From the NCBI RefSeq assembly GCF_000020125.1, contig NC_010676.1, forward strand, positions 806,001-870,000: a DNA stretch of 64,000 nucleotides, written 5' to 3'. Shown piece by piece: positions 1 to 64,000 of this stretch (positions are counted from its first letter, which is position 1; every line of letters starts with the position of its first letter). The notes beneath the pieces were generated by a model. That model did no database searches, was not told the origin of the DNA, and was given only the letters and a program-made list of their open reading frames with translations. Source of the DNA: Paraburkholderia phytofirmans PsJN. Its GTDB lineage: Bacteria; Pseudomonadota; Gammaproteobacteria; Burkholderiales; Burkholderiaceae. The position numbers and the translations under genes are program-made.

Positions 1-1
1 T

Positions 2-655
2 TCCATGGATCAGGACCTGCCGTTGCTCGTCGGCGTCGTGCCGAACTGTCTCGATCAGACGCTTGTCGTCGAGCCGGCGAGAGACGCGTTCTGGGACACG
101 GTGCGTGGTTGGGTCGATCGCGGCTGGAGCATCGCGCAGCACGGCTACACCCACCAATACGTTACCGAGCATCCCGGGCTGTTGCGTCTTGGCAGTAAAT
201 CGGAGCTGGCCGGTCTCTCCTATGAGGAGCAGTTCGCCAAGCTGCAGGCGGGAAAGGCGATTCTTCAGCAAGAAGGCGTTTGGCAACCGGTATTCATGGC
301 GCCTTCCCACTCGTTCGACGAAGCGACGCTCCGCGCGCTGGCCGACCTCGACTTCAAGTATCTGACTGACGGCAGCGGCGTCTATCCGTACAAATTCGGC
401 GCGCTCACCGCGGTGCCGCAGTTGTTCGCAACGCCGCTGCATTTTGGTTTCGGCGTGTATTCCATTTGCCTGCATGTCAATACGCTCAGCGAGGCCGAGA
501 TTGACCGGATCGTTGGCTTCGTGAAGAAGAACCGCTCGCGGTTCATCTCTTTCGAAGAAGCCGCGAGCGTCAGAACGCCTGTCCCGGGCGTCGCGATGGC
601 GATGCGCTTTTTAACCTCTACCCCGTTGCGCGCGATGCGCCGCTTGAGGGGCTGA
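2..655 (+). CDS. Polysaccharide deacetylase-like protein (DUF2334 type), 5' partial
   Basis: The reading frame is open from the window edge, so the N-terminus is missing; the ATG at 5 is internal. The visible 216 residues contain an HGYTH motif (His46 and His50 from that ATG), matching the metal-binding H-x3-H of NodB-type polysaccharide deacetylases, and a Met-Ala-Pro-Ser-His-Ser-Phe-Asp segment near residue 98. The Asp motif expected earlier would lie outside the window. Such enzymes N-deacetylate amino sugars of surface polysaccharides. It stops 7 bases before the beta-helix gene, so the two are probably co-transcribed as part of an exopolysaccharide locus. The family call is fairly confident; the substrate is unknown. 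Confidence 0.75.
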   Translation, partial: SMDQDLPLLVGVVPNCLDQTLVVEPARDAFWDTVRGWVDRGWSIAQHGYTHQYVTEHPGLLRLGSKSELAGLSYEEQFAKLQAGKAILQQEGVWQPVFMAPSHSFDEATLRALADLDFKYLTDGSGVYPYKFGALTAVPQLFATPLHFGFGVYSICLHVNTLSEAEIDRIVGFVKKNRSRFISFEEAASVRTPVPGVAMAMRFLTSTPLRAMRRLRG

Positions 656-662
656 ACTCTTT

Positions 663-1697
663 ATGGGGTGCACGGTGCGCAACAGCCGGAGAGCGGTAAA
701 TGCTTTTCTCCTCAGCAGCCTGGTGGGTGCAATCACGCGACCTCTCTCTGCCGTGGCCGATGTCGTGACCAATAAGCATGCCGCGCCTGATGAGGTTATC
801 GATCGATCGTTCGGCGTCATAGCGGACGGCAAGACGAATGACCGCGCCGCGCTTCAGAAGGCGGTCGACAATTCGATCGGCAAGACGCTGGTGATTACGG
901 GCCCATGCCGGATCGACGCGGAAGGACTGCACATGCGCAGCAACAGCCGCGTGCGCTTCGCTCCCGGCGCTTCGATCAAACTGCTTCCGCATGACACGCA
1001 AAACTACGAGGTCATCCGTGTCTGGGACGTGCGGCACGTGGTGCTGGAGAATCCTCGCCTCGACGGCAGTAAAGAGCTGAACACCGTGAAGGGCGGAGAG
1101 TGGGGCATGGGTATCTCCATTGCCGGAAGCACCGATGTAACGATACTGTCGCCCAGCACGATCAACTGCTGGGGAGACGGCATCTATATCGCCAACAGCT
1201 TCGGTAACGGGCTGCCCTATTCGGGCGACATCCGGGTAATGAATCACTATGCGTCCGGCTGTCGCCGGCAAGGTGTTTCGATTATCAGCGGCAAGAATAT
1301 TCTATTCGACAGTCCGGTGTGGGAAAACATAGCCGGCACGCTTCCTTCCGCCGGACTGGACATCGAGCCGAACGCGAACACCGACATCGTGGAAAACATC
1401 CGCATTGTGAATCCGATCACACGGCACTGCCAGTTCGGCATTCTGGTCTATCTGGAAGCACTGCCGGGAAGCCGGGAAAAGAATGTCAGCGTCGTGATCA
1501 GCGGACACAAGGACGAAGACAGCAGGGAAGCGGCCTTCAGCGTATCCGGATTGAAGATGAAAGGCAGCGTGGTCACCGGTTCTATCACGAGCAATTCGCC
1601 GACATGGATTCGTCCGAGGCGAGATGCTTTTGTCAGTACCGACTATGACCGTTCGGGGCCCAAGATCGATATCACGAATCCCACCATTGTCCGGTAG
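663..1697 (+). CDS. Secreted right-handed beta-helix protein (pectate lyase / GH28-like)
   Basis: This 344-residue protein opens with a basic then hydrophobic stretch (residues 9-31, ending near SAVA) that looks like a signal peptide. From residue 48 it has the start typical of pectate-lyase-superfamily helices (FGVIADGKTNDRAALQKAV), followed by short Asn/Gly-rich coil repeats such as NCWGDGIYIAN. Such proteins cleave or epimerise polysaccharide; next to a deacetylase and an EPS polymerase it probably trims or processes the exported polymer. GTG at 675 is an alternative start. No catalytic triad could be assigned, so lyase versus hydrolase is open. Confidence 0.7.
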   Translation: MGCTVRNSRRAVNAFLLSSLVGAITRPLSAVADVVTNKHAAPDEVIDRSFGVIADGKTNDRAALQKAVDNSIGKTLVITGPCRIDAEGLHMRSNSRVRFAPGASIKLLPHDTQNYEVIRVWDVRHVVLENPRLDGSKELNTVKGGEWGMGISIAGSTDVTILSPSTINCWGDGIYIANSFGNGLPYSGDIRVMNHYASGCRRQGVSIISGKNILFDSPVWENIAGTLPSAGLDIEPNANTDIVENIRIVNPITRHCQFGILVYLEALPGSREKNVSVVISGHKDEDSREAAFSVSGLKMKGSVVTGSITSNSPTWIRPRRDAFVSTDYDRSGPKIDITNPTIVR

Positions 1698-1702
1698 CCG
1701 CT

Positions 1703-1739
1703 GCCAAAGGCGTGGCGCTCAACGCGTCACGCCTTTGGC
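1703..1739. terminator. Long inverted repeat in a convergent gap, candidate bidirectional terminator
   Basis: Perfect 12-bp arms (GCCAAAGGCGTG at 1703-1714 and its complement at 1728-1739) flank a 13-base loop. It sits between the stop of the beta-helix gene (1697) and the stop of the minus-strand glycosyltransferase (1719), and the right arm lies inside the last codons of the glycosyltransferase. There is no T tract on either side, so termination would have to be weak or factor-assisted. Confidence 0.4.
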
Positions 1740-2894
1740 GCGCAGCAATGTCGCGTACATGTCCCGATACTGTTGCCAGCACACTGTAATCGAAAAGGAT
1801 TCGACGATCCGCTCGCGCGCCAGCCTTCCCAGTGTCTTGCGCTGCTCGAGACTCAACGTCGCCATCTGCTCCAGCGCGTCCGACAAGCTGACGGGATCGC
1901 GCGGTGGAACGACCAGACCGGTGTCGCCGACTAGTTGGCCGGTATCGCCCACGTCGGTGACCACGCACGGAACGCTGCAAGCCATCGCTTCGCCCACCAC
2001 CGTGGGCAAACCTTCTGTTCGGGATGAGAGGCACAGCATGTCGAACGCCGGCATGATCCGATGCAGGTCATTGCGAGCGCCCAGCAAGTGGCAGACGCCG
2101 CTCAGGCCAAGCTCGTTCATCGTGCGTGTGAGCGTCTTGTTGTTGGTATCGACGTCTTTACCGACCATGACGAAATGGCATTCCGGCACGCGCTGATGAA
2201 GCATCGCGGCAGCACGCAGAAAGTTATCGTAGTCTTTGGCGGGATTGGAGCGCCCTACGATGCCGATCAGTATGGAACCCGGCGGCAGGCCGAGCTCATT
2301 CAGCAGTGCGGTCCTTGCGGTGGCGTCCGGCACGAACTTGCGAACATCGAAGCCGTTATGAATCACCCGCATTTTCGTACGCTCGTAGCCGTACTCGACG
2401 TGAGTTCTAAACGACGCGTTGGCACAGCAAATGACCGAATCCGGCAACCGGTTGGAGGTCGCCGCGCCCATCCGTGCAAGCGTATTCAGAACGCGCCCGA
2501 CTTTTGCGGTGGGCACTTCGGTTCGATGAATGCCCCAGACCAGCACGAAGCGGTGGCGCTGCCTGCTGAGCCGAAACATCAGCCGCGCCAGCAACACCGC
2601 CACGCCGCCGAAAATATCCGCGTGATACATCCACGTCTGGACGACATCGGGGCGCGCTTCGACGATCCACCTGGCCAGTCGAATCAGGAGCAGCGGATTC
2701 GGAACACCGGATCGCATTCCCAGAAACCTGACTTCCGCACCGGCGGCGCGCAGACGGTCCGCCATCTTGTCGATGCCGGACAGGGAAATGACGACATGCG
2801 TACCGCCAGCGGTGCGGGACTCCGAAACCAGGTTCAGAAGCAAGGTTTCGGCGCCGCCCACCCCGAGTCCCGAAATAATATGGACAATTTTCAT
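1719..2894 (-). CDS. Glycosyltransferase family 4 (GT-B fold)
   Basis: The N-terminus MKIVHIISGLGVGGAETLLL is the classic GT4 opening with the GG loop. The C-terminal half carries the EX7E donor-binding motif (EGLPTVVGE, Glu294 and Glu302 counted from this start), followed by the usual VVTDVGDTGQLV segment. It is a cytoplasmic or membrane-associated nucleotide-sugar-dependent transferase adding one sugar to the lipid-linked EPS repeat unit. The frame is open upstream to an ATG at 2915; I prefer 2894 because homologues begin with MKI-x-HI. It is the only EPS gene here on the minus strand. Donor and acceptor sugars cannot be read from sequence. Confidence 0.85.
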   Translation of the reverse strand: MKIVHIISGLGVGGAETLLLNLVSESRTAGGTHVVISLSGIDKMADRLRAAGAEVRFLGMRSGVPNPLLLIRLARWIVEARPDVVQTWMYHADIFGGVAVLLARLMFRLSRQRHRFVLVWGIHRTEVPTAKVGRVLNTLARMGAATSNRLPDSVICCANASFRTHVEYGYERTKMRVIHNGFDVRKFVPDATARTALLNELGLPPGSILIGIVGRSNPAKDYDNFLRAAAMLHQRVPECHFVMVGKDVDTNNKTLTRTMNELGLSGVCHLLGARNDLHRIMPAFDMLCLSSRTEGLPTVVGEAMACSVPCVVTDVGDTGQLVGDTGLVVPPRDPVSLSDALEQMATLSLEQRKTLGRLARERIVESFSITVCWQQYRDMYATLLRAKGVTR

Positions 2895-3361
2895 TTTGTT
2901 TGTACGGTACGGCATTCGGTGACATAGAACCGCTGCTATTTCAATCAGGTCAGTCTGCGCCGCGTGTTTTTAACGGACTCGATATCCGCAATCACGAAAG
3001 GACAATGGAAGGCTAAGTGATCGAGCCGCCGCCATACCGTTCGGCATCGAACACAGGCCAGGACAATTGTCCCGGGTCATGCCCGGATGCGATTTATTGT
3101 TTATACGAGTCTACGGACCCGAGCTCGGCATCGATGCAAATCTTATGTGCCGTTCCGCTCGTAAGGTCCAATCAAAAGCTGATAGCGTGCAGGGGCGTAA
3201 GGGAAAGACAGTTTCAAGGCCGTTCAATCCGCAGATGGCAATACCGATCACTGGGCACGGTCCGCTGAACGGCGCGTGCCGAACGCAAGTCTGAGCGGCA
3301 TAAAAATCAACGCACCTCCTCCGGTTTGCGCGGCACTGGCAAGCTGATGGGCAAGAGAGGG
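2895..3361. other. Intergenic region, divergent promoters
   Basis: About 470 bases separate the divergent glycosyltransferase and EpsG-like genes. Short ORFs on both strands lack ribosome-binding sites and protein-like composition. The promoters for both genes should lie here, but I could not fix a convincing -35/-10 pair. Confidence 0.4.
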
Positions 3362-4423
3362 ATGAAAGTGGCACAACAACTCAACTCGAAGTTCCAGATC
3401 CATCCAATCGGCTACCGGTGGCTGCGGCCTTCCATGCTGGGATTCCTGGCGTTGTCGGCGTTCATCCTCCTGAAGATTGCGCTTGGCGATCGGAGCGCGC
3501 TGCTCGATCAGGACAATTACGTTGCGTACTTCAGGGACGCCGATCCGCTCTGGATCGTCCATCTCTGGTCCAGCAGCCAGTCCGTGGTGCTTTTCATCGT
3601 GAAGACCATCACGGATGAGCTCGGCTGGCGGCTCTGGGTGCTAGGCCTCGATTCACTGGGCCTCTCACCGGACACCGCGGTCCGCGTGACGGTTGTCGTG
3701 CTGAACGTGCTGATGGCGCTTGCTCTTAGCCGTACGCGCCGGCCGCTTCTCGGCCTGCTGTTGTGGGCGCTGATTCCCACCGGCCTTGCGACGGTCGGGT
3801 TATTCCAGATCCGCCAGGGATTTGCTCTGTCGATCGCCATGTACTTCGCGATGTGCCGGCAGCAACCCGTTCGAGGCGCGCTGCTCGCCAGTATCGTTCA
3901 CACTACCTTTGCGTATCCGGCCTTGTTCCTGATTCTGGCGCACTTTCTCATGAGGCGAAGCAAGGCGCTGGCGATCGTGGGCGTGGTCGGCGCGGCGCTT
4001 GCAATGTCGCTGGCGTCGGCGTGGCTGTTCGCCAGGTTCGGCGGCCGCCGGATCGAGGAATACACGCAGCAGGAAGAATTCACCGTGAACTTCCTGATCT
4101 CGCTCGCTCTCTATCTGATCGTACCGATACTGGTGATCGTGATGCGTCGAAAGCATATCGAGTACGTCGCTCGCGAAATGGTCGTCCATGAGGTCGCGAT
4201 CATGCATATCGGGCTGATCATGTTCCTGATCATTTCGTTCTTCGTCTATCCATTCGGGACCCAGCGCATTGTCTACTATGGACCGCTGCTGTTGGCCTTC
4301 ATGCTGCCGGAGATCCGTATCAAGAACTCGCTGGTCCTATGGATCGTCGCTTTTATCCTGGCTATTTTGACTTACGACATTCACAAGAATTATCTGCTGG
4401 ACACTTATAAGTACTTTCTCTGA
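3362..4423 (+). CDS. EpsG-like / Wzy-type exopolysaccharide polymerase, integral membrane
   Basis: From MKVAQQL the protein is about 353 residues with roughly ten hydrophobic segments. It has an early soluble loop DQDNYVAYFRDA after the first membrane helix and a late FVYPFGTQRIVYY motif, both characteristic of EpsG-family membrane proteins that polymerise repeat units on the periplasmic side. The start is uncertain: TTG 3326, ATG 3347 and ATG 3362 share the frame; 3362 has GAGAGGG immediately upstream. Its position between a glycosyltransferase and a sugar-phosphate transferase fits a Wzx/Wzy-type EPS pathway, although no flippase is visible in the window. Confidence 0.7.
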   Translation: MKVAQQLNSKFQIHPIGYRWLRPSMLGFLALSAFILLKIALGDRSALLDQDNYVAYFRDADPLWIVHLWSSSQSVVLFIVKTITDELGWRLWVLGLDSLGLSPDTAVRVTVVVLNVLMALALSRTRRPLLGLLLWALIPTGLATVGLFQIRQGFALSIAMYFAMCRQQPVRGALLASIVHTTFAYPALFLILAHFLMRRSKALAIVGVVGAALAMSLASAWLFARFGGRRIEEYTQQEEFTVNFLISLALYLIVPILVIVMRRKHIEYVAREMVVHEVAIMHIGLIMFLIISFFVYPFGTQRIVYYGPLLLAFMLPEIRIKNSLVLWIVAFILAILTYDIHKNYLLDTYKYFL

Positions 4424-4735
4424 GCGGTTTTCCGCTAGCGGCCAGGTAATGCTTGCCGGTGTGAAACGCGCTCCTGTCCGGAGTGTGCGTAAAAGCGGGC
4501 AATGGTCATTTCATACACATATTCCGATGCGCCGGTAACCTGAGCCGGCGTGTGCCGTGGCACGCCGTATTAACGCTGATTTGTCGGCTCATAAAATGAT
4601 CGTGTCCGGGTTGTGTTGGGAATGCCACAGAGGAAAGACTCAAAGTGAGAGACGGTGTGCATCACTAACCTTGTCCTAAATATGCATTGAAGCGACAAGA
4701 AAATAAAAATTCCTCCGTTTATGCTGGAGACCGAG
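4424..4735. other. Intergenic region with small hairpins
   Basis: Directly after the polymerase stop lies a GCGG-TTTT-CCGC hairpin (about 4424-4435). A second inverted repeat, CGGCGTG to CACGCCG with an 8-base loop, occurs near 4546-4567. Neither has a T tract, so they are not convincing terminators. No gene is seen. Confidence 0.3.
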
Positions 4736-5872
4736 ATGTTGAATCTTGCGTTTGGCTTTGTTGTCTCATTCCTGGTTATCTTTTTTATCGTGCGAAGTTC
4801 GGGGCTGCACGGGTCGCTGACGATGGATCACGACTTGCGCGGCATTCAGAAGAACCACGCCTATGCAGTGCCACGAATCGGTGGGGTAGGAATTGCTTGC
4901 GCCGCCACTGTCATTCCGCTCATCCAGCCGCTGTGGGCGACCGCGCCTGGCACGGGCCAACTGCTGCTCCTGTTGTGCGCCGTGCCGGTGTTCGCGGGCG
5001 GCGTGATCGAGGACATGACCAAGCGCGTGAGCCCGCGAGTGCGGCTGCTGTGCGCGCTCGCTTCGGCGCTCGCGGCCTGTCTGCTGATGCACGCAACGCT
5101 CACGCGGGTGGATTTGCAGCTCGTCGATCAGTGGCTGCGCATTGTGCCGATCGGCATCGGCTTCACGATGCTCGGCGTGGCCGGGCTGACCAACGCGGTC
5201 AATATCATCGATGGCTTCAACGGACTCGCCTCGGTGGTGACCATGCTGATCTTCGCCTCGATCGGCTACGTGGCCCACAGCGTGAATGACTGGCTCGTCA
5301 TGAGCATGGCGCTGACCATGATCGGAGCGATCGGCGGCTTCGTGCTCTGGAACTTTCCGGTGCCTTCCGTCTTCCTTGGCGACGGCGGAGCCTATTTCGT
5401 CGGTTTCATCATGGCGGAGCTGCTGGTGCTGCTGATCGTGCGCAACCCGGGCGTGTCGGCGTGGTACGCAATGGCCGTCGCGATCTATCCGACCTTCGAG
5501 ACGCTCTTTTCCATCTATCGCCGCAGGATTGTGCGCGGCAGGCCGGCGGGCGCTCCGGACGGGCTTCATCTGCATACGCTCGTGTATCGGCGTGTTGTGC
5601 GCAAGGGTATCGACGGCGGCAATCTGCGCCGCCGCGCGATGCGTAATTCCTGCACCTCGGTCTATCTGTGGGTGCTGAGCCTCGTGAGCATCGTGCCGGC
5701 CACGTTCTTCTGGGACACGCCTATCGCGCTCGCCGGAGCAGCCATCGCCTTCGTCACGATCTACGTTCACATCTACGTGGCGATCGTGCGCATGAGGACG
5801 CCGCGCTGGCTCGTGATCACGGGGCACGCACCGGTCGTCGCGCCGCGGGGGGCCGAGGAGCCGCGCCACTGA
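4736..5872 (+). CDS. Undecaprenyl-phosphate sugar-1-phosphate transferase (WecA/MraY family)
   Basis: This polytopic protein of 378 residues has the family motifs in order: DHDLRGIQKNHAYAVPRIGG (31-50), GVIEDMTK (89-96, the Mg-binding acidic pair is Glu92-Asp93), NAVNIIDGFNGLA (153-165, Asp159) and VFLGDGGAYF (212-221, Asp216). It would transfer a HexNAc-1-phosphate or similar sugar phosphate to undecaprenyl phosphate and so start EPS repeat-unit synthesis at the inner face of the cytoplasmic membrane. ATG 4736 is chosen because GGAGA lies 6 bases upstream; ATG 4721 in the same frame lacks such a site. It is in the same orientation as the regulator and glmS downstream. Confidence 0.88.
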   Translation: MLNLAFGFVVSFLVIFFIVRSSGLHGSLTMDHDLRGIQKNHAYAVPRIGGVGIACAATVIPLIQPLWATAPGTGQLLLLLCAVPVFAGGVIEDMTKRVSPRVRLLCALASALAACLLMHATLTRVDLQLVDQWLRIVPIGIGFTMLGVAGLTNAVNIIDGFNGLASVVTMLIFASIGYVAHSVNDWLVMSMALTMIGAIGGFVLWNFPVPSVFLGDGGAYFVGFIMAELLVLLIVRNPGVSAWYAMAVAIYPTFETLFSIYRRRIVRGRPAGAPDGLHLHTLVYRRVVRKGIDGGNLRRRAMRNSCTSVYLWVLSLVSIVPATFFWDTPIALAGAAIAFVTIYVHIYVAIVRMRTPRWLVITGHAPVVAPRGAEEPRH

Positions 5873-6055
5873 CGCGGCGCTGCGATTTCCCTTCAATTTA
5901 CACAGGCAGTGTGTGAGGACGTACGTTGCAGGAACGAAACCCGATGCACCATATGAACCTACAAAGGCACGGGGACAAGCCTTGAAAACCGCGGTGAGGA
6001 TCCGGGAAAACACGGACCTTGCAGGTAACGCCTCATAGGACCACGAGAAAACAAA

Positions 6056-6754
6056 ATGAACCACGGATACGAAACATCGCTAGTCAAGCGAGTGGTCAAC
6101 CAGGTGGTGACCGGCATCATCAACGGGGATTTCGACGGCGACATGCTTCCTCCGCAGGTCATCCTCTCGAAGAAGCTCGGGGTGAGCCGCTCGATCATGC
6201 GCGAAGCGATCAGCATCCTGATTTCGCGCCGGATTCTGGATGTCAGGCCCAAGACGGGCACGCGCGTCAAGCCGGCCAAAGACTGGCTCGTCATCGATCA
6301 TGAGGTTGCCGAGTGGCGGCTTCGCGCCACGCCCGATCCGGAGTATCTGCACGGGCTGATCGAATTCCGCAAGCTCGTCGACCCTCGCGCGGCTGCGTTC
6401 GCGGCCACCCGGGCGAGCCGGCATCAGCGCATTGCCATCGCCGCCATGTATCAGAATCTGCAGCAGGTGAACGGGGATCCCGTCGCCCGCAAGGCCGCCG
6501 AAGACGCGCTGCAGGTGGCGATCATCGACGCAAGCGGCGACGCCTTGCTCAGCCAGATGGGCAACATCGTGAGGATGGGGCTGACGGCCATGCAGCCGGT
6601 CTTCCGCATGCAGGCACTCGCATACGAGGCGCGGGTCGCCGACTACGGCAAGGTCGTGCGCGCGATCGAGGTCGGCGATGCCGACGGCGCGAAGGCCGCG
6701 ATGATGCAACTCATCACCCATAGCGCGGACCAGCTGCTCGCGGAAACAGTTTGA
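6056..6754 (+). CDS. GntR-family transcriptional regulator, FadR subfamily (FCD domain)
   Basis: The 232-residue protein has an N-terminal winged helix (about residues 8-75, with LSKKLGVSRSIMREAISIL as recognition region and KTGTRVKP as wing) and an all-helical C-terminal FCD ligand domain. Its linker DWLVIDHEVAEW resembles the DgoR-like branch, which senses sugar acids. Lying inside the EPS operon between the initiating transferase and glmS, it is a candidate local regulator coupling polysaccharide synthesis to a sugar or sugar-acid signal. The ribosome-binding site is weak. The effector is unknown. Confidence 0.85.
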   Translation: MNHGYETSLVKRVVNQVVTGIINGDFDGDMLPPQVILSKKLGVSRSIMREAISILISRRILDVRPKTGTRVKPAKDWLVIDHEVAEWRLRATPDPEYLHGLIEFRKLVDPRAAAFAATRASRHQRIAIAAMYQNLQQVNGDPVARKAAEDALQVAIIDASGDALLSQMGNIVRMGLTAMQPVFRMQALAYEARVADYGKVVRAIEVGDADGAKAAMMQLITHSADQLLAETV

Positions 6755-6931
6755 ACTGAGTGCCGGCTGCCGTAGTTGTCGGGAGGTGGCCGATTTAATT
6801 CGGATACCTATAAAAAAGAAGGATGCGCGAAGCAACGCACTGCTTTAGCGCAACAGAAGACGCTTTATGAAGTCCACGCGATATTCCAACACGGTTGAGT
6901 CGCGCAAAGGACTAAACCATCGGAGGGGAAT

Positions 6932-8749
6932 ATGTGTGGAATCGTGGCTGGGATTGCGGAACGCAACGTCGTTCCGGTATTGCTCGAAGGCTTGCGGCGG
7001 CTGGAATACCGCGGCTACGACTCCTGCGGCGTGGCCGTGCTGCGGGACGGCGCGCCACACCGCGTGCGCAGTCTGACGCGCGTGCGCTCTCTGGATCGCG
7101 AGGTCCGCGAGATGGGGCTCGAGGGCTGGACAGGCATCGCGCACACGCGCTGGGCGACGCACGGCGCGCCGGCGACCCAGAACGCGCATCCCATCTTCTC
7201 GCAGAACGAGATCGCGATCGTTCACAACGGCATCATCGAAAATTTCGAGGCGCTGAAAATTACGTTGAGCGGCGCGGGCTATGAGTTCGCGAGCCAGACC
7301 GACACGGAAGTGATCGCTCATCTGATTCACAGCTACTACCAGGGCGATCTGGCGGAAGCTGTGCGTCGCGCCGTGAGCGAGTTGCGCGGCGCCTATGCCA
7401 TCGCGGTCTTCTGCAAGTCCGAGCCGGAGCGCGTGGTGGGTGCGCGGTATGGCTCGCCGCTCGTGATCGGAATAAACGGCAAGGAATCGTTTCTTGCGTC
7501 GGACCCGCTCGCGCTTTCCGACGTCACCGACCGGTTCATCTTTCTGCAGGACGGCGACATTGCCGATCTGTCGCACAACGGCACCCGGGTCATGAACCGC
7601 GACGGCCAGCCGGTCGTGCGCGAGGCGCGCACTTTGGCGCATCCGCCCACCGAGGCGGCGCTCGGACCGTACCGTCATTTCATGCAGAAGGAAATTTTCG
7701 AGCAGCCGCTGGCTGTGTCGAAAACGTTCCCTCGCAACAGCGCGTTCGACGCCTCGCTCTTCGGCGCCACCGACCCGCAGGCGTTCGCGCAGATCGACCG
7801 CATCCTGCTGCTCGGCTGCGGCACGAGTCACTATTCCGCGTTGACCGCCAAGGCGTGGTTCGAGTCGATCGCGAAGATTCCGACGCAGGTCGAGATTTCC
7901 AGCGAATACCGCTACCGTGAAACGATCCCGGGCAAGAACACGCTCGTGGTGCCGATTTCGCAATCGGGCGAGACCGCCGACACGCTCGGCGCCCTGATGC
8001 ATGCGCAATCGCTCGGTCAGGACCACACGCTGGCGATCTGCAACGTGGCGACGAGCGCGATCGTGCGGCAGTCCCGCTGGTCGTTCATTACGCAAGCCGG
8101 TCCCGAGATCGGTGTCGCGTCGACCAAGGCGTTTACCACGCAACTCGTGGCGCTGTTCGTTCTCGCGGTGACGCTCGGCCGCGCACGCGGTTACGTTGAT
8201 GCACAGCAGGAAGCGAGCTACCGCTCGCAGCTATCGGGCCTCTCCACGGCGTTGCAGGGCGTGCTGGCGCGCGAGCCGCAAATCATCGCGTGGGCGCACG
8301 AGATCGCGCGCACGGATAGCGCTATCTTCCTCGGCCGCGGATCGCACTTCCCGATCGCGCTGGAAGGCGCGTTGAAGCTCAAGGAGATCTCGTACATTCA
8401 CGCCGAAGGTTATCCCGCCGGCGAACTGAAGCACGGACCGCTTGCGCTCGTGACCGATGCGATGCCGGTCGTGGTGACCGCGCCGAACGACGGCTTGCTG
8501 GAGAAGCTGAAGTCGAACATTCAGGAGGTGCGCGCCCGCAGGGGCCAGGTGTACGTCTTCGCCGATGCCGATGCGAATCTGTCGAACGAGGAAGGGCTGC
8601 GCGTCATTCAGATGCCCGAGTACTACGGGGCGTTGTCGCCGATTCTGCATGTGCTGCCTTTGCAACTGCTCGCGTATCACACGGCGTGCACGCGCGGGAC
8701 CGACGTCGACAAGCCGCGCAATCTCGCGAAATCGGTGACGGTGGAATGA
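6932..8749 (+). CDS. glmS: Glutamine--fructose-6-phosphate aminotransferase (isomerising)
   Basis: A full-length 605-residue GlmS. The N-terminal glutaminase begins MCGIVAG with nucleophile Cys2, followed by [11 protein letters not shown] and HTRWATHG. Two SIS isomerase domains follow (GCGTSHYSA near 290, SQSGETADT near 338), and the C-terminus ends with the conserved [12 protein letters not shown]. It converts fructose-6-P and glutamine to glucosamine-6-P. An excellent site (GGAGGGG) precedes the ATG. Its place in an EPS operon suggests a dedicated copy that raises amino-sugar supply for the polymer; whether another copy exists is outside the window. No glmS ribozyme-like leader was recognised. 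Confidence 0.95.
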
Positions 8750-8792
8750 AGTGCGGCGCGCGTTGCATATCGATCCATCGAGACAATCAGCG

Positions 8793-10442
8793 ATGAACAC
8801 GATAAAGGTTGGGGTTCTCGTCGACGACGTTGCGTTGCCGGCCTGGGTGAATCACATGCTCGGGCTGATTGCCGCCGAGCAGGGAATGGAGATCGCCCTG
8901 GTCGTCAAATATGCGTACCAACGGCGGCCGGCGAGGAAAACCCCTTCGCAGGCCGGTCCGTGGCCCTTGTCGCTGTGGATGGCGCTCGACAAACGGCTCG
9001 TCAAGGTTGGACACGACGCGTTCAGGACCGAGTCCCTGGCTGCGGCGCTGGCGGAAGTGCCGACCTTGAATGTCGAAGTGGAGAGCAAGAAATGCGGGGA
9101 TCATTTCGATCCTCGCGACCTCGCGAAAATCGCCGCGCATGGCATCACCGTATTCCTGCGGCTGGGCCCGTTGCGACCGTGCGGCGAGATCTTCGATACG
9201 GCTTCTTGCGGCATCTGGTCGTATCGGCATGGCGATGAAGTCGTCGAACGTGATGGACCCGTCGGCGTGTGGGACATTCTTCTGGACCGCACAACGACGG
9301 CGTCCGCCTTGCAGTTTCAGACAAGGGCGGGGGAACGTCCGCACACACTGCAAAGATCATGGTCGATGACCTATCCGGTGTCGATTCACAGGAATCGCAG
9401 CCACTGCTACTGGAAGACGCTTTCGTTCGCGCCGCGAAAGCTGCGCGAGCTGAGGGAGATCGGCGAAGACAAGTTCAGGCTGAAATACACGCGGGCTGAC
9501 GCGCCGCCGGCGTTCTATTCTGGAGAGAAAATCGCCGAGCCGACCAGCGGCGCTTACGGAAAATTCATTGGCCAGTTGATGGCGAGAACCGTCGCAAAGA
9601 AGGCAAGCGGGCTGCGCAAGTTCGAACAGTGGATGCTGCTGTATCACTTCGGCGAGAACGATCATCTGCCTGAGCGTCTTTTCGAGTTCAAGCAACTGCT
9701 GCCGCCCAAGGACCGCTTCTGGGCAGACCCGTTCGTGGTCGAAAGAAATGGCGAGTATGCGGTCTTTATCGAAGAACTCGAATACTCGAAGAACAGGGGG
9801 CATCTCTCGGTTATCCGTTTCGATGCAAACGACCAGCCGATTCTGCCACCCGTGAAAATTCTGGAGCGGCCTTATCACCTGTCTTATCCATTCATGCTGG
9901 AGGAGGGCGGCGAACTCTACATGATTCCGGAGACCAACGAGAGCAAGGCCATCGAGCTTTACCGGTGCACGCGGTTCCCGGATCAGTGGGAACACGTCAT
10001 GAACCTGATGGATGACGTGATGGCCGTGGACACGACGATCTGGCGTCACGACGGCAAGTATTGGCTGTTCGCCTGCATGCGGGAAAACGAGCACGCACCG
10101 CTGTCCGACGAGTTGTTTCTGTTCTGGTCGGATACGCTGTTGAGCAAGGACTGGCATCCTCATCCCTGCAACCCGATCGTGTCGGATATCAGAACTGCTA
10201 GACCCGCGGGGAGCATCTTCGAACATCGCGGACAGTGGTATCGGCCTGCGCAGGACTGCAGTGGTAAATACGGGCGCGCGTTGTCGTTTCAGCGTATCGA
10301 TGCTATCGACGAGACTGCCTATAAGGAAACGCCGGCGAGCCGGATCGAAGCAAACTGGGACGCGAGCATTGACCGCGTGCACACGTTCAATCGGGCGGGA
10401 CGATTGACCCTCATCGACGGGATGAAAAAGCGCGCTAAATAG
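8793..10442 (+). CDS. Formyltransferase-like protein fused to a GINT1-N-like beta-propeller
   Basis: About 549 residues in two parts. The first ~200 residues resemble formyltransferase folds: LRLGPLRPCGEIFDTASCGI followed by WSYRHGDE near residue 145, comparable to the conserved region around the active His of methionyl-tRNA and sugar formyltransferases. Residues ~300-545 carry repeated Trp/Asp motifs (DRFWADPFVVERNGEYAVF, YHLSYPF, YMIPETNES, YWLFACM) typical of the propeller-like domain named after glucosamine inositolphosphorylceramide transferase N-termini. It directly follows glmS. I infer amino-sugar modification or transfer for the EPS. ATG 8793 (MNTIKVGVLVDD) is preferred over GTG 8751 on homology. 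Confidence 0.6.
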   Translation: MNTIKVGVLVDDVALPAWVNHMLGLIAAEQGMEIALVVKYAYQRRPARKTPSQAGPWPLSLWMALDKRLVKVGHDAFRTESLAAALAEVPTLNVEVESKKCGDHFDPRDLAKIAAHGITVFLRLGPLRPCGEIFDTASCGIWSYRHGDEVVERDGPVGVWDILLDRTTTASALQFQTRAGERPHTLQRSWSMTYPVSIHRNRSHCYWKTLSFAPRKLRELREIGEDKFRLKYTRADAPPAFYSGEKIAEPTSGAYGKFIGQLMARTVAKKASGLRKFEQWMLLYHFGENDHLPERLFEFKQLLPPKDRFWADPFVVERNGEYAVFIEELEYSKNRGHLSVIRFDANDQPILPPVKILERPYHLSYPFMLEEGGELYMIPETNESKAIELYRCTRFPDQWEHVMNLMDDVMAVDTTIWRHDGKYWLFACMRENEHAPLSDELFLFWSDTLLSKDWHPHPCNPIVSDIRTARPAGSIFEHRGQWYRPAQDCSGKYGRALSFQRIDAIDETAYKETPASRIEANWDASIDRVHTFNRAGRLTLIDGMKKRAK

Positions 10443-10527
10443 TGAATCACTGCCGTAGCCGGCGCGGCGCCGGATCGTCCGGTGGTCATTTAGCCAGGCA
10501 ACTCCCGCATACGGAAGCATCAAAGCG

Positions 10528-10560
10528 ACAGCCCCGCATTACGCCGGGGCTGTTTTAATT
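10528..10560 (+). terminator. Intrinsic terminator of the EPS operon
   Basis: A 9-bp GC-rich stem (ACAGCCCCG at 10528-10536, complement at 10545-10553) with an 8-base loop is followed by TTTTAATT. The T tract is on the plus strand only, fitting an end to transcription that reads through glmS and the formyltransferase-like gene. Confidence 0.85.
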
Positions 10561-10574
10561 CGCGTCCGTCTATC

Positions 10575-10808
10575 TCACGGTGTTCTCTTTGTTCCGGACG
10601 GTCCGCGAAGCTCGGGCGAGTCTGCGTGACCGTTATCGGCATTTCCATAACGCCGTTCGTTCGCGGCACGCCGCTTCTGCTTGCTGGCGAGCGGTTTTCC
10701 GTATTCCTCGCGCTCTCGTAGTGCACCGTTGCGAACCAGTAGCCAAAGCAGGACTACGACGGTGATCCATACGGAAACGATGACAACAATTGTGGTTGAT
10801 GTGAACAT
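10575..10808 (-). CDS. Possible small membrane protein, unrecognised
   Basis: A 77-residue frame starts MFTSTTIVVIVSVWITVVVLL, one clear N-terminal transmembrane helix, then a basic, charged tail (REREEYGKPLASKQKRR). No good Shine-Dalgarno sequence precedes the ATG. The helix-plus-basic-tail layout is protein-like, but the gene is short and may be spurious. Confidence 0.35.
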   Translation of the reverse strand: MFTSTTIVVIVSVWITVVVLLWLLVRNGALREREEYGKPLASKQKRRAANERRYGNADNGHADSPELRGPSGTKRTP

Positions 10809-11312
10809 GGCGAGCCTGCATATTGGAATTGATTTATAGGCGTGAACGGCGGTAAAGCGTTCGATCCAGGCGACTCAACCTGGTGCCTCAAATTTACTGG
10901 TTGCCACTTTGGTCCCCCCCGTTTTGATGTATTTGGTGCCGATGTTGAGGCTAAAGGCGAGCCCTTTCTGCGGCAAGGCGCACACAGAAATCAAACTGCT
11001 CGGGAATGCACGGACAAGAAACAACCCGGCGCATGGCGGTGCGCCGGGAGTGGCGGATGCCGCTGTGGGTATACTCCTAAGAATGCAATTCACGCTGCGG
11101 ACCGGCGAGTGCCGGCATCCGATGTACCCGGCAGGGACGCCAGGCCGGACGTGCATGTCTTGCTAACAATTTAATGGAGCGTTATAGGAGAGTGCAGGGT
11201 TGAGCCGGCTAATCGAGTGTGGCGGAGCGTGCAGCGTTGCAAATCGTGGCCACGCCCGTGGGAATGATAAAGTGCGCATCGATCCCCGCTTTCCTTAACT
11301 CACGGAGGACGT

Positions 11313-11480
11313 ATGACACTTTTGAGCATCGTCGGGACGGTTGTTTTCGTCGCGATTGTCTTGCTCTCGCTGTTGGCGGTGATGGATGTCCTGCTATTCA
11401 CGTCCGATAAAAAGAAAATGATGAAGTCCGGGGCCGGAGCGCGAAAACTGGGCGGACGTTGGAGATGCCTGCGTAAATGA
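11313..11480 (+). CDS. Small single-helix membrane protein (55 aa), unrecognised
   Basis: ATG 11313 is preceded by a strong CGGAGGACGT site. The 55-residue product begins MTLLSIVGTVVFVAIVLLSL, one transmembrane helix to about residue 29, then a basic cytoplasmic-type tail rich in Lys and Gly (DKKKMMKSGAGARKLGG). The ribosome-binding site and hydrophobic profile support a real gene. I do not recognise a family. It ends 34 bases before the convergent GDSL hydrolase gene. Confidence 0.6.
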   Translation: MTLLSIVGTVVFVAIVLLSLLAVMDVLLFTSDKKKMMKSGAGARKLGGRWRCLRK

Positions 11481-11513
11481 GGCGCCTGCGTGAGCGCCCC
11501 TGCGCAACCGTTA

Positions 11514-12737
11514 TCAAGGTACCTGGACGGGCGGGCCGGCTGTGAGCGCATTTAGATCCATCGCGTCGGCGATGGCTTGCAAGCCCGCTTCGTTCGGATG
11601 GAGGTCATCGCCGCTGTTATAAGCCGGCAGCAAATTAGCGGGATTGGCGGGGTCGCTGACGGCCTTCGCCTGATCGAGTACCGCATCGCAGCCGCTTGTC
11701 GAACTCAGGATGAAGGCGTTAATGTCTTGCCGCGCAGCTTCGACGGGTCCCGTTGCGGCAAACGGCGTCAGCGTAGAGCAGATCACCTTGATGTTGGCAC
11801 GATGCGCGCGCTCGATGAGCTGTCGCAATGCACCGATCAATCGGGCAGCCGTGGACGGTTTGTCGGTGTTCAGATCGTTGATTGCGTCGTCCGAGATGAC
11901 CACCCAATTCGCGCCCGGTTGCCGAAGCACGTCGCGACCGAAGCGTTTGAGACCGGCCTGTCCGGCGTTATTGGTAAAGAAGTCATTTCCGCTGATGCCC
12001 TGGTTGAGCACGCCCACAGTCATGCCGGCCTGTTGCAGCCGTATGGCGAGCCGATTAGGCCAGCGATGGTTTCCATTCACGCTCGACTTGAGGCCGTCGG
12101 TTATCGAGGCGCCAAACGTGACCACCGCCCCGGTCGCGGCTGGGCTCATCACGTCGAGGTTCGTCAGGAAATAGTAGGACTGGCCGCCCGGGGAGAATGT
12201 GCTCCCGCCGGTGAAGGCCGGGTCGGCGGCAACGTCTCCAGCGGCGATATAGATGTCTTGCAGGCCGTCGACGTGGCCGGTCGAGCGCGGCGCCGTCCGC
12301 ACGGGTAGATAGAGGCTGATGGCGATATCGGAGAGCGCGGGAACTTCGAACGCGACCGGGTCGCTCACGACCGAAGCGCCCACGGCAATCGTCACGTTCG
12401 GCTGGCCGCCGAACGTGACGGCGCGGTCGCTGCCGGGCACCGTTTGCTGCCCTGGCGCGCCGCGCGCGATCCGCGCTTCGCCGATTACGAGCGGCTCGGA
12501 GCCGAAAAGATTCGACAGATGGATTCGCGCCGATGTCCCGCCGATGCTGGTGCGCACTATCTGCCGCAACGTCTGGTTATTGAAGCCGGCATCGTCGGTG
12601 ATGGAGGGCGAAGCCGACCACGTGCCTATCCAGGGCGCGGACGTCTCGACGCCTTGCACGCGATTGCTGGCGGTGCCAGGCAGCACGATAGAGATGACCA
12701 GGGCCGCTTTGAGAAGCGCCGGAATCCATCGGTTCAC
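11514..12737 (-). CDS. Secreted SGNH/GDSL-family hydrolase
   Basis: The 407-residue protein has a signal peptide (residues 1-30). After a ~170-residue jelly-roll-like domain comes the SGNH core: VVTFGASITDG with nucleophile Ser211, NQGISGND around 245-252 (block II), INDL at 286-289 (block III lacks the usual Gly) and DDLHPN with Asp377/His380. This layout matches large secreted esterases or lipases acting on acyl or acetyl esters, often on polysaccharide. Start is GTG at 12737, supported by GAGGAAAAAGAC upstream. It is monocistronic and divergent from the NRPS-like gene. Substrate unknown; deacetylation of a surface polysaccharide is one possibility. Confidence 0.85.
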   Translation of the reverse strand: MNRWIPALLKAALVISIVLPGTASNRVQGVETSAPWIGTWSASPSITDDAGFNNQTLRQIVRTSIGGTSARIHLSNLFGSEPLVIGEARIARGAPGQQTVPGSDRAVTFGGQPNVTIAVGASVVSDPVAFEVPALSDIAISLYLPVRTAPRSTGHVDGLQDIYIAAGDVAADPAFTGGSTFSPGGQSYYFLTNLDVMSPAATGAVVTFGASITDGLKSSVNGNHRWPNRLAIRLQQAGMTVGVLNQGISGNDFFTNNAGQAGLKRFGRDVLRQPGANWVVISDDAINDLNTDKPSTAARLIGALRQLIERAHRANIKVICSTLTPFAATGPVEAARQDINAFILSSTSGCDAVLDQAKAVSDPANPANLLPAYNSGDDLHPNEAGLQAIADAMDLNALTAGPPVQVP

Positions 12738-13127
12738 GTCTTTTTCCTCGTGGAAGGCCGAGCTTCGTTAAGTGCGATGACGGTTGCAGACGCATCGCGC
12801 CAGGTTCGCTGTCTTTCGATTTAAACGTTCTTTGCCTATGCGTTCGGTACGGTAGATAACACTGTGCCGGACGGCGAGCGAATTCAGATCGCTCGCCCGC
12901 AACGAGCATATGGTCGAAAGTACATGCAGCGGGACTCTGCACGGCGACGCGTGTAATTTTGTGTGAGGTCGCACATAGCATCGTTGTCACGCGCAGTAAT
13001 CTGTTTGCGAGGGAAGAGTGCCCAAGGCCGAATAAGAGGCATTGTCGGAATGCGACTGTTCGCCGGCGCCCGCCGGCCGACAGGCAGATAACTACATATA
13101 ACGCTTTATTCCACAACTGGTGGCGGG
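12738..13127. other. Divergent intergenic region
   Basis: Some 390 bases between the GDSL hydrolase (minus) and the NRPS-like synthetase (plus). It must hold both promoters. No ORF with a ribosome-binding site and no clear operator was seen. Confidence 0.35.
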
Positions 13128-16100
13128 ATGAATCACGAGAATTTCGTCGGGGCCAGCATGCGCATGTATGCGCGCGAACCCGTATTTCAGAACTTGCCGG
13201 AGCGCGTCGCCGGATCACGCATGTCACGCTTTACCGCTGCGCTGGAAAACTTCACCGGTGAGCGTTTCGCGGACTATCCAGAACTGCATGCTTATTCGAC
13301 GCGCGAATTTCGCCGGTTCTGGCAGTGCTTTCTGCAATGGACGGAGGGAATGGAATGGGGCGGTAAAGCGGAACCGGCCTGCGTCGGCGACGAATGCGAG
13401 ACCGCTTCCTTCTTTCCAAACGTCGAACTGAATTACGCCCAAAGCGTTCTTGGATCGAAGATCGCGCCGGACGAGTCGCCGGCACTCACCGCGCGTTATG
13501 CCGATGGCCGCCGCGAAACGATGACGCGCGGCGAGCTGCGCGAGCGTGTCGCGCGCCTTGCCTGTTCGCTCAACGAGCTCGGTCTGTGCCCGGGCGACCG
13601 CGCGGTCGCGATAATGCGCAACGACGCGCACGCAATCATCGCCGCGCTCGCGGTCACGGCGCTGGGCGCGACGCTCTCCACCGCGGCGCCCGAAACCGGC
13701 GTGCAGGCGATCCTCGACCGCTTCGAGCCGCTCGAGCCGCGCATATTGTTCGCGCACACGACGCAGCGCTCATTCGATACGGCCGGCTCGATCGCTTCGC
13801 ACGTCGCCGCCGTGGCCGCCGCGTTGCCCACGCTCACGCACGTCGTCTGCCTGGATGAAACGCCGCTGCCGAGCACGGTGAGCCAGCCTCAGCATTCGCT
13901 GCGCGATCTCATCGTTCAGGGTGACGCCGCGCGCTTCGCATGGCGGCGCTTTCCATTCAATCATCCGCTTTTCATCATGTTCTCGTCGGGCACGACGGGA
14001 AAACCCAAGTGCATCGTGCACGGTGCCGGCGGCACCTTGCTCGAACATCTGAAAGAGCACCAGTTGCACAGTGACCTGGGTCCTGGCGACAAGCTGTACT
14101 TTCACACAAGCTGCTCGTGGATGATGTGGAACTGGCAATTGTCAGCGTTGGCTTCGGGCGTCGAGATCGTCACGTACGACGGACCGGTTTCGGAAGTCGA
14201 CACGCTTTGGCGGATGGTCGCCGATGAGCGCGTGACCGTGTTCGGCACGAGTCCGGCCTATCTGAAGATGTGCGAGGACGCGGGCCTGAAACCCGGCGAG
14301 CAGTTCGGGCTGCACGCGCTGCGCGCGATGATGTCGACGGGCGCCGTGCTGTACGACTCGCAGTTCGAATGGGTGCGCGCCTACGTCAAGCCGCTGCAGC
14401 TTCAGTCGATTTCCGGCGGCACCGATATCATCGGCTGCTTCGTGCTGGGCAATCCGAATCTGCCGGTCTATGCGGGCGAAGCACAGTGCAGGAGCCTGGG
14501 CCTCGATGTTCAGGCGTGGAACGAGGGCGCGCCCACCTCCATGACCGGCGAGCTGGTTTGCGTCAATCCGTTTCCGTCGCGCCCGCTCGGCTTCTTCGGG
14601 GACGCGGACGGCTCGCGCTTTCACGCCGCCTATTTCAAGGCGAATCCGGGCGTGTGGACGCACGGCGACATCATCGAGTTTTCGGCGCAGGGATCGGCTC
14701 GTCTGCACGGACGCAGCGATGGCGTGCTGAATGTGCGCGGCATCAACGTGAGCCCCGGCGAGATCTACCGTATTGTCAGCGGTATTGGCGAGATCAATCA
14801 GTCGATGGTCGTCGCGCAGACCACCCATGACGCGAGCGGATCGGGCCAGCGTGTCGTGCTGCTGCTCGTGTTGCGGCGGGGCGCGAAGATGAGCGCCGCG
14901 CTCGCTTCGCGGGTACGGCGTGAATTGATGCTGCAGGGTTCGGCGGCGCTTGTGCCGGACGTGATCGCCGAAGTCGAAGCGCTGCCCGTCACGCACAACG
15001 GCAAGGCTTCGGAGGCGGCCGCGCGCGATGCCGTGAACGGCTTGCCGGTGCGCAACCTGTCGTCGCTGGCGAACCCCGGATGCGTCGAGAAGATCAGCGC
15101 GCATCCCGCGCTTGCCCGCACACGTCGCGAGTTGCCGGAACCGGGTGACTCGGCCGAGCAGGTCGAAGTCTATCTATGTGCGCTGTGGGAGCAGCTTTTC
15201 AGCTTCTCGCCGGTCAGTCGCGACGACAACTTCTTCGAACTCGGCGGCCATTCGCTGCTCGCCGCGCAGATGCTCGCCGAAATACGGCTGGCAACCGGCC
15301 GAACGCTGCCGCTTGCCACGCTCATCATCGCGCCGACCATTGCGCGGCTCGCGACGGTCATCACAGGCGAGCGAACGCAGGACGCGCATCCGAACGTCGT
15401 GCCGATGCGTGCGGGTCGCGGAAGGCCTGTGTTCATGCTTCACAGCATCACGGGTTCGGTGATGGAGTGCCTGACGCTGGCCGGCGCGCTGGCCAGCGAG
15501 CGGCCTGTGTACGGTTTGCAGGCGCGCGGGCTCGACGGCGACGAGGAGCCGCAGCGATGCGTCGAGGAAATGGCGAGGGTCTACGTCCGGCAGATGCGCG
15601 CGGTGCAGCCGCGCGGTCCGTATGCACTGGTTGGCTATTCGTTTGGCGGCCTGGTCGCGTTCGAGATGGCGCAGCAACTTGTGGCGGCGGGCGAAAAGAT
15701 CGAGTTGCTGTGTCTGCTCGATACTTACGTGGACGAGCGCTATTTGCCGTTGCATGAGTGGCTGTCCTTCCAGTACGAAGTCATGGCGGAGCGCGTGCGG
15801 GCATTTCGCGCACTGTCCGCGCGCGGTCGCATGGCCTATATGAAGGACAGAGTGTTCGGCGCCGCTGACCGGATTCGCATGCGACTCGGCAGGATGGCCG
15901 CGAGGCCGGCAGCCGATACGCAGGGGCTGCCGCCGGTACTGCGGCAGGTGCGCGAGTCGATGCGCGTCGCGATGGCGACGTATCGTCCGCGTCGCTATCT
16001 TGGCAGTCCGATCGTCTACGTGCGCGCGTCCGGCAGGGAAGGCGGGCAGGGCGATCCGCTGCCGGCATGGCAGCGCGTGGCAAGGAGCGGGCTGCTGGTG

Positions 16101-16193
16101 AAGACCATCGATGGCGCCCATACCGATCTCGTTGTGGAGCCGAACCTGGCGATGGTGGCCGATACGCTCGCGCGCAGGCTGGCCGGCGCGTAG
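13128..16193 (+). CDS. NRPS-like synthetase: acetoacetyl-CoA-synthetase-type adenylation, carrier (T) and thioesterase (TE)
   Basis: A 1021-residue protein. Residues ~1-660 resemble acetoacetyl-CoA synthetase: the ACAS N-terminal region, ATP loop FSSGTTGKPK near 285, and FSAQGSARLHGRSDGVLNVRG. Residues ~670-750 form a carrier domain with FFELGGHSLLAAQM; Ser709 is the phosphopantetheine site. Residues ~760-1021 are a type I thioesterase: GYSFGG nucleophile Ser838, LLDTY acid loop, GAH with His998. There is no condensation domain and no adjacent phosphopantetheinyl transferase. A-T-TE enzymes such as fungal furanone/quinone synthetases and Ralstonia RalA condense two keto acids; here a beta-keto or short hydroxy acid is the likelier substrate. 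Product unknown. Confidence 0.85.
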   Translation: MNHENFVGASMRMYAREPVFQNLPERVAGSRMSRFTAALENFTGERFADYPELHAYSTREFRRFWQCFLQWTEGMEWGGKAEPACVGDECETASFFPNVELNYAQSVLGSKIAPDESPALTARYADGRRETMTRGELRERVARLACSLNELGLCPGDRAVAIMRNDAHAIIAALAVTALGATLSTAAPETGVQAILDRFEPLEPRILFAHTTQRSFDTAGSIASHVAAVAAALPTLTHVVCLDETPLPSTVSQPQHSLRDLIVQGDAARFAWRRFPFNHPLFIMFSSGTTGKPKCIVHGAGGTLLEHLKEHQLHSDLGPGDKLYFHTSCSWMMWNWQLSALASGVEIVTYDGPVSEVDTLWRMVADERVTVFGTSPAYLKMCEDAGLKPGEQFGLHALRAMMSTGAVLYDSQFEWVRAYVKPLQLQSISGGTDIIGCFVLGNPNLPVYAGEAQCRSLGLDVQAWNEGAPTSMTGELVCVNPFPSRPLGFFGDADGSRFHAAYFKANPGVWTHGDIIEFSAQGSARLHGRSDGVLNVRGINVSPGEIYRIVSGIGEINQSMVVAQTTHDASGSGQRVVLLLVLRRGAKMSAALASRVRRELMLQGSAALVPDVIAEVEALPVTHNGKASEAAARDAVNGLPVRNLSSLANPGCVEKISAHPALARTRRELPEPGDSAEQVEVYLCALWEQLFSFSPVSRDDNFFELGGHSLLAAQMLAEIRLATGRTLPLATLIIAPTIARLATVITGERTQDAHPNVVPMRAGRGRPVFMLHSITGSVMECLTLAGALASERPVYGLQARGLDGDEEPQRCVEEMARVYVRQMRAVQPRGPYALVGYSFGGLVAFEMAQQLVAAGEKIELLCLLDTYVDERYLPLHEWLSFQYEVMAERVRAFRALSARGRMAYMKDRVFGAADRIRMRLGRMAARPAADTQGLPPVLRQVRESMRVAMATYRPRRYLGSPIVYVRASGREGGQGDPLPAWQRVARSGLLVKTIDGAHTDLVVEPNLAMVADTLARRLAGA

Positions 16194-16281
16194 CGCGCCG
16201 AAGGGCAGCCGGCGTGTGCGGCTCATGGCAACAGGTTGCGGAAGCTCGGCAGCCGGTTGCCAAGCGACGCGAGTTCTCCGC

Positions 16282-17772
16282 TCATTGCAACGCGGCGATG
16301 GCGCCTCGTGCGCCCTCTTCACGAAGCAACCGTAATGCGCGCAAAAGCGCTTCTCTGAACTCGGGAAATGCGGTCAAATCCGCCGGAAACACTTCGCGCA
16401 CCGACAGTAATGCGTCCATCAGCGCCTGCGGATCGTCATGCGCGGATACTGCGAGCGCATGCAATCTACTCGCCAGCGGATCGCTGATTTCATAACGCGT
16501 GCCGTCGTCTGCATGACCCCGCAAAAACATCATCCAGGCCGCTACTGCCAGCACGAGACGCGTGAACGATTGACCCGCGTCGATTCGCGCCGCAATCGTG
16601 TCGAGCAGACGCGGTGGAATCTTCTGGCTGCCGTCCATTGCAATCTGCGAGCAGCGATGTTTCAGCGCCGGATTCGCGTAACGCTCGAGCAACGCGTCCC
16701 GATAGGCGGACAGGTCGAATGACGCAGGCATGGTCAGCGTCGGCGCGATTTCTTCCGTCATCATTGCGTGGATGAGATTGCGCATGGGAGGGTAAGAGAT
16801 CGCTGCGTCGATCGTCTCGAAGCCGCCGAGCATCGACAGATAGGCTAGCGTCGAGTGCGTGCCGTTCAACATGCGAAGCTTCGCGAGTTCGAAGGGCGTC
16901 ACGTCGTCGACGAGTTGCGCGCCGACAGCGTCCCATGCGGGGCGTCCGGCAGGAAAACGGTCTTCGATGACCCATTGCCGGAACGGCTCGCACGGCACCG
17001 GCGCGGCATCCTGATAGACGATCGCGTGGGCCACGGTGACGCTTTCGGCGTGGGTGGTGGCCGGCACGATACGGTCGACCATCGTCGATGGAAATGCAAC
17101 GTGGGCGGCGATCCAGTCAGCCAGCGCGGGATCGAGTTGTCGTGCGAATGAACAGACCACCTGGCGCAATGCGGCACCGTTATGGGAAAGGTTGTCGCAC
17201 GAGAGCACCGTGAACGGCTGGCCGCGCGCATCGTCGTGCCGCTGGCGCAATGCTGCGACGAGGATGCCCGGCACCGTGCGCGGTTCGAACGGGGAAGCCA
17301 GATCGTGCGCAACGGCGGGATTGTCCAGCGCGACCTCGCCGGTTCTCGGGTCGCGGCAGTAGCCTTTTTCAGTGACGGTCAACGATACGATCCGTACCGC
17401 GGGATCCGCGAGACGCGCGAACAGGGCGGCCTGATCGTGCGGCATGGCCAGCACTTCACGCAGCGCACGCACGACCGTCACCTTGGCGCCATGCGGCCCG
17501 CGTTCAACCACGCTATAGAGGCCTTGCTGCTCCATCAGCGCGTCGCGCTTGCCGACATCGCCTTGCAGCGTGACGCCGCAAATGCCCCAGTCGCCGCCCG
17601 CGGCAAGCATGGCCTCCTCCGTATAGAGGGCCTGGTGCGCACGATGGAAGTTGCCGATTCCCAGATGAACGATGCCGATGCGCGGCTCCTGCCAAAGCGG
17701 TGACAGCAGATGCGTTTGCAGCGTGGGCAGAGCTTGACGGACGAGGCGAGGCAAGGTGGCGGCAGAAATCAT
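16282..17772 (-). CDS. uxuB: Mannitol dehydrogenase family; probable fructuronate reductase
   Basis: The 496-residue protein has the N-terminal Rossmann region IGIVHLGIGNFHRAHQALY and the polyol-dehydrogenase active-site motif KLRMLNGTHS (Lys-x4-Asn-x2-His), then a helical C-terminal domain. The family holds mannitol, arabinitol and tagaturonate/fructuronate reductases. Divergence from a bona fide D-mannonate dehydratase argues for D-fructuronate to D-mannonate reduction with NADH, feeding ManD, but mannitol-type activity is not excluded by sequence. The shared 229-base divergent region probably controls both. Confidence 0.82.
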   Translation of the reverse strand: MISAATLPRLVRQALPTLQTHLLSPLWQEPRIGIVHLGIGNFHRAHQALYTEEAMLAAGGDWGICGVTLQGDVGKRDALMEQQGLYSVVERGPHGAKVTVVRALREVLAMPHDQAALFARLADPAVRIVSLTVTEKGYCRDPRTGEVALDNPAVAHDLASPFEPRTVPGILVAALRQRHDDARGQPFTVLSCDNLSHNGAALRQVVCSFARQLDPALADWIAAHVAFPSTMVDRIVPATTHAESVTVAHAIVYQDAAPVPCEPFRQWVIEDRFPAGRPAWDAVGAQLVDDVTPFELAKLRMLNGTHSTLAYLSMLGGFETIDAAISYPPMRNLIHAMMTEEIAPTLTMPASFDLSAYRDALLERYANPALKHRCSQIAMDGSQKIPPRLLDTIAARIDAGQSFTRLVLAVAAWMMFLRGHADDGTRYEISDPLASRLHALAVSAHDDPQALMDALLSVREVFPADLTAFPEFREALLRALRLLREEGARGAIAALQ

Positions 17773-17836
17773 GTCATGAGATCCAGATGGCGGAAAAAGG
17801 CGCCGGGACGGCGCCGTTCAGCGGGAAAACCCTGAT

Positions 17837-17879
17837 TTGACGTTTCACTATACTTGTATGGTAGCATCGTTCAAACGAT
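17837..17879. promoter_or_regulatory. Candidate divergent promoter/operator with 14-bp palindrome
   Basis: Between uxuB and manD lies a perfect inverted repeat ATCGTT-CA-AACGAT (17866-17879), next to a TTGTATGGTAGCAT element (17855-17868) and a TTGACG (17837-17842) that could serve as a -35. A similar CATGGTAGTATGG string occurs at the 3' end of the second MFS gene, upstream of the GntR regulator. A GntR/UxuR-type operator is a reasonable guess. Confidence 0.35.
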
Positions 17880-18001
17880 TTGAGACCAGTTGAGGCGTGC
17901 GATTTTCCACCTCGGCCGGCACCCGAAAACCAGCATGAAAACAGCCGGTCACATGCCGCCGTTCCGCGCGGATCGTGACTTGCCTTTGCAAGGAAGATGT
18001 C

Positions 18002-19210
18002 ATGAAGATCGTTCGCGCCGACGTGATCGTCACGTGTCCGGGCCGCAATTTCGTCACATTGAAAATCGTCACGGACGAAGGCGTACACGGCATTGGAGAT
18101 GCAACGCTGAACGGCCGCGAACTCGCGGTCGCTTCGTATCTGAAAGATCACGTGTGCCCGTTGCTGATCGGGCGCGATCCCGGCTGTATCGAAGACACCT
18201 GGCAATACCTCTACAAAGGCGCGTACTGGCGCCGCGGTCCTGTCACGATGACGGCGATCGCCGCGGTCGATATGGCGCTGTGGGACATTCTCGGCAAAGT
18301 GACAGGCATGCCGCTGTACAAGCTGCTCGGCGGCGCCTCGCGAGAGAGCGTGATGGTGTACGGGCACGCCACCGGCCGCGACATTCCCGAAGCGCTCGAC
18401 CGTTACGCGGAACACATCGAAGCCGGCTATCAGGCGATCCGCATTCAATGCGGCGTGCCGAATATGCGTTCGGTGTACGGCGTGTCGAAGGGCAGCGGCA
18501 TGTACGAGCCCGCTACCAAGGGCGCGGTCGAGGAGCAGAGCTGGTCGTCGGAAAAGTATCTCGACTTCGTTCCGAAGCTCTTTGAAGCGGTGCGCGACAA
18601 GTTCGGTTTCGATACGCATTTGCTGCATGACGTCCACCACCGTTTGACGCCGATCGAAGCCGCGCGTCTCGGTAAATCGATCGAACCGTATCGCCTGTTC
18701 TGGATGGAAGACCCCACGCCCGCGGAAAATCAGGCCGGCTTCCGGCTGATTCGCGAGCACACCGTCACGCCGATCGCGGTGGGCGAAGTATTCAACAGCA
18801 TCTGGGATTGCAAGCAGTTGATCGAGGAGCAGTTGATCGACTATATCCGCGCCACCTTGACGCACGCGGGCGGCATTACGCATCTGCGGCGCATTGCGGA
18901 TTTTGCTTCGCTCTACCAGGTTCGAACCGGTTGCCACGGGCCGTCGGATCTGTCGCCGGTGTGCATGGGCGCGGCGCTGCACTTCGATCTGTGGGTGCCG
19001 AATTTCGGCGTGCAGGAATACATGGGCTTTCCGCAGGAAGCGCTCGACGTATTCCCGCATGCATGGCGCTTCGAGCGCGGCACGATGCATCCGGGCGAAG
19101 CGCCGGGCCATGGCGTCGATATCGACGAAGCAGCGGCCGCGCGGTATCCCTACGACCCGGCGTATCTGCCGGTCGCGCGTCTCGAAGACGGGACGCTGTG
19201 GAACTGGTGA
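18002..19210 (+). CDS. manD: D-mannonate dehydratase (enolase superfamily, RspA-like)
   Basis: From ATG 18002 (AAGGAAG upstream) the protein is 402 residues, the family length. Residue positions match the ManD active site as I know it: Arg147 and Tyr159 in the catalytic pair, metal ligands Asp210, Glu236 and Glu262, and His212 ([20 protein letters not shown]). It dehydrates D-mannonate to 2-keto-3-deoxy-D-gluconate in the cytoplasm. It heads a plus-strand operon with transporters, a dehydrogenase and a GntR regulator, and is divergent from uxuB. No KDG kinase or aldolase is in the window. Confidence 0.93.
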
Positions 19211-19257
19211 GCTGATTTCGCTCGACTGTTCCCGACTACAAAATCATGGAGACACGC

Positions 19258-20655
19258 GTGAACCCAGCACGTCCGCAAGCCACCGCGCCGGCCAGTACCG
19301 CCATGCTGCGCCGGGTGGCGTTCGCCTCGACCATCGGCACCGCGGCCGAGTACTACGATTTCTTCGTCTATGGCACGGCTGCCGTGCTGGTGTTCGGCCA
19401 GAAATTCTTCCCTTCCGCTGACCCGCTGATCGGCACGCTCGCCGCCTTCGCCACCTACGCGGTCGGTTTTCTGGCGCGGCCGCTGGGCGGCATCGTGTTC
19501 GGTCATTTCGGCGATCGCGTCGGCCGCAAGAAGGCCCTGATCGTGACGATCCTGATCGTCGGGTTGGGCACGTTCGCTATCGGCCTGCTGCCGGACTATC
19601 AGTCGATCGGCATCTGGGCGCCGATCGCGCTGATCGTGATTCGCGTCTTGCAAGGGTTCGGCGTGGGCGGCGAGCAGGCGGGCGCTGTCCTGCTCACGGC
19701 GGAATACGCACCGCCTGCGCGGCGCGGCTTCTTCGCGAGCCTCGTGCAACTCGGCGCACCGGCGGGCTTCCTGATTCCGTCGGGGCTGTTCGCGCTGCTC
19801 GGTGCGACGTTGACGCAGGCGCAGTTGCTCGACTGGGGCTGGCGCATTCCGTTTCTCGCGAGCGCGCTGCTGGTCGCCGTGGGTCTGTATATCCGCTTGC
19901 GCACCGAGGAGTCGCCGATCTTCGCGACGATCCAGCGCACCAAGGCAGTGGCTTCGCGCCCGGTGGTGGAAGTGGTGCGGCAGTTCGGCCCGACCATCGT
20001 CAAAGGTGTCGGCGCCAAATTGATCGAGGCCTGCGCCTTTGCAATGTACACGATGATCGTGCTCGCCTACGGCAAAGCACACGGCATCGCGCAAGGCATG
20101 TTGCTCGAAACGGTGATCGTCGCGGTCGCGCTCGAACTCGTGACGATTCCGCTTGCCGGTGCCCTATCCGATCGCATTGGACGGCGAACGACCTTCATCG
20201 CGGGCGCGTTATTGCACGTGGCGCTCGTCGTGCCGTTTTTCATGGCGATCGATAGCGGCAATCGCGCGGCGATCCAGCTTGTGATGATTCTCGCCATCAG
20301 CGTCGGTCACAGTCTCTGCTATGCACCGCAAGCGGCACTGTTCCCCGAACTCTTTCCGGCGCGTGTGCGGTGCAGCGGTATCGCGCTGATCTGGCAGATC
20401 GGCTCGTTGCTCGGCAGCGGTGTACTCGGACTGCTCGCCGTCAAACTGATTCAACTCACGCATGGCAATTCGCTCGCGTTGATCGTCTACGTGGCGGTGC
20501 TTGGCATCGTGTCGGCGGTCTCGCTCTTTGCCTTGCCGGAAACCGCGCCTCTGCGCCGCGGCGGCGATCTCCATGATTGGGGCGGCGGTGAGCCGGTCGA
20601 GGCGCGTACGGCAGCACGAGCGTCCTCGTCTTCATCTTCTCTCGCGCAGCCCTGA
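19258..20655 (+). CDS. MFS transporter, metabolite:H+ symporter (MHS) family
   Basis: About 465 residues with twelve predicted membrane segments. The start region YYDFFVYGTAAVLVFG after ASTIGTAAEYYDFF and the loop GHFGDRVGRKK are hallmarks of MHS transporters (shikimate, alpha-ketoglutarate, proline/betaine). In this operon it probably imports a hexuronate, aldonate or related acid by proton symport. GTG 19258 has GGAGA at the right distance; ATG 19246 is an alternative 12 bases earlier. It is separated from manD by 47 bases. Substrate is inferred from context only. Confidence 0.85.
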   Translation: MNPARPQATAPASTAMLRRVAFASTIGTAAEYYDFFVYGTAAVLVFGQKFFPSADPLIGTLAAFATYAVGFLARPLGGIVFGHFGDRVGRKKALIVTILIVGLGTFAIGLLPDYQSIGIWAPIALIVIRVLQGFGVGGEQAGAVLLTAEYAPPARRGFFASLVQLGAPAGFLIPSGLFALLGATLTQAQLLDWGWRIPFLASALLVAVGLYIRLRTEESPIFATIQRTKAVASRPVVEVVRQFGPTIVKGVGAKLIEACAFAMYTMIVLAYGKAHGIAQGMLLETVIVAVALELVTIPLAGALSDRIGRRTTFIAGALLHVALVVPFFMAIDSGNRAAIQLVMILAISVGHSLCYAPQAALFPELFPARVRCSGIALIWQIGSLLGSGVLGLLAVKLIQLTHGNSLALIVYVAVLGIVSAVSLFALPETAPLRRGGDLHDWGGGEPVEARTAARASSSSSSLAQP

Positions 20656-20688
20656 GCGCGCGCGACCTTTGTCATACCGGAGTCCAAC

Positions 20689-21735
20689 ATGCTCGCAGCC
20701 GTGCTTCACGAACCCAAACTGATCCGCATCGACGAAGTCGATCCGCCTGAACCCGGTCCAGGCGAGGTACGCGTGCGTGTACGCGCCGGCGGCATTTGCG
20801 GCTCCGATCTGTCGTACTACTTCAAAGGCAAGAGCGGCGATTTCGCCGTGCGTGAGCCGTTCGTGCTCGGACATGAAGTGGCGGGCGAGATCGATTCGCT
20901 CGGCGAGGGCGTGACTGCGGAGCGTCGGCTCGCGCCCGGGCAGCGCGTTGCCGTCAATCCTGGGCTGGCCTGCGGGACGTGCCGTTTTTGCGTCGGGGGG
21001 ATGCCGAATCATTGTCTGAACATGCGCTTCATGGGCAGTGCTTCTACGTTCCCGCATACGCAGGGCATGTTTCGTCAGTACATCGTCGTCGCGGCGCGCC
21101 AATGTGTGCCCGTGCCGGATGGCGTCGATTTCGCGCAGGCGTCGATGGCCGAGCCGCTTGCCGTTGCGTTGCATGCGGTGAAGCAGGCCGGATCGCTGGT
21201 CGGCGCGAGTGTCTTGCTGGTGGGTTGCGGGCCGATCGGTTGCATTCTGCTGAGCGTGGCGCGCCGGGCCGGAGCGCATCGCGTGGTCGCGTTGGATCTC
21301 TCAGATCGAGCGTTGCAGGTCGCGCGGCAACTCGGCGCGGATCAGACCGTCAACGCCGCGGAGCGCGCCGTGATCGATCAATGGTCCGTGCAACGCGGCA
21401 CGTTCGACGTGGTCATCGAGGCGTCGGGCAGTCCCGCCGGCCTCGATACGGCGCTGCATGCGGCGCGCGCGGGCGGCACGGTGATTCAGGTGGGCAACTT
21501 GCCGGCCGGTCAATCGCCGGTGGCGGCGAATCTCGTGATGTCGAAAGAACTCCGCTATCAAGGCTCGTTCCGCTTTACCAGCGAATATGCCATCGCCGCC
21601 GATGAAATCGCCTCAGGCAAAGTCGACCTGCGGCCGCTGATGACGCATGCGTTCGCGATGAGCGAAGCAAACCGTGCGTTCGAAGTGGCGCTCGACCGCT
21701 CGCAGTCGATGAAGGTGCATCTGAACTTCGACTGA
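20689..21735 (+). CDS. Zinc-dependent sugar-acid dehydrogenase, L-idonate 5-dehydrogenase / RspB-like
   Basis: This 348-residue medium-chain dehydrogenase has catalytic-zinc ligands Cys37, His62 and Glu63 (GGICGSDL, GHEVAGE), structural-zinc cysteines 95, 98, 101 and 109, and a Rossmann motif LLVGCGPIG near 182. The sequence is closest in style to L-idonate 5-dehydrogenase; E. coli pairs a ManD homologue with a similar dehydrogenase as RspA-RspB. It would oxidise a sugar acid such as L-idonate or L-gulonate with NAD(P), adding a second entry route to this catabolic island. The start has the weak site CGGAGTCC. Confidence 0.82.
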   Translation: MLAAVLHEPKLIRIDEVDPPEPGPGEVRVRVRAGGICGSDLSYYFKGKSGDFAVREPFVLGHEVAGEIDSLGEGVTAERRLAPGQRVAVNPGLACGTCRFCVGGMPNHCLNMRFMGSASTFPHTQGMFRQYIVVAARQCVPVPDGVDFAQASMAEPLAVALHAVKQAGSLVGASVLLVGCGPIGCILLSVARRAGAHRVVALDLSDRALQVARQLGADQTVNAAERAVIDQWSVQRGTFDVVIEASGSPAGLDTALHAARAGGTVIQVGNLPAGQSPVAANLVMSKELRYQGSFRFTSEYAIAADEIASGKVDLRPLMTHAFAMSEANRAFEVALDRSQSMKVHLNFD

Positions 21736-21843
21736 ACCTTCCCTGTTGCAGGGGCGTTGCGCCGGTGCGCGGCGCCTTCCGAAGCCAGGCAAGCTGGACC
21801 TATTCAAACGCCCGCCAAGAGGCGATCCCGATGGAGACACCTG

Positions 21844-23136
21844 ATGATCAAGAGTCAACGCTGGTTTGTCGTCGCGCTACTGTTTCTGGCGGGCGTCATC
21901 AACTACCTCGATCGAGCCGCGCTGTCGATCGCCGCACCGTTGATCCAGAAAGACCTGAACTTTTCGCATGCGCAAATGGGCATCGTGTTCAGCAGTTTTT
22001 TTATCGGCTATGCGCTGTTCAATTTTGTGGGTGGCGTACTGTCCGACAAGGTCGGCGCGAAACGCGTGTTCGGCACCGCGATGGGCGTGTGGTCGGTGTT
22101 TTGCGGCGCGACCGCGTTGGCAACCGGCATCGGTTCGTTGATCGTGCTGCGCGTGCTGTTCGGCATGGGCGAAGGTCCGTTCAGTTCGTCGAACAGCAAG
22201 ATGGTGAATAACTGGTTCCCACGCAAAGAGGTGGCGAGCGCGATTGGCGTGATCAGTTCGGGCACGCCGCTCGGCGGCGCACTGGCGGGTCCGGTGGTCG
22301 GCTTCATGGCAGTGCAGTTCGGCTGGCGCTGGGCCTTTGTCGCGATCATGCTGCTGGGACTTCTGTGGCTCGTCTTGTGGGCGGCGACCACGACCGAACA
22401 CCCGCACCAGAATTCGCGCATCACACCTGACGAAATCGAACTCATCCGCGCCGGTCAGGCGGATGAACATGCGATCGCGCATTCGGCCAGCGGCGAAAGG
22501 CTTGGTCTGCGGCACTTCCTGCGCAAGCCGATCATTCTTGCGACCGCGTTCGCTTTCTTCTCATACAACTATGTGCTGTTCTTCTTCCTGTCGTGGTTCC
22601 CGACCTATCTGACCGAGGCGCATCACCTGAGCCTGCGCGACATGAGTTTCGCCACGGTGATTCCATGGCTGCTCGGCAGTATCGGGCTCGCAGCGGGTGG
22701 CTTCATCTCGGACTTCATCTTGCGCCTGACCGGCAAGCCGCTGCTATCGCGCAAGCTCGTGCTCGGCAGTTGCCTCGGCGCGGCGGCGGTGTGTGTCGCG
22801 TTGGCGGGGCGCGTCGCCAGTACTCAGGGTGCGGTCGCGCTGATGTCGGTGTCGATCTTCTTCCTGTACGTGACGGGCGCGGTGTACTGGGCTGTGATTC
22901 AGGACACCGTGCCGCGAGAACACGTCGGCGGCGTAGGTGGTTTCGTGCACTTGCTGGCGAATCTGGCCGGCGTGATCGGGCCTGCCGTGACGGGCTTCAT
23001 CGTTGAAGCAACGCACGGCAATTACGCTAGCGCGTTCGTGCTGGCCGGGGTGATTGCCGTGCTCGGTGCGGTATGTTCGCTGGTGTGGATTCGCGAGCCG
23101 CGGGCGAGTGCGCTGAACATGGAGCGTGCATGGTAG
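21844..23136 (+). CDS. MFS transporter, anion:cation symporter (ACS) family, hexuronate/glucarate-like
   Basis: ATG 21844 (GGAGA upstream) opens MIKSQRWFVVALLFLAGVINYLDRAALSIAAP; the NYLDR segment and the KMVNNWFPRKE loop (near residue 120) are signatures of ExuT/GudP/D-galactonate-type ACS transporters. About 430 residues with twelve membrane segments. It is likely to bring hexuronate, aldonate or aldarate into the cell for the ManD pathway. It is the second transporter of the operon and belongs to a different MFS family from the first, suggesting two substrates. The exact substrate is unknown. Confidence 0.85.
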   Translation: MIKSQRWFVVALLFLAGVINYLDRAALSIAAPLIQKDLNFSHAQMGIVFSSFFIGYALFNFVGGVLSDKVGAKRVFGTAMGVWSVFCGATALATGIGSLIVLRVLFGMGEGPFSSSNSKMVNNWFPRKEVASAIGVISSGTPLGGALAGPVVGFMAVQFGWRWAFVAIMLLGLLWLVLWAATTTEHPHQNSRITPDEIELIRAGQADEHAIAHSASGERLGLRHFLRKPIILATAFAFFSYNYVLFFFLSWFPTYLTEAHHLSLRDMSFATVIPWLLGSIGLAAGGFISDFILRLTGKPLLSRKLVLGSCLGAAAVCVALAGRVASTQGAVALMSVSIFFLYVTGAVYWAVIQDTVPREHVGGVGGFVHLLANLAGVIGPAVTGFIVEATHGNYASAFVLAGVIAVLGAVCSLVWIREPRASALNMERAW

Positions 23137-23232
23137 TATGGTGCGGCACACTTTAGTAAATAGCCAGGCGGGTGTTCATGGTGCGTGCCGCCTCCCTCGC
23201 CAGTCATTCGCTGCCATTCGCTGCTTTAGCCG

Positions 23233-24066
23233 ATGCCGACCAAGAAACTCCACGCCAACGCGTCTTCTTTTTCCTCCGATGTCACGCTCGTCGCGCCCCG
23301 CGCAAGACGTCGCGCGAGCGTGCAGGCCGGCGCGCGCGTCGAACTGCCGGATCTGACCGCCAGCGTCTCGTTCGACTCACACGAACCGATCGGCAAACAG
23401 ATTTTCCGTGCGCTGCGTCAGGCGATTTTTGTCGGTCAACTGGTGCCCGGCACGCCGCTCTCCGAGAAAGAAGTGTCCGACATGTTTCAGGTGTCGCGAC
23501 AACCGGTGCGGGAGGCGTTCATCAAGTTGGTCGAAGCGGGCGTGCTTCAGGTATTGCCGCAGCGTGGCACCTTCGTGAAGCGCATTTCGCCGCGCCAGGT
23601 GCGGGAAGGGCGCTTCATTCGCGAAGCGATCGAGACGGCGGTAGTGAAGAAGGCCGCTGTGTCGATTTCGGACGAGCAATTGCAGGCGCTGGCCGACAAT
23701 CTTCGCGATCAGAAGATCGCGGCGAAAGCAAACGACACCGCCGCCTTCCTCGCGCTCGACGAAGCGTTTCATTACGCGATTGCCCAGGCGATTGATTGCA
23801 CGGCGGCGTGGGAAACGATTCAGGACATCAAGGCGCAGATGGATCGCGTGCGCTACCTGAGCTTGCCCGACGTATCGCCGCTCGATCTGCTGATCAAGCA
23901 GCACGCGAAAATTCTGGCGGGCCTTCGCGCGCACGACGCGAGCGCCGCCGAGGAGGCGATGCGCAATCATCTACGCGAAATTCTGATGTCGCTTGGTCCG
24001 ATTGCGGCGCGCAATCCGGCGTGGTTCGATGCGGACGAACCGGAGCGCGTGCCCTTGTCGACGTGA
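23233..24066 (+). CDS. GntR-family regulator with FCD domain, probable controller of the mannonate operon
   Basis: The 277-residue protein has a 45-residue basic, low-complexity N-terminal extension, then a GntR winged helix (about 50-115: LSEKEVSDMFQVSRQPVREAF, PQRGTFVKRIS) and an FCD domain with HYAIAQAI and LLIKQHAKI helices carrying metal/ligand His. It closes the manD operon, where such proteins repress uptake and catabolic genes until a sugar acid binds. ATG 23233 follows an in-frame TAG by 6 bases, so it is the earliest possible ATG. A tandem 10-bp repeat lies just upstream. Confidence 0.85.
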   Translation: MPTKKLHANASSFSSDVTLVAPRARRRASVQAGARVELPDLTASVSFDSHEPIGKQIFRALRQAIFVGQLVPGTPLSEKEVSDMFQVSRQPVREAFIKLVEAGVLQVLPQRGTFVKRISPRQVREGRFIREAIETAVVKKAAVSISDEQLQALADNLRDQKIAAKANDTAAFLALDEAFHYAIAQAIDCTAAWETIQDIKAQMDRVRYLSLPDVSPLDLLIKQHAKILAGLRAHDASAAEEAMRNHLREILMSLGPIAARNPAWFDADEPERVPLST

Positions 24067-24197
24067 CGCGATCCGTGAAGGGGCTCGCTCGTTGCAGCTG
24101 TTGCTCAAGGAAAGTGCCGCGGCGGACATACGTGCGTTTCTGAGTGCTGTTGTCGACCGCGCTTCCGCGAGGTGCGGATCCGGTGTGCACGCACTAT

Positions 24198-25106
24198 CTA
24201 TCGTAAAGCATTAACGGGCAGCGCAACCCGCTGCAACGCGGCCATCGGCCCGAGCCGCTCGATCGCTTTCATCTGCGCCGCGTCGCGCACGAAGAGCGAT
24301 CCGGCGAATCCCAATGCGTTGATCGACACGCCCTCGACACGCTCTTCCGATCTCGGCACGAGCAGCATCCATCGACGTGTAACGAGCAGGTTGTACGGCG
24401 CCGATTGATGAAGTTCACCGTCGACCTCGACTGGCTGGATGCCGACGGCTTCGAGCAGTGCGCGATAACAGGAGAGGAGCGAGGGCGCCGCATCCACGGA
24501 GATCGCGGCGCCGGGCTCAAGGCGCGCGAACGCGTGCCGGAATGGCAAGCCTGGTACGTTTTGCGCCAGACCATCGAGGAGCGTGGTTGCCAGAATGGGC
24601 TCGATGGGAACCGTCGTTTCGGAAACGCCCAGCGGCAACGGCACGATTTGCAGATGCTTGTGCGCCTGACTCGCGCCCGCGGCAGCGCCTGCATTGTAAA
24701 AACCGATGCCGTCGAATTCAGCCATGCAGACAATCAGCGATTCGAAGTCCGCGAGGTTGAGGAGCGCGTTCTGCGATTGGAAGTTACGGGTAACGATCAG
24801 CAGATGATTGTCGATGACATTGAACTTGTTGAGCAAAGCCAGATGCGTGTCGGAGATATCCGCGACGAAGAGATCCGGCTCGTAGGGCAGGAATGGATTC
24901 GCCGATGGGCGCTGTTGCGTTTGCCGGCGCTGCTGCTCCTTGCGGATCAGGCTCGAGACCTGCCGCACGACAAAGCGGATGCCGTCGCTTTCGAGCACCG
25001 TCTGGGAGGTCTGGATCCGTTGCAGCGCGCCGCAGCGCAGCGCGTGCTCTGTCTGGCGCAGCATGGCGGGCCACAGGGTTCCAGGTTGAAGGCGTCGATT
25101 TTGCAT
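24198..25106 (-). CDS. ATP adenylyltransferase / Ap4A phosphorylase II-like protein (HIT superfamily)
   Basis: About 302 residues from MQNRRLQPGTLW. The HIT-type active-site motif HKHLQ occurs in SQAHKHLQIVPLPLG, and the C-terminal portion YNLLVTRRWMLLVPRS and VSINALGFAGSLFVR is the conserved signature of diadenosine tetraphosphate phosphorylase II. It would phosphorolyse Ap4A to ATP and ADP, a stress nucleotide function in the cytoplasm. The frame is open much further upstream, but that would overlap the GlxA-type gene; ATG 25151 with GCGGA upstream is an alternative giving about 317 residues and near-coupling to that gene's stop. Confidence 0.8.
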   Translation of the reverse strand: MQNRRLQPGTLWPAMLRQTEHALRCGALQRIQTSQTVLESDGIRFVVRQVSSLIRKEQQRRQTQQRPSANPFLPYEPDLFVADISDTHLALLNKFNVIDNHLLIVTRNFQSQNALLNLADFESLIVCMAEFDGIGFYNAGAAAGASQAHKHLQIVPLPLGVSETTVPIEPILATTLLDGLAQNVPGLPFRHAFARLEPGAAISVDAAPSLLSCYRALLEAVGIQPVEVDGELHQSAPYNLLVTRRWMLLVPRSEERVEGVSINALGFAGSLFVRDAAQMKAIERLGPMAALQRVALPVNALR

Positions 25107-25152
25107 GGTTCGTTGCGGAGTTCGATTCGTGATTAGGCCAGCCTGACACATT

Positions 25153-26109
25153 TCATCCGCCAGCGACCGCTTCCCGCCGAGCGCTCCTGCGCAGGAAATC
25201 GGCGGGCACGCCGAACGTTCGAAGGAACGCGCGGCGCATGCGTTCGCGGTCCGCAAAGCCCGTTTCCTGCGCCACCACATTAATGGTGTGCCGGCCTTGC
25301 TCGATCATGAATCGGGCTGCTTCCAGCCGAAGCTGTTCCACCGCCTTGGCCGGCGACTGACCGGTCTCGGCCACAAAGGCGCGGCTGAACTGACGAGGGC
25401 TGAGGTTGGCCACATCCGCAAGCTCCTCGACGGTGAGCGGATTGCGCAGATTTCGGCGGATATGCGCGAGCACCGCTTCGATCCGATCGGACTTCGGCGT
25501 CATGTCGAGCAGTGCGGAATGCTGCTTCTGCCCGCCTAGCCGACGCTGATTCATGACGAGAAGCCTGGCGACCATTTTCGCGGTGTCGGGACCAAGGTCG
25601 TTATCGAGCAGCGCCAACGCGAGGTCGATACCGGCCGTCATTCCCGCTGATGTCCAGATTGGACCGTCGTTGACGAAGATCCGATCTTCTTCCGTTACGA
25701 CGTTCGGAAAGCGCGCCCTGAATTCCGCTGCATGTGCCCAATGCATTGTCGCGCGCCGGCCGTCCAGAAGCCCGGCCTCGGCAAGCACGAATGCGCCGCT
25801 GCAGATCGAGGTTATCCGCCGCGAGACTCTAGCTGCTTCTTTCACGAACGCAATCATCGTCGCACCTGACGACGGCATTTTCATCTCGGTGATCGAGCCC
25901 ACGATAAGGGTGTCGAATCCCGGATTGCCGAACGCTTCGGTTTGCAATGTCATGCCACCCGATGATTCGACGGGACCGCCATGTTCGGACAGCAAATGGA
26001 CGTCGTAGCACCGGCCTGTTGGGGGCATGTTCGCAATCTCGAACACCGTCAGGGCCGCGAGGCTCATTAGCTGAAATCTTGGCGGCACAATGAAGCCAAT
26101 CCGATGCAT
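25153..26109 (-). CDS. GlxA-type transcriptional regulator (DJ-1/PfpI domain plus AraC helix-turn-helix)
   Basis: From ATG 26109 (site CAGGAACAGAT) the protein is 318 residues: an N-terminal DJ-1/PfpI-like amidase fold (residues 1-180, with ICSGAFVLAEAG around the nucleophile-elbow Cys) and a C-terminal AraC domain with two helix-turn-helices (LSPRQFSRAFVAETGQSP and VAQETGFADRERMRRAF). Upstream in-frame codons as far as 26523 are shadow. It is divergent from the nitrilase gene across 213 bases containing a strong inverted repeat, so it most likely activates the nitrilase and carbonic-anhydrase genes. Confidence 0.88.
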   Translation of the reverse strand: MHRIGFIVPPRFQLMSLAALTVFEIANMPPTGRCYDVHLLSEHGGPVESSGGMTLQTEAFGNPGFDTLIVGSITEMKMPSSGATMIAFVKEAARVSRRITSICSGAFVLAEAGLLDGRRATMHWAHAAEFRARFPNVVTEEDRIFVNDGPIWTSAGMTAGIDLALALLDNDLGPDTAKMVARLLVMNQRRLGGQKQHSALLDMTPKSDRIEAVLAHIRRNLRNPLTVEELADVANLSPRQFSRAFVAETGQSPAKAVEQLRLEAARFMIEQGRHTINVVAQETGFADRERMRRAFLRTFGVPADFLRRSARREAVAGG

Positions 26110-26258
26110 ATCTGTTCCTGGCGTCCGCGATAGAAAAGTGAATACGTGCTGTTCGAGCCGCATTCCCGGATGTCGGGCCAATGAACTCGCGTAGCGTGTT
26201 GCCGCGCTCGAATCACAGATGGCATGAAAGGTGGCAACAACGACATCCATCGTAATGG

Positions 26259-26301
26259 TGCGAGGCGTTAAGGTACAAGCACTTCTCTTAGCCGCCTCGC
26301 A
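26259..26301 (+). promoter_or_regulatory. Strong inverted repeat in the nitrilase leader
   Basis: Perfect 9-bp arms TGCGAGGCG (26259-26267) and CGCCTCGCA (26293-26301) flank 25 bases, with an inner TAAG/CTTA pairing. The repeat ends 21 bases before the nitrilase ATG. It may be the operator of the divergent GlxA-type regulator or an RNA hairpin in the leader. Confidence 0.45.
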
Positions 26302-26322
26302 GTCAACGAAAGGATCACCGTC

Positions 26323-27309
26323 ATGTCGAAAATCATCCGTGCCGCAGCCGTCCAGATCGCGCCCGTCCTCTACAGTCGGGAAGGCACGGTCGACAAGGTC
26401 GTCAGGAAAATTCTGGAGCTCGGCAAGCAGGGCGTTCAGTTCGCGACCTTCCCCGAGACTGTCGTGCCCTATTACCCGTACTTCTCGTTCATTGAATCGC
26501 CATTCGCGATGGGAGCCGAGCATTACAAGCTGCTCGATCAGGCCGTCACCGTGCCGTCGGAGACCACCCGTGCGATTGGCGAGGCGGCACGCCAGGCCGG
26601 CATGGTGGTGTCGATCGGGGTGAACGAACGCGACGGCGGCACGATCTACAACACCCAGCTCCTGTTCGATGCCGACGGCACGCTGGTGCAGCGCCGCCGC
26701 AAACTCTCACCGACTTATCACGAGCGAATGGTCTGGGGAATGGGCGACGGCTCAGGCTTGCGCGCGGTCGATACCGCCGTGGGCCGGGTCGGTCAGCTGG
26801 CCTGCTGGGAGCACTACAACCCGCTTGCGCGCTATGCGTTGATGGCCGACGGCGAGGAAATCCATTCGGCGATGTACCCGGGCTCGTTCGCGGGCGACCT
26901 GTTCTCGGAGCAGATCTCCGTCAATATCCGGCAGCACGCGCTGGAGGCTGGAGCCTTCGTTGTCAACGCGACTGCGTGGCTGACCCCCGAACAGCAACAG
27001 CAGATTCTGCACGATACGAATACCAGCCAGGTTGGGCCGATCTCCAGCGGCTGTTTCACTGCGATTGTTTCGCCCGATGGAGAGTACATGGGCGGCCAGC
27101 CGCTGCGTGAAGGAGAGGGCGAGATCATTGCGGATCTGGATTTCTGGCAGATCGACAAGCGCAAACGGATGATGGACTCGCGCGGTCATTACAGCCGACC
27201 GGACGTCCTCGGGCTGGTGATCGACCGCACGCCGAAAGCACATGTGCTGGAGCGAACGCTGCGCGCGCCAGGCGAAGAGGCAGTGAGGGATCTCGAAGTA
27301 CTTGCGTGA
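26323..27309 (+). CDS. Nitrilase (carbon-nitrogen hydrolase superfamily)
   Basis: A 328-residue protein with the full triad: Glu45 in [14 protein letters not shown], Lys127 in [12 protein letters not shown] and Cys161 in [15 protein letters not shown]. The CWEH context and YYPYFSF segment are those of true nitrilases rather than amidases. It hydrolyses an organic nitrile to the carboxylic acid and ammonia in the cytoplasm. The site AAAGGAT precedes the ATG. It ends 89 bases before a beta-carbonic anhydrase and is divergent from a GlxA-type regulator, suggesting an inducible small operon. Substrate not readable. Confidence 0.92.
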
Positions 27310-27398
27310 AGACGTGTCGTATCGGGCAATACGGTCATCGTTATTTCACCCACGGAATTCACGGGGCAATTTTGCCCCTCAATACGCTGGAGAAAAAA

Positions 27399-27953
27399 AT
27401 GGACTTCAATGATGTCATCCTGGAGCGCAATGCCGACTTCGCCAATACGGGATTCGCACCTGATCTCAAGATGATGCCGTTGACGGGTACGATTGTCGTC
27501 GGCTGCGTCGATCCCCGCGTCGATCCCGCGAGTGTGTTGGGGTTGAAACAAGGTGAAGCGGCGGTAATCCGTAACGTCGGCGGACGCGTCAACCGGTCGT
27601 TGCTCGAGACGCTGGCGGTCCTCGCCGTCGTCGCGAAAGCGGCGGGACGGCCGGATGGTGCGCGCAATCTCGTCCTGCTGCAGCATACGGATTGCGGGAT
27701 CATCGGCTGCCATAAGCACGCGCCTGGATTGCTCGCAAGGCATCTGGGTGTCGAGCCGGCCGAGCTCGACAAGCTCGCTATTACGGAGCCCTACGAGGCG
27801 GTGGCCCTCGATGTCGCAGCGCTTAAAGCAAACAGGGAACTCCCCGACGGATTGATCGTGTCGGGTCTGGTCTATGACGTCAAGACCGGCCGGATCGAAA
27901 CCGTCGTGCCGCCGGCGCCTTTGCGGGAGTCTGCCGCCGGTGATGGCAAGTAG
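27399..27953 (+). CDS. Beta-class carbonic anhydrase
   Basis: From ATG 27399 (CTGGAGA upstream) 184 residues. Zinc ligands Cys36, His96 and Cys99 and the Asp38-Arg40 dyad are all present (GCVDPR, LLQHTDCGIIG). It interconverts CO2 and bicarbonate in the cytoplasm. The family includes carbon disulfide and carbonyl sulfide hydrolases, so the substrate is not certain from sequence. Downstream of a nitrilase it may serve bicarbonate or pH balance linked to ammonia release, by analogy with carbonic anhydrases in cyanate operons. Confidence 0.88.
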   Translation: MDFNDVILERNADFANTGFAPDLKMMPLTGTIVVGCVDPRVDPASVLGLKQGEAAVIRNVGGRVNRSLLETLAVLAVVAKAAGRPDGARNLVLLQHTDCGIIGCHKHAPGLLARHLGVEPAELDKLAITEPYEAVALDVAALKANRELPDGLIVSGLVYDVKTGRIETVVPPAPLRESAAGDGK

Positions 27954-28025
27954 TGTGGCTTGCGCGCTGCGCGATAGTGTCCCCGCCATGCCGGTGACTA
28001 TGTGCGCACAGTCGGCTTACTGCCT

Positions 28026-29033
28026 TCATTGAGGAGGGAAAGCGGATAGTACGATCGAGCCGAGTTCATCGAGTATCTCGACATACGGGCGCGGCGTGAC
28101 CCGGGGGTTGAGCGCGACGTGATTGACGCCGGCGTCTCGCGCCTGCTCGAGGAAGTCCCTCAACGCCCGGCTGCCTATGGCGAACCCGCCGCGAATCCGT
28201 GTAAATGGATGGTCGGGCTTGGAATGCAAATAAAGGAATCCACCAAAGGCCAGCGGTTTGAATGCGGCCGTATTGGCGGCGGACTGTGTGAGGCTTCGCC
28301 ATTCTTCTGCGAAGCTGCGCAACCCGGATGGATCCGGAACGAACCCGAGATAACCATCCATGTTCTCAGCGATCCACTGCAAGGTCTGCTGAGAACGGCC
28401 GACGGCAATGGCGGGCGTTCGCCCATACGGCGGCTTGGGAAGCATATCCAGCCCACCTGGCGACTGTCCAAACCGCGCCGAGGCGAACTGCGGGAATGCG
28501 CGTTCGCTGACATTCCGGTAAACACCGAAAGCGTCTCTGAACCGTTCGCCGCGTGTTTCGAAGTCGATGCCGAAGACGGGATATTCCGACGGCCGGTCGC
28601 CGCTCGACATGCCGATCACCACGCGTCCGTCCGTCAGCTGATCCAGCGAATTGACCTGTTTCGCCAACAGCAGCGGTTCGCGCATCGGCAGCACAATGCC
28701 CGTCGTGCCGAGTGTGATGCTGCGCGTTGCGGCAGCGAGTTGCGCGATATAGATCAGCGGCTCGAAAATCTGCCCGGCGTCGCCATAAGCGGGATCGAAG
28801 AACGGAATGTCGCGCGCCCATAATGCTGCGACGCCCAGGCTCTCCGCGCGCTGCGCCATCGATATGTGGTCGCGCATTGTGGGGTACGGCATGCCGGGGT
28901 GCGTTTCCAACGGCAGAATCAGCCCCACCGTGAGTTCGCGCGGCCTGAATACGCGGTTGTACCCCGGATGCGATTCGAGTCGAATCGTGCTCGCGGTCGT
29001 TTCGGCGGGGGCAAGCGTGACGGACATATCCAT
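28026..29033 (-). CDS. LLM-class flavin-dependent oxidoreductase (luciferase-like)
   Basis: The 335-residue protein shows the bacterial-luciferase TIM-barrel pattern: AQRAESLGVAALWARDIPF, a TLGTTGIVLPMREPLLLAKQ strand-helix and VVIGMSSGDRPSEYPVFG. These enzymes use reduced flavin (FMN or F420) to oxygenate or reduce small organic substrates. The start has GAGGAAACGCC upstream. It is convergent with the nitrilase/carbonic-anhydrase pair and is not obviously in an operon. Substrate unknown. Confidence 0.85.
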   Translation of the reverse strand: MDMSVTLAPAETTASTIRLESHPGYNRVFRPRELTVGLILPLETHPGMPYPTMRDHISMAQRAESLGVAALWARDIPFFDPAYGDAGQIFEPLIYIAQLAAATRSITLGTTGIVLPMREPLLLAKQVNSLDQLTDGRVVIGMSSGDRPSEYPVFGIDFETRGERFRDAFGVYRNVSERAFPQFASARFGQSPGGLDMLPKPPYGRTPAIAVGRSQQTLQWIAENMDGYLGFVPDPSGLRSFAEEWRSLTQSAANTAAFKPLAFGGFLYLHSKPDHPFTRIRGGFAIGSRALRDFLEQARDAGVNHVALNPRVTPRPYVEILDELGSIVLSAFPPQ

Positions 29034-29372
29034 GGCGTTTCCTCAGAGCGTGGCACGAGATTACGCACTTTCTTGCCGGTGAAGAACGCAGTCGTACAAA
29101 CAACACTTGATACATGGAGTCAAGAAAGCCCACCGATAGCGGCAACGCGTGGCGCTCGCCAATCAAGCGATACGTTCTCGAAAGCATTTATTCCATCGGA
29201 GAAAAACTGTTGTTCAACGACAGGCCGTGCCAAATAGCCGCCACGACTCCTATAGTTCGCTTGGACCGCAAGCCGGTCTTATCAGTCGACACGCGCCGGG
29301 ACTTTATGTGCGCACTACTGCCCTATAACGATCTGTTCCAACGGCGCCATGACGGCGCCGCACGGTGTAATC
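29034..29372. other. Intergenic region
   Basis: About 340 bases between the divergent LLM oxidoreductase and the HbpS-like gene. An overlapping 90-codon plus-strand ORF (29114-29386) has no family resemblance and no clear ribosome-binding site. Nothing else recognised. Confidence 0.35.
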
Positions 29373-29894
29373 ATGAAACGTTTTAGTCTGACCGCGTCGC
29401 TATGCATTGCGTCGCTTATGTCGCCGGCGAGTCAGGCGCAAGAACCGCAGCCGTCCGGCTACCACTACACTTTGCCGCTCGACGTCGCGCTCGACGCGGC
29501 GAAAGAAGCGATTCGCGTGTGCGAAACGAAGCATTACTGGGTGACCGCTACGGTGCTCGATATGGATGGCGTGCCGCAGGTGGTACTGCGCGGAGACAGG
29601 AGCACGGTCCACACCGCCGAATCGAGCATGCGTAAAGCCTTCACCGTTGTGACACTGGGGCCGGAATTCGGCTTCGACCGGTCAAGTGGATTTTTCGAAC
29701 TGATGAAGACGAGTCCATACGCACCGCAACTCGCGACCGTGCACAACGTCATGGCGTTGCCGGGCGCGGTAGCGTTCAAAGTGAATGGAGAGATGGTGGG
29801 CGCGCTGGGTATCGGTGGCGCACCCGGGGGCGACAAGGACGAAGTGTGCGCGGCGGCGGGCGTAGCGAAAGTCGCGGACCGCCTGCCGCACTAA
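29373..29894 (+). CDS. Secreted GlcG/HbpS-family (DUF336) protein
   Basis: About 173 residues from MKRFSLTASLCIASLMSPASQA, a standard signal peptide cleaved near residue 23. The mature part has the DUF336 fold markers LDVALDAAKEAIRVCE, VTATVLDMDGVPQVVLRGD, STVHTAESSMRKAFT and a glycine-rich C-terminus GALGIGGAPGGDKDEVCA. Members include the haem-binding HbpS and GlcG. A periplasmic haem- or small-molecule-binding role is plausible. It is convergent with the VOC gene. Confidence 0.82.
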   Translation: MKRFSLTASLCIASLMSPASQAQEPQPSGYHYTLPLDVALDAAKEAIRVCETKHYWVTATVLDMDGVPQVVLRGDRSTVHTAESSMRKAFTVVTLGPEFGFDRSSGFFELMKTSPYAPQLATVHNVMALPGAVAFKVNGEMVGALGIGGAPGGDKDEVCAAAGVAKVADRLPH

Positions 29895-29921
29895 GTCTGC
29901 TTCCGGTAGCGGACTTAGTGC

Positions 29922-30344
29922 TCAGGCAGCCGCGACTCGCGGATCGAAGTCGAACTCGAGCCGGATGCCGCCCGGTTCAAAAATCATCGTGTGCCGTTTC
30001 GGGCCGGCACCCAAGGTCTCCGGTGCAAATTGAACCTCCACGCCTGGCCATTTGGATACTTTCGAGAACACGTCGTCGAGGGCGGCTTCACTGCCGACGC
30101 GCAGCGCGAGGTGGTGCAGGCCCACGTTCGTTTTGCGGTCGAATTCCACGCGGCCCGCCTGATTCTGGACTTCCCACAGCGTCAGCAGTACCTGTCCGTC
30201 GGATACGAACGCAGCCGGATAGTCCGGCTTCTCGCCAACTTGCGTCCATCCCAAACAATTGATGAAAAAGTCGCGAGTGAGATTCAGGTCGCGAACGGTC
30301 AAGCCGATGTGATCGATGCCAAGTGTCAGCGGTTTAGCAGTCAT
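29922..30344 (-). CDS. VOC-superfamily protein (glyoxalase/dioxygenase fold)
   Basis: From ATG 30344 (excellent CGGAGG site) 140 residues. Paired beta-alpha-beta-beta-beta modules: LGIDHIGLTVRDLNLTRDFF and VGLHHLALRVGSEAALDDVF, ending FEPGGIRLEFDFDP, the usual VOC metal-site end with Glu. Metal-ligand candidates are His11, the His pair near 78 and the C-terminal Glu. Functions range from glyoxalase to ring-cleaving dioxygenase or antibiotic binding; the specific reaction cannot be read. Confidence 0.82.
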   Translation of the reverse strand: MTAKPLTLGIDHIGLTVRDLNLTRDFFINCLGWTQVGEKPDYPAAFVSDGQVLLTLWEVQNQAGRVEFDRKTNVGLHHLALRVGSEAALDDVFSKVSKWPGVEVQFAPETLGAGPKRHTMIFEPGGIRLEFDFDPRVAAA

Positions 30345-30449
30345 TTCGAGCCTCCGGGTTGTGGTGAAGATGCTACCGCAGAAAAGCAATGTGGATGCAG
30401 ACAAGTGAGTTTGTTGCACGCAGGTCCCTTATTTATCGAGGTTTTTGCC

Positions 30450-30752
30450 ATGAAATCGATTATCCGTGGAGTCCTTATTGCCAGCGCGCTCGTGATTCCA
30501 ATTACGTCGTTCGCTCAGTCGACCGAACACACAACACGCGCGCAAGTCCGCGCAGAACTCGTGCAACTGGAGAGCGTGGGTTATCACGTCGGTGACGGCG
30601 ATCCGACGCACTATCCTGATGCAATCCAGGCCGCCGAAGCGAAGCTGGCGGCGCGCGATGCATCGACGAGCAACTACGGCGGCGCATCGAGCACGTCACA
30701 GTCAGGTGGCGGCGTGTCCGCCGCGGACTGGAATGCAATGTATAGCCGCTGA
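30450..30752 (+). CDS. DUF4148 small secreted protein
   Basis: A 100-residue protein with a signal peptide (MKSIIRGVLIASALVIPITS to FAQ) and the DUF4148 core TRAQVRAELVQLESVGYHVG followed by HYPDAIQAAEAKLAA. The family is abundant and largely confined to Burkholderia relatives and is of unknown function. GAGG lies 9 bases before the ATG. The C-terminal third is Ser/Gly-rich. Single gene. Confidence 0.88.
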   Translation: MKSIIRGVLIASALVIPITSFAQSTEHTTRAQVRAELVQLESVGYHVGDGDPTHYPDAIQAAEAKLAARDASTSNYGGASSTSQSGGGVSAADWNAMYSR

Positions 30753-30966
30753 GCGTTCAATAGTTTTTCTTTAACCATCGCGCGGGCGTAGTGGCCCGCC
30801 GTCCTGGTATGCGCCGGGCGCGCATCGCTAAAGTCCGGCGCGGACCGAAGAACGAATAGAAGAAATCTTGGTCGGCGGCTACAACTCGATTACTCTTTCA
30901 TTGCAATCGCGTAGACCGCCGTCCACGCGACGGCACCGCAAGTTACGCGTTGAAGGAGGAGCCACG

Positions 30967-32700
30967 ATGAGCAACGAGTCACGGCCGCAAGGCGATACGT
31001 CCGCTCCTCTGCCGCCCGCGGATGAAAGCCATATCGACGAAGGCGCGCTCGCCGATGACCCGGCGGTACGCGATCATCCGCGTTACCAGCAGATGTTTCC
31101 GGTCCTCACGGATGCTGAAGTCGACCGGATACGCCGCTTCGGCAGCTTGTCCCGCTACGTCAAAGGCGAATTGCTCTATCGCGCGGGAAGTCTTTGCCCC
31201 GGCATGTTCGTTCTGCTGTCGGGCAAAGTTCGAATAGTTGGCCGCGATGGCCTCGGCCATGAACGGATCATTCACACCTATACGCAGCGCGGCGAGTTCA
31301 CCTCGGATGTCACCCAGCTCTCGAGCAAGCCCGCAGTCGTCGACGCGCATGTCGTCGAAGATGTCGAAGCGGTATTGGTGCGGCCCGACGAGCTCAGCGC
31401 CATGATGATCAGTGAAGCGGATCTCGGCGAAAAGATCATGCGCGCACTGATTCTGCGGCGCGTCCTCGTGATCGAGCGCGGCCAGGGGGTCATTCTCGTG
31501 GGCTCGTCCAATCACCCACAACTGCTCGCTTTGCAGAATTTCCTGCGCCGTAATGCTTTTCCGAATATGACGCTCGATGCGCAGCGAGACCCTGAAGCCA
31601 TTGCACTGCTTGAACGCCTGACGCCGCAGCCCAATGACTTCCCGCTTGTCGTTTGTCCGAACGGTACTGTGCTGAGAAATCCCGACGAGGGGCAGCTCGC
31701 ATCGTGCCTCGGACTGATTCCCGAGTTCGATCCGGCGCACGTCTACGATGTGGCGATCGTCGGCGCGGGTCCCGCAGGACTTGCCGCAGCTGTCTACGCG
31801 GCATCCGAGGGACTGTCGGTGGCGGCGCTCGACTGCCGCGCACCCGGCGGCCAGGCCGGTACGAGCGCGCGCATCGAAAACTATCTGGGCTTTCCCACCG
31901 GCATCACCGGGCAGGCGCTGGCGGGCCGCGCGTTTGTCCAGGCGCAGAAGTTCGGCGCGCATATCGGCATTCCGTGCGAGGTCAAGGCGTTGTATTGCCA
32001 TAAGCAGCCGCCGGTCCTGGAGCTTGCCGATGGCCGCCGCATTACGACGCGCACTGTGGTTATCGCCAGCGGCGCGGAGTATCGGCGGCCTGTCGTCGCG
32101 GACCTGCCACGCTTCGAGCGCTGTGGCGTCTATTATTGGGCTACGCCGATCGAGGCGAGACTGTGCCGCAAAGAGCCGGTGTTGCTGCTAGGCGGCGGCA
32201 ATTCCGCGGGGCAGGCGGCAGTGTTTCTCGCTTCACACGCCGAGCATGTGCATATGTTCATTCGCGGCGCGAGCCTCGCGCGCAGCATGTCGCATTATCT
32301 GGCCGAGCGTGTCGCATCGCTGCCGAATGTGACGCTTCATACGCATATCGAACTAACCGCGCTCGAAGGGGCGGCACGCCTCGAGCGCGTGCACTACCGC
32401 GGTGCCGGCGGCATTGAAGGAAGCATGACGGCACATCATCTGTTCGTATTCATCGGTGCGGATCCGAATACGGAATGGCTCAGGACATGCAGTGTGTCGC
32501 TCGACAGCAAAGGTTTCGTCCTGACGGGCGCTGAGTTTGGGGAAGCGGGCGTCCATGCGATGCCGCTGCAGACGAGCGTCGAGGGTATCTTTGCGATCGG
32601 CGACGTGCGTTCAGGATCGACCAAGCGCGTCGCGTCGGCGGTGGGTGAGGGCGCGGCCGTGGTGGGGCAGATTCATGGTTTCCTGGCGGGCGTGCGGTGA
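30967..32700 (+). CDS. Thioredoxin-reductase-like flavoprotein with N-terminal cNMP-type domain
   Basis: ATG 30967 follows a perfect AAGGAGGAG. The 577 residues hold a cyclic-nucleotide-binding-type beta-barrel (43-165), a thioredoxin/glutaredoxin-like segment without a CxxC (175-250), then a thioredoxin-reductase module: FAD motif GAGPAG (266-271), NADPH motif GGGNSAGQ (409-416) and C-terminal FAIGDVRSGSTKR. Where thioredoxin reductases carry CxxC, this protein reads WATP (391-394). The barrel's phosphate-binding region GEFTSDVTQLSSKPAVVDA lacks the canonical Arg. It is likely an NADPH-dependent flavin oxidoreductase with a non-thioredoxin acceptor. It is a recognised domain fusion, of unclear role. 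Confidence 0.85.
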   Translation: MSNESRPQGDTSAPLPPADESHIDEGALADDPAVRDHPRYQQMFPVLTDAEVDRIRRFGSLSRYVKGELLYRAGSLCPGMFVLLSGKVRIVGRDGLGHERIIHTYTQRGEFTSDVTQLSSKPAVVDAHVVEDVEAVLVRPDELSAMMISEADLGEKIMRALILRRVLVIERGQGVILVGSSNHPQLLALQNFLRRNAFPNMTLDAQRDPEAIALLERLTPQPNDFPLVVCPNGTVLRNPDEGQLASCLGLIPEFDPAHVYDVAIVGAGPAGLAAAVYAASEGLSVAALDCRAPGGQAGTSARIENYLGFPTGITGQALAGRAFVQAQKFGAHIGIPCEVKALYCHKQPPVLELADGRRITTRTVVIASGAEYRRPVVADLPRFERCGVYYWATPIEARLCRKEPVLLLGGGNSAGQAAVFLASHAEHVHMFIRGASLARSMSHYLAERVASLPNVTLHTHIELTALEGAARLERVHYRGAGGIEGSMTAHHLFVFIGADPNTEWLRTCSVSLDSKGFVLTGAEFGEAGVHAMPLQTSVEGIFAIGDVRSGSTKRVASAVGEGAAVVGQIHGFLAGVR

Positions 32701-32834
32701 CTTGATTCCCGGCGCGGTCTTTATTCGCGGCACGACCATCTATTGCAGCATCGCTTATGACTTGCTGATTCACCACCAGGTAAATGACCGCAGTCGAAAA
32801 GAACCGCAGTGGCAGCACGAAGTGCCTACCTGTC

Positions 32835-34013
32835 TTAACGACTCGCATCCTGAGGCATGGGCGGCATATACAACCGGCTGGTCACGAACATCACCGCTGC
32901 CAACACGACAATCCCGGTGAGAATGCCGGATAGCCGCATGAGCGCAGGCATGGGATCGGACGACCAATGGTGGTCCTGGACAAACACCATGATGAACGCG
33001 ATGGTGAATTGGCGGCCCACGTAGCTGGCGCCTTGCCGTCCTGTTTGCACGTGACATCCTGCCCACACGCCGATGGAAAGCGCGAGCATGCACAGGATTG
33101 CCTGCCCTTGCATCAGAGGAAGCAGCGCCACACCGATCGTACCGGCCAGCAGGCAGCCGGCCACGCGCTGCACCATCTTTTCCATGACCGGCTGCCGCGT
33201 TCTGTCCGCTGTCAGACCCGGCGGTACCACCAGCACCGCGATTGCCGTGACCATTGCTTGCGCGAAACCCGGCAGATGCAGAACATAAGTCAGGGATGCA
33301 AGGGTTGTGATGGACAGCGCGGCCTGCAAGCACAACAGCATGCGGGTCGAGCGCGCCGATTCCAGTGGCGGCGTCGATTCCGCAGCGCCAGGCAGACCCG
33401 CAGACTCACCCGCCACGCGAGCGGCTGTGGCGTCCGTTGGCGTTCTGTTCCTTCGATACCACTTCGGCCCGAAATGAAACACGCTCGCCACCAGCAGGCA
33501 AGCAAATGTTCCAACCGCGACTTCGGCGACGCGCAACGTAGCGAATAGAGCGGTCGCCCGGAAGGATGCGAACTTGTGTGCTTCGTACGTCACCATCAGG
33601 GCCGTGACGCCGCCCAGAACCCACGCGTAGGTCGCTTTGGACCCGTTGGCCCGATACACCGCGACAGCGCCGATCGCCCCCAGCGCGGGCACGAACACCC
33701 ATGGTCGGTCACCGATCCAGGGGCCGGCGATGGCTCCCAGCGCGGCGCCTGTCACCGTGCCGATGATGCGGTGTGCGGCACGCTGCACGGAGCCGGCAAA
33801 ACTTGTTTGCATGACCGCGAAGCCGCTGATTGCGGCCCACCAGGTGTCCGATAGACCCAGCGAGTTCGCCAGCGCGACAGAGAGCGCGACTGAGAGCATT
33901 GCCTGAGCCGCGAATGTCGCGCGCGCTCGGGAAGCCTTCCAGGCCGCCAGTTCGCGCCCGAGCCCGAAGACGGCCGTGCGGCAGAGTTGAGCAAGCGTGC
34001 CGGCAAGCGTCAT
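32835..34013 (-). CDS. FUSC-family inner-membrane protein (aromatic-acid exporter type)
   Basis: The 392-residue protein has two sets of about five to six hydrophobic helices separated by a hydrophilic loop (residues ~195-220). The first set contains TWWAAISGFAVMQTSFAGSVQRAAHRIIGTV, the FUSC signature seen in fusaric-acid-resistance and AaeB-like proteins. It probably exports aromatic or weak acids. A partner HlyD-type adaptor is not adjacent. It lies downstream of a TerB-like gene and an AMP-forming ligase on the same strand (gap 166 bases), which may belong to the same unit. Confidence 0.82.
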   Translation of the reverse strand: MTLAGTLAQLCRTAVFGLGRELAAWKASRARATFAAQAMLSVALSVALANSLGLSDTWWAAISGFAVMQTSFAGSVQRAAHRIIGTVTGAALGAIAGPWIGDRPWVFVPALGAIGAVAVYRANGSKATYAWVLGGVTALMVTYEAHKFASFRATALFATLRVAEVAVGTFACLLVASVFHFGPKWYRRNRTPTDATAARVAGESAGLPGAAESTPPLESARSTRMLLCLQAALSITTLASLTYVLHLPGFAQAMVTAIAVLVVPPGLTADRTRQPVMEKMVQRVAGCLLAGTIGVALLPLMQGQAILCMLALSIGVWAGCHVQTGRQGASYVGRQFTIAFIMVFVQDHHWSSDPMPALMRLSGILTGIVVLAAVMFVTSRLYMPPMPQDASR

Positions 34014-34179
34014 CTACGCCGCCGCACTCGAAACGCGGCGCCCAGGCACGCTGGCGGAAAACACAGAAGGATCCATATCGAGCGGGTCTCCTTTTATCGC
34101 GCGCGCTATGACACATATGTCGAGTCATCCTCGCAGCCGTGCTGCAGATTATATGGCTGGTGGCGCGAGAGGCCACGCG

Positions 34180-34611
34180 TTACGAAGCGGGCGTGCCCGC
34201 TAGCGCAACCTGCCGGACAGGACGGGCCGGGAGTTGCCACGCGTCGCGCAGCAGTCTCAGGAACTCGGCTTCACGATCGCAGTGGCCACGGTCCGCCATG
34301 ACGGCTTCGCTGCACAGATCCAGAATGTCGCGACGCAGTTGCCGGTCCTGCACGTCAGCCGCGAGCCAGGCAAGCGTCGTGGGATCGACCTGACACATGT
34401 CGCTCCAGTTCAGATAGCCCGAGCGCGTCAGGTCTTCGTACAGCGTTTGCACGATCGAGAGCAATCGGTATCGATTCAACAACAGGCGTCTTTCCATACC
34501 GCAGCGATCGAGCGCGTCGAGTTCGGTGAGGCTGAGATGTCCATCGACTAGCAGGCAAGCCGCCAGGATGCGGCCTGCTGCCTCGGGACTGTTGCATTGA
34601 TAGTGACGCAT
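34180..34611 (-). CDS. TerB-like small helical protein
   Basis: A 143-residue protein. The segment GRILAACLLVDGHLSLTELDAL (13-34) and the later LRRDILDLCSEAVMADRGHCDREAEFLRLLRDAW have the paired-helix pattern of the TerB/tellurite-resistance fold, including acidic residues that bind metal in that family. AAAGGAG lies 7 bases upstream of the ATG. It is encoded between the AMP-forming ligase and FUSC exporter. Function unknown; an envelope-stress or metal-sensing role is a guess. Confidence 0.7.
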   Translation of the reverse strand: MRHYQCNSPEAAGRILAACLLVDGHLSLTELDALDRCGMERRLLLNRYRLLSIVQTLYEDLTRSGYLNWSDMCQVDPTTLAWLAADVQDRQLRRDILDLCSEAVMADRGHCDREAEFLRLLRDAWQLPARPVRQVALAGTPAS

Positions 34612-34700
34612 TTGCTACTCCTTTCCATTTCGGCAAGAACGGGGCGGCGAAATGAACCCTGAGATGATCCGGGCGAATCGCCGTGGCAACTCGTTTAACC

Positions 34701-36320
34701 TCACGCACTTACTTGCTGAGGAAAACCAATGATGGGTGTGTCATGTGGCGGGTTGGCATTCGGTGGGGCATTGCCGGCCAGTTGGCGCGAGGCACGGTTC
34801 AACTGCGAGTCGCCTTGCAGGACCGCTTCGATTGCGCCTCGGTCTGCTTTTCCCTGTTCAGTCAGCGGCACGCGATCGGCCACGGCGATACGAATCCGTC
34901 TAGCGACCGAACGGCCGAATGCGATTTCCAGTCTGCGCATGCACCGCGCGACGTCCACCTGCCCGGCGAGCCATGGTTCGATCAGCGCGTTCCATCCGTG
35001 TTCGACGGCAGTCTCGTTTGCGGCCAGCGCTACTGCGTAGCGAACGTCCGGTAAGCGGCACAAGACGTCTTCGATCAGGGTTGGGCCAATTGTCAGGCCA
35101 TCGATTTCCGCGACGTCGGCTGCGCGGCCGAGAACGTGCAGATTGGCTGCTTCGTCGATGAAACCGACGTCGCCGGTCAGACACCAGCCATGCTGAAACT
35201 CGTGGGCCTCTTCCACCGGCTGATGGTAGTAACCATCCGCCATAGCGGCCGACTTCACTTCGATGTTTCCGCACTGTCCCGCAAGCGCCAGCGTTCCGTC
35301 GGCGCGGCGCAAGCGTACCTCGACGCCGGGTCGAACAGGGCCCGCGCAGGCCAACAAATCCGGATTTGCCTCATACATGGATGGCGGCAGAATGCTGACG
35401 ACACCGGTTTCGCTCGCACCGTAAAGATGGGTGAGCACGGGACCCAGACGCGCGATCGCGCGTTGCCGCAGGACCGCGGGCGCTGACCCGCCGATGTGCG
35501 TAATGGAGCGCAGCGACGACAGGTTGCGCCGGCCCACGTCCGGGTGGTCCATTGTCTCGAACAGTTGAGGCTCGACGAGAAGCACGTCGGTGATACGTTC
35601 CGATTCGATCGTCGCGAGCGTCTCCGCGGGATCGTATCGGCGCTTCAGCACGACCGTACCGCCGCCGATGAGCGTGGTGTCGACGAGCACTTGCGACAGG
35701 TAGGCGAGCGGGCCGTTGATAAGCTGACGCCGGTCTTTATCGTCCGCTGCGCAGACCATCGCCGAATAAGCTGCAAAGGAGCGTCGGCTGCATTTCGGCA
35801 CACCCGTCGTGCCGCCCGACGAGACGACGACCGCGAGATCGTCGGCGCTCAGTTGTCCGCGCAACGGCAGATCCGACTGTGTTTGCGCGAGCTTGTCCAG
35901 GCGTGAAGATACGGGACCGACGCCGACGAAGAGCACGTGGCTCTCGACTGCAACAGGGATATGGTGAAGTGTTTCCGGGAAGGCGACGAGAAGCGTCGGT
36001 TGAACGCGGGCCAGCAACGCTGCGCGCCGTTCGGCATTCGTCGATGAAGGCACGAACATCGCAGCCGAACCGAGCAGGTTTGCCGCGTAGCGAATCGCAA
36101 GCGCGTCCGGACAATTGGGGGCGAGCAGCGCGACCAGAGAGCCCCTGCCGATGCCGAGCACCGCAAGCGCCCGCGCATAGCGAAATATTGCCGTTCGCAG
36201 GGTCCTGCCGGTTACGTCATGGTCGAAATAGCGCAGGACCGCCCGATCGGATTGTGTTTCCAGTTGATCGAGCAAGGCGTCGACATAGGGCCGAAACGCT
36301 GAATTTCCGTCGTTTTGCAT
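34701..36320 (-). CDS. AMP-forming acyl/aryl ligase (ANL superfamily)
   Basis: The 539-residue protein has the ANL motifs in order: P-loop VVVSSGGTTGVPK, the adenine-binding LYGASETG, the Asp hinge region (WCLTGDVGFIDE) and the A8/A10 motifs GRAADVAEIDGLTIGP and PLTEQGKADRGAI with the catalytic Lys. It would activate a carboxylic acid to an adenylate and then a CoA or carrier thioester. CGGAG precedes the start. Preceding a TerB-like and a FUSC exporter gene, it may act on the same aromatic or weak acid, inactivating what the exporter otherwise removes. Substrate unknown. The ~35 C-terminal residues after A10 are an unusual Asn/Pro-rich tail. Confidence 0.82.
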   Translation of the reverse strand: MQNDGNSAFRPYVDALLDQLETQSDRAVLRYFDHDVTGRTLRTAIFRYARALAVLGIGRGSLVALLAPNCPDALAIRYAANLLGSAAMFVPSSTNAERRAALLARVQPTLLVAFPETLHHIPVAVESHVLFVGVGPVSSRLDKLAQTQSDLPLRGQLSADDLAVVVSSGGTTGVPKCSRRSFAAYSAMVCAADDKDRRQLINGPLAYLSQVLVDTTLIGGGTVVLKRRYDPAETLATIESERITDVLLVEPQLFETMDHPDVGRRNLSSLRSITHIGGSAPAVLRQRAIARLGPVLTHLYGASETGVVSILPPSMYEANPDLLACAGPVRPGVEVRLRRADGTLALAGQCGNIEVKSAAMADGYYHQPVEEAHEFQHGWCLTGDVGFIDEAANLHVLGRAADVAEIDGLTIGPTLIEDVLCRLPDVRYAVALAANETAVEHGWNALIEPWLAGQVDVARCMRRLEIAFGRSVARRIRIAVADRVPLTEQGKADRGAIEAVLQGDSQLNRASRQLAGNAPPNANPPHDTPIIGFPQQVSA

Positions 36321-36491
36321 GATGGCTCCGTTCCAGTGATGCGTGATTCGATATGCGAATCAGGCTGTGCTGTGACGGATTGTGCGTTTGCAGAATGAGC
36401 GGAGAATTAGCGGGTGTAGGTGCGAGTGGGTGGGCGTTGTTTGGCCAGCACCGCGAGTAATTGATTCTTCACGATCGCGGCGGCCAGTGGG

Positions 36492-36690
36492 CGCCGCCCG
36501 AATTCATACCAAGCCGGACGTGCGCGTTTCCGCCGCTCCACTGGCGTGGCGATTTTGTATAACACCCCGGTCATGCTGTTTGGCGGATTGGCGCCGTTCT
36601 ATATCTCGCTGGTGGCGCGCTTCACGGATGCGCGCTTCATTCCATCGAGCTACCTGTTCGGCGCCGTGCCGCTGGCGCTCGTCACGCTAG
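36492..36690 (+). pseudogene. Remnant of an MHS-type MFS transporter
   Basis: In one plus frame the stretch reads STGVAILYNTPVMLFGG and continues LAPFYISLVA to SYLFGAVPLALVTLEL, matching the late-membrane-segment region of MHS/proline-betaine-type MFS permeases (typically YN-x-AVMLFGG-x-APF). There is no start, the upstream part is unrecognisable or frameshifted, and the 3' end runs into the opposite-strand porin gene. It looks like a fossil left by a deletion or rearrangement. Confidence 0.5.
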
Positions 36691-37859
36691 AACTTATGAC
36701 GAATACCGAGGCTGACGATTTCCTGCGTGCGCGAATCTCCCGTGAAGCCGTAGTCAGCCACCGACGCCACCGCGGGTTGCAACTGCTGCGGCGGCGAACT
36801 GCGCGGATTGCGCTGCGTGCCGCTCGCGCGCTGCCAGGCACCGACCAGGTAGAGGTCCGTGCGCTTCGACAGGTTGTAGTCTCCGCCCAGCGAAACCTGG
36901 TTATACGATGCGGACGTGTCGCCCGAGCCGTGCGTATAGGTATAGCCGAGACCTAGCAATGCGGCCGGTGTCACCTGGTAGCCTAAATAGCCGCCGGCTA
37001 CGTTGTAGCGCTCGGTGGAGGCGAACGTCGACGCGCCGTCCGGTTTGTATTGCGCATTGCTATACCGCGCGCTCGCCGTGAACGGGCCGGTGACGAACTG
37101 CACGGCAACCGAAGCGATGCCGATCGACTTCGCCGTTGCGTATGCGCCGTTGACGATCGAATCGATCGTGCCGTCAGACGTGCTCGTGAAGGAGTTGTTC
37201 GGCCGTATGACGCTCGAGTTGGCGTTGTTCATGCGGATGTAGCCTGCTGCCACGCTGAACGGACCCGTCGCGTAAGTTGCCGCACCGGACCACGTTTGCT
37301 GCGAACCCGTCTGGCCCGCCACGCCGCCGAACGCGTACATGCCTTCGAACTGGAAGCCCGACCACGTCGGCGAGGTGTACTTGACCGCGCTATTCGTGCG
37401 CGAACTGTTGTCGTTATTGTCGACGTCGCCCGGAGTCGTGAATGTGCTGCCGAAATAGTTGTCAGCCGTTAGCGGCTGAACCAGGTCGACGAGCGGGTCA
37501 TATTGACGGCCAAGCGTCACGGTACCGTAAGCTTCATGCGCCAGGCCGATGTACGCCTGACGGCCGAACATGCGGCCGCCCTGATTCAGTTGGCCGTTGT
37601 TGATGTCAAAGCCGTTTTCCAACTGGAAGATCGCCTTCAGGCCGCCACCGAGATCTTCCGTGCCTTTCAAGCCCCAGCGGTTGCCCTGCAGGTTGCCGCC
37701 GGCCAGTTGGTACAGGTTCTTGCCGTCGGGATTGGCGTTGTGCACGAACTGGAACGCTTCATCGATGACGCCGTAAAGGGTAACGCTGCTTTGTGCATGT
37801 ACTGCGCCGGTTGCGCTGAGCAGTGCAAGCGAGACGGTAGATAGAGCGATTCGTTTCAT
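36687..37859 (-). CDS. General porin (Burkholderia OmpC-like, 16-strand type)
   Basis: ATG 37859 has GGGAGA upstream and begins a signal peptide (MKRIALSTVSLALLSATGAV, cut after HAQ). The mature protein opens SSVTLYGVIDEAFQF and contains NRWGLKGTEDLGGGLKAIFQ and the ending IVSLGIRHKF with terminal Phe, all hallmarks of Burkholderia trimeric porins. 390 residues including signal. It lets small hydrophilic solutes cross the outer membrane. An Arg/Ser/Pro-rich stretch near residue 350 is probably an external loop. Its 3' end meets the MFS remnant. Confidence 0.95.
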   Translation of the reverse strand: MKRIALSTVSLALLSATGAVHAQSSVTLYGVIDEAFQFVHNANPDGKNLYQLAGGNLQGNRWGLKGTEDLGGGLKAIFQLENGFDINNGQLNQGGRMFGRQAYIGLAHEAYGTVTLGRQYDPLVDLVQPLTADNYFGSTFTTPGDVDNNDNSSRTNSAVKYTSPTWSGFQFEGMYAFGGVAGQTGSQQTWSGAATYATGPFSVAAGYIRMNNANSSVIRPNNSFTSTSDGTIDSIVNGAYATAKSIGIASVAVQFVTGPFTASARYSNAQYKPDGASTFASTERYNVAGGYLGYQVTPAALLGLGYTYTHGSGDTSASYNQVSLGGDYNLSKRTDLYLVGAWQRASGTQRNPRSSPPQQLQPAVASVADYGFTGDSRTQEIVSLGIRHKF

Positions 37860-38432
37860 CGATTTCTCCCACGCAGACGATTTGTGTGCCGTTGCGAAAC
37901 TGAGCGTAACTCCACTCATTGGGATACCGAAGCAAAAAAACGAAAGTCTGTCGCGAAATTCTGACACTTTTTCATGCATGTATTTCGGGCCAGGATCAAA
38001 TCGAAAGCGTGTGCCCGTGCACAAAAAATATCTGATAGAAATTCTGCGGCTGTTTCATAGCAATGGCGGACTGTGCACGCTGCTCGACGAGGGATTCTGT
38101 CTTGTTGGATTGCGGCATACAAAGACACGAAAAAGTGTTCGATACAGTCAGACATCGCCGCTCGTCGATTTCACCAAACACTTTCGTCGTAAAGATCAAA
38201 GCCAGTTTATTTTCAAATGGTTAGGATCGCTGAGAGCGTAAGCGAATCCGGCCTGGCATAACCCATGCGTTGGCGGCCGCGGGCGCAACGGCGACGCGTT
38301 TCGCGCGTTCGCCGCAGCGAGCAACCGGTCGCAGACGCTGGCGCGCATTGGTTGCGTACGAGCTTTTGATAAGGCAGGGGCGTGTGGTCCCGTAGCGAAG
38401 CTACGCGATGGTCTACGTCGCTGCATGCGGTT
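37860..38432. other. Long intergenic region upstream of the porin
   Basis: About 570 bases, less GC-rich than its surroundings near the porin side (37900-38230). An inverted repeat AAAGTGTT (38132-38139) / AACACTTT (38177-38184) with 37 bases between may be a paired operator. No protein-like ORF was accepted. A long porin leader is possible. Confidence 0.35.
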
Positions 38433-39500
38433 TCACACCGGCCCAATGCACCGGCGCGCTTCCTCGCTCGACAAGACGCCGCGGTCCTTGCGATTCGCGG
38501 CGCTGGCCGCGTAGACGTCCTTGCGGGCGTGCGTGATGCCGAGCGGTTCGAAGCCGTGGGCCGGGTTGAATGCCATCTGGTTGATGTGCGCTTCGTCGGC
38601 GGCGGATGGCGGCGACGCGATTTCCACTACGCCGATCGCGATCGGCGTGCCCGCCCATACCACCGATGCATCGTTGACCGGCGTGCTTTCTTCATCCACG
38701 AAAAACTGCGCGCAAAGTTGCCACTTGAGCGGCGCTTTTTTCAGCCGGTTCAACAGGTCTTCGCGCAGGTAGTCGTCGCTGTGACGCTCGCCATCGGTCC
38801 CAGGCGGCGTCGCGTCTTCGGGTTGCAGCGAGTACTTGATAGCCGCGGGTCCGAGCTTCACGACCGAGCCCCAGAAGCGTTCGGTCGTGAGACTTTCGAC
38901 GGGGTGGAGTGCCGTCTCTCTCGCCAGGATCGCGACGATGCGGGCTGCCTCCACGGGCCCGAGTTTGCCGCTCAACAGTTCGATCGACGCCTGCTCCAGT
39001 GCGCCAAACGCGCCCTTGGCGATCTGCGCGACGAGGATATCGGCGAAATCCATGAACTGCACCGCGTTTCGCGCGTGCGAGCGGCCGCCCTCGTTGGTCA
39101 TGAGCAGGTCGGTTTCAACGCCTTGGGCGGTGAAGAACTTGATGGCGACGCCGCGAACGTCGGCGGCATGGTCGGAGAAAGGACAGGGCTGGCCGTTCGA
39201 AAAACGGCAGGCGACCCGATAGTAAAGCGAGCGCTCCAACTCATCCTGTTTCGCGAAAGGGCCATGCTTGAGCGCAGTGGGTATCGTTTCGAAGATCCTC
39301 AGCGTGCCGAAGGCGCCGAGCGTTTGCTTCTGGTGCTGGCCGCGGTCGATGCGTCCGTCAAGATGAGTCGCGTTGCTCCCGGCAATCGTCACCTGCTGCG
39401 CCTTGATTTTTTCGACGAGCAGTGCGATCGCCTGAGCATTGTCCGGTTGGTCGATCCAGCCGGTGCCGCGTTCTGCCATGTCGGGGGAGTCGTTGGCCAT
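38433..39500 (-). CDS. Catalase-like (SrpA/heme-catalase superfamily) protein
   Basis: A 355-residue protein with the catalase-core strands GQHQKQTLGAFGTLRIF (candidate distal His55), RVACRFSNG and DVRGVAIKFFT, followed by NEGGRSHARNAVQFMDF. It is shorter than classical catalases (about 480-750) and lacks the canonical RVVHAKG wording, so it fits the small catalase-related/SrpA-like group whose members act as peroxidases or oxygenases using haem. AGAGGACG precedes the ATG. Located in the cytoplasm (no signal peptide). Monocistronic. Confidence 0.78.
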   Translation of the reverse strand: MANDSPDMAERGTGWIDQPDNAQAIALLVEKIKAQQVTIAGSNATHLDGRIDRGQHQKQTLGAFGTLRIFETIPTALKHGPFAKQDELERSLYYRVACRFSNGQPCPFSDHAADVRGVAIKFFTAQGVETDLLMTNEGGRSHARNAVQFMDFADILVAQIAKGAFGALEQASIELLSGKLGPVEAARIVAILARETALHPVESLTTERFWGSVVKLGPAAIKYSLQPEDATPPGTDGERHSDDYLREDLLNRLKKAPLKWQLCAQFFVDEESTPVNDASVVWAGTPIAIGVVEIASPPSAADEAHINQMAFNPAHGFEPLGITHARKDVYAASAANRKDRGVLSSEEARRCIGPV

Positions 39501-39702
39501 GCTCGTCCTCTATCAAGGGGCGCTGCGATGGGAATGCGTCTACGTCTTCGTCGGGATAGCGGTCGTGCTGCTGGTGGGACGCATGGATGTGCACTACATC
39601 GTAGACTACGACGCAATCGAACGCATCATCGCTCGAGCAGTTGGCGCGTGATCGCGGCGCTCGCGTCGATCGACGCGAGCGCACGCGCGGCGGTTCACCC
39701 TT

Positions 39703-40410
39703 TTAGTGTACGCCCGACGGATTCGGCGGCGGCAATGCCGGATCGAGCTTGGCGGACTCTCTGACGAGTTGTTCCGTCATCGCGGCGCCGACCGCGTTCG
39801 AGCCGCGATGCGGCTGATCATCGTGCACGAAAGCCTGGGGATCGGGTGGCGGCAGCGCCGGATCGAGTTTGGCGGATTCCCTGACGAGTTCGTCCGTTGC
39901 CGGGGACGAGACCGAACTCGAATCTCGGCGGTGCAGACTGTCACGGCCGCGGGCGGGTTGCACAACGGTGGCTGTTTTTGAATCGTTGCCGGCGAGGACG
40001 GTGGCTACTGCGGGCGTTTGCACGGTTTGCGGGCGCGGTTGTGCTGGCTGCGCCGGTTGCTGCGGCAATTGCGCGGCGCGCTGCGTTGACGGTTCGGGCG
40101 TTGCTGCACGTGCTGGTGCGGGGGCAGGTGCCGACGTGATATGTCCCTGCGCGGATTGAGCGGGGATTTGCGCGGCGACGCGCGCGGTGTCATCCGCGTT
40201 TGCACCCGGAGACGGCGCGCCGTTTGCGTTGCCGGCATTCACCTGCAGCGTGCCGGACTGAACCTTGTCCGAAGCCAGCGCTGCAGAGCCGTCCGCAACG
40301 GCGCCAGGATCGCGCGTCGAGGGATCACTTTTGGGGGACAGTAGGTAGACGGCGAATGCGACTTCTGTCAGCACCAGACCGACTACCAATGCTTTTCCGA
40401 TATTCCTCAT
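39703..40410 (-). CDS. Membrane-anchored Pro/Ala-rich protein with duplicated C-terminal motif
   Basis: From ATG 40410 the 235-residue product starts with a transmembrane anchor (MRNIGKALVVGLVLTEVAFA), then a long Ala/Pro/Gln/Thr-rich disordered stretch. The C-terminus has two near-identical copies of a 17-residue element, ELVRESAKLDPALPPPDP and QLVRESAKLDPALPPPNP, separated by about 25 residues. An in-frame ATG at 40458 exists; neither start has a strong ribosome-binding site. I do not recognise a family. The layout suggests a periplasmic protein with a docking tail. Confidence 0.6.
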   Translation of the reverse strand: MRNIGKALVVGLVLTEVAFAVYLLSPKSDPSTRDPGAVADGSAALASDKVQSGTLQVNAGNANGAPSPGANADDTARVAAQIPAQSAQGHITSAPAPAPARAATPEPSTQRAAQLPQQPAQPAQPRPQTVQTPAVATVLAGNDSKTATVVQPARGRDSLHRRDSSSVSSPATDELVRESAKLDPALPPPDPQAFVHDDQPHRGSNAVGAAMTEQLVRESAKLDPALPPPNPSGVH

Positions 40411-40562
40411 AATTAGCCAACGGGTGCTCAGTGCGATGCGATCGAACATCATAACCAACCGGCCGGCCCCGGTTTGTAACGAGAGGTATGCGGAAGTAAC
40501 CGGAATATTCGGCTCACAGCATGCTAGATTGAACTTTTCTCGCCATCAACGGAGTTGTTGCC

Positions 40563-40790
40563 ATGGATACGCATTCGATTCTGGGCATGATCCACGCCGA
40601 AGAGGCATTGCTGGTTTCCATCGTGCGCTCGTTGCCACCGGACGTGCGACGCGCGGTCGCCAACGATTTCCACGAGCAGGCGCAACTCGCCGAGACCTCG
40701 CAGCTGAATCCCTCCACCGACCGCGAGGCGAGCGACGCGTTCAAGGCTCACATCCGGCGGCTGTCGAATATGCTTGCTTCGCTATCCTGA
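40563..40790 (+). CDS. Small helical protein (75 aa), unrecognised
   Basis: ATG 40563 follows ACGGAG by 8 bases. The 75-residue sequence MDTHSILGMIHAEEALLVSI onward is amphipathic-helical with balanced charges (HIRRLSNMLASLS end) and no signal peptide. It is a credible small cytoplasmic protein, conserved in style with small Burkholderia hypotheticals. Function unknown. Confidence 0.6.
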   Translation: MDTHSILGMIHAEEALLVSIVRSLPPDVRRAVANDFHEQAQLAETSQLNPSTDREASDAFKAHIRRLSNMLASLS

Positions 40791-40866
40791 CGAGACAGGG
40801 GATGCTCCGGGAGTGCCTGAATGCCCTATAACGACAAACTTTTAAAGTACGGAGCGACACCGCAGC

Positions 40867-41700
40867 ATGCTTAGACTACTTACATCGATCCTTGTATCCA
40901 GTGCGGTCTTGCCGGCATTCGCACAACCCAACGACGCGAACACCGCGCAAGCCGCCACGTCAAAAGCCGGTGGCCCATCGATGGCCGCCGTGTTCGCTCC
41001 GAGCGGCACGCTGCGCGCGTCGATCAATCTCGGCAACCCCGTGCTGGCCGCGCTCGATCCGGCGACGGGCCAACCCGTCGGCGTATCCGTCGATCTCGCC
41101 ACCGAATTAGCCAAACGGCTCGGCGTGCCGCTGCAACTCGTCGCGGTGAATTCGGCGGGCGCGTCGGTCGAGAATGTCGAGCAGGGCAAGGCCGACATCG
41201 GTTTCTTCGCCGTCGATCCAAAGCGTGGACAGGAAATCGCTTTCACGAAGCCGTACGTGCTGATTGAAGGCTTTTATCTCGTGCGCGACGGTTCACCGAT
41301 CACCACGAACGAGCAGGTCGATCAAGCCGGCGTGACGGTCGCGGTCGGCAAAGGCAGTGCCTACGATCTGTTTCTGACACGCGAGCTGCACCACGCGACA
41401 CTGGTCCGCATTCCGACTTCGCCCGCGGTCGTACAGGGTTTTCTAGACCAGCATCTGGACGTGGCCGCTGGCGTCAAGCAGCAACTCGAGAAAGACGCGG
41501 CCGGCAAAAATGGGCTGCGAATACTGGATCAGCGCTTCATGGTGATCCGTCAGGCAATGGGCGTACCCAAAGCAAAAGGCGATGACGCCGCCGCGTACCT
41601 GTCGAAATTCGTCGAGGACATGAAGGCGTCCGGCTTCGTCACGGCGTCGCTGGCGCGGCATCAGATCGCCGGCGCGGTGGTGGCGAAAGAGAGCGACTAA
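40867..41700 (+). CDS. Periplasmic solute-binding protein, family 3 (amino-acid/polar type)
   Basis: The 277-residue protein has a signal peptide (MLRLLTSILVSSAVLPAFAQ) and the SBP_bac_3 core: LRASINLGNPVLAAL, VGVSVDLATELAKRLGVPL, VEQGKADIGFFAVDP (the GxxD ligand loop) and FTKPYVLIEGFYLV. It binds a polar small molecule in the periplasm. No permease or ATPase genes are adjacent, so it is an orphan binding protein or serves a transporter encoded elsewhere. Single gene; convergent with the RND operon's last gene. Confidence 0.85.
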   Translation: MLRLLTSILVSSAVLPAFAQPNDANTAQAATSKAGGPSMAAVFAPSGTLRASINLGNPVLAALDPATGQPVGVSVDLATELAKRLGVPLQLVAVNSAGASVENVEQGKADIGFFAVDPKRGQEIAFTKPYVLIEGFYLVRDGSPITTNEQVDQAGVTVAVGKGSAYDLFLTRELHHATLVRIPTSPAVVQGFLDQHLDVAAGVKQQLEKDAAGKNGLRILDQRFMVIRQAMGVPKAKGDDAAAYLSKFVEDMKASGFVTASLARHQIAGAVVAKESD

Positions 41701-41732
41701 CGTCTCAAGCGAACAGATCGGCGAGTCAGGGC

Positions 41733-43241
41733 TTAGGGCGACGCATTTTGCTGCCCCGGCTTGCGTGGGTCTCTCAGTTCGCTATCCGACCAGCCGCCTC
41801 CCAGATCGCCGATCAACGACGCCGCATCGAGCAAGCGTGTTTGCTGCACGTTCAAAGCGGTTTGCTGGAGATTCAGTTGAGTGGCTTGCGCAGTCGCGAC
41901 CGTCGTAAAGTCCACCGTCCCCGCCTGATATTCATTGCGCGCGATCTCGGTTCCGCGTGTCGCGTCGCGCACGGCGCGCTCCAGCACCTCGGATTGCTGC
42001 GCGAGGATGCGCAAGCCGGCCAGGTCGTTCTCCACGCCTTGAAACGCCGTCAAAACCGTGCCGCGATAACTGGCCACGGCCGCTTCATACGAAGCTTTTG
42101 CCGCATCGACCTGCGCGCTGCGCTGGCCGCCGTCGAACAGCGTCTCGGTCGCCTGACCGCCCAACGACCACACATAGTTGCCGATATGCAGCAGGCCGGC
42201 CAACGGCGACTGCGTGAAGCCGTCCAGCGCCGACAGCGAAATCGTCGGGTAATACGCGGCGACGGCCACGCCGATCGCGGCGTTCTGCGCCGCCATCTGG
42301 CGCTCGGCGGCGGCAATGTCGGGCCGGCGCTGCAGCAGCGTGGACGGTACGCTGACCGGAATGGACGGCAGCGTCGGCAGCGTGGTGTTCTGGGCGATGT
42401 CGAGCTCTTCCGGATTCTTGCCGACCAGCACGGCGATCGCATGAACGTTCTGCGCGCGCGCGACGCCCAGCGCGATCAGACTCGATTGCGCCGACTCCAG
42501 TTGTGTCTGCGCGCTCACCAGATCGGACGGCGGCACGGTGCCTGCTCTGTCCTGTTCGGCGACGACGCGCAGAGATTGCTGGAACGCGTCGACCGTGTGA
42601 GTGAGCAGATCGATATTCGCATCCGTCACGCGCAGATCGATGATCGCGTTCGCCAGCGCGATCTGTTCGGAGAGCGTGGCGTTCGCGAGCGTCGCCTGGC
42701 TCGCTTGCGCGGTGGCGGCGCTCTCCTCGATATTGCGGCGCACGAGTCCCCACAGGTCGGGCGCCCAACTGGCGTTGGCTTCGAGCGAGCCGGCGTTGTT
42801 GATACGCTGAAAACTGCTCGCACCCGCAAGGCCGCCGAGTGAGCCGCTGCTGAAATTGCCGGTCGACGAACGTGAGCGGGTCGCCGACCCGGTCACGCCA
42901 ATCGTCGGAAACAGGGCGCTGCGCGCAAGCCGCACTTCGGCCAGTGCCTGCTGGTAGTTCGCATAGCTTTGGCGCACGGTCTGGTTCGAGACCGACACGA
43001 GCGGTTCGAACTCATCCATCAGCGGATCGTTGAAGCCTGTCCACCAATCGCCTTTTGGAGCCTCGGCGGCAGGTTGCGCTTCGGTCCAGCCAGGCAGTTC
43101 TTTCCACGCGGCCGGCGTCGCGACGGGCGGGCGATGATAGTCGGGGCCGACCGTGCAGCCGCCTGTCAACACCGCCGATAACACGGTCGACAACACCAGC
43201 GTCGCGCCGGCCAGTCGGGTGGGGGAGATCGTCTTCATCAT
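41733..43241 (-). CDS. NodT-family outer-membrane efflux lipoprotein (RND OMF)
   Basis: 502 residues starting MMKTISPTRLAGATLVLSTV with a lipobox-like LTGGC, then the NodT opening TVGPDYHRPP and two structural repeats of TolC-like alpha-helical barrel. The start overlaps the stop of the upstream pump by 4 bases (ATGA), giving translational coupling. It forms the outer-membrane exit duct for the pump pair. It is the last gene of the operon. The open frame running on to 44528 is shadow of the pump gene. Confidence 0.92.
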   Translation of the reverse strand: MMKTISPTRLAGATLVLSTVLSAVLTGGCTVGPDYHRPPVATPAAWKELPGWTEAQPAAEAPKGDWWTGFNDPLMDEFEPLVSVSNQTVRQSYANYQQALAEVRLARSALFPTIGVTGSATRSRSSTGNFSSGSLGGLAGASSFQRINNAGSLEANASWAPDLWGLVRRNIEESAATAQASQATLANATLSEQIALANAIIDLRVTDANIDLLTHTVDAFQQSLRVVAEQDRAGTVPPSDLVSAQTQLESAQSSLIALGVARAQNVHAIAVLVGKNPEELDIAQNTTLPTLPSIPVSVPSTLLQRRPDIAAAERQMAAQNAAIGVAVAAYYPTISLSALDGFTQSPLAGLLHIGNYVWSLGGQATETLFDGGQRSAQVDAAKASYEAAVASYRGTVLTAFQGVENDLAGLRILAQQSEVLERAVRDATRGTEIARNEYQAGTVDFTTVATAQATQLNLQQTALNVQQTRLLDAASLIGDLGGGWSDSELRDPRKPGQQNASP

Positions 43242-46200
43242 GCGCTCGTATCCGGTGCTTCGCCGCGGCGATTCCACGGCAGGCGCGCGGACCATCTTGC
43301 CAGTCTCGCGCGCAGCCGGTCGAGATACAGATAAATCACCGGCGTCGTGTACAACGTAAAAACCTGGCTGACCAGCAGGCCGCCCATGACCGTCACGCCG
43401 AGCGGCTGGCGCAGCGACGCGCCCTGGCCGATGCCGATCGCGAGCGGCACGGCGCCCAGCACGGCGGCGGCCGTCGTCATCATGATCGGGCGCAGCCGCA
43501 CAACCGCGGCCTCGTGAATCGCATCGCGCGCGTTCATGCCTTCGTGGCGCTGCAACTGAATTGCGACATCGACCATCATGATGCCGTTTTTCTTGACGAT
43601 GCCGATCAGCAGAATGATGCCGATCATCGCGATCACCGAAAAGGGCGTGCCGAAAATCAGCAAGGCCAGCGTGGCGCCAATGCCCGCCGACGGCAGCGTC
43701 GACAGAATCGTGAGCGGGTGCACCGTGTTCTCGTACAGCACGCCGAGCACGAGATACACCACCACCAGCGCGGCGAGAATCAGGAGCGGCACGGCGCCCA
43801 TCGACTGCGCATACGCTTGCGCGGCGCCCGCAAATGCGCCATGCACCGATGCGGGCATACCGATGTCGCGCTCCGCTTGCGCAATGATCTGGCCGGCCTC
43901 GCTCAGCGATCCGCCTGCGGGCAGATTGAACGAGATGGTGCCGGCGACGAGTCCGCTCTGGTGGTTCACCTGCGTCGCGGTGTGGCTGTTCGAGAACGTC
44001 ATCAGCGCGGCGAGCGGCACCATGGTTTCGGCCGCGGTACTGTCCGCGCTGCCGCTCGAATTGCCGCCCTTGCTGTTCGAGATGCTGTTGGTCTGCTGGT
44101 TCGCTTCGGCATCGGCATTCAGCGAATTCGTGTTCGCGCTGGTGCTCGACGCACTGCTGACAGCCGCCCGCTGCTGCACGGCTGTGACGGTAGCGCGCGA
44201 CATCTGCGTCTGCTGCGTGCCGTTCGCATTGCCGGCGGCGGTGCTCAGGTAGATCTGATTGAGCGCTTGCGGATACTGCCAATAGGCCGGCGCGACTTCC
44301 ATCACCACGAAGTACTGATTCAACGGGTTGTAAATGGTCGACACGGTGCGCTGGCCGAAAGCGTCGTACAGCACGTTGTCGATCTGGTTCGGCTGAAAGC
44401 CATAGCGGGTAGCGGTCGCGCGGCTGAAGTTCACATAGGTCTGCAAGCCGTTCTGTTGCAGGTCCGAGTTCACGTCTTCCATCTTGCTGCGATATTTGCC
44501 GAGTTCGGTCACGAGTTTCGGCACCCACGTGAAGAGCGCGTTCGCATCGTCGCTGGTGAGCGTGTACTGGTATTCGGCCGCGGCCTGGCGTCCGCCGATT
44601 TGCAGATCCTGCTGCGCCTGCAGGAAGAGCCGTGCTCCGGAAACCGCGTTGAGCTTCGGCCGCAAGCGGTTGACCACTTCAGTCGCCGATAGATGGCGTT
44701 GCGCGAGCGGCTTGAGTTCGATGAACACGTTCGCGGTATTCAGCGCACGACCGCCGGTGAAGCCCGCGACCGAAGCCACCGCCGGATCCTGCTTTACGAT
44801 CGACTGCAATTGCGCGAGCTTCTTTTCCATGGCGCTGAACGAGACGCTTTGATCGGCGATGATCTGCCCGATCAGTATGCCGGTGTCCTGCTCCGGGAAG
44901 AACGTTCCGGACAGCAGCCGCGCAAGAAACACGTTGGCCACGAGCAGGCCGATCAGCAGCAGGACGACTGCGAGCGCATGGTCGAGCGCCGTCGCGAGCG
45001 AGCGGGAATAAGCCTGCTTGAATCGCTCGAACTGCGCCTCGATCCAGCGGGCCCAGCGCGCCTTCGAATGCATCGCGCGTTCGTGGCTGAGCAGGTAGGC
45101 GCACATGACCGGCGTAACGGTCAGCGAGATGATCAGCGACAAGATGATCGCGATCGACAGCGTGACCGCGAACTCGTGGAACAGCAGCCCGACAATGCCC
45201 GGCATCAACAGGATCGGCAAGAACACCGCGATCAGCGAGAGGCTCATCGAGATCACGGTGAAGCCGACCTCGGCGCTGCCGCGCAGCGCGGCTTCTTTCG
45301 GCTCGAGCCCGGCTTCGAGATGACGCACGATGTTTTCCAGCACCACCACGGCGTCGTCGACCACGAAGCCGGTGCCGATGGTCAGCGCCATCAGTGAGAG
45401 GTTGTCGATGCTATAGCCGAGCAGATACATCGGTCCGAACGCGCCGACGATCGACAGCGGCAGCGCGACCGCCGGAATCAGCGTGGCGCGCGGCGACAGC
45501 AGGAACACGAACACCACGCCCACCACCAGCAGCACCGCGATGAACAGCGTGCGCTCCGTATCGGCCACAGAGGAGTTCACGGACTCCGAACGGTCGATCG
45601 CGACGTTCACATGAATCGCGCTCGGCAACGCGGCCTCGATGATCGGCAGACGTGCGCGAATTTGCCCGACTGTCTGCACCACGTTGCTGCCCGGCGTCGG
45701 ATAAACGATCACGAGCACCGCCGACTTGCCGTTATAGAGCCCGGCATTGCGGATGTTTTCATTCGAATCGCGCACCTGCGCGACGTCGCGCAGCAGCACG
45801 GGTGCGCCGTCGCGATAGGCGATCACCACGTCGCGATACGGCGCAGCCTTGCTGATCTGATCGTTCGACGTGACAACATAGCGTTGTTCGCCCTGATCGA
45901 CATGGCCTTTCGCGCTGTTCGCATTGGCCGCGCCGATCGCCGCGCGCACGTCTTCGAGGCCGATGCCGTAACTGTTCAGTTTGCCCGGCTCCAGCTCGAC
46001 GCGCACCGAGGGCAACGCGCCGCCGCCGAGCGTGATCTGCCCCACGCCGGTGATCTGCGACAACTGCTGCTGGATCACGGAATCGGCGGAGTCGTAGAGC
46101 TGGGCTTTGGTCAGCGTGTCGGAGGTCAGCGAAAGCACCATGATCGGCGCGCCGGCCGGGTTGTACTGGCGATAGGTCGGATTGCTGCGCAGCGTGGTGG

Positions 46201-46558
46201 GCAGATCGGCGCGGGCGGCTTGAATGGCGGCCTGCACGTCGCGCGCCGCGCCGTTGATGTCGCGGTTCAGGCCGAACACCACGATGATCAGCGACGAGCC
46301 CACGTAGCTGATCGAGGTGAGCTGGTTCACGTCGGCGATGGTGGCGAGGCGCCGCTCCAAAGGTTCGGCAACCGTGGCGGCCATGATTTCCGGACTGGCG
46401 CCGGCCATGTTCGCTTGCAACGCGATCACCGGAAAGGCGATGTTCGGCAGCGGCGCCACCGGCAGGCGGAAATAGGCAAGCGCGCCGGATATCAGGATCG
46501 CGAACGCCAGCAGTGCGGTCGCGACCGGGCGCCGGATGAAGAGCGCCGAGATGTTCAC
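43238..46558 (-). CDS. mdtC: RND efflux pump, MdtC-like, with polar insertion
   Basis: 1106 residues; homologues are about 1025-1040. It has the twelve-helix RND layout with proton-relay Asp pair in GFVVDDAVVVLENI and the Lys in GIVKKNGIMMVD. The excess length is a Ser/Asn/Ala/Gln-rich insertion at roughly residues 776-842, in the second large periplasmic loop. It partners the MdtB-like protein (hetero-oligomeric pump) and exports amphipathic drugs such as bile salts, novobiocin or similar. It overlaps both neighbours by 4 bases. Confidence 0.92.
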   Translation of the reverse strand: MNISALFIRRPVATALLAFAILISGALAYFRLPVAPLPNIAFPVIALQANMAGASPEIMAATVAEPLERRLATIADVNQLTSISYVGSSLIIVVFGLNRDINGAARDVQAAIQAARADLPTTLRSNPTYRQYNPAGAPIMVLSLTSDTLTKAQLYDSADSVIQQQLSQITGVGQITLGGGALPSVRVELEPGKLNSYGIGLEDVRAAIGAANANSAKGHVDQGEQRYVVTSNDQISKAAPYRDVVIAYRDGAPVLLRDVAQVRDSNENIRNAGLYNGKSAVLVIVYPTPGSNVVQTVGQIRARLPIIEAALPSAIHVNVAIDRSESVNSSVADTERTLFIAVLLVVGVVFVFLLSPRATLIPAVALPLSIVGAFGPMYLLGYSIDNLSLMALTIGTGFVVDDAVVVLENIVRHLEAGLEPKEAALRGSAEVGFTVISMSLSLIAVFLPILLMPGIVGLLFHEFAVTLSIAIILSLIISLTVTPVMCAYLLSHERAMHSKARWARWIEAQFERFKQAYSRSLATALDHALAVVLLLIGLLVANVFLARLLSGTFFPEQDTGILIGQIIADQSVSFSAMEKKLAQLQSIVKQDPAVASVAGFTGGRALNTANVFIELKPLAQRHLSATEVVNRLRPKLNAVSGARLFLQAQQDLQIGGRQAAAEYQYTLTSDDANALFTWVPKLVTELGKYRSKMEDVNSDLQQNGLQTYVNFSRATATRYGFQPNQIDNVLYDAFGQRTVSTIYNPLNQYFVVMEVAPAYWQYPQALNQIYLSTAAGNANGTQQTQMSRATVTAVQQRAAVSSASSTSANTNSLNADAEANQQTNSISNSKGGNSSGSADSTAAETMVPLAALMTFSNSHTATQVNHQSGLVAGTISFNLPAGGSLSEAGQIIAQAERDIGMPASVHGAFAGAAQAYAQSMGAVPLLILAALVVVYLVLGVLYENTVHPLTILSTLPSAGIGATLALLIFGTPFSVIAMIGIILLIGIVKKNGIMMVDVAIQLQRHEGMNARDAIHEAAVVRLRPIMMTTAAAVLGAVPLAIGIGQGASLRQPLGVTVMGGLLVSQVFTLYTTPVIYLYLDRLRARLARWSARLPWNRRGEAPDTSA

Positions 46559-49500
46559 GGCGCGTTCTCCGGCGGCGCGGCGGCGCCGTCATTCACGTCG
46601 CGGCGGCGGTTCTTCACGCGCTGCGCGAGGCGATCGAAGAACAGATAGATCACCGGCGTCGTGAACAGCGTCAGCACCTGGCTGAGCGTGAGCCCGCCGA
46701 TGATCGCAAGCCCGAGCGGCCGGCGCAATTCCGAGCCGGTGCCGGTGCCGAGCAGCATCGGCAGCGCGCCGAGCATGGCGGCGAGCGTGGTCATCAGGAT
46801 CGGCCGGAAGCGCAGCAGCGATGCTTCGAAGATCGCTTCGCGCGGCGGCTTGCCGTGCACGCGCTCCGCTTCGAGCGCGAAGTCGACCATCATGATCGCG
46901 TTCTTCTTGACGATGCCGATCAGCAGCACGATGCCGATGATGCCGATCACGTCGAGATCGCTGCCCGCGATCATCAACGCGAGCAAAGCGCCGATGCCCG
47001 CCGAGGGCAGCGTCGAGAGAATCGTTACCGGATGAATGTAGCTCTCGTACAGCACGCCGAGCACGATATACACCGCGACCAACGCGGCGATCAGCAGATA
47101 CACCTCGCTGGAAAGCGAATCTTCGAACGCCTGGGCCGCGCCCTGGAACGAGGTCGTGATGGAAGGCGGTAGCGCCACCGCTTTCTCGGCGTCGCGGATT
47201 TGCGCCACGGCGGCGCTCAGCGACGCGTCCTGCGCGAGGTTGAACGAGATCGTGACGGAAGGGAACTGCGCGAGGTGGCTGATCAACAACGGCGATTGCG
47301 TGATGCTGATCTTCGCGATGCCCGACAGCGGCACCTGCCCGGTGCTGCTGGTTTGACTCGGCAAATACAGATTGCCGATGGATTGCACCGTGGGAATCGT
47401 CTCGGGCTTCGCCACCAGAATCACGCGGTACTGATCGGACTGCTGGAAGATGGTCGAGACGATGCGCTGGCCGAGCGCGTCGTACAGCGCGTTGTCGATC
47501 GTGGCCGCCGTGATGCCGTAGCGCGCGGCAAGCTGACGGTTCACTTCGACGTTCACGCTCAGGCCGTTGGTGTTCAGATCGCTGGTGACGTCCGTGATCG
47601 CGGAAATCTGCTTCATGCGCGCGATCAGCGCGGGCACGTATTGATTGAAAGCCTGCTGGTTCGGCCCGCGCAGCACGAAGTTGTACTGGTTGCGCGAGAT
47701 CGAGGTGTCGAGCGTCAGGTCCTGCTCAGGCTGCAGATAGAGGCGAATGCCGGGCACGTCGGCGACTTCCTGCTGGATGCGGCGGCCGATTTCCTCGGCG
47801 GTGATTGAGCGGTCGTCGCGCGGGCGCAGATTGATCAGGAAGCGGCCGTTGTTCAGCGTCGGATTGGTCCCGTCGATCCCCACGTACGAAGTCAGCGACA
47901 CCACGTCGGGATCCTTCAGAATCGCGTCGGCAAGGGCGCTTTGACGCCGGACCATGGCCGTGTACGAAACCGAGTTGTCGGCTACGCTGATGCCCTGAAT
48001 CACGCCGACGTCCTGCACCGGGAACAGTCCCTTCGGAATCACGATGTAGAGGATCGCGGTGAGCGCGACGGTAATCAGCGCGACCACAAGCGTCAGCAAC
48101 TGGTGATCGAGCACCCAGACGAGGCCGCGCTCGTAGGCGGCGAGCGTCTTGTCGAATAGCCCTTCGCTGATGCGTTCGAAGCGGCTCGGATGACGTTGCG
48201 CCTGGGCGCGCAACAGACGCGCGCAGAGCATCGGCACGACGGTCAGGGAGACCACCGCCGAGATCACGATCGTCACCGCGAGCGTGATGGCGAATTCGCT
48301 GAAGAGACGGCCGATCACGCCGCCCATGAACAGCAGCGGAATCAGAACGGCGATCAGCGAGACCGTCAGCGAGAGGATCGTGAAGCCGATCTGGCCGGCG
48401 CCTTCGAGCGCGGCTTCGAGCGGAGTCTTGCCTTCCTCCAGATAGCGCACGATGTTCTCGATCATCACGATCGAATCGTCCACGACGAAACCCGTGGCGA
48501 TGATCAGCGCCATCAGCGAGAGGTTGTCGATCGAATAGTTGAGCTGGTACATCACGGCAAGCGCGCCGATCAGCGAGACCGGCACGGAGATACTCGGAAT
48601 GATCGTGGCGGGCACGTTGCGCAGAAACACAAAAATCACTAGCACCACCAGCACGACGGCGAGCACCAGTTCGAACGCCGCGTCCGAGACCGAGGAGCGG
48701 ATCACGCCCGTGGTGTTCGCCACCACCGTGACTTGCAGGCCGGCGGGCAGCGTCGATTCGAGGGCCGGCAGCTGCTTCATGATCTGGTTGACGGTGGCGA
48801 TCACGTTCGCGCCCGGCTGACGCTGCACGTTCAGCACGATGGCCGGCGTGCGGTTGTACCACGCGCCGCGTTCCACATCCTGCGCGGCCTGGCTCACGCG
48901 CGCGACGTCGCGCAGATACACCGGCGCGCCGTTCTGATACGCGATCACCGTGGCCAGATAATCTTGCGGGTCGACGATCTGATCGTTCGCGTTGATCGTG
49001 TAGTCGAGCTCCGGTCCGTCGAAGTTGCCTTTCGGCTGGCTGACGTTGACGTTCGCGAGCAGCGTGCGCAGATCGTCGAGATTCAGGCCGTAGGCGGCGA
49101 GCTTCTGCGGGTCCGCTTCGACGCGCACGGCCGGCACGTTGCCCCCGGCAGTCGTGACGAGACCCACGCCGGGCACTTCGGAAATCTTGGTGGCGAGGCG
49201 ATTGTTGGCGGTGTCCTGCAACTGCGTCAGCGACATGGACTTCGACGTGACCGCGAGTGTGAGGATCGGCTGATCGGCCGGATTGACCTTGGCGTAGGTC
49301 GGCGGCGCGGGCAGACCGGCCGGCAGGAAACTGTTGGCGGCATTGATCGCCTGCTGCACGTTCTGTTCGGCGATGTCCAGATTCAGCGAGAGATCGAATT
49401 GCAGCGTGATCACCGACGCGCCTTCCGAACTGTAAGACACCATCTGCTGCAAGCCGGGAATCTCGCCGAGCTGGACTTCGAGCGGCGCGGTGACGGTGGT

Positions 49501-49680
49501 CGCCATCACGTTCGGACTCGCGCCCGGGTAGAAGGTCTGGACCTGGATGGTCGGATAGTCGACGTCGGGCAGCGACGAGACCGGCAGGAAGCGCACCGCG
49601 ACCAGACCCACGAGTACGAGCGCGACCATCAGCAGCGACGTCGCCACGGGTCTCAGGATGAACAGGCGGGAGAAGTTCAT
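46555..49680 (-). CDS. mdtB: RND efflux pump, MdtB-like
   Basis: 1041 residues with RND permease features: N-terminal helix SRLFILRPVATSLLMVAL, porter-domain repeats, the relay Asp pair in GFVVDDSIVMIENI and Lys in GIVKKNAIMMVDFALEAERV. Second gene of the operon, 15 bases after the adaptor and overlapping the MdtC-like gene by 4 bases. It forms the inner-membrane part of a heteromeric MdtBC-type pump, moving substrates from membrane or periplasm to the NodT duct using the proton gradient. Confidence 0.92.
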   Translation of the reverse strand: MNFSRLFILRPVATSLLMVALVLVGLVAVRFLPVSSLPDVDYPTIQVQTFYPGASPNVMATTVTAPLEVQLGEIPGLQQMVSYSSEGASVITLQFDLSLNLDIAEQNVQQAINAANSFLPAGLPAPPTYAKVNPADQPILTLAVTSKSMSLTQLQDTANNRLATKISEVPGVGLVTTAGGNVPAVRVEADPQKLAAYGLNLDDLRTLLANVNVSQPKGNFDGPELDYTINANDQIVDPQDYLATVIAYQNGAPVYLRDVARVSQAAQDVERGAWYNRTPAIVLNVQRQPGANVIATVNQIMKQLPALESTLPAGLQVTVVANTTGVIRSSVSDAAFELVLAVVLVVLVIFVFLRNVPATIIPSISVPVSLIGALAVMYQLNYSIDNLSLMALIIATGFVVDDSIVMIENIVRYLEEGKTPLEAALEGAGQIGFTILSLTVSLIAVLIPLLFMGGVIGRLFSEFAITLAVTIVISAVVSLTVVPMLCARLLRAQAQRHPSRFERISEGLFDKTLAAYERGLVWVLDHQLLTLVVALITVALTAILYIVIPKGLFPVQDVGVIQGISVADNSVSYTAMVRRQSALADAILKDPDVVSLTSYVGIDGTNPTLNNGRFLINLRPRDDRSITAEEIGRRIQQEVADVPGIRLYLQPEQDLTLDTSISRNQYNFVLRGPNQQAFNQYVPALIARMKQISAITDVTSDLNTNGLSVNVEVNRQLAARYGITAATIDNALYDALGQRIVSTIFQQSDQYRVILVAKPETIPTVQSIGNLYLPSQTSSTGQVPLSGIAKISITQSPLLISHLAQFPSVTISFNLAQDASLSAAVAQIRDAEKAVALPPSITTSFQGAAQAFEDSLSSEVYLLIAALVAVYIVLGVLYESYIHPVTILSTLPSAGIGALLALMIAGSDLDVIGIIGIVLLIGIVKKNAIMMVDFALEAERVHGKPPREAIFEASLLRFRPILMTTLAAMLGALPMLLGTGTGSELRRPLGLAIIGGLTLSQVLTLFTTPVIYLFFDRLAQRVKNRRRDVNDGAAAPPENAP

Positions 49681-49695
49681 CGGCAGGGCGGCGCG

Positions 49696-50925
49696 CTATG
49701 AGGCTGCGGATGCTGCGTTAGCCGCGGACCCGGGCGGCGTAGCACCCGAAGCACCCGAAGCACCCGAAGCACCCGCAGCCGGCCGCGCCGCCGACGGCTT
49801 GATCTTCACGCCGTCGCTCAAACGGTCCATGCCGTCGGTGACGACCACGTTGCCCGCGGCGAGCCCCGCCGTGATCACCGTATGCCGGCCGTCGCCCGGT
49901 CCCAGCGTGACCTTGCGCACCGACACCGTATTGTCGGCGTTGACCAGATACACGTAGTCACCCGGCGCGCCGCTCTGCACCGCCGGCGTCGGCACCAGCA
50001 CCGCGTTTTGCAGCGTATCGACCAGCAGTTTGACGTTGACGAACTCGTTGGGAAAGAGCGCCTCGTCGTCGTTGGGGACGGTTGCGCGCAATGTGACGGT
50101 GCCGGTCGCGGTCGCCATCTGGTTGTTGATCGCGTACAGCGTGCCGGTCGCGATCTGCCGGGAGTTGTCGCTGCTGAACACCGTGACCGGCAACTGCGCA
50201 CCGGCGTTGACGCGCTGCAGCACCTTATCGAGCGCGGTTTGCGGAACCGTGAACTGGACGGTGGTCGGCTTCATTGTCGTGATGACCGCGATGCCGGGTT
50301 GACTCGATGCGGTCACGTAGTTGCCCGGGTCGACGAGACGCAACCCGACCCGGCCCGATACCGGCGCGGTGATGTGGCAGTAGATCAGGTCGAGATCGAA
50401 TTGGGCGATGTTGGCTTCGTCGGCCTTGATGGCCGCCTCGTCCTGCTGGACGAGAAACTTCTGGTCCGCATAGGTCTGCTCGGCGATCGACTTATGTTCG
50501 TTCAGTTGCGTATAGCGCGCGAGATCGGCACGCGCCTGGGCAAGCGCCGCCTTGTCCTTGGCGAGTTGCGCCTCCGCTTGCCGCTTGCTGATTTCGTACT
50601 GGCGCGGGTCGATCTGCGCGAGGAACTGGCCTTTCTGCACGTCCTGGCCTTCGCGATAGCCGACGGCGGTCAGGTAGCCGCTCAGTTGCGGCAGCACGGT
50701 GACGGTGGCGACGGGCGTCACCGTGCCTAGCTCGCTCAAAATTTCCGGCATCGGTCCCGTGGTGGCGGCGGCGACCGTCACGACCTGCGGCGCCACGGTG
50801 GGCTTGGCTGGCTTCGAGCGCAGCACATGAAACGCCACCAGCGCGATCAGCGCCAGCACCACGATTGCGAGCACGATGCGGCCGCGCCGCGGACGCTTGA
50901 CCTGGATTGCCGGCGCGTCGCTCAT
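49696..50925 (-). CDS. mdtA: RND periplasmic adaptor, MdtA-like
   Basis: From ATG 50925 (GGGAGA upstream) 409 residues: an N-terminal membrane anchor (RIVLAIVVLALIALVAFHVL) instead of a lipobox, the barrel/hairpin region starting VATVTVLPQLSGYLTAVGYREGQDV, and lipoyl/beta-barrel repeats (LIYCHITAPVSGRVGLRLVDPG). It bridges the pumps and the NodT duct. First gene of the operon. Its C-terminus ends in a Gly-Ala-Ser tandem repeat encoded by 9-bp repeats at 49741-49776. Upstream in-frame sequence to 51057 is not coding by composition. Confidence 0.9.
   Translation of the reverse strand: MSDAPAIQVKRPRRGRIVLAIVVLALIALVAFHVLRSKPAKPTVAPQVVTVAAATTGPMPEILSELGTVTPVATVTVLPQLSGYLTAVGYREGQDVQKGQFLAQIDPRQYEISKRQAEAQLAKDKAALAQARADLARYTQLNEHKSIAEQTYADQKFLVQQDEAAIKADEANIAQFDLDLIYCHITAPVSGRVGLRLVDPGNYVTASSQPGIAVITTMKPTTVQFTVPQTALDKVLQRVNAGAQLPVTVFSSDNSRQIATGTLYAINNQMATATGTVTLRATVPNDDEALFPNEFVNVKLLVDTLQNAVLVPTPAVQSGAPGDYVYLVNADNTVSVRKVTLGPGDGRHTVITAGLAAGNVVVTDGMDRLSDGVKIKPSAARPAAGASGASGASGATPPGSAANAASAAS
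49741..49776. repeat. 9-bp tandem repeat (about four copies) in the mdtA 3' end
   Basis: Units AGCACCCGA repeat exactly three times followed by a variant AGCACCCGC. They encode the Gly-Ala-Ser tripeptides near the adaptor's C-terminus. Number and purity suggest a slippage-prone, strain-variable tract that stays in frame. Confidence 0.85.
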
Positions 50926-51349
50926 AACCGTCTCCCGCCGGATCCGTGGCATCCGGAGAGCGGCGTCGATGGACGGCCCGGCCAATTGCTGTCGAAGAGC
51001 GTCATACGAACTCCCAAGATGGGGCATCGCCGTTGCCGGCGACAGGAATCCACACAATCACGACGAGAGTCTATCCGAGTGTGGAGCTAATTCTCACGAC
51101 CGTGCCTTGACGGGCGTTTCGATTTGTTACGACCGGGGCGAGCCGTGGCGCCGTGCCGTCTGCCCAAGCGCCAAGCGCGGTCATACGGAAAAAAGTAGCA
51201 ACGGCGCGGGCCGTGACAGGAAACAGGCGACGTAGACGCGCGCTGCCGACGTGTAACCGCGTAACTCGACGCAACAGAACCGTAGCCTGAATGTCGGGCT
51301 CGCGAACTAGCATGACGGCATTGTCCAGTCTCAACCGACGAGGTGACCG
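50926..51349. other. Promoter region of the RND operon
   Basis: About 420 bases between the divergent adaptor and a small gene. Shadow ORFs occur on both strands. The efflux promoter and any regulator binding site must be here, but none could be fixed by eye. No divergent regulator gene is adjacent, so control is probably encoded elsewhere. Confidence 0.3.
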
Positions 51350-51571
51350 ATGCTGAGCCATCATGAACTCGCGACACTGCTGCGTCTTGCCGACACGGGT
51401 CGGCGGCCGGAGGCGATCGACTCCGACGTGCTCGCGCTGAGCCGATACGAGTTGATCGAAATCGACCGGCGCGAGGAGGGCGTGATAGTGGGCGGCACGT
51501 CGACGCTGCGGCTGACGAACCGCGGCCGTGAACTCGTGCGCCGTCTGTTTGGCGAGGGCGGCGGCGCGTGA
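51350..51571 (+). CDS. Small protein (73 aa), unrecognised
   Basis: ATG 51350 is preceded by CGAGGTGACCG. The 73 residues MLSHHELATLLRLADTGRRP onward include a possible winged-helix-like pattern (LTNRGRELVRRLFGEGG) resembling the end of a short DNA-binding or PadR-type fold. Cytoplasmic, no membrane segment. The ribosome-binding site and composition support a real gene; function unknown. Confidence 0.6.
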   Translation: MLSHHELATLLRLADTGRRPEAIDSDVLALSRYELIEIDRREEGVIVGGTSTLRLTNRGRELVRRLFGEGGGA

Positions 51572-51604
51572 AGGAAAGAGCTTGCGCCTTCGCCGGCGTC
51601 TCGA

Positions 51605-53440
51605 TCACATCAGCTCGGGGCGCGGCGCGGGCGTGCGTCTGATCTGCCGCGCCAGCGTGTCGCGATAGATACCCGGCACGGCGGCCAGCTCGGCCGGCGT
51701 GCCTTGCTGAACGACGCGGCCGCGGTTAAGCACCACGATCCGGTCGAACGACTGCAAGGTCGACAGCCGGTGAGCGATCGCGATGACGGTGCGATGCTGC
51801 ATGAGCCGTTCGAGCGCCGCCTGAATGGCGGTCTCCGATGCAGTGTCGAGCGCGGAGGTCGCTTCGTCGAGCAGTAGGATGGGCGAGTCTTTCAGAATGG
51901 CCCGGGCGATCGCGATGCGCTGCCGTTGTCCGCCGGAAAGCTTGGTGCCGCGATCGCCCGCAATGGTGTTGAGCCCTTCGGGCATCGCGTTGATGAAATC
52001 GAGGCAGTAGGCGTCTTCGCACGCGCGGCGCACGTCGGCCTCGGTGGCGTCGGGGCAACCGTAGCGAATGTTGTCCAGCAGCGAGCGATGAAACAGCGAC
52101 GCGTCCTGCGGCACGATCGAGATGGCGCCTTGCAAGCTCTGCAGCGTGACATGCGCGATATCCTGGCCTGAAATGCGCACGCAGCCGGAGTCCGGTTCGT
52201 AGAAGTGCTGAAGGAGCGCGAGGATGGTCGATTTTCCCGCGCCCGAAGGCCCGATCAGACCGACGCGCTCGCCCGCGCCGATATGCAGGTTCAGGCCGGT
52301 CAACACCGGGCGGCGGCCCGGATACGCGAACGTCACGTTTTCGAAGTCGACGCTGGCTTGTCGGACTTCGAGCGGCGTCGCTCTGGTCGGCTCGGGCATG
52401 GCGTGCGGGATCAGCAGTGTTTCCGAGGCTTCGCCGAGCCGGGCGACATACTGCGTCAGATCGACGAACGCCACGGCGATGTCGCGCGAGCCGTGCAGGA
52501 TCGAGAAACCGAGCGAGCCGATCAGAACGACATCGCCGGTCGTGGCGCGCCCGACGCTCCACAGCCACACGGTCCACCCGAGCACGCCAGCCGACAGAAT
52601 GCAGATGGCGAACGCGTGCAACAGGCGCAGCTTCTCGAGATAAAGCAGGCTGCGCCTGCGGGCGTCGCCTTCGGCGGCGAGCAGCGTGTCGAAGCGGCGC
52701 CGCTCGAGCACCAGCGCGCAGAACGCGCGGACCAGCCCCATATTGCCGATCACGTCCACCAGTTCGCCGTCGACCGAGGCGGCCTGCGCGGCGAACGCCT
52801 CGTGCCGGGAGGTGCCTTTACGGGCCAGCAGGAACAGGCAGAAAGCCAGTCCGGCCGAAATGCCGACCAGCGTGAGGCTCATGGGAATGCTGACCGCACC
52901 GACCATGACGATGGCCCCGATCACGGTCAGACACGGCGGCAAGGCCGTCCAAGCCACCGTGTTTTCGATCACGTACACCGCGTTGGCCGTCGCCGAGATC
53001 CGGCTCGACAGCACGCCGGGTTGCTTGTCGGAGAAGAAGGTGGGGGCGTGCACCGTGAGATAGTCGAACATCTCGCGCCGGATGTCGCCGGTCACGGCCA
53101 CGAACGTGCGCGCCGAGACCCAGCCGGCGATGCGCCAGAACAGGTTGTCGGCGAGGATCAGCGCGACCAGTACGGCAAACGCGTGAATCACGTGTTGCGG
53201 ATGCGCGCGGCCGCCGGGCAATGCGTCGACCAGATTGCGGATCCCGTATTGCGACCCCAGCGCGCAGCCGACGGCGGCCACTACGCTGGCCAGCACGACG
53301 GCGTGCGCCAGCTTGCGGCGCGCCACGTAACGCCAGATCAGCCGGATGGGCCGCCCGGCGTATCGCGACAGCACGCGGGACTGCCGCCGTCTGCGCACGC
53401 GCCCGGCCCGGCCAGTATCGCCATCGTTGGTCAGTTCCAT
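51605..53440 (-). CDS. ABC exporter (fused permease and ATPase)
   Basis: 611 residues: six transmembrane helices (about 45-345), then an ATPase with Walker A GPSGAGKST, Q-loop IVPQDASLFHRS, signature LSGGQRQRIAIARA, Walker B ILLLDEATSALD and H-loop IAHRLSTL, all intact. A half-transporter that must dimerise; the fold is used for lipids, drugs or polysaccharide/peptide export. ATG 53440 gives the plausible start. The frame runs open upstream to 53581 but with a poor N-terminus. Substrate unknown; it is divergent from the PhcR-like gene across 309 bases. Confidence 0.9.
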   Translation of the reverse strand: MELTNDGDTGRAGRVRRRRQSRVLSRYAGRPIRLIWRYVARRKLAHAVVLASVVAAVGCALGSQYGIRNLVDALPGGRAHPQHVIHAFAVLVALILADNLFWRIAGWVSARTFVAVTGDIRREMFDYLTVHAPTFFSDKQPGVLSSRISATANAVYVIENTVAWTALPPCLTVIGAIVMVGAVSIPMSLTLVGISAGLAFCLFLLARKGTSRHEAFAAQAASVDGELVDVIGNMGLVRAFCALVLERRRFDTLLAAEGDARRRSLLYLEKLRLLHAFAICILSAGVLGWTVWLWSVGRATTGDVVLIGSLGFSILHGSRDIAVAFVDLTQYVARLGEASETLLIPHAMPEPTRATPLEVRQASVDFENVTFAYPGRRPVLTGLNLHIGAGERVGLIGPSGAGKSTILALLQHFYEPDSGCVRISGQDIAHVTLQSLQGAISIVPQDASLFHRSLLDNIRYGCPDATEADVRRACEDAYCLDFINAMPEGLNTIAGDRGTKLSGGQRQRIAIARAILKDSPILLLDEATSALDTASETAIQAALERLMQHRTVIAIAHRLSTLQSFDRIVVLNRGRVVQQGTPAELAAVPGIYRDTLARQIRRTPAPRPELM

Positions 53441-53749
53441 GACACCGCTTCCCCTGGTGGAAGGTGTCGGGCGTCCATGCTGTGCGATCCCGCGGCGCAG
53501 GCGACAGTGGATCAGTCCGGCTCTGTCCGCCCGCAAGCACCGTGCCGCTGCACGCAGCGAGCCGGGCTGATTTGCGCTCATGCATATTGGATAAGGCTGT
53601 GCGGTGATTCCCCATTTTTCGAGAGACGCGATACCCTATACTTCCAAACGCCAAAACGATCCGGTGCTTGCCGTGCGGCAAGCCATTTTTATCATCCGCA
53701 ACGCGGGCTTCGTTCAATGTCGAGCCGCCGCTATCCGCCTGGGAATGCG
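53441..53749. other. Divergent intergenic region
   Basis: About 309 bases between the ABC exporter (minus) and the PhcR-like gene (plus). It should contain both promoters. No operator recognised. The open frame through it on the plus strand is antisense shadow of the exporter. Confidence 0.3.
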
Positions 53750-54916
53750 ATGAGTGACCCTATGCAGCCGCCGTTTTCCATTCTCTTCGTCGACGACGAC
53801 GAGATGTCGCGCAATCACTTCGCGCGCGCGATGAGCGCCGATTACAAAGTGTATGTCGCACAAAGCGCTGACGAGGCGATAACGGTGCTAGGCAAACACG
53901 CCTCCGAGATTGCCGTGCTGGTGACCGACTTCCGCATGCCTGGCCGCGACGGCGACGAACTGCTGCGCGAGGTGGCGCACGAGTATCCGCAAATCGTGCG
54001 CATTCTCGTGACCGCTTATGCCGACAAGGACATGCTGCTGCAAACGGTCAATACCGGCGACGTGTTCCGCATCATCGAAAAGCCGCTGCGAACGGACATG
54101 GTGCGCGAGGTGCTGCACCTCGCCACCGCGCGTTACACCGAACGGGAAACGCGTCAGCAGCGGCTGCTCGCCATGGACGAGACGCTCGCCTTCCTCGCGC
54201 ACGAACTGAACACACCGCTGGCCACGATCTCGCTGTTCGCGCGCTCCGTGGAGAACGACGTGGCCGAGCAATACGATCCCGAGCGTCAGCGGGAGATCGG
54301 CCTCGCGGCGAAGTCCATGTTGAACAACGCGCAGTATTGCCTGACGCTGATCTCGTCGTTCTGGGCGACCGTGCACAAGAGCGGCGGCCAGAAGTCCGCC
54401 TCGGGCGGCGGCACGCGCGCGGTCCGGGCGACGCGCCTGATCGCCACGCTGCTCGACACCTATCCGTTTGTCGCGTCACAGCGCGATTGGGTGAAGGTCG
54501 ACGTGGAAGGGGATTTCGTCGTGCACGCGATGCCCAATTGCGTGGCGCTCGTGCTGTCTTCGCTGTTGTCCAACGCGCTGCGCGCGCTCGACGGCGGCAG
54601 CGCGCCCGTGTTGCGGCTCGAAGTGGTGGCGTTCCCTGAGCCCGAGATCCGCATCCGCGACAATGGCCCGGGGATCGCGCCGGAGGTCAAGGCGCGTCTG
54701 CTGCAGGATCCGGTCACCACCTACGCGGGCGCCGGCGGCCACGGCATGGGCATGATCTTTTGCAACCGCATCATGCAGTCGTTCGGCGGATGCCTGCGGA
54801 TCGAATCCACGGTCGGCGCGGGGACTACGGTGACCATGGGCTTTCCGGGTTTCAATAGCCGCATGCACAGCGCTGATGATGAGGAGCCGTCTGCTAGTCA
54901 GGCGGCTTTGAGATGA
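53750..54916 (+). CDS. PhcR-like response regulator with C-terminal histidine kinase domain
   Basis: From ATG 53750 (GGGAA upstream) 388 residues. Receiver domain: acid pocket Asp15-17, phospho-acceptor Asp60 in VLVTDFRMPG, Thr88, Lys111 in IIEKP. A short linker leads to a HisKA box FLAHELNTPL (His151) and an HATPase with N-box around Asn275, DNGPGIAP (304-311) and GGHGMGM (329-335). This REC-HK order without membrane helices is that of PhcR of Ralstonia and JqsR of Janthinobacterium, partners of CqsS/PhcS-type sensors. It is probably the cognate partner of the CqsS-like kinase 3 kb away. ATG 53717 is an alternative. Confidence 0.82.
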   Translation: MSDPMQPPFSILFVDDDEMSRNHFARAMSADYKVYVAQSADEAITVLGKHASEIAVLVTDFRMPGRDGDELLREVAHEYPQIVRILVTAYADKDMLLQTVNTGDVFRIIEKPLRTDMVREVLHLATARYTERETRQQRLLAMDETLAFLAHELNTPLATISLFARSVENDVAEQYDPERQREIGLAAKSMLNNAQYCLTLISSFWATVHKSGGQKSASGGGTRAVRATRLIATLLDTYPFVASQRDWVKVDVEGDFVVHAMPNCVALVLSSLLSNALRALDGGSAPVLRLEVVAFPEPEIRIRDNGPGIAPEVKARLLQDPVTTYAGAGGHGMGMIFCNRIMQSFGGCLRIESTVGAGTTVTMGFPGFNSRMHSADDEEPSASQAALR

Positions 54917-54947
54917 GGTTCCATACTTGGCGCGACTCGAAACCTCA
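54914..54947. terminator. Inverted repeat spanning two convergent stop codons
   Basis: TGAGGTT (54914-54920) and AACCTCA (54941-54947) are perfect complements around 20 bases, and contain the stop of the PhcR-like gene and the stop of the minus-strand lipoprotein. No T tract; a weak terminator at best. Confidence 0.25.
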
Positions 54948-56441
54948 CACCCAGCCGAATTGACCCGTCTCATAGTCCATGTAATAGCGATGCGTCGTGA
55001 AGAAGCCGATGCCAATGTCATTGAGATTGGTCGTGGGCAGGATGGTCGTCGTATAGTTGCCGGTCCCGGCGGTAAACGAATAGGTGTACACGTCGGCGAG
55101 ATTGCCGCGGATGGCGATCCCGAACTGAATGGTGACCTGCGTGCCGGCCGCGATCGTCGACGGGAACCCGGTGTCGAGCGTTCCAAGCGTCATGCCCGAA
55201 TTCGCTGTGTCCAGCAGCGCGCGCGTCTCGCTGCCATGGTTGTCGAAGTACAAGGTTGTCAAGTCGCCAATGTAGGTACTGCATTCGACTGAGGCTGGCG
55301 GTACGTAAGTCAAGTTTAGCGTGGCGCAACTCGTGTTTGAGGTCCAGCCACTAGCGAACCCTAGCGCCTGCGTGGTCGTAGCGTTGACGCCGACCGTCAG
55401 GGAGGGCACGGCAGCGCAACTACCCTGCGTGCCGATCTGGCAGTTCTGCAAAGTAAGCGGCGCCAACAGGAAACCGGGGTCCACGTTCGACGAAAACGAC
55501 ACCGAACGTAACGGGCTGAGAAGAGCACATGCGTTCGACGAACCCGGCGGCGTGGCGCAGGTCCCCGGATAGACGAAGGCGCCGGTCAGGGGGCCGATAG
55601 GCGTATAGGTCCCTCCAACACCGAACACATTCGATGCGACCGTCGACGGCAACGCCGTGCCGTTGGCGCTGGTCGATACCTGGTACACCAGCAGGATCGG
55701 AAGTACCGCCGTGGTCACATCTCCGGCAGAACCGAAAGTCACCTGCGCGTAAGCCAGATTGCCGGTTGCCCTGATCAAAGGGCCATTCGTGCTGTAGGCG
55801 CCGAAGAGTGTTCCCAATCCAAAGTTGATGCCCGCGCCCTGGCCATTCAGATATGTCGTCATCACGTTGTTCGTGACCGTGATGCCGTTGTACGTGATCG
55901 TGCTTTGACCGGCTGGGAAATCGAAGCCGTTGATGTTCACCATGGACGGCGGAACGACATCGAACGCATTCAGTACGACGCCGGCCGAAACGGTGTCGAG
56001 CGTCGCGTTGATCGACACCGGGTTGTTGCCCACCATCGTCACGGGTACATAAGCGCGCGAGTAACCATCCGGCGCCGTGGCGACCGGATAGATGCCAATA
56101 GCGGTAGGACTGGAGATCACCGTGTTGCACGCGACATCGATGTTGCCGACATTGGCGCCCGCCACGGTGCCGCCGCCCTGGCTGATCACGCAGTTCTCGC
56201 CGCCTGGCTGGCTCGCCACTGAAATCCGATAGGCGGCGCCGTTGGTCAGTTGATCCGGGAACGCAAAGCGGGTGGCGCCCGCCGCGACGGCGATGGTCGT
56301 GGTGCCATTGGTCAGCGTCAACCCGGATGACGAGAGGTGATCGACCGTGCCCGAGACCGTATAAGTCGTCAGCGAGCCATTTCCCCCGCCGCAACCGAAC
56401 AGCGTGAGGATGCACGCCAGCAACGCGATTCTGATGCTCAT
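54945..56441 (-). CDS. Surface lipoprotein, possibly bilobal pepsin-like fold
   Basis: 498 residues. A lipoprotein signal ending LFGC is followed by GGG. The body is Thr/Ser/Gly/Val-rich with little charge, like beta-rich secreted proteins. Two motifs, LDTVSAG (near 148-154) and LLDTANSG (near 418-425), are spaced like the two DTG loops of pepsin/retropepsin folds but the Gly is replaced, so proteolysis is doubtful. It could be related to DUF3443-type proteins; I do not claim this firmly. It is divergent from a second lipoprotein gene and sits among signalling genes. Function unknown. Confidence 0.65.
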   Translation of the reverse strand: MSIRIALLACILTLFGCGGGNGSLTTYTVSGTVDHLSSSGLTLTNGTTTIAVAAGATRFAFPDQLTNGAAYRISVASQPGGENCVISQGGGTVAGANVGNIDVACNTVISSPTAIGIYPVATAPDGYSRAYVPVTMVGNNPVSINATLDTVSAGVVLNAFDVVPPSMVNINGFDFPAGQSTITYNGITVTNNVMTTYLNGQGAGINFGLGTLFGAYSTNGPLIRATGNLAYAQVTFGSAGDVTTAVLPILLVYQVSTSANGTALPSTVASNVFGVGGTYTPIGPLTGAFVYPGTCATPPGSSNACALLSPLRSVSFSSNVDPGFLLAPLTLQNCQIGTQGSCAAVPSLTVGVNATTTQALGFASGWTSNTSCATLNLTYVPPASVECSTYIGDLTTLYFDNHGSETRALLDTANSGMTLGTLDTGFPSTIAAGTQVTIQFGIAIRGNLADVYTYSFTAGTGNYTTTILPTTNLNDIGIGFFTTHRYYMDYETGQFGWV

Positions 56442-56632
56442 GTTGTGCCCCGTTGGTCTGCGTCGTGACGGCGATCGGGCCGTCCCCGGGTTCGATTAAC
56501 TATACAGTTTTCGCCGCATGGCGTTAGCGTTTTCGCTCGAACGCTAATTGGTGGTCCGTGAAAATAATTCGTCTTATAATCCGCTTCCGAATGCAAAAGA
56601 TAATAAAACAACCAACACAAGGTATTATAAAA

Positions 56633-57697
56633 ATGAAAGAAGAAAATCGGGGTTTTGAAATAAACCAGTTGCGTTTTGTATTTCCCTTTACGCTGCTCCT
56701 GGCCTCCTTGCTCTGCGCATGCGGCGGTGGAAGTAGCCCATCCTCCGCGCCGGCCGCCAATCTCAGCGCCGCGCAGCAGAATTACGAGAATTTCACGCTG
56801 GCAAGCAATGGGGGCCAACACTTTGTGACCGGCCTGCTCAGCTTTTCCACTTCGTCGGGCGGTGCGCCCACACTGAATACGGCCACCTCCTACTTTTTCA
56901 CGCGCGATTCAAGCTTGGCGCAAAGCCCGGCGGTGGCCGGTCCCCAACGGCTTACAACGGGCACCTCCACGATCGATCCGGCGCTCGGCGTGCCCGCGGC
57001 AGCCGGCCAACGTTACCTGGTGAACGGAAGTGTGGTTGTCGAGGCAATTCCAGCGCAGGTGCAGGTCAGCTACAGCGGTGCAAATGTAGAGGAAACGGAT
57101 CTGGCTTCGGACGGCAAAACCGTCACGATGACCTTGCGAGGGACCAGCTATACGACGGTGCCACTGTCCGGCGCTATTTCGAATTCGCCATCTGAGTTAT
57201 TCAACGGTAGCGCGCTTGGAATCGTCACCAACACCATTAACGGCAACTCGCTCTATAACCGCCAGGCAAGCTGGCAAACCGGAGCCGCCTATCTGAAAGT
57301 GGTGAGGGAAGTGGTTGGCGATACCGTAGTGGCAGGGGACTGCGCATTGCCCAATACGACAGGGCCGAATCTCACGCCGTGCGTCACGACCGCATCGACA
57401 CTGGAAGGCTTTTTCCCGCATACCAGCAGTGCGGACAACACGACATATAACCTGAGTGACGGTCAGATCGTCACACTCGCCGGAACGCGGGCCTGGGTCG
57501 CCAATGTCGCATCGAACTCTGCTACGACTCAGTACCGGGTCTATTTTCAGAATAACGGGCAAATCTTCAGCGGGGATCTGATCAAGGACGCTACGACGCT
57601 AGGGACCTATCCACTCGGCAGCAGCACGCCGCAGAATTTCTATATTTTCCTCAATAGCGTCGCGGTGCAGTCGGTGAAGTCGGCCATCACCTTCTGA
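56633..57697 (+). CDS. Lipoprotein, unrecognised (surface-associated)
   Basis: About 354 residues from ATG 56633. After a short basic start the signal ends LLASLLCAC with probable lipidated Cys30, followed by GGGSS, as in the divergent lipoprotein. The mature part is Ser/Thr/Asn/Gly-rich and beta-type, with no motif I can name. The upstream 150 bases are unusually AT-rich compared with the window (many A/T runs near 56560-56630), suggesting a strong promoter or recent origin. The start is uncertain (no close Shine-Dalgarno). Convergent with the sensor kinase. Confidence 0.6.
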   Translation: MKEENRGFEINQLRFVFPFTLLLASLLCACGGGSSPSSAPAANLSAAQQNYENFTLASNGGQHFVTGLLSFSTSSGGAPTLNTATSYFFTRDSSLAQSPAVAGPQRLTTGTSTIDPALGVPAAAGQRYLVNGSVVVEAIPAQVQVSYSGANVEETDLASDGKTVTMTLRGTSYTTVPLSGAISNSPSELFNGSALGIVTNTINGNSLYNRQASWQTGAAYLKVVREVVGDTVVAGDCALPNTTGPNLTPCVTTASTLEGFFPHTSSADNTTYNLSDGQIVTLAGTRAWVANVASNSATTQYRVYFQNNGQIFSGDLIKDATTLGTYPLGSSTPQNFYIFLNSVAVQSVKSAITF

Positions 57698-57781
57698 TTG
57701 CTTTCTGGCCGCTTCCGCTTGCATGACCAGCGGGTTCGCTCCTGACTCACTTCGGGGGTCGCTTTCGAGAGCGCTAATCGC

Positions 57782-60340
57782 TCAGAAATCCCGCTGTTCA
57801 TGGCTTGCTCTCGCCGTAACGAAATACGTCTGCAACGCATCGGTCGAACGTTCGCTCAGGATGCCGATGCGCGCAAGCCATTCGGCTTCCACCGGCCATT
57901 GGCCTTCCACCACGCGCGGATAGATTTGCCGCGCGAACTGATGCAACGCCCTCGCGCCGATATTGCCGCTCACGCCAAGCAGGACATGCAACGCGCCGTG
58001 CGTCGATTCGAGGTCGCCGGCCGCGACGCTGCTCGCAAGCCGCGTCACCAACTGGCGAATCTGCTCGATGCCTTTGAGGAACGATTCGTCGAGCAGATCG
58101 AGCGATGCAAGCTCCTCAAGATGTTTCTCGTCGAGCAGTTCGCTGTCCGTCACGATGGGCAGTTTGCCGGCCGGCGTCGGCGATAGTTCGGCTTCTGCCG
58201 GCACGCTCGAGCCGCGTTGCTGGGCGAACTGCCGCGCAAGGCACGCGTAGAGCGACCCGGCTTGCACCGGTTTGATCATGACTTCGTTCATGCCCACGGC
58301 GAGACAGGTCTGCACGGCCTTGATATCGGACTGGCTGGTCAGCGCGATGATCGGCACGGTGGCATACGCGTCGGCGCGCGCGCGAATCGATGCAGTCGTT
58401 TCCAGGCCGCCCATGCCCGGCATATTCATGTCCATGACGATAGCGTCGATCACGCCGTCCGCCTGCAGATGCGCGAGCACGGCCTGCCCGTGCTCGGCCT
58501 CCACGACGCTCGCGCCGCATCGCTCCAGATAGGCTTTGGCCACCAGCCGGCTGTAGGTGTCGTCGTCCGCGACGAGGATCGATTTGCCGGAGAACGCGTC
58601 GGATTTCTGGCTCAGATGGTGGCGGTTGCCGTTCTCGACGAGCGCCTGCAGCGTGGTGATCAATTCGATCACGCTGCAGGATTTGCTGATGATTCCGTCC
58701 ATGCCGGCGCGCCGGGCGAGCACACGCACCACACTCCCAGGCTCGGCGGTATAAGCGGCAATCAGGACATTCCAGCCTGGATGGTCGTGACCGGCGCGAA
58801 TTCTCTCTGCAGTCGTGTAGCCGTCCAGAACCGGCATGTTGATGTCCATCAACACGAGGTCATACGGGGCCGACTCGCGGAGCACGGTCAACGCAAGCGC
58901 GCCATTTTCCGCTTCGCTCACGTGCGCGCCCACTTTCGACAATGCACGACAGGCGCGCGCACGCTGAGCGGCGTCGTCGTCCACCACGAGAATGCGCCGG
59001 TCTTTGAACACCGGCGTGGCGCGTTCAAAAATCCGCTGCTCGTGTTCTACGATCTCGCTCTTCGGGACGACGGGAAATCGCAGCGTGAATTCCGTGAACT
59101 TGCCGACTTCCGAGCGGCAACTGATGCTACCGCCGAAGGCGCGCATCGCGCGCTGGCAGTAAGCGAGTCCGAGTCCCGTGCCGCCCGAAGTGCCCGCGGT
59201 ACGGAAAGGCTCGAACAGATGCGACACCATCTCGGGCGCAATGCCGGGCCCCGTGTCGCGAACCATGACCGACTGCTGTTCGATCGTCAGTGTGAGCGTG
59301 GCCGCCGGGTGTGTGGCGATGTGATGCAGCGCGTTCTTGATGAGATTGAACAGCGTGAACAGATAGACGGTTTCGTCGACCTTGAAGGTAAAGTCTTCCC
59401 GCACCACCAACCTGACCTTGCCGCGTTCCTTTTCGTCGCCGAAGCCGTATTCTTCCAGCGCCTTACGCGTGGTGCCCGTCGCGCTCAGATACGTAAGGTA
59501 GTCCGGGCGAATGGGTTTGGCGCTGACCTCGTCCAGCGTCATGGCAATAATGCGCAGGCCGCGCTCGATCGACAACTGCCCCTGGGCGAGATGACGATAT
59601 AGCCCAGCGGCGCTCTCGTTCCTGTCGTGCCGGTCGTGGTGTTTGTCGTGTGTGAGGGCGAGCGGGCGGTTGGCTCCCATCGTAGCGGGCAGGGCTTCTT
59701 CCACGCGATCCAGCACATAGCGCAACTGGCTGAGAGGGTTGCGCATTTCATGCGCGATCGAACCGGCGAGAGCCTGCAACGCGCGGTTCTTTTCGACGAA
59801 GATGCGTCCTTTACTGATCGCATGGCTGAACGCCATGCTGCAAAGGACGACAACCGGCAGCAAGGCGAGATTCGACTGATCGGCCGCGGTCACGACGATC
59901 GGCACCGGCGAACTGATCACCGCGGCAAGCGCCCCGGAAAAAACGCCAATGCCGATGCAGCCCATCAGCAAAAGCGGATTGTCGATGCACAGCGCCATGA
60001 TGAAGATCATCATGACCTCGGTCATCATCCACATGGTGGAGAATGAATTTCTGATCGCGAGAAATGTGCAAACGAATGGCAGGACGTAGATCAGGCAGCA
60101 ATGCCAGTAGATCAGCAGGTAATGATTGAACCGCTTTGGCCAGCGTGCCTGGAAAATCAATGGAATGCAGACGAGCGCCGCGCTGAGCCGAAGGGCGAGA
60201 TTGTCGTAAGGCTGTGGCAGGACATAGGTCCAGACTACGTAGTAGATGGGGTGGCACAGGAGGCCAAGTGCGCCGCCCCATCGTATTGCAAACCGGCTTC
60301 GTTCCAGCACGTCCCGCATGCTCTCGCGCGGCATTAACAT
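57782..60340 (-). CDS. CqsS-like hybrid sensor histidine kinase (TM-HisKA-HATPase-REC-REC-Hpt)
   Basis: 852 residues; ATG 60340 has a perfect GGAGG. The N-terminal membrane domain (about 20-180) matches Vibrio CqsS in wording and spacing: HPIYYVVWTYVLPQPYDNLALR and SFSTMWMM. Then HisKA with SIAHEMRNPL (His197), HATPase with NLIKNALHH, DTGPGIAP and GGTGLGLAY, two receivers (Asp499; Asp637) and an Hpt with HVLLGVSGNIGA (His785; Lys of the usual HxLKG is Leu). Classic CqsS has only one receiver. A His/Asp-rich loop (231-243, HDKHHDRHDRNES) follows the H-box. It is 18 bases downstream of the AAR-like gene and presumably senses a hydrophobic signal. Confidence 0.85.
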   Translation of the reverse strand: MLMPRESMRDVLERSRFAIRWGGALGLLCHPIYYVVWTYVLPQPYDNLALRLSAALVCIPLIFQARWPKRFNHYLLIYWHCCLIYVLPFVCTFLAIRNSFSTMWMMTEVMMIFIMALCIDNPLLLMGCIGIGVFSGALAAVISSPVPIVVTAADQSNLALLPVVVLCSMAFSHAISKGRIFVEKNRALQALAGSIAHEMRNPLSQLRYVLDRVEEALPATMGANRPLALTHDKHHDRHDRNESAAGLYRHLAQGQLSIERGLRIIAMTLDEVSAKPIRPDYLTYLSATGTTRKALEEYGFGDEKERGKVRLVVREDFTFKVDETVYLFTLFNLIKNALHHIATHPAATLTLTIEQQSVMVRDTGPGIAPEMVSHLFEPFRTAGTSGGTGLGLAYCQRAMRAFGGSISCRSEVGKFTEFTLRFPVVPKSEIVEHEQRIFERATPVFKDRRILVVDDDAAQRARACRALSKVGAHVSEAENGALALTVLRESAPYDLVLMDINMPVLDGYTTAERIRAGHDHPGWNVLIAAYTAEPGSVVRVLARRAGMDGIISKSCSVIELITTLQALVENGNRHHLSQKSDAFSGKSILVADDDTYSRLVAKAYLERCGASVVEAEHGQAVLAHLQADGVIDAIVMDMNMPGMGGLETTASIRARADAYATVPIIALTSQSDIKAVQTCLAVGMNEVMIKPVQAGSLYACLARQFAQQRGSSVPAEAELSPTPAGKLPIVTDSELLDEKHLEELASLDLLDESFLKGIEQIRQLVTRLASSVAAGDLESTHGALHVLLGVSGNIGARALHQFARQIYPRVVEGQWPVEAEWLARIGILSERSTDALQTYFVTARASHEQRDF

Positions 60341-60358
60341 CAGGCCTCCAGTGACGTT

Positions 60359-61585
60359 CTACGACCCCATCAATTCTTGCTTGCCGCGAACTTGCGCATC
60401 CGCCAACTCGATCGGCGAACCGTCTTTCCCGTGGAAAGGGCCGACCGTGAAGCCGTACTTCTTCAGCAGGCTGTGCGTGTACGAGACGGACCACACGGGC
60501 GGGCTGCCGATGATGAAGTCGGACGCAATGCCTTCCTGCCAGGCGGAGTAGCCTTCGGCGAAACAGGTATAGCAGTCGCGCGTGCTCGGCAGCCGGAACG
60601 GGAACGCGGTGTCGAGTCCGGCAGGGCCACGGGCGAAGCACTCAATATATAGCGTATGACCGCGTGACGCGAGTTCAGCCTCGACGCTCGCCGCCCGCGG
60701 ATGGGAGTCGTCGATCCAGAACTGCGCACGCTTGAGATCGGCCGCGGTGAGGTAGGGCACGCTGGTGCTGCTCGCCAGGATCGCGCCGTCGAAGTCCGGC
60801 AACGGCGTGTTCGGGCTAAAGGTGTGCACGGAGACCCGCGTTTTACCGAGCAGGTCCGATGCCATCAACTCCCTGGCTTGCTCCGTGAGCAGGTTCACCT
60901 TGTCCGGCAGGTCGATCAGAACAAGCTCGCGCGGTGCATCTTTATAGAGCGCGTATTTGGCCACCGTCGTGCCGAGCCGGCCGGCCGCGCCGAATAGAGC
61001 AAGCCTGGTCTTGCCGAATTCGAGGTCGAGCTCATTGCAGCAGTGCATGGCCCAGTCTTTCAGCATCGCGGCGGTGGCGGCGTGGCCCGTGGTGATATGC
61101 GGCGGTTTGGTATCGCGCGGCAGTGCCCCGTAGTTGCAGGCGTAAGGCGTTGAGGCGCCCATCGCCACCATGTTCAGGCCGGCCTGTCTTGCCAGCTCCA
61201 GCGCCGGGAAAAATTGCGTCTCGCGGAATCGCTTGATGCCGCGCGGGCTGCCGAGCCACATTTCCAGCGGCACCGGGCAGGCAATATTGGCGCCGATGAT
61301 CTGGGAGCCCGAATAGATCGGTGAGGCAATGAAAGGCTTGGTGTTCCAAAGCTCTTCTTCGAATGACGCATTTCGTTGCTTCACATTGTGAAATGAAAAC
61401 GAAAGTGTTTCCCAATCGGTAGCGTGAAATAGAAACCCGACTCCGCCTTGACCGGCCGGCAGATTATCCCGGATCTCGTCCGGGGGGATGGTGTGTTTAA
61501 GTTTTAAGGCGCCCGTTTGAAGTTGACGAACCCCGTGTTGCTCGTCGGAATAGGTCTTTACTTCGTGGTGAACAGAAGTTCTCAT
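60359..61585 (-). CDS. Acyl-ACP-reductase (AAR)-like NAD(P)H dehydrogenase
   Basis: 408 residues. Features shared with cyanobacterial aldehyde-forming acyl-ACP reductase: LNMVAMGASTPYACNYG then ITTGHAATAAML (AAR reads GAST and TTGN-x-x-TA), Rossmann motif LALFGAAGRLG (196-205) and the C-terminal YTCFAEGY, where Cys341 corresponds to the catalytic Cys of AAR (ACFAE). AAR is about 340 residues; this protein has ~60 extra N-terminal residues. It should reduce an acyl thioester or related acid to an aldehyde. GGGAA lies upstream of the ATG. It is first in a two-gene unit with the CqsS-like kinase. Product unknown. Confidence 0.65.
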   Translation of the reverse strand: MRTSVHHEVKTYSDEQHGVRQLQTGALKLKHTIPPDEIRDNLPAGQGGVGFLFHATDWETLSFSFHNVKQRNASFEEELWNTKPFIASPIYSGSQIIGANIACPVPLEMWLGSPRGIKRFRETQFFPALELARQAGLNMVAMGASTPYACNYGALPRDTKPPHITTGHAATAAMLKDWAMHCCNELDLEFGKTRLALFGAAGRLGTTVAKYALYKDAPRELVLIDLPDKVNLLTEQARELMASDLLGKTRVSVHTFSPNTPLPDFDGAILASSTSVPYLTAADLKRAQFWIDDSHPRAASVEAELASRGHTLYIECFARGPAGLDTAFPFRLPSTRDCYTCFAEGYSAWQEGIASDFIIGSPPVWSVSYTHSLLKKYGFTVGPFHGKDGSPIELADAQVRGKQELMGS

Positions 61586-61980
61586 TTGATTTTCCCGTTG
61601 ATTGAAACTCGCGTTGGACAGTCAGCGCGACAAAGTCGACTGGCGTGTTAGATGGTCGACCCTTCAACTCTAGAGAAAACTAGTGCGGTGTGCGCGTCTG
61701 TTGTTTCGCATTGCCGAGAATGGGCACCTTCGGCGAGCGGGTCCGGTAGATTTTTCCAGCGAGAAGATGTGTTGAGCCACCGGGACAGTGAGCGCGAAAT
61801 CTTTCCGATGGAAAATTTTGGATGGCCGTGCGGACGAACGTTTGAACGTGCATGGAGTACCGGCTAGCCGCTGTTGTTCGGCTAGGCGGACGCGATGGCA
61901 TGAGGGTGAGCCAGTCGGTCCGCGCCTCGTGGACACGTTGGAGTGAAGCATGCGTTAAAGCGCGGACGGCAAGACGTGCT
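61586..61980. other. Intergenic region upstream of the AAR-like operon
   Basis: About 395 bases with the promoter for the AAR-like/kinase unit and the 3' side of the DUF3563 gene. Long minus-strand frames here are shadow. No clear operator or other gene seen. Confidence 0.3.
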
Positions 61981-62166
61981 TCACATTCTTCCGTCATGCG
62001 GCGTGCTGCCTGCATACCAGCGGACTGGATCCGCATGCGTTTCCGCAACGTTGATGCGGTGTTCAAGATCGACCAGATCGACCGACGACGCCAGATAGGC
62101 CTCGCGTTCATGGTCCTCGGTGGTGATCAGCAAGGCGCTCAGTTTCTTTGCAAGTTCGGTGAACAT
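61981..62166 (-). CDS. DUF3563 small protein
   Basis: 61 residues. The sequence FTELAKKLSALLITTEDHER then EAYLASSVDLVDLEHRINVAE is the DUF3563 signature (EAYLAxSxDxxDLExR), a small family common in Burkholderia relatives and of unknown function. CTGGAG lies 6 bases before the ATG. Cytoplasmic, helical. Confidence 0.8.
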   Translation of the reverse strand: MFTELAKKLSALLITTEDHEREAYLASSVDLVDLEHRINVAETHADPVRWYAGSTPHDGRM

Positions 62167-62416
62167 GATTTTCTCCAGTCCGTGTTGCGACGAGTGCTTC
62201 GATCCGGCTGCGGGAGCCGGCGTTGCCCGTCGATGGAATGCAGCTTAGGCGCGAAGAATGAGCCGGAAATGAGCGCTCGAAAGCGGCGAATCACACCTTG
62301 ACCCTGTGCGAATTCCGGACTGGTACGCAGCTAATTTCCCCCTCATTCTGCGTGACCACAATGCAGTCATTCGATGCAGCCAACCGACTCGCACCGATCG
62401 ACAAGGGGAACAGAAC

Positions 62417-62695
62417 ATGAAAGTCATTCGCCATCTAATAATCGCCGCCGCGCTCGGCGCCGGCCTGGTGAGCTGCGCCCAGGCGCATGTGTTCGTCGGG
62501 GTCGGGCTTGGAGTAGGCGGCCCCGTGTTTCCGGTGGTGCCTGCTTACGTGCCGCCGCCGGTCTACTACGCACCGCCGCCACCGCCTCCGCCGCCGGTGT
62601 ACACGGCGCCGGTCGTGATCGGGTACTACGGGCATCCGTACTATCCGCGCTATTACGGCGGCTGGGGTTACGGCTATGGCTACTGGCGCCGTTGA
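62417..62695 (+). CDS. Small exported Pro/Tyr-rich protein (PXPV/YXX-type)
   Basis: 92 residues from ATG 62417 (AAGGGGAAC upstream). The N-terminus MKVIRHLIIAAALGAGLVSC is a signal peptide, then a short Val/Gly-rich segment, a proline tract of eight Pro, and a Tyr/Gly-rich end (HPYYPRYYGGWGYGYGYW). Such proteins are widespread in Burkholderiales as secreted or envelope proteins of unknown function. A GGCGCC hairpin surrounds the stop codon. Confidence 0.75.
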   Translation: MKVIRHLIIAAALGAGLVSCAQAHVFVGVGLGVGGPVFPVVPAYVPPPVYYAPPPPPPPPVYTAPVVIGYYGHPYYPRYYGGWGYGYGYWRR

Positions 62696-62701
62696 GGCGC
62701 C
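62685..62701 (+). terminator. GGCGCC hairpin with stop codon in the loop
   Basis: Perfect 6-bp arms (62685-62690 and 62696-62701) with loop GTTGA hold the TGA stop of the Pro/Tyr-rich gene. No T tract. Could be a mild attenuator before the downstream lipoprotein gene. Confidence 0.25.
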
Positions 62702-62768
62702 GGCTCGAAACGGCAGTACCCCGAACCAACATCAAATTAACGATTAACGATCAAGAGGATCATCGGTC

Positions 62769-63050
62769 ATGAAGCAACGTCAAATGGCTTTGGTCGCCGC
62801 TACCGCGCTGGCGCTTTCACTCGTATCCGGCTGTGCCGTCGCCGACGATGGCTACGCCTACGGCTACTACATGAGCCGTCATCCGAACATCGAAGCGGCG
62901 GATTTCAACGCGCAGCAGGCCATCGGGCGGATGCGCGCCGCGCAGCGCGCCAACGGCTACGACATGGGCGGCCACGCAGGCCGGGCGATCGCCTTGATGC
63001 AGGAAGCCCGCGCCGAAATGCAGGCCTCCGCCGAAATGGCGACGCGTTGA
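62769..63050 (+). CDS. Small lipoprotein, unrecognised
   Basis: 93 residues. Signal MKQRQMALVAATALALSLVS ends in GC, a lipobox. The mature chain HPNIEAADFNAQQAIGRMRAAQRANGY then AGRAIALMQEARAEM is helical and Ala-rich, as in small periplasmic lipoproteins common in Burkholderiales. GAGGAT lies upstream. It follows the Pro/Tyr-rich gene by 73 bases and may be co-transcribed. Function unknown. Confidence 0.72.
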   Translation: MKQRQMALVAATALALSLVSGCAVADDGYAYGYYMSRHPNIEAADFNAQQAIGRMRAAQRANGYDMGGHAGRAIALMQEARAEMQASAEMATR

Positions 63051-63055
63051 GCGCA

Positions 63056-63071
63056 TCGTCCACCTGGACGA
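63056..63071. terminator. 6-bp hairpin in a convergent gap
   Basis: TCGTCC-ACCT-GGACGA (63056-63071) is a perfect 6-4-6 stem-loop just after the lipoprotein stop and before the stop of the convergent alpha/beta hydrolase. No T tract. Confidence 0.3.
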
Positions 63072-63095
63072 GCGCGCTGGCCGGGGCTGGCGGAT

Positions 63096-64000
63096 TTATT
63101 CAGCGCGGCCGGGCGGTCGCGATGTTGCGATGAACGTGTTGATCGCGGCGGCCAGCGCGTGGGGATACTGATACATCATCGCGTGGCCCGCCGAACGCAC
63201 TACGAGCAGTTGCGCGTGCGGAATCTGCCCGGCGAGCGCTTCCGAGTTCTGCTTCGGCAAGACCTGGTCGTCGGCGCCCGTCAGGATCAGGGTGGCGAGG
63301 CGTACGTTTTTCAGCGCTGCTGCCGCGGCCTCGTCGCTGGACCAGTCGTGCAGGAGCACGGACTGGCCTTCGGTCACCGTCGCCGAAATGGCGGGCGGCC
63401 GATAGCTGGCCGGCTGGAACATATTCTGACGGAAGCACCGCTGCGCGGCGTCCACTGCGTTGGGCGGAAACAGGACCCGCATGACATCCATGAAGGTCGT
63501 GCCCGCATTGCCGGACAGCGTGGCTTCGACGTCGGGCGTTACCGGCACGCCGAGCGATCCCGGCGCGGGCGCGCTCATGAGGACGATGCGCCGCACGGCG
63601 AGCGGTGCATCGAGCGCGAGTTGCTGGGCAATCGCGCCGCCCATCGACCAGCCGACGAAGGTGACGTCGGAGAGCCGCAGTGTGTCGATCAGCGCGGCCG
63701 CGTCGAGCGTCATGTCTCGCGCCGTGAAGCTCGACGCCGCCGGCTCGGAGCGGCCGATGCCGCGGTTGTCGAAGACGATCACTTCGTGGCGTTTGGCGAG
63801 ATCGGTTAGAAAGGCCGCGTCCCATTCGGCGAGCGTTGCGCGAAAACCGGTTTGCAGCACGATCGGCGTGCCGTGGCCGAAACGGAAGTACGCGATGTCG
63901 CCGTTCACCGTATGCGCGATCTGTTCGCGAATCCACGGCTTGTGGTCCGGGCGATCGGCAACGACAGGGCAGGCCTTCTCGTTCGCGTAGTGGACGGTTT
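63096..64000 (-). CDS. Alpha/beta-fold hydrolase, 5' partial at window edge
   Basis: The coding frame continues without stop to the window edge, and the sequence before GTG 63908 (IREQIAHTVNGDIAYF) is protein-like, so the true start probably lies beyond 64000; GTG 63908 is possible but has no ribosome-binding site. Fold markers: oxyanion VLQTGFR, nucleophile elbow VGWSMGG, acid loop LILTGADDQVLPKQ and catalytic SAGHAMMY. Function could be esterase, haloperoxidase-like or similar. Convergent with the small lipoprotein gene. Confidence 0.8.
   Translation of the reverse strand, partial: TVHYANEKACPVVADRPDHKPWIREQIAHTVNGDIAYFRFGHGTPIVLQTGFRATLAEWDAAFLTDLAKRHEVIVFDNRGIGRSEPAASSFTARDMTLDAAALIDTLRLSDVTFVGWSMGGAIAQQLALDAPLAVRRIVLMSAPAPGSLGVPVTPDVEATLSGNAGTTFMDVMRVLFPPNAVDAAQRCFRQNMFQPASYRPPAISATVTEGQSVLLHDWSSDEAAAAALKNVRLATLILTGADDQVLPKQNSEALAGQIPHAQLLVVRSAGHAMMYQYPHALAAAINTFIATSRPPGRAE

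Follow-up and report, generated by a model that had tools for sequence, protein, structure and literature searches.

A 64,000-nucleotide window of the Paraburkholderia phytofirmans PsJN genome (NC_010676.1, positions 806,001 to 870,000) contains a unit of two adjacent genes, one encoding a sensor kinase of the LqsS/CqsS quorum-sensing type and the other an enzyme with the fold of the acyl-ACP reductases (AAR). This unit is probably a lipid-signalling module of the Lqs/Cqs type, with an AAR-type reductase substituted for the alpha-hydroxyketone synthase usual in such systems; the reductase would produce the ligand or carry out the first step towards it. Because an enzyme type that produces fatty aldehydes takes the place of the usual synthase, the arrangement suggests a new chemical signal. 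If so, quorum sensing would gain a new class of signal-making enzyme and probably a new class of signal, in a genus with many soil-dwelling and plant-associated members.

Organization of the locus

Both genes are open on the minus strand at the positions first assigned to them. The enzyme gene (60359..61585) encodes a 408-aa protein of the AAR/TAD fold with a candidate catalytic cysteine, Cys341. It is separated from the kinase gene (57782..60340) by the 18 bases noted in the preliminary description (60341..60358), and GGAGG stands just ahead of the kinase ATG. The short gap and this GGAGG suggest that the two genes share one transcript. The kinase is an 852-aa hybrid protein with an N-terminal membrane sensor domain (residues 1-186, 59783..60340, minus strand), an H-box with His197, a HATPase domain, two receivers and a weak Hpt domain; the HisKA and Hpt scores are under the Pfam cut-offs. 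A convergent gene on the plus strand (53750..54916) encodes a 388-aa response-regulator/histidine-kinase protein (RR-HK) that is likely the third component. Of the 45 contigs from Paraburkholderia/Burkholderia, 35 have a homologue of this protein close to the kinase and encoded on the other strand. No LqsR-like ORF was seen in the window around the pair, and a weak or distant LqsR-like neighbour occurs only at L063 and L068 among the 55 family rows with an AAR-type enzyme.

The enzyme

The enzyme motifs are found where they were originally placed: GAST at residues 143-146, TTGHAATA from 165, the Rossmann motif GAAGRLG at 199-205 and YTCFAE, which contains Cys341, from 339. T165, T166, G167 and H168 occur in all 121 aligned sequences (the query and 120 matches listed, of 134), and a cysteine occupies position 341 in 119 of them, the other two having gaps there. 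A smaller alignment, A1, holds 24 hand-chosen sequences, the query and 23 of the 120 listed matches. Since conservation extends across the 121 enzymes and, for the kinase, across ten distant sensors, the motifs of both proteins are more than chance resemblances.

In a fold comparison AAR and TAD stand at the top, separated from the rest, and the solved structures of both match the enzyme fold over its whole length. This agrees with the proposal that the enzyme is AAR-like and not an unrelated dehydrogenase. An ordinary malate/lactate or shikimate dehydrogenase was rejected, as the Pfam Ldh_1_N match is sub-threshold and those folds score far under AAR and TAD. Profile searches uphold the AAR assignment at the level of fold, the best match by both profile and fold being TAD, which has the AAR-type fold; however, the long-chain acyl-ACP reductase equivalog TIGR04058 is missed by a wide margin (18.3 bits against a cut-off of 449.7), and identity to AAR is only 18-20%. 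In the profile alignment the cysteine of YTCFAE falls on AAR chain position 294 (Cys294), but that stretch taken alone has a score of -0.7 bits. From these resemblances the enzyme is predicted to reduce an acyl thioester to an aldehyde.

The sensor kinase

The kinase likewise carries HPIYY from residue 30 and STMW at 101-104, as reported before. Residues invariant among ten sensors from distant lineages include H30, Y78, W79, N98 and W104. A profile built from AAR-linked sensors finds kinases adjoining NF005526-positive LqsA genes, which establishes a homologous N-terminal sensor domain and bears out the assignment of the kinase to the CqsS/LqsS type. The family is thus identified through its LqsA/LqsR-linked members; the sensor domain has no sequence match among NCBIfam models or solved structures. 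The kinases of SAR92 and Porticoccaceae are short (410 aa). In V. cholerae CqsS the head-group residues are W104 and S107 (PMC3376566). With CqsS numbering equated by position and spacing, the PsJN kinase has the tryptophan at 104 and a threonine at 107.

The preliminary description had noted no CqsA homologue in the window, and this absence extends to the whole genome. No gene reaches the CqsA/LqsA equivalog cut-off (NF005526, 428), and the only two matches, at 195.7 and 161 bits, are glycine C-acetyltransferase and BioF by their own models, which disposes of a hidden LqsA supplying the kinase ligand.

Conservation of the pairing

The pairing of enzyme and sensor is near-obligate across distant lineages. 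Each of the 45 genomes of the genus that match the enzyme has it, three of them with decayed copies, as does each of the 52 contigs that hold true relatives in one genome scan, which rules out one-strain noise. P. xenovorans LB400 is among the carriers of the pair (L071) and is reported to possess LqsA/LqsS as well. Adjacency in related genomes, on which the proposal depended, therefore holds in every examined genome that has the enzyme. Seven of the 52 contigs come from outside Paraburkholderia and Burkholderia; their enzymes are 56-67% identical, and a related sensor adjoins each, with the genes overlapping, head-to-head or spaced. At one of the seven, L078, the copies are decayed. A known plasmid as carrier was also considered, but a tblastn search of 72,556 plasmid records gave no match at E 1e-5.

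In three genomes the kinase remains but the enzyme is missing. The kinase dN/dS in this clade is 0.17-0.18; of the three pairs used for comparison, two have about half that value (0.086 and 0.095) and the third has 0.209, so constraint on the kinase may be somewhat relaxed.

Partner enzymes across the sensor family

The sensor family adjoins several unrelated enzymes. Among 161 rows, counted on all ORFs, the partner near the sensor is LqsA in 61, an AAR-type enzyme in 55, a KASIII-like enzyme in 21 and a haem-oxygenase-like protein in three, with none recognised in 21. L078 contributes three of these rows, L080 and L171 two each, and L138 and L069 are a single locus. All genus sensor matches were fetched except a 25.7-bit fragment in G032. 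Partners were assigned by profiles built from few members; the comparison with NCBIfam or Pfam covered five LqsA-type genes, one KASIII-type gene and all three haem-oxygenase-like genes. The partnerless rows include the three loci that have lost the enzyme, two that flank a YcaO gene, several near contig ends and L032, in which enzyme and kinase share one ORF. A 284-aa neighbour in L162 has no Pfam match.

The residue corresponding to CqsS S107 tracks the partner, being Ser with LqsA, Thr with AAR-type enzymes and Ala with KASIII. Three AAR-linked rows of the MAG types L077 and L080 break the rule with W, W and A, and related rows are not independent. In the sensor tree the KASIII-linked sensors form a sister clade. 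This tree holds 124 of 157 domains, with L078 and L138 omitted, L032 relabelled by hand and every fourth Paraburkholderia enzyme-linked row kept.

Because KASIII-like, haem-oxygenase-like and perhaps YcaO proteins are partners of this family as well, the PsJN enzyme looks like one of several exchanged synthases. A broader proposal, for which the case is evenly balanced, is that sensors of the LqsS/CqsS type serve as a general receptor platform and that the synthases beside them (PLP acyltransferase, KASIII, haem-oxygenase-like, AAR-type reductase and perhaps YcaO) have been exchanged in evolution. Each synthase would make an acyl signal of different chemistry, and receptor position 107 would follow the head group. 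The PsJN pair would then be the first case of aldehyde-type or aldehyde-derived quorum sensing, in a genome that also holds a KASIII-type module. With one sensor fold and several unrelated enzymes, the family offers a natural series for studying how membrane sensor kinases discriminate between lipid head groups, and the residue responsible for head-group reading in CqsS varies with the partner enzyme across this series.

Proposed mechanism and alternatives

In the proposed module the AAR-fold enzyme would take an acyl thioester (acyl-ACP or acyl-CoA) via Cys341 and, using NAD(P)H as reductant, turn it into a fatty aldehyde, which may be released unchanged or converted to a close derivative. 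The adjacent membrane sensor would bind this product, shifting the balance between kinase and phosphatase activity, and phosphate would pass from His197 through receiver and Hpt to the convergent RR-HK protein. The replacement of an ancestral synthase by the reductase, and not the reverse, is likewise a presumed direction.

An unlikely alternative is that the enzyme consumes or modifies the ligand, inactivating or tuning a lipid signal from elsewhere in the cell or from neighbours while the sensor monitors it. The direction of the reaction is not readable from sequence, of the 42 genomes in the genus whose enzyme match is long, 12 also contain an LqsA-type sensor locus, and the three genomes with the kinase alone fit the sensing of an outside signal; yet sensor loci of the LqsA and KASIII types are both absent from 22 of these 42, the host genome lacks LqsA, and the enzyme near a family sensor is of the synthase type in 61 rows. 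It is more doubtful still that the sensor controls or reports intracellular fatty-acid or aldehyde metabolism, for example the state of the membrane lipids, with no signalling between cells. AAR-type enzymes belong to lipid metabolism, as established for cyanobacterial AAR, and the conserved unit contains no export gene among the listed loci. Against this, the sensor family consists of AHK quorum-sensing receptors, judged by its LqsA/LqsR-linked members, and AHK signals, too, do without a dedicated exporter gene there. Adjacency for unrelated reasons, such as a block inherited within one genus, could be argued from the 45 of 52 contigs that are Paraburkholderia or Burkholderia; it is in effect refuted by the seven others, which keep a related sensor by the enzyme.

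Relation to known systems

The proposed signalling module shares with Lqs (LqsA-LqsS-LqsR) and Cqs (CqsA-CqsS) a homologous membrane sensor domain, a tryptophan at the position equated with W104 and the linkage of enzyme gene to sensor gene. It differs in having an AAR-fold reductase where those systems have a PLP synthase, T where they have S at position 107, a hybrid kinase with two receivers, and the RR-HK protein in place of LqsR. With cyanobacterial AAR (PDB 6jzq, 6jzu, 6jzy, 6jzz) the enzyme shares the fold over ~320 residues, the Rossmann motif and the aligned cysteine, whereas its identity is low and its partner is a sensor kinase; the listed neighbours include no recognised aldehyde-deformylating oxygenase. 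The closest match, the TAD domain of carmabin biosynthesis (PDB 9e4s-9e56), belongs by its entry name to a large biosynthetic protein, in contrast to the free protein found here. The title of 9e56 describes TAD Cys2238 in a disulfide with dephospho-CoA.

The Phc system of Ralstonia (PhcB-PhcS-PhcR) similarly combines a sensor kinase with a receiver/kinase regulator (PMC10653808). PhcB is a methyltransferase, and the likeness is one of description. RR-HK matches pointed to a possible Phc-like operon at G000:C3, ~1447 kb, an idea set aside because a kinase is present there and a PhcB-like gene was not recognised by eye.

A further counterpart lies in the host genome itself. In this second module, L134, a KASIII-like enzyme is encoded 29 bases upstream of a hybrid kinase of ~857 aa on the same strand, and a convergent RR-HK homologue accompanies nine of the 21 KASIII-type rows. 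The L134 enzyme differs in being 3-oxoacyl-ACP synthase III-like by Pfam, and its sensor has Ala at 107.

The enzyme and sensor kinase gene pair

In P. phytofirmans PsJN (8.2 Mb, three contigs) the window encodes an AAR-type (acyl-ACP reductase) enzyme of 408 aa at 60359-61585 and, 18 bases downstream, a hybrid kinase of 852 aa at 57782-60340, both on the minus strand and with GGAGG ahead of the kinase start. As the preliminary description had it, both genes are present and open, and the motifs it cited were all located where it had placed them. For each of the two proteins, the close relatives come mostly from Paraburkholderia. A membrane domain forms the N-terminus of the kinase, which further has an H-box (His197), an ATPase domain and two receivers; its HisKA and Hpt regions stay below the Pfam cut-offs. 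Neither the NCBIfam models nor the solved structures gave a match to the sensor domain, and several close kinase relatives are named CAI-1 sensor kinase CqsS in their source records. Two ORFs without Pfam matches, at 54945-56441 (minus) and 56558-57697 (plus), separate the kinase from a response-regulator/kinase gene in the window. In several relatives (e.g., loci L031 and L071) the kinase gene and the response-regulator/kinase gene are directly convergent.

Conservation of the pairing

The adjacency behind the proposal of a new lipid-signal pair is conserved. A profile of ten sensor domains, each from a kinase linked to an AAR-type enzyme, matches 79 of 117 genus genomes, 17/369 class genomes and 16/300 order genomes. 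The genus scores form two groups, one above 270 bits (46 genomes) versus one at 83.6-130.3 bits with a single 25.7-bit fragment. An enzyme match occurs in 45 genus genomes, and in every one a sensor from the high-scoring group is its same-strand neighbour, at a distance of 19-87 bases measured from where the matched stretch ends. Of these matches 42 are long, one of which (G065) has a frame shift late in the gene; only enzyme remnants are left in G002 and G087, and the enzyme of G008 is frame-shifted. G015 has the sole high-scoring sensor without an enzyme row, and an enzyme remnant adjoins it (E 1.8e-8).

The scan of named genome contigs yielded 69 loci, comprising 52 true relatives (L031-L082) and 17 distant proteins with 23-29% identity. 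A related sensor is nearby in 52/52 true-relative loci: 45 from Paraburkholderia/Burkholderia, two from Thiosymbion and one each from Oxalobacteraceae, SAR92, Porticoccaceae, a Rickettsia-titled MAG and an unplaced proteobacterial MAG. The pair overlaps at its start and stop codons in the SAR92 and Porticoccaceae loci and is arranged head to head in the Rickettsia-titled MAG; in the unplaced MAG (L080) kinases flank the enzyme on both sides. The copies in one Thiosymbion locus (L078) are broken; its contig carries at 6855-14760 two enzyme-like ORFs and sensor fragments with a transposase-like ORF among them. At L032 9974-13822 (the genome of L005), the enzyme and the kinase share a single 1282-aa frame following a frame shift around residue 384 of the enzyme; either the genes are naturally fused or the sequence is in error. 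For metagenomic enzyme and kinase matches the longest contig is often equally long, an uncounted observation that points the same way as the pairing.

The enzyme family is narrow. Full matches occur in 2 of 300 genomes of the order sample (three more have weak matches, in long proteins) and in 2/398 of the phylum sample (with two weak matches); in both samples they are the host genome and G038. The enzyme-sensor module is a real and conserved one, and its pairing and protein families are shown. The pairing of an AAR-type enzyme with an LqsS/CqsS-type sensor was found in none of the open-access literature matches listed; an earlier description is possible, subscription papers lying mostly outside this scope.

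Partner enzymes of related sensors

Partner genes were sought within 4.5 kb of the sensors in the fetched surroundings. The 161 sensor rows, in which a few loci are counted more than once, have as partner an LqsA-type synthase (61), an AAR-type enzyme (55), a KASIII-like enzyme (21), a haem-oxygenase-like protein (3) or none recognised (21). All five LqsA-type genes scanned exceed the alpha-hydroxyketone (AHK) synthase cut-off, and Pfam backs the KASIII-like (one gene scanned) and haem-oxygenase-like (3/3 genes) assignments. In the layout common to the AAR and KASIII types, a hybrid kinase directly follows the enzyme, on the same strand and within 100 bases in 48/55 and 21/21 rows, respectively. 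A convergent response-regulator/kinase gene is found in 35/55 AAR and 9/21 KASIII rows. In LqsA types the kinase is mostly short and accompanied by LqsR, which is present in 58 of 61.

LqsA is absent from the host genome, where all AHK-synthase profile matches are below the cut-off; its modules are two, one of the AAR type and one of the KASIII type. The KASIII-type module lies outside the window (L134 3949-7588, about 2498949-2502588 of the same contig), where a 345-aa KASIII-like enzyme precedes an 857-aa hybrid kinase by 29 bases; 20 further genus rows have such a pair. Of the 42 genus genomes whose AAR-type match is long, 12 also carry an LqsA-type locus and 10 a KASIII-type locus; two genomes have all three types and 22 have neither of the others. 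Lqs clusters are reported to be widely distributed across Alpha-, Beta- and Gammaproteobacteria, and Phc to be limited to Betaproteobacteria (PMC10653808); LqsA/LqsS homologues are attributed to B. xenovorans (PMC3376566, PMC3285556).

Other neighbours were also seen. Haem_oxygenas_2 (PF14518) proteins adjoin LqsS-type sensors in other class members (L149 5320-6033, L153 4247-4975 and L170 3657-4343), and two LqsS-like sensor kinases flank a YcaO-domain protein (L171 1608-2792). In L162 an LqsS-type kinase gene is immediately preceded by a gene (5616-6470) for a 284-aa protein that matches nothing in Pfam and may represent a further enzyme type.

Proposed synthase exchange and the head-group position

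The maximum-likelihood tree, built from 124 sensor domains and with many long branches, some near-copy rows and a root that is a drawing choice, requires 13 changes of partner label versus a shuffled mean of 58.1; none of 200 shuffles was as low. The AAR-linked sensors and three from enzyme-lost loci form one group (99/85). The KASIII-linked sensors form another (100/100), and the two groups unite (98/91) amid sensors linked to LqsA. The best reading of the module is a lipid-signalling system of the Lqs type whose synthase has been exchanged, with a putative reaction, ligand and relay. Because of the long branches, near-copy rows and arbitrary root, we only infer the direction of exchange, LqsA first.

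W104 and S107 of V. cholerae CqsS read the head group of the signal, according to an excerpt of PMC3376566. With sensor residues equated to CqsS numbering by position and spacing, W104 is kept in 22/22 AAR-linked (the three enzyme-lost included), 60/61 LqsA-linked and 21/21 KASIII-linked rows. Residue 107 is T in 19/22 AAR-linked, S in 59/61 LqsA-linked and A in 21/21 KASIII-linked rows, the three AAR-linked exceptions being MAG types (L077 and L080). It is mixed among rows without a recognised partner.

Receptors without an enzyme

G002, G015 and G087 form a single clade with enzyme remnants and kinases that are still open. Their pairwise kinase dN/dS is 0.17-0.18; three pairs taken for comparison give 0.086, 0.095 and 0.209, the 0.209 pair having an over-long ORF call. 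The remnants, the open kinases and these ratios fit a receiver retained after loss of the sender, perhaps under somewhat relaxed constraint. Three sensors within the KASIII-linked clade (L241, L244 and L194) have no recognised KASIII gene within 4.5 kb and are possibly receptors after enzyme loss.
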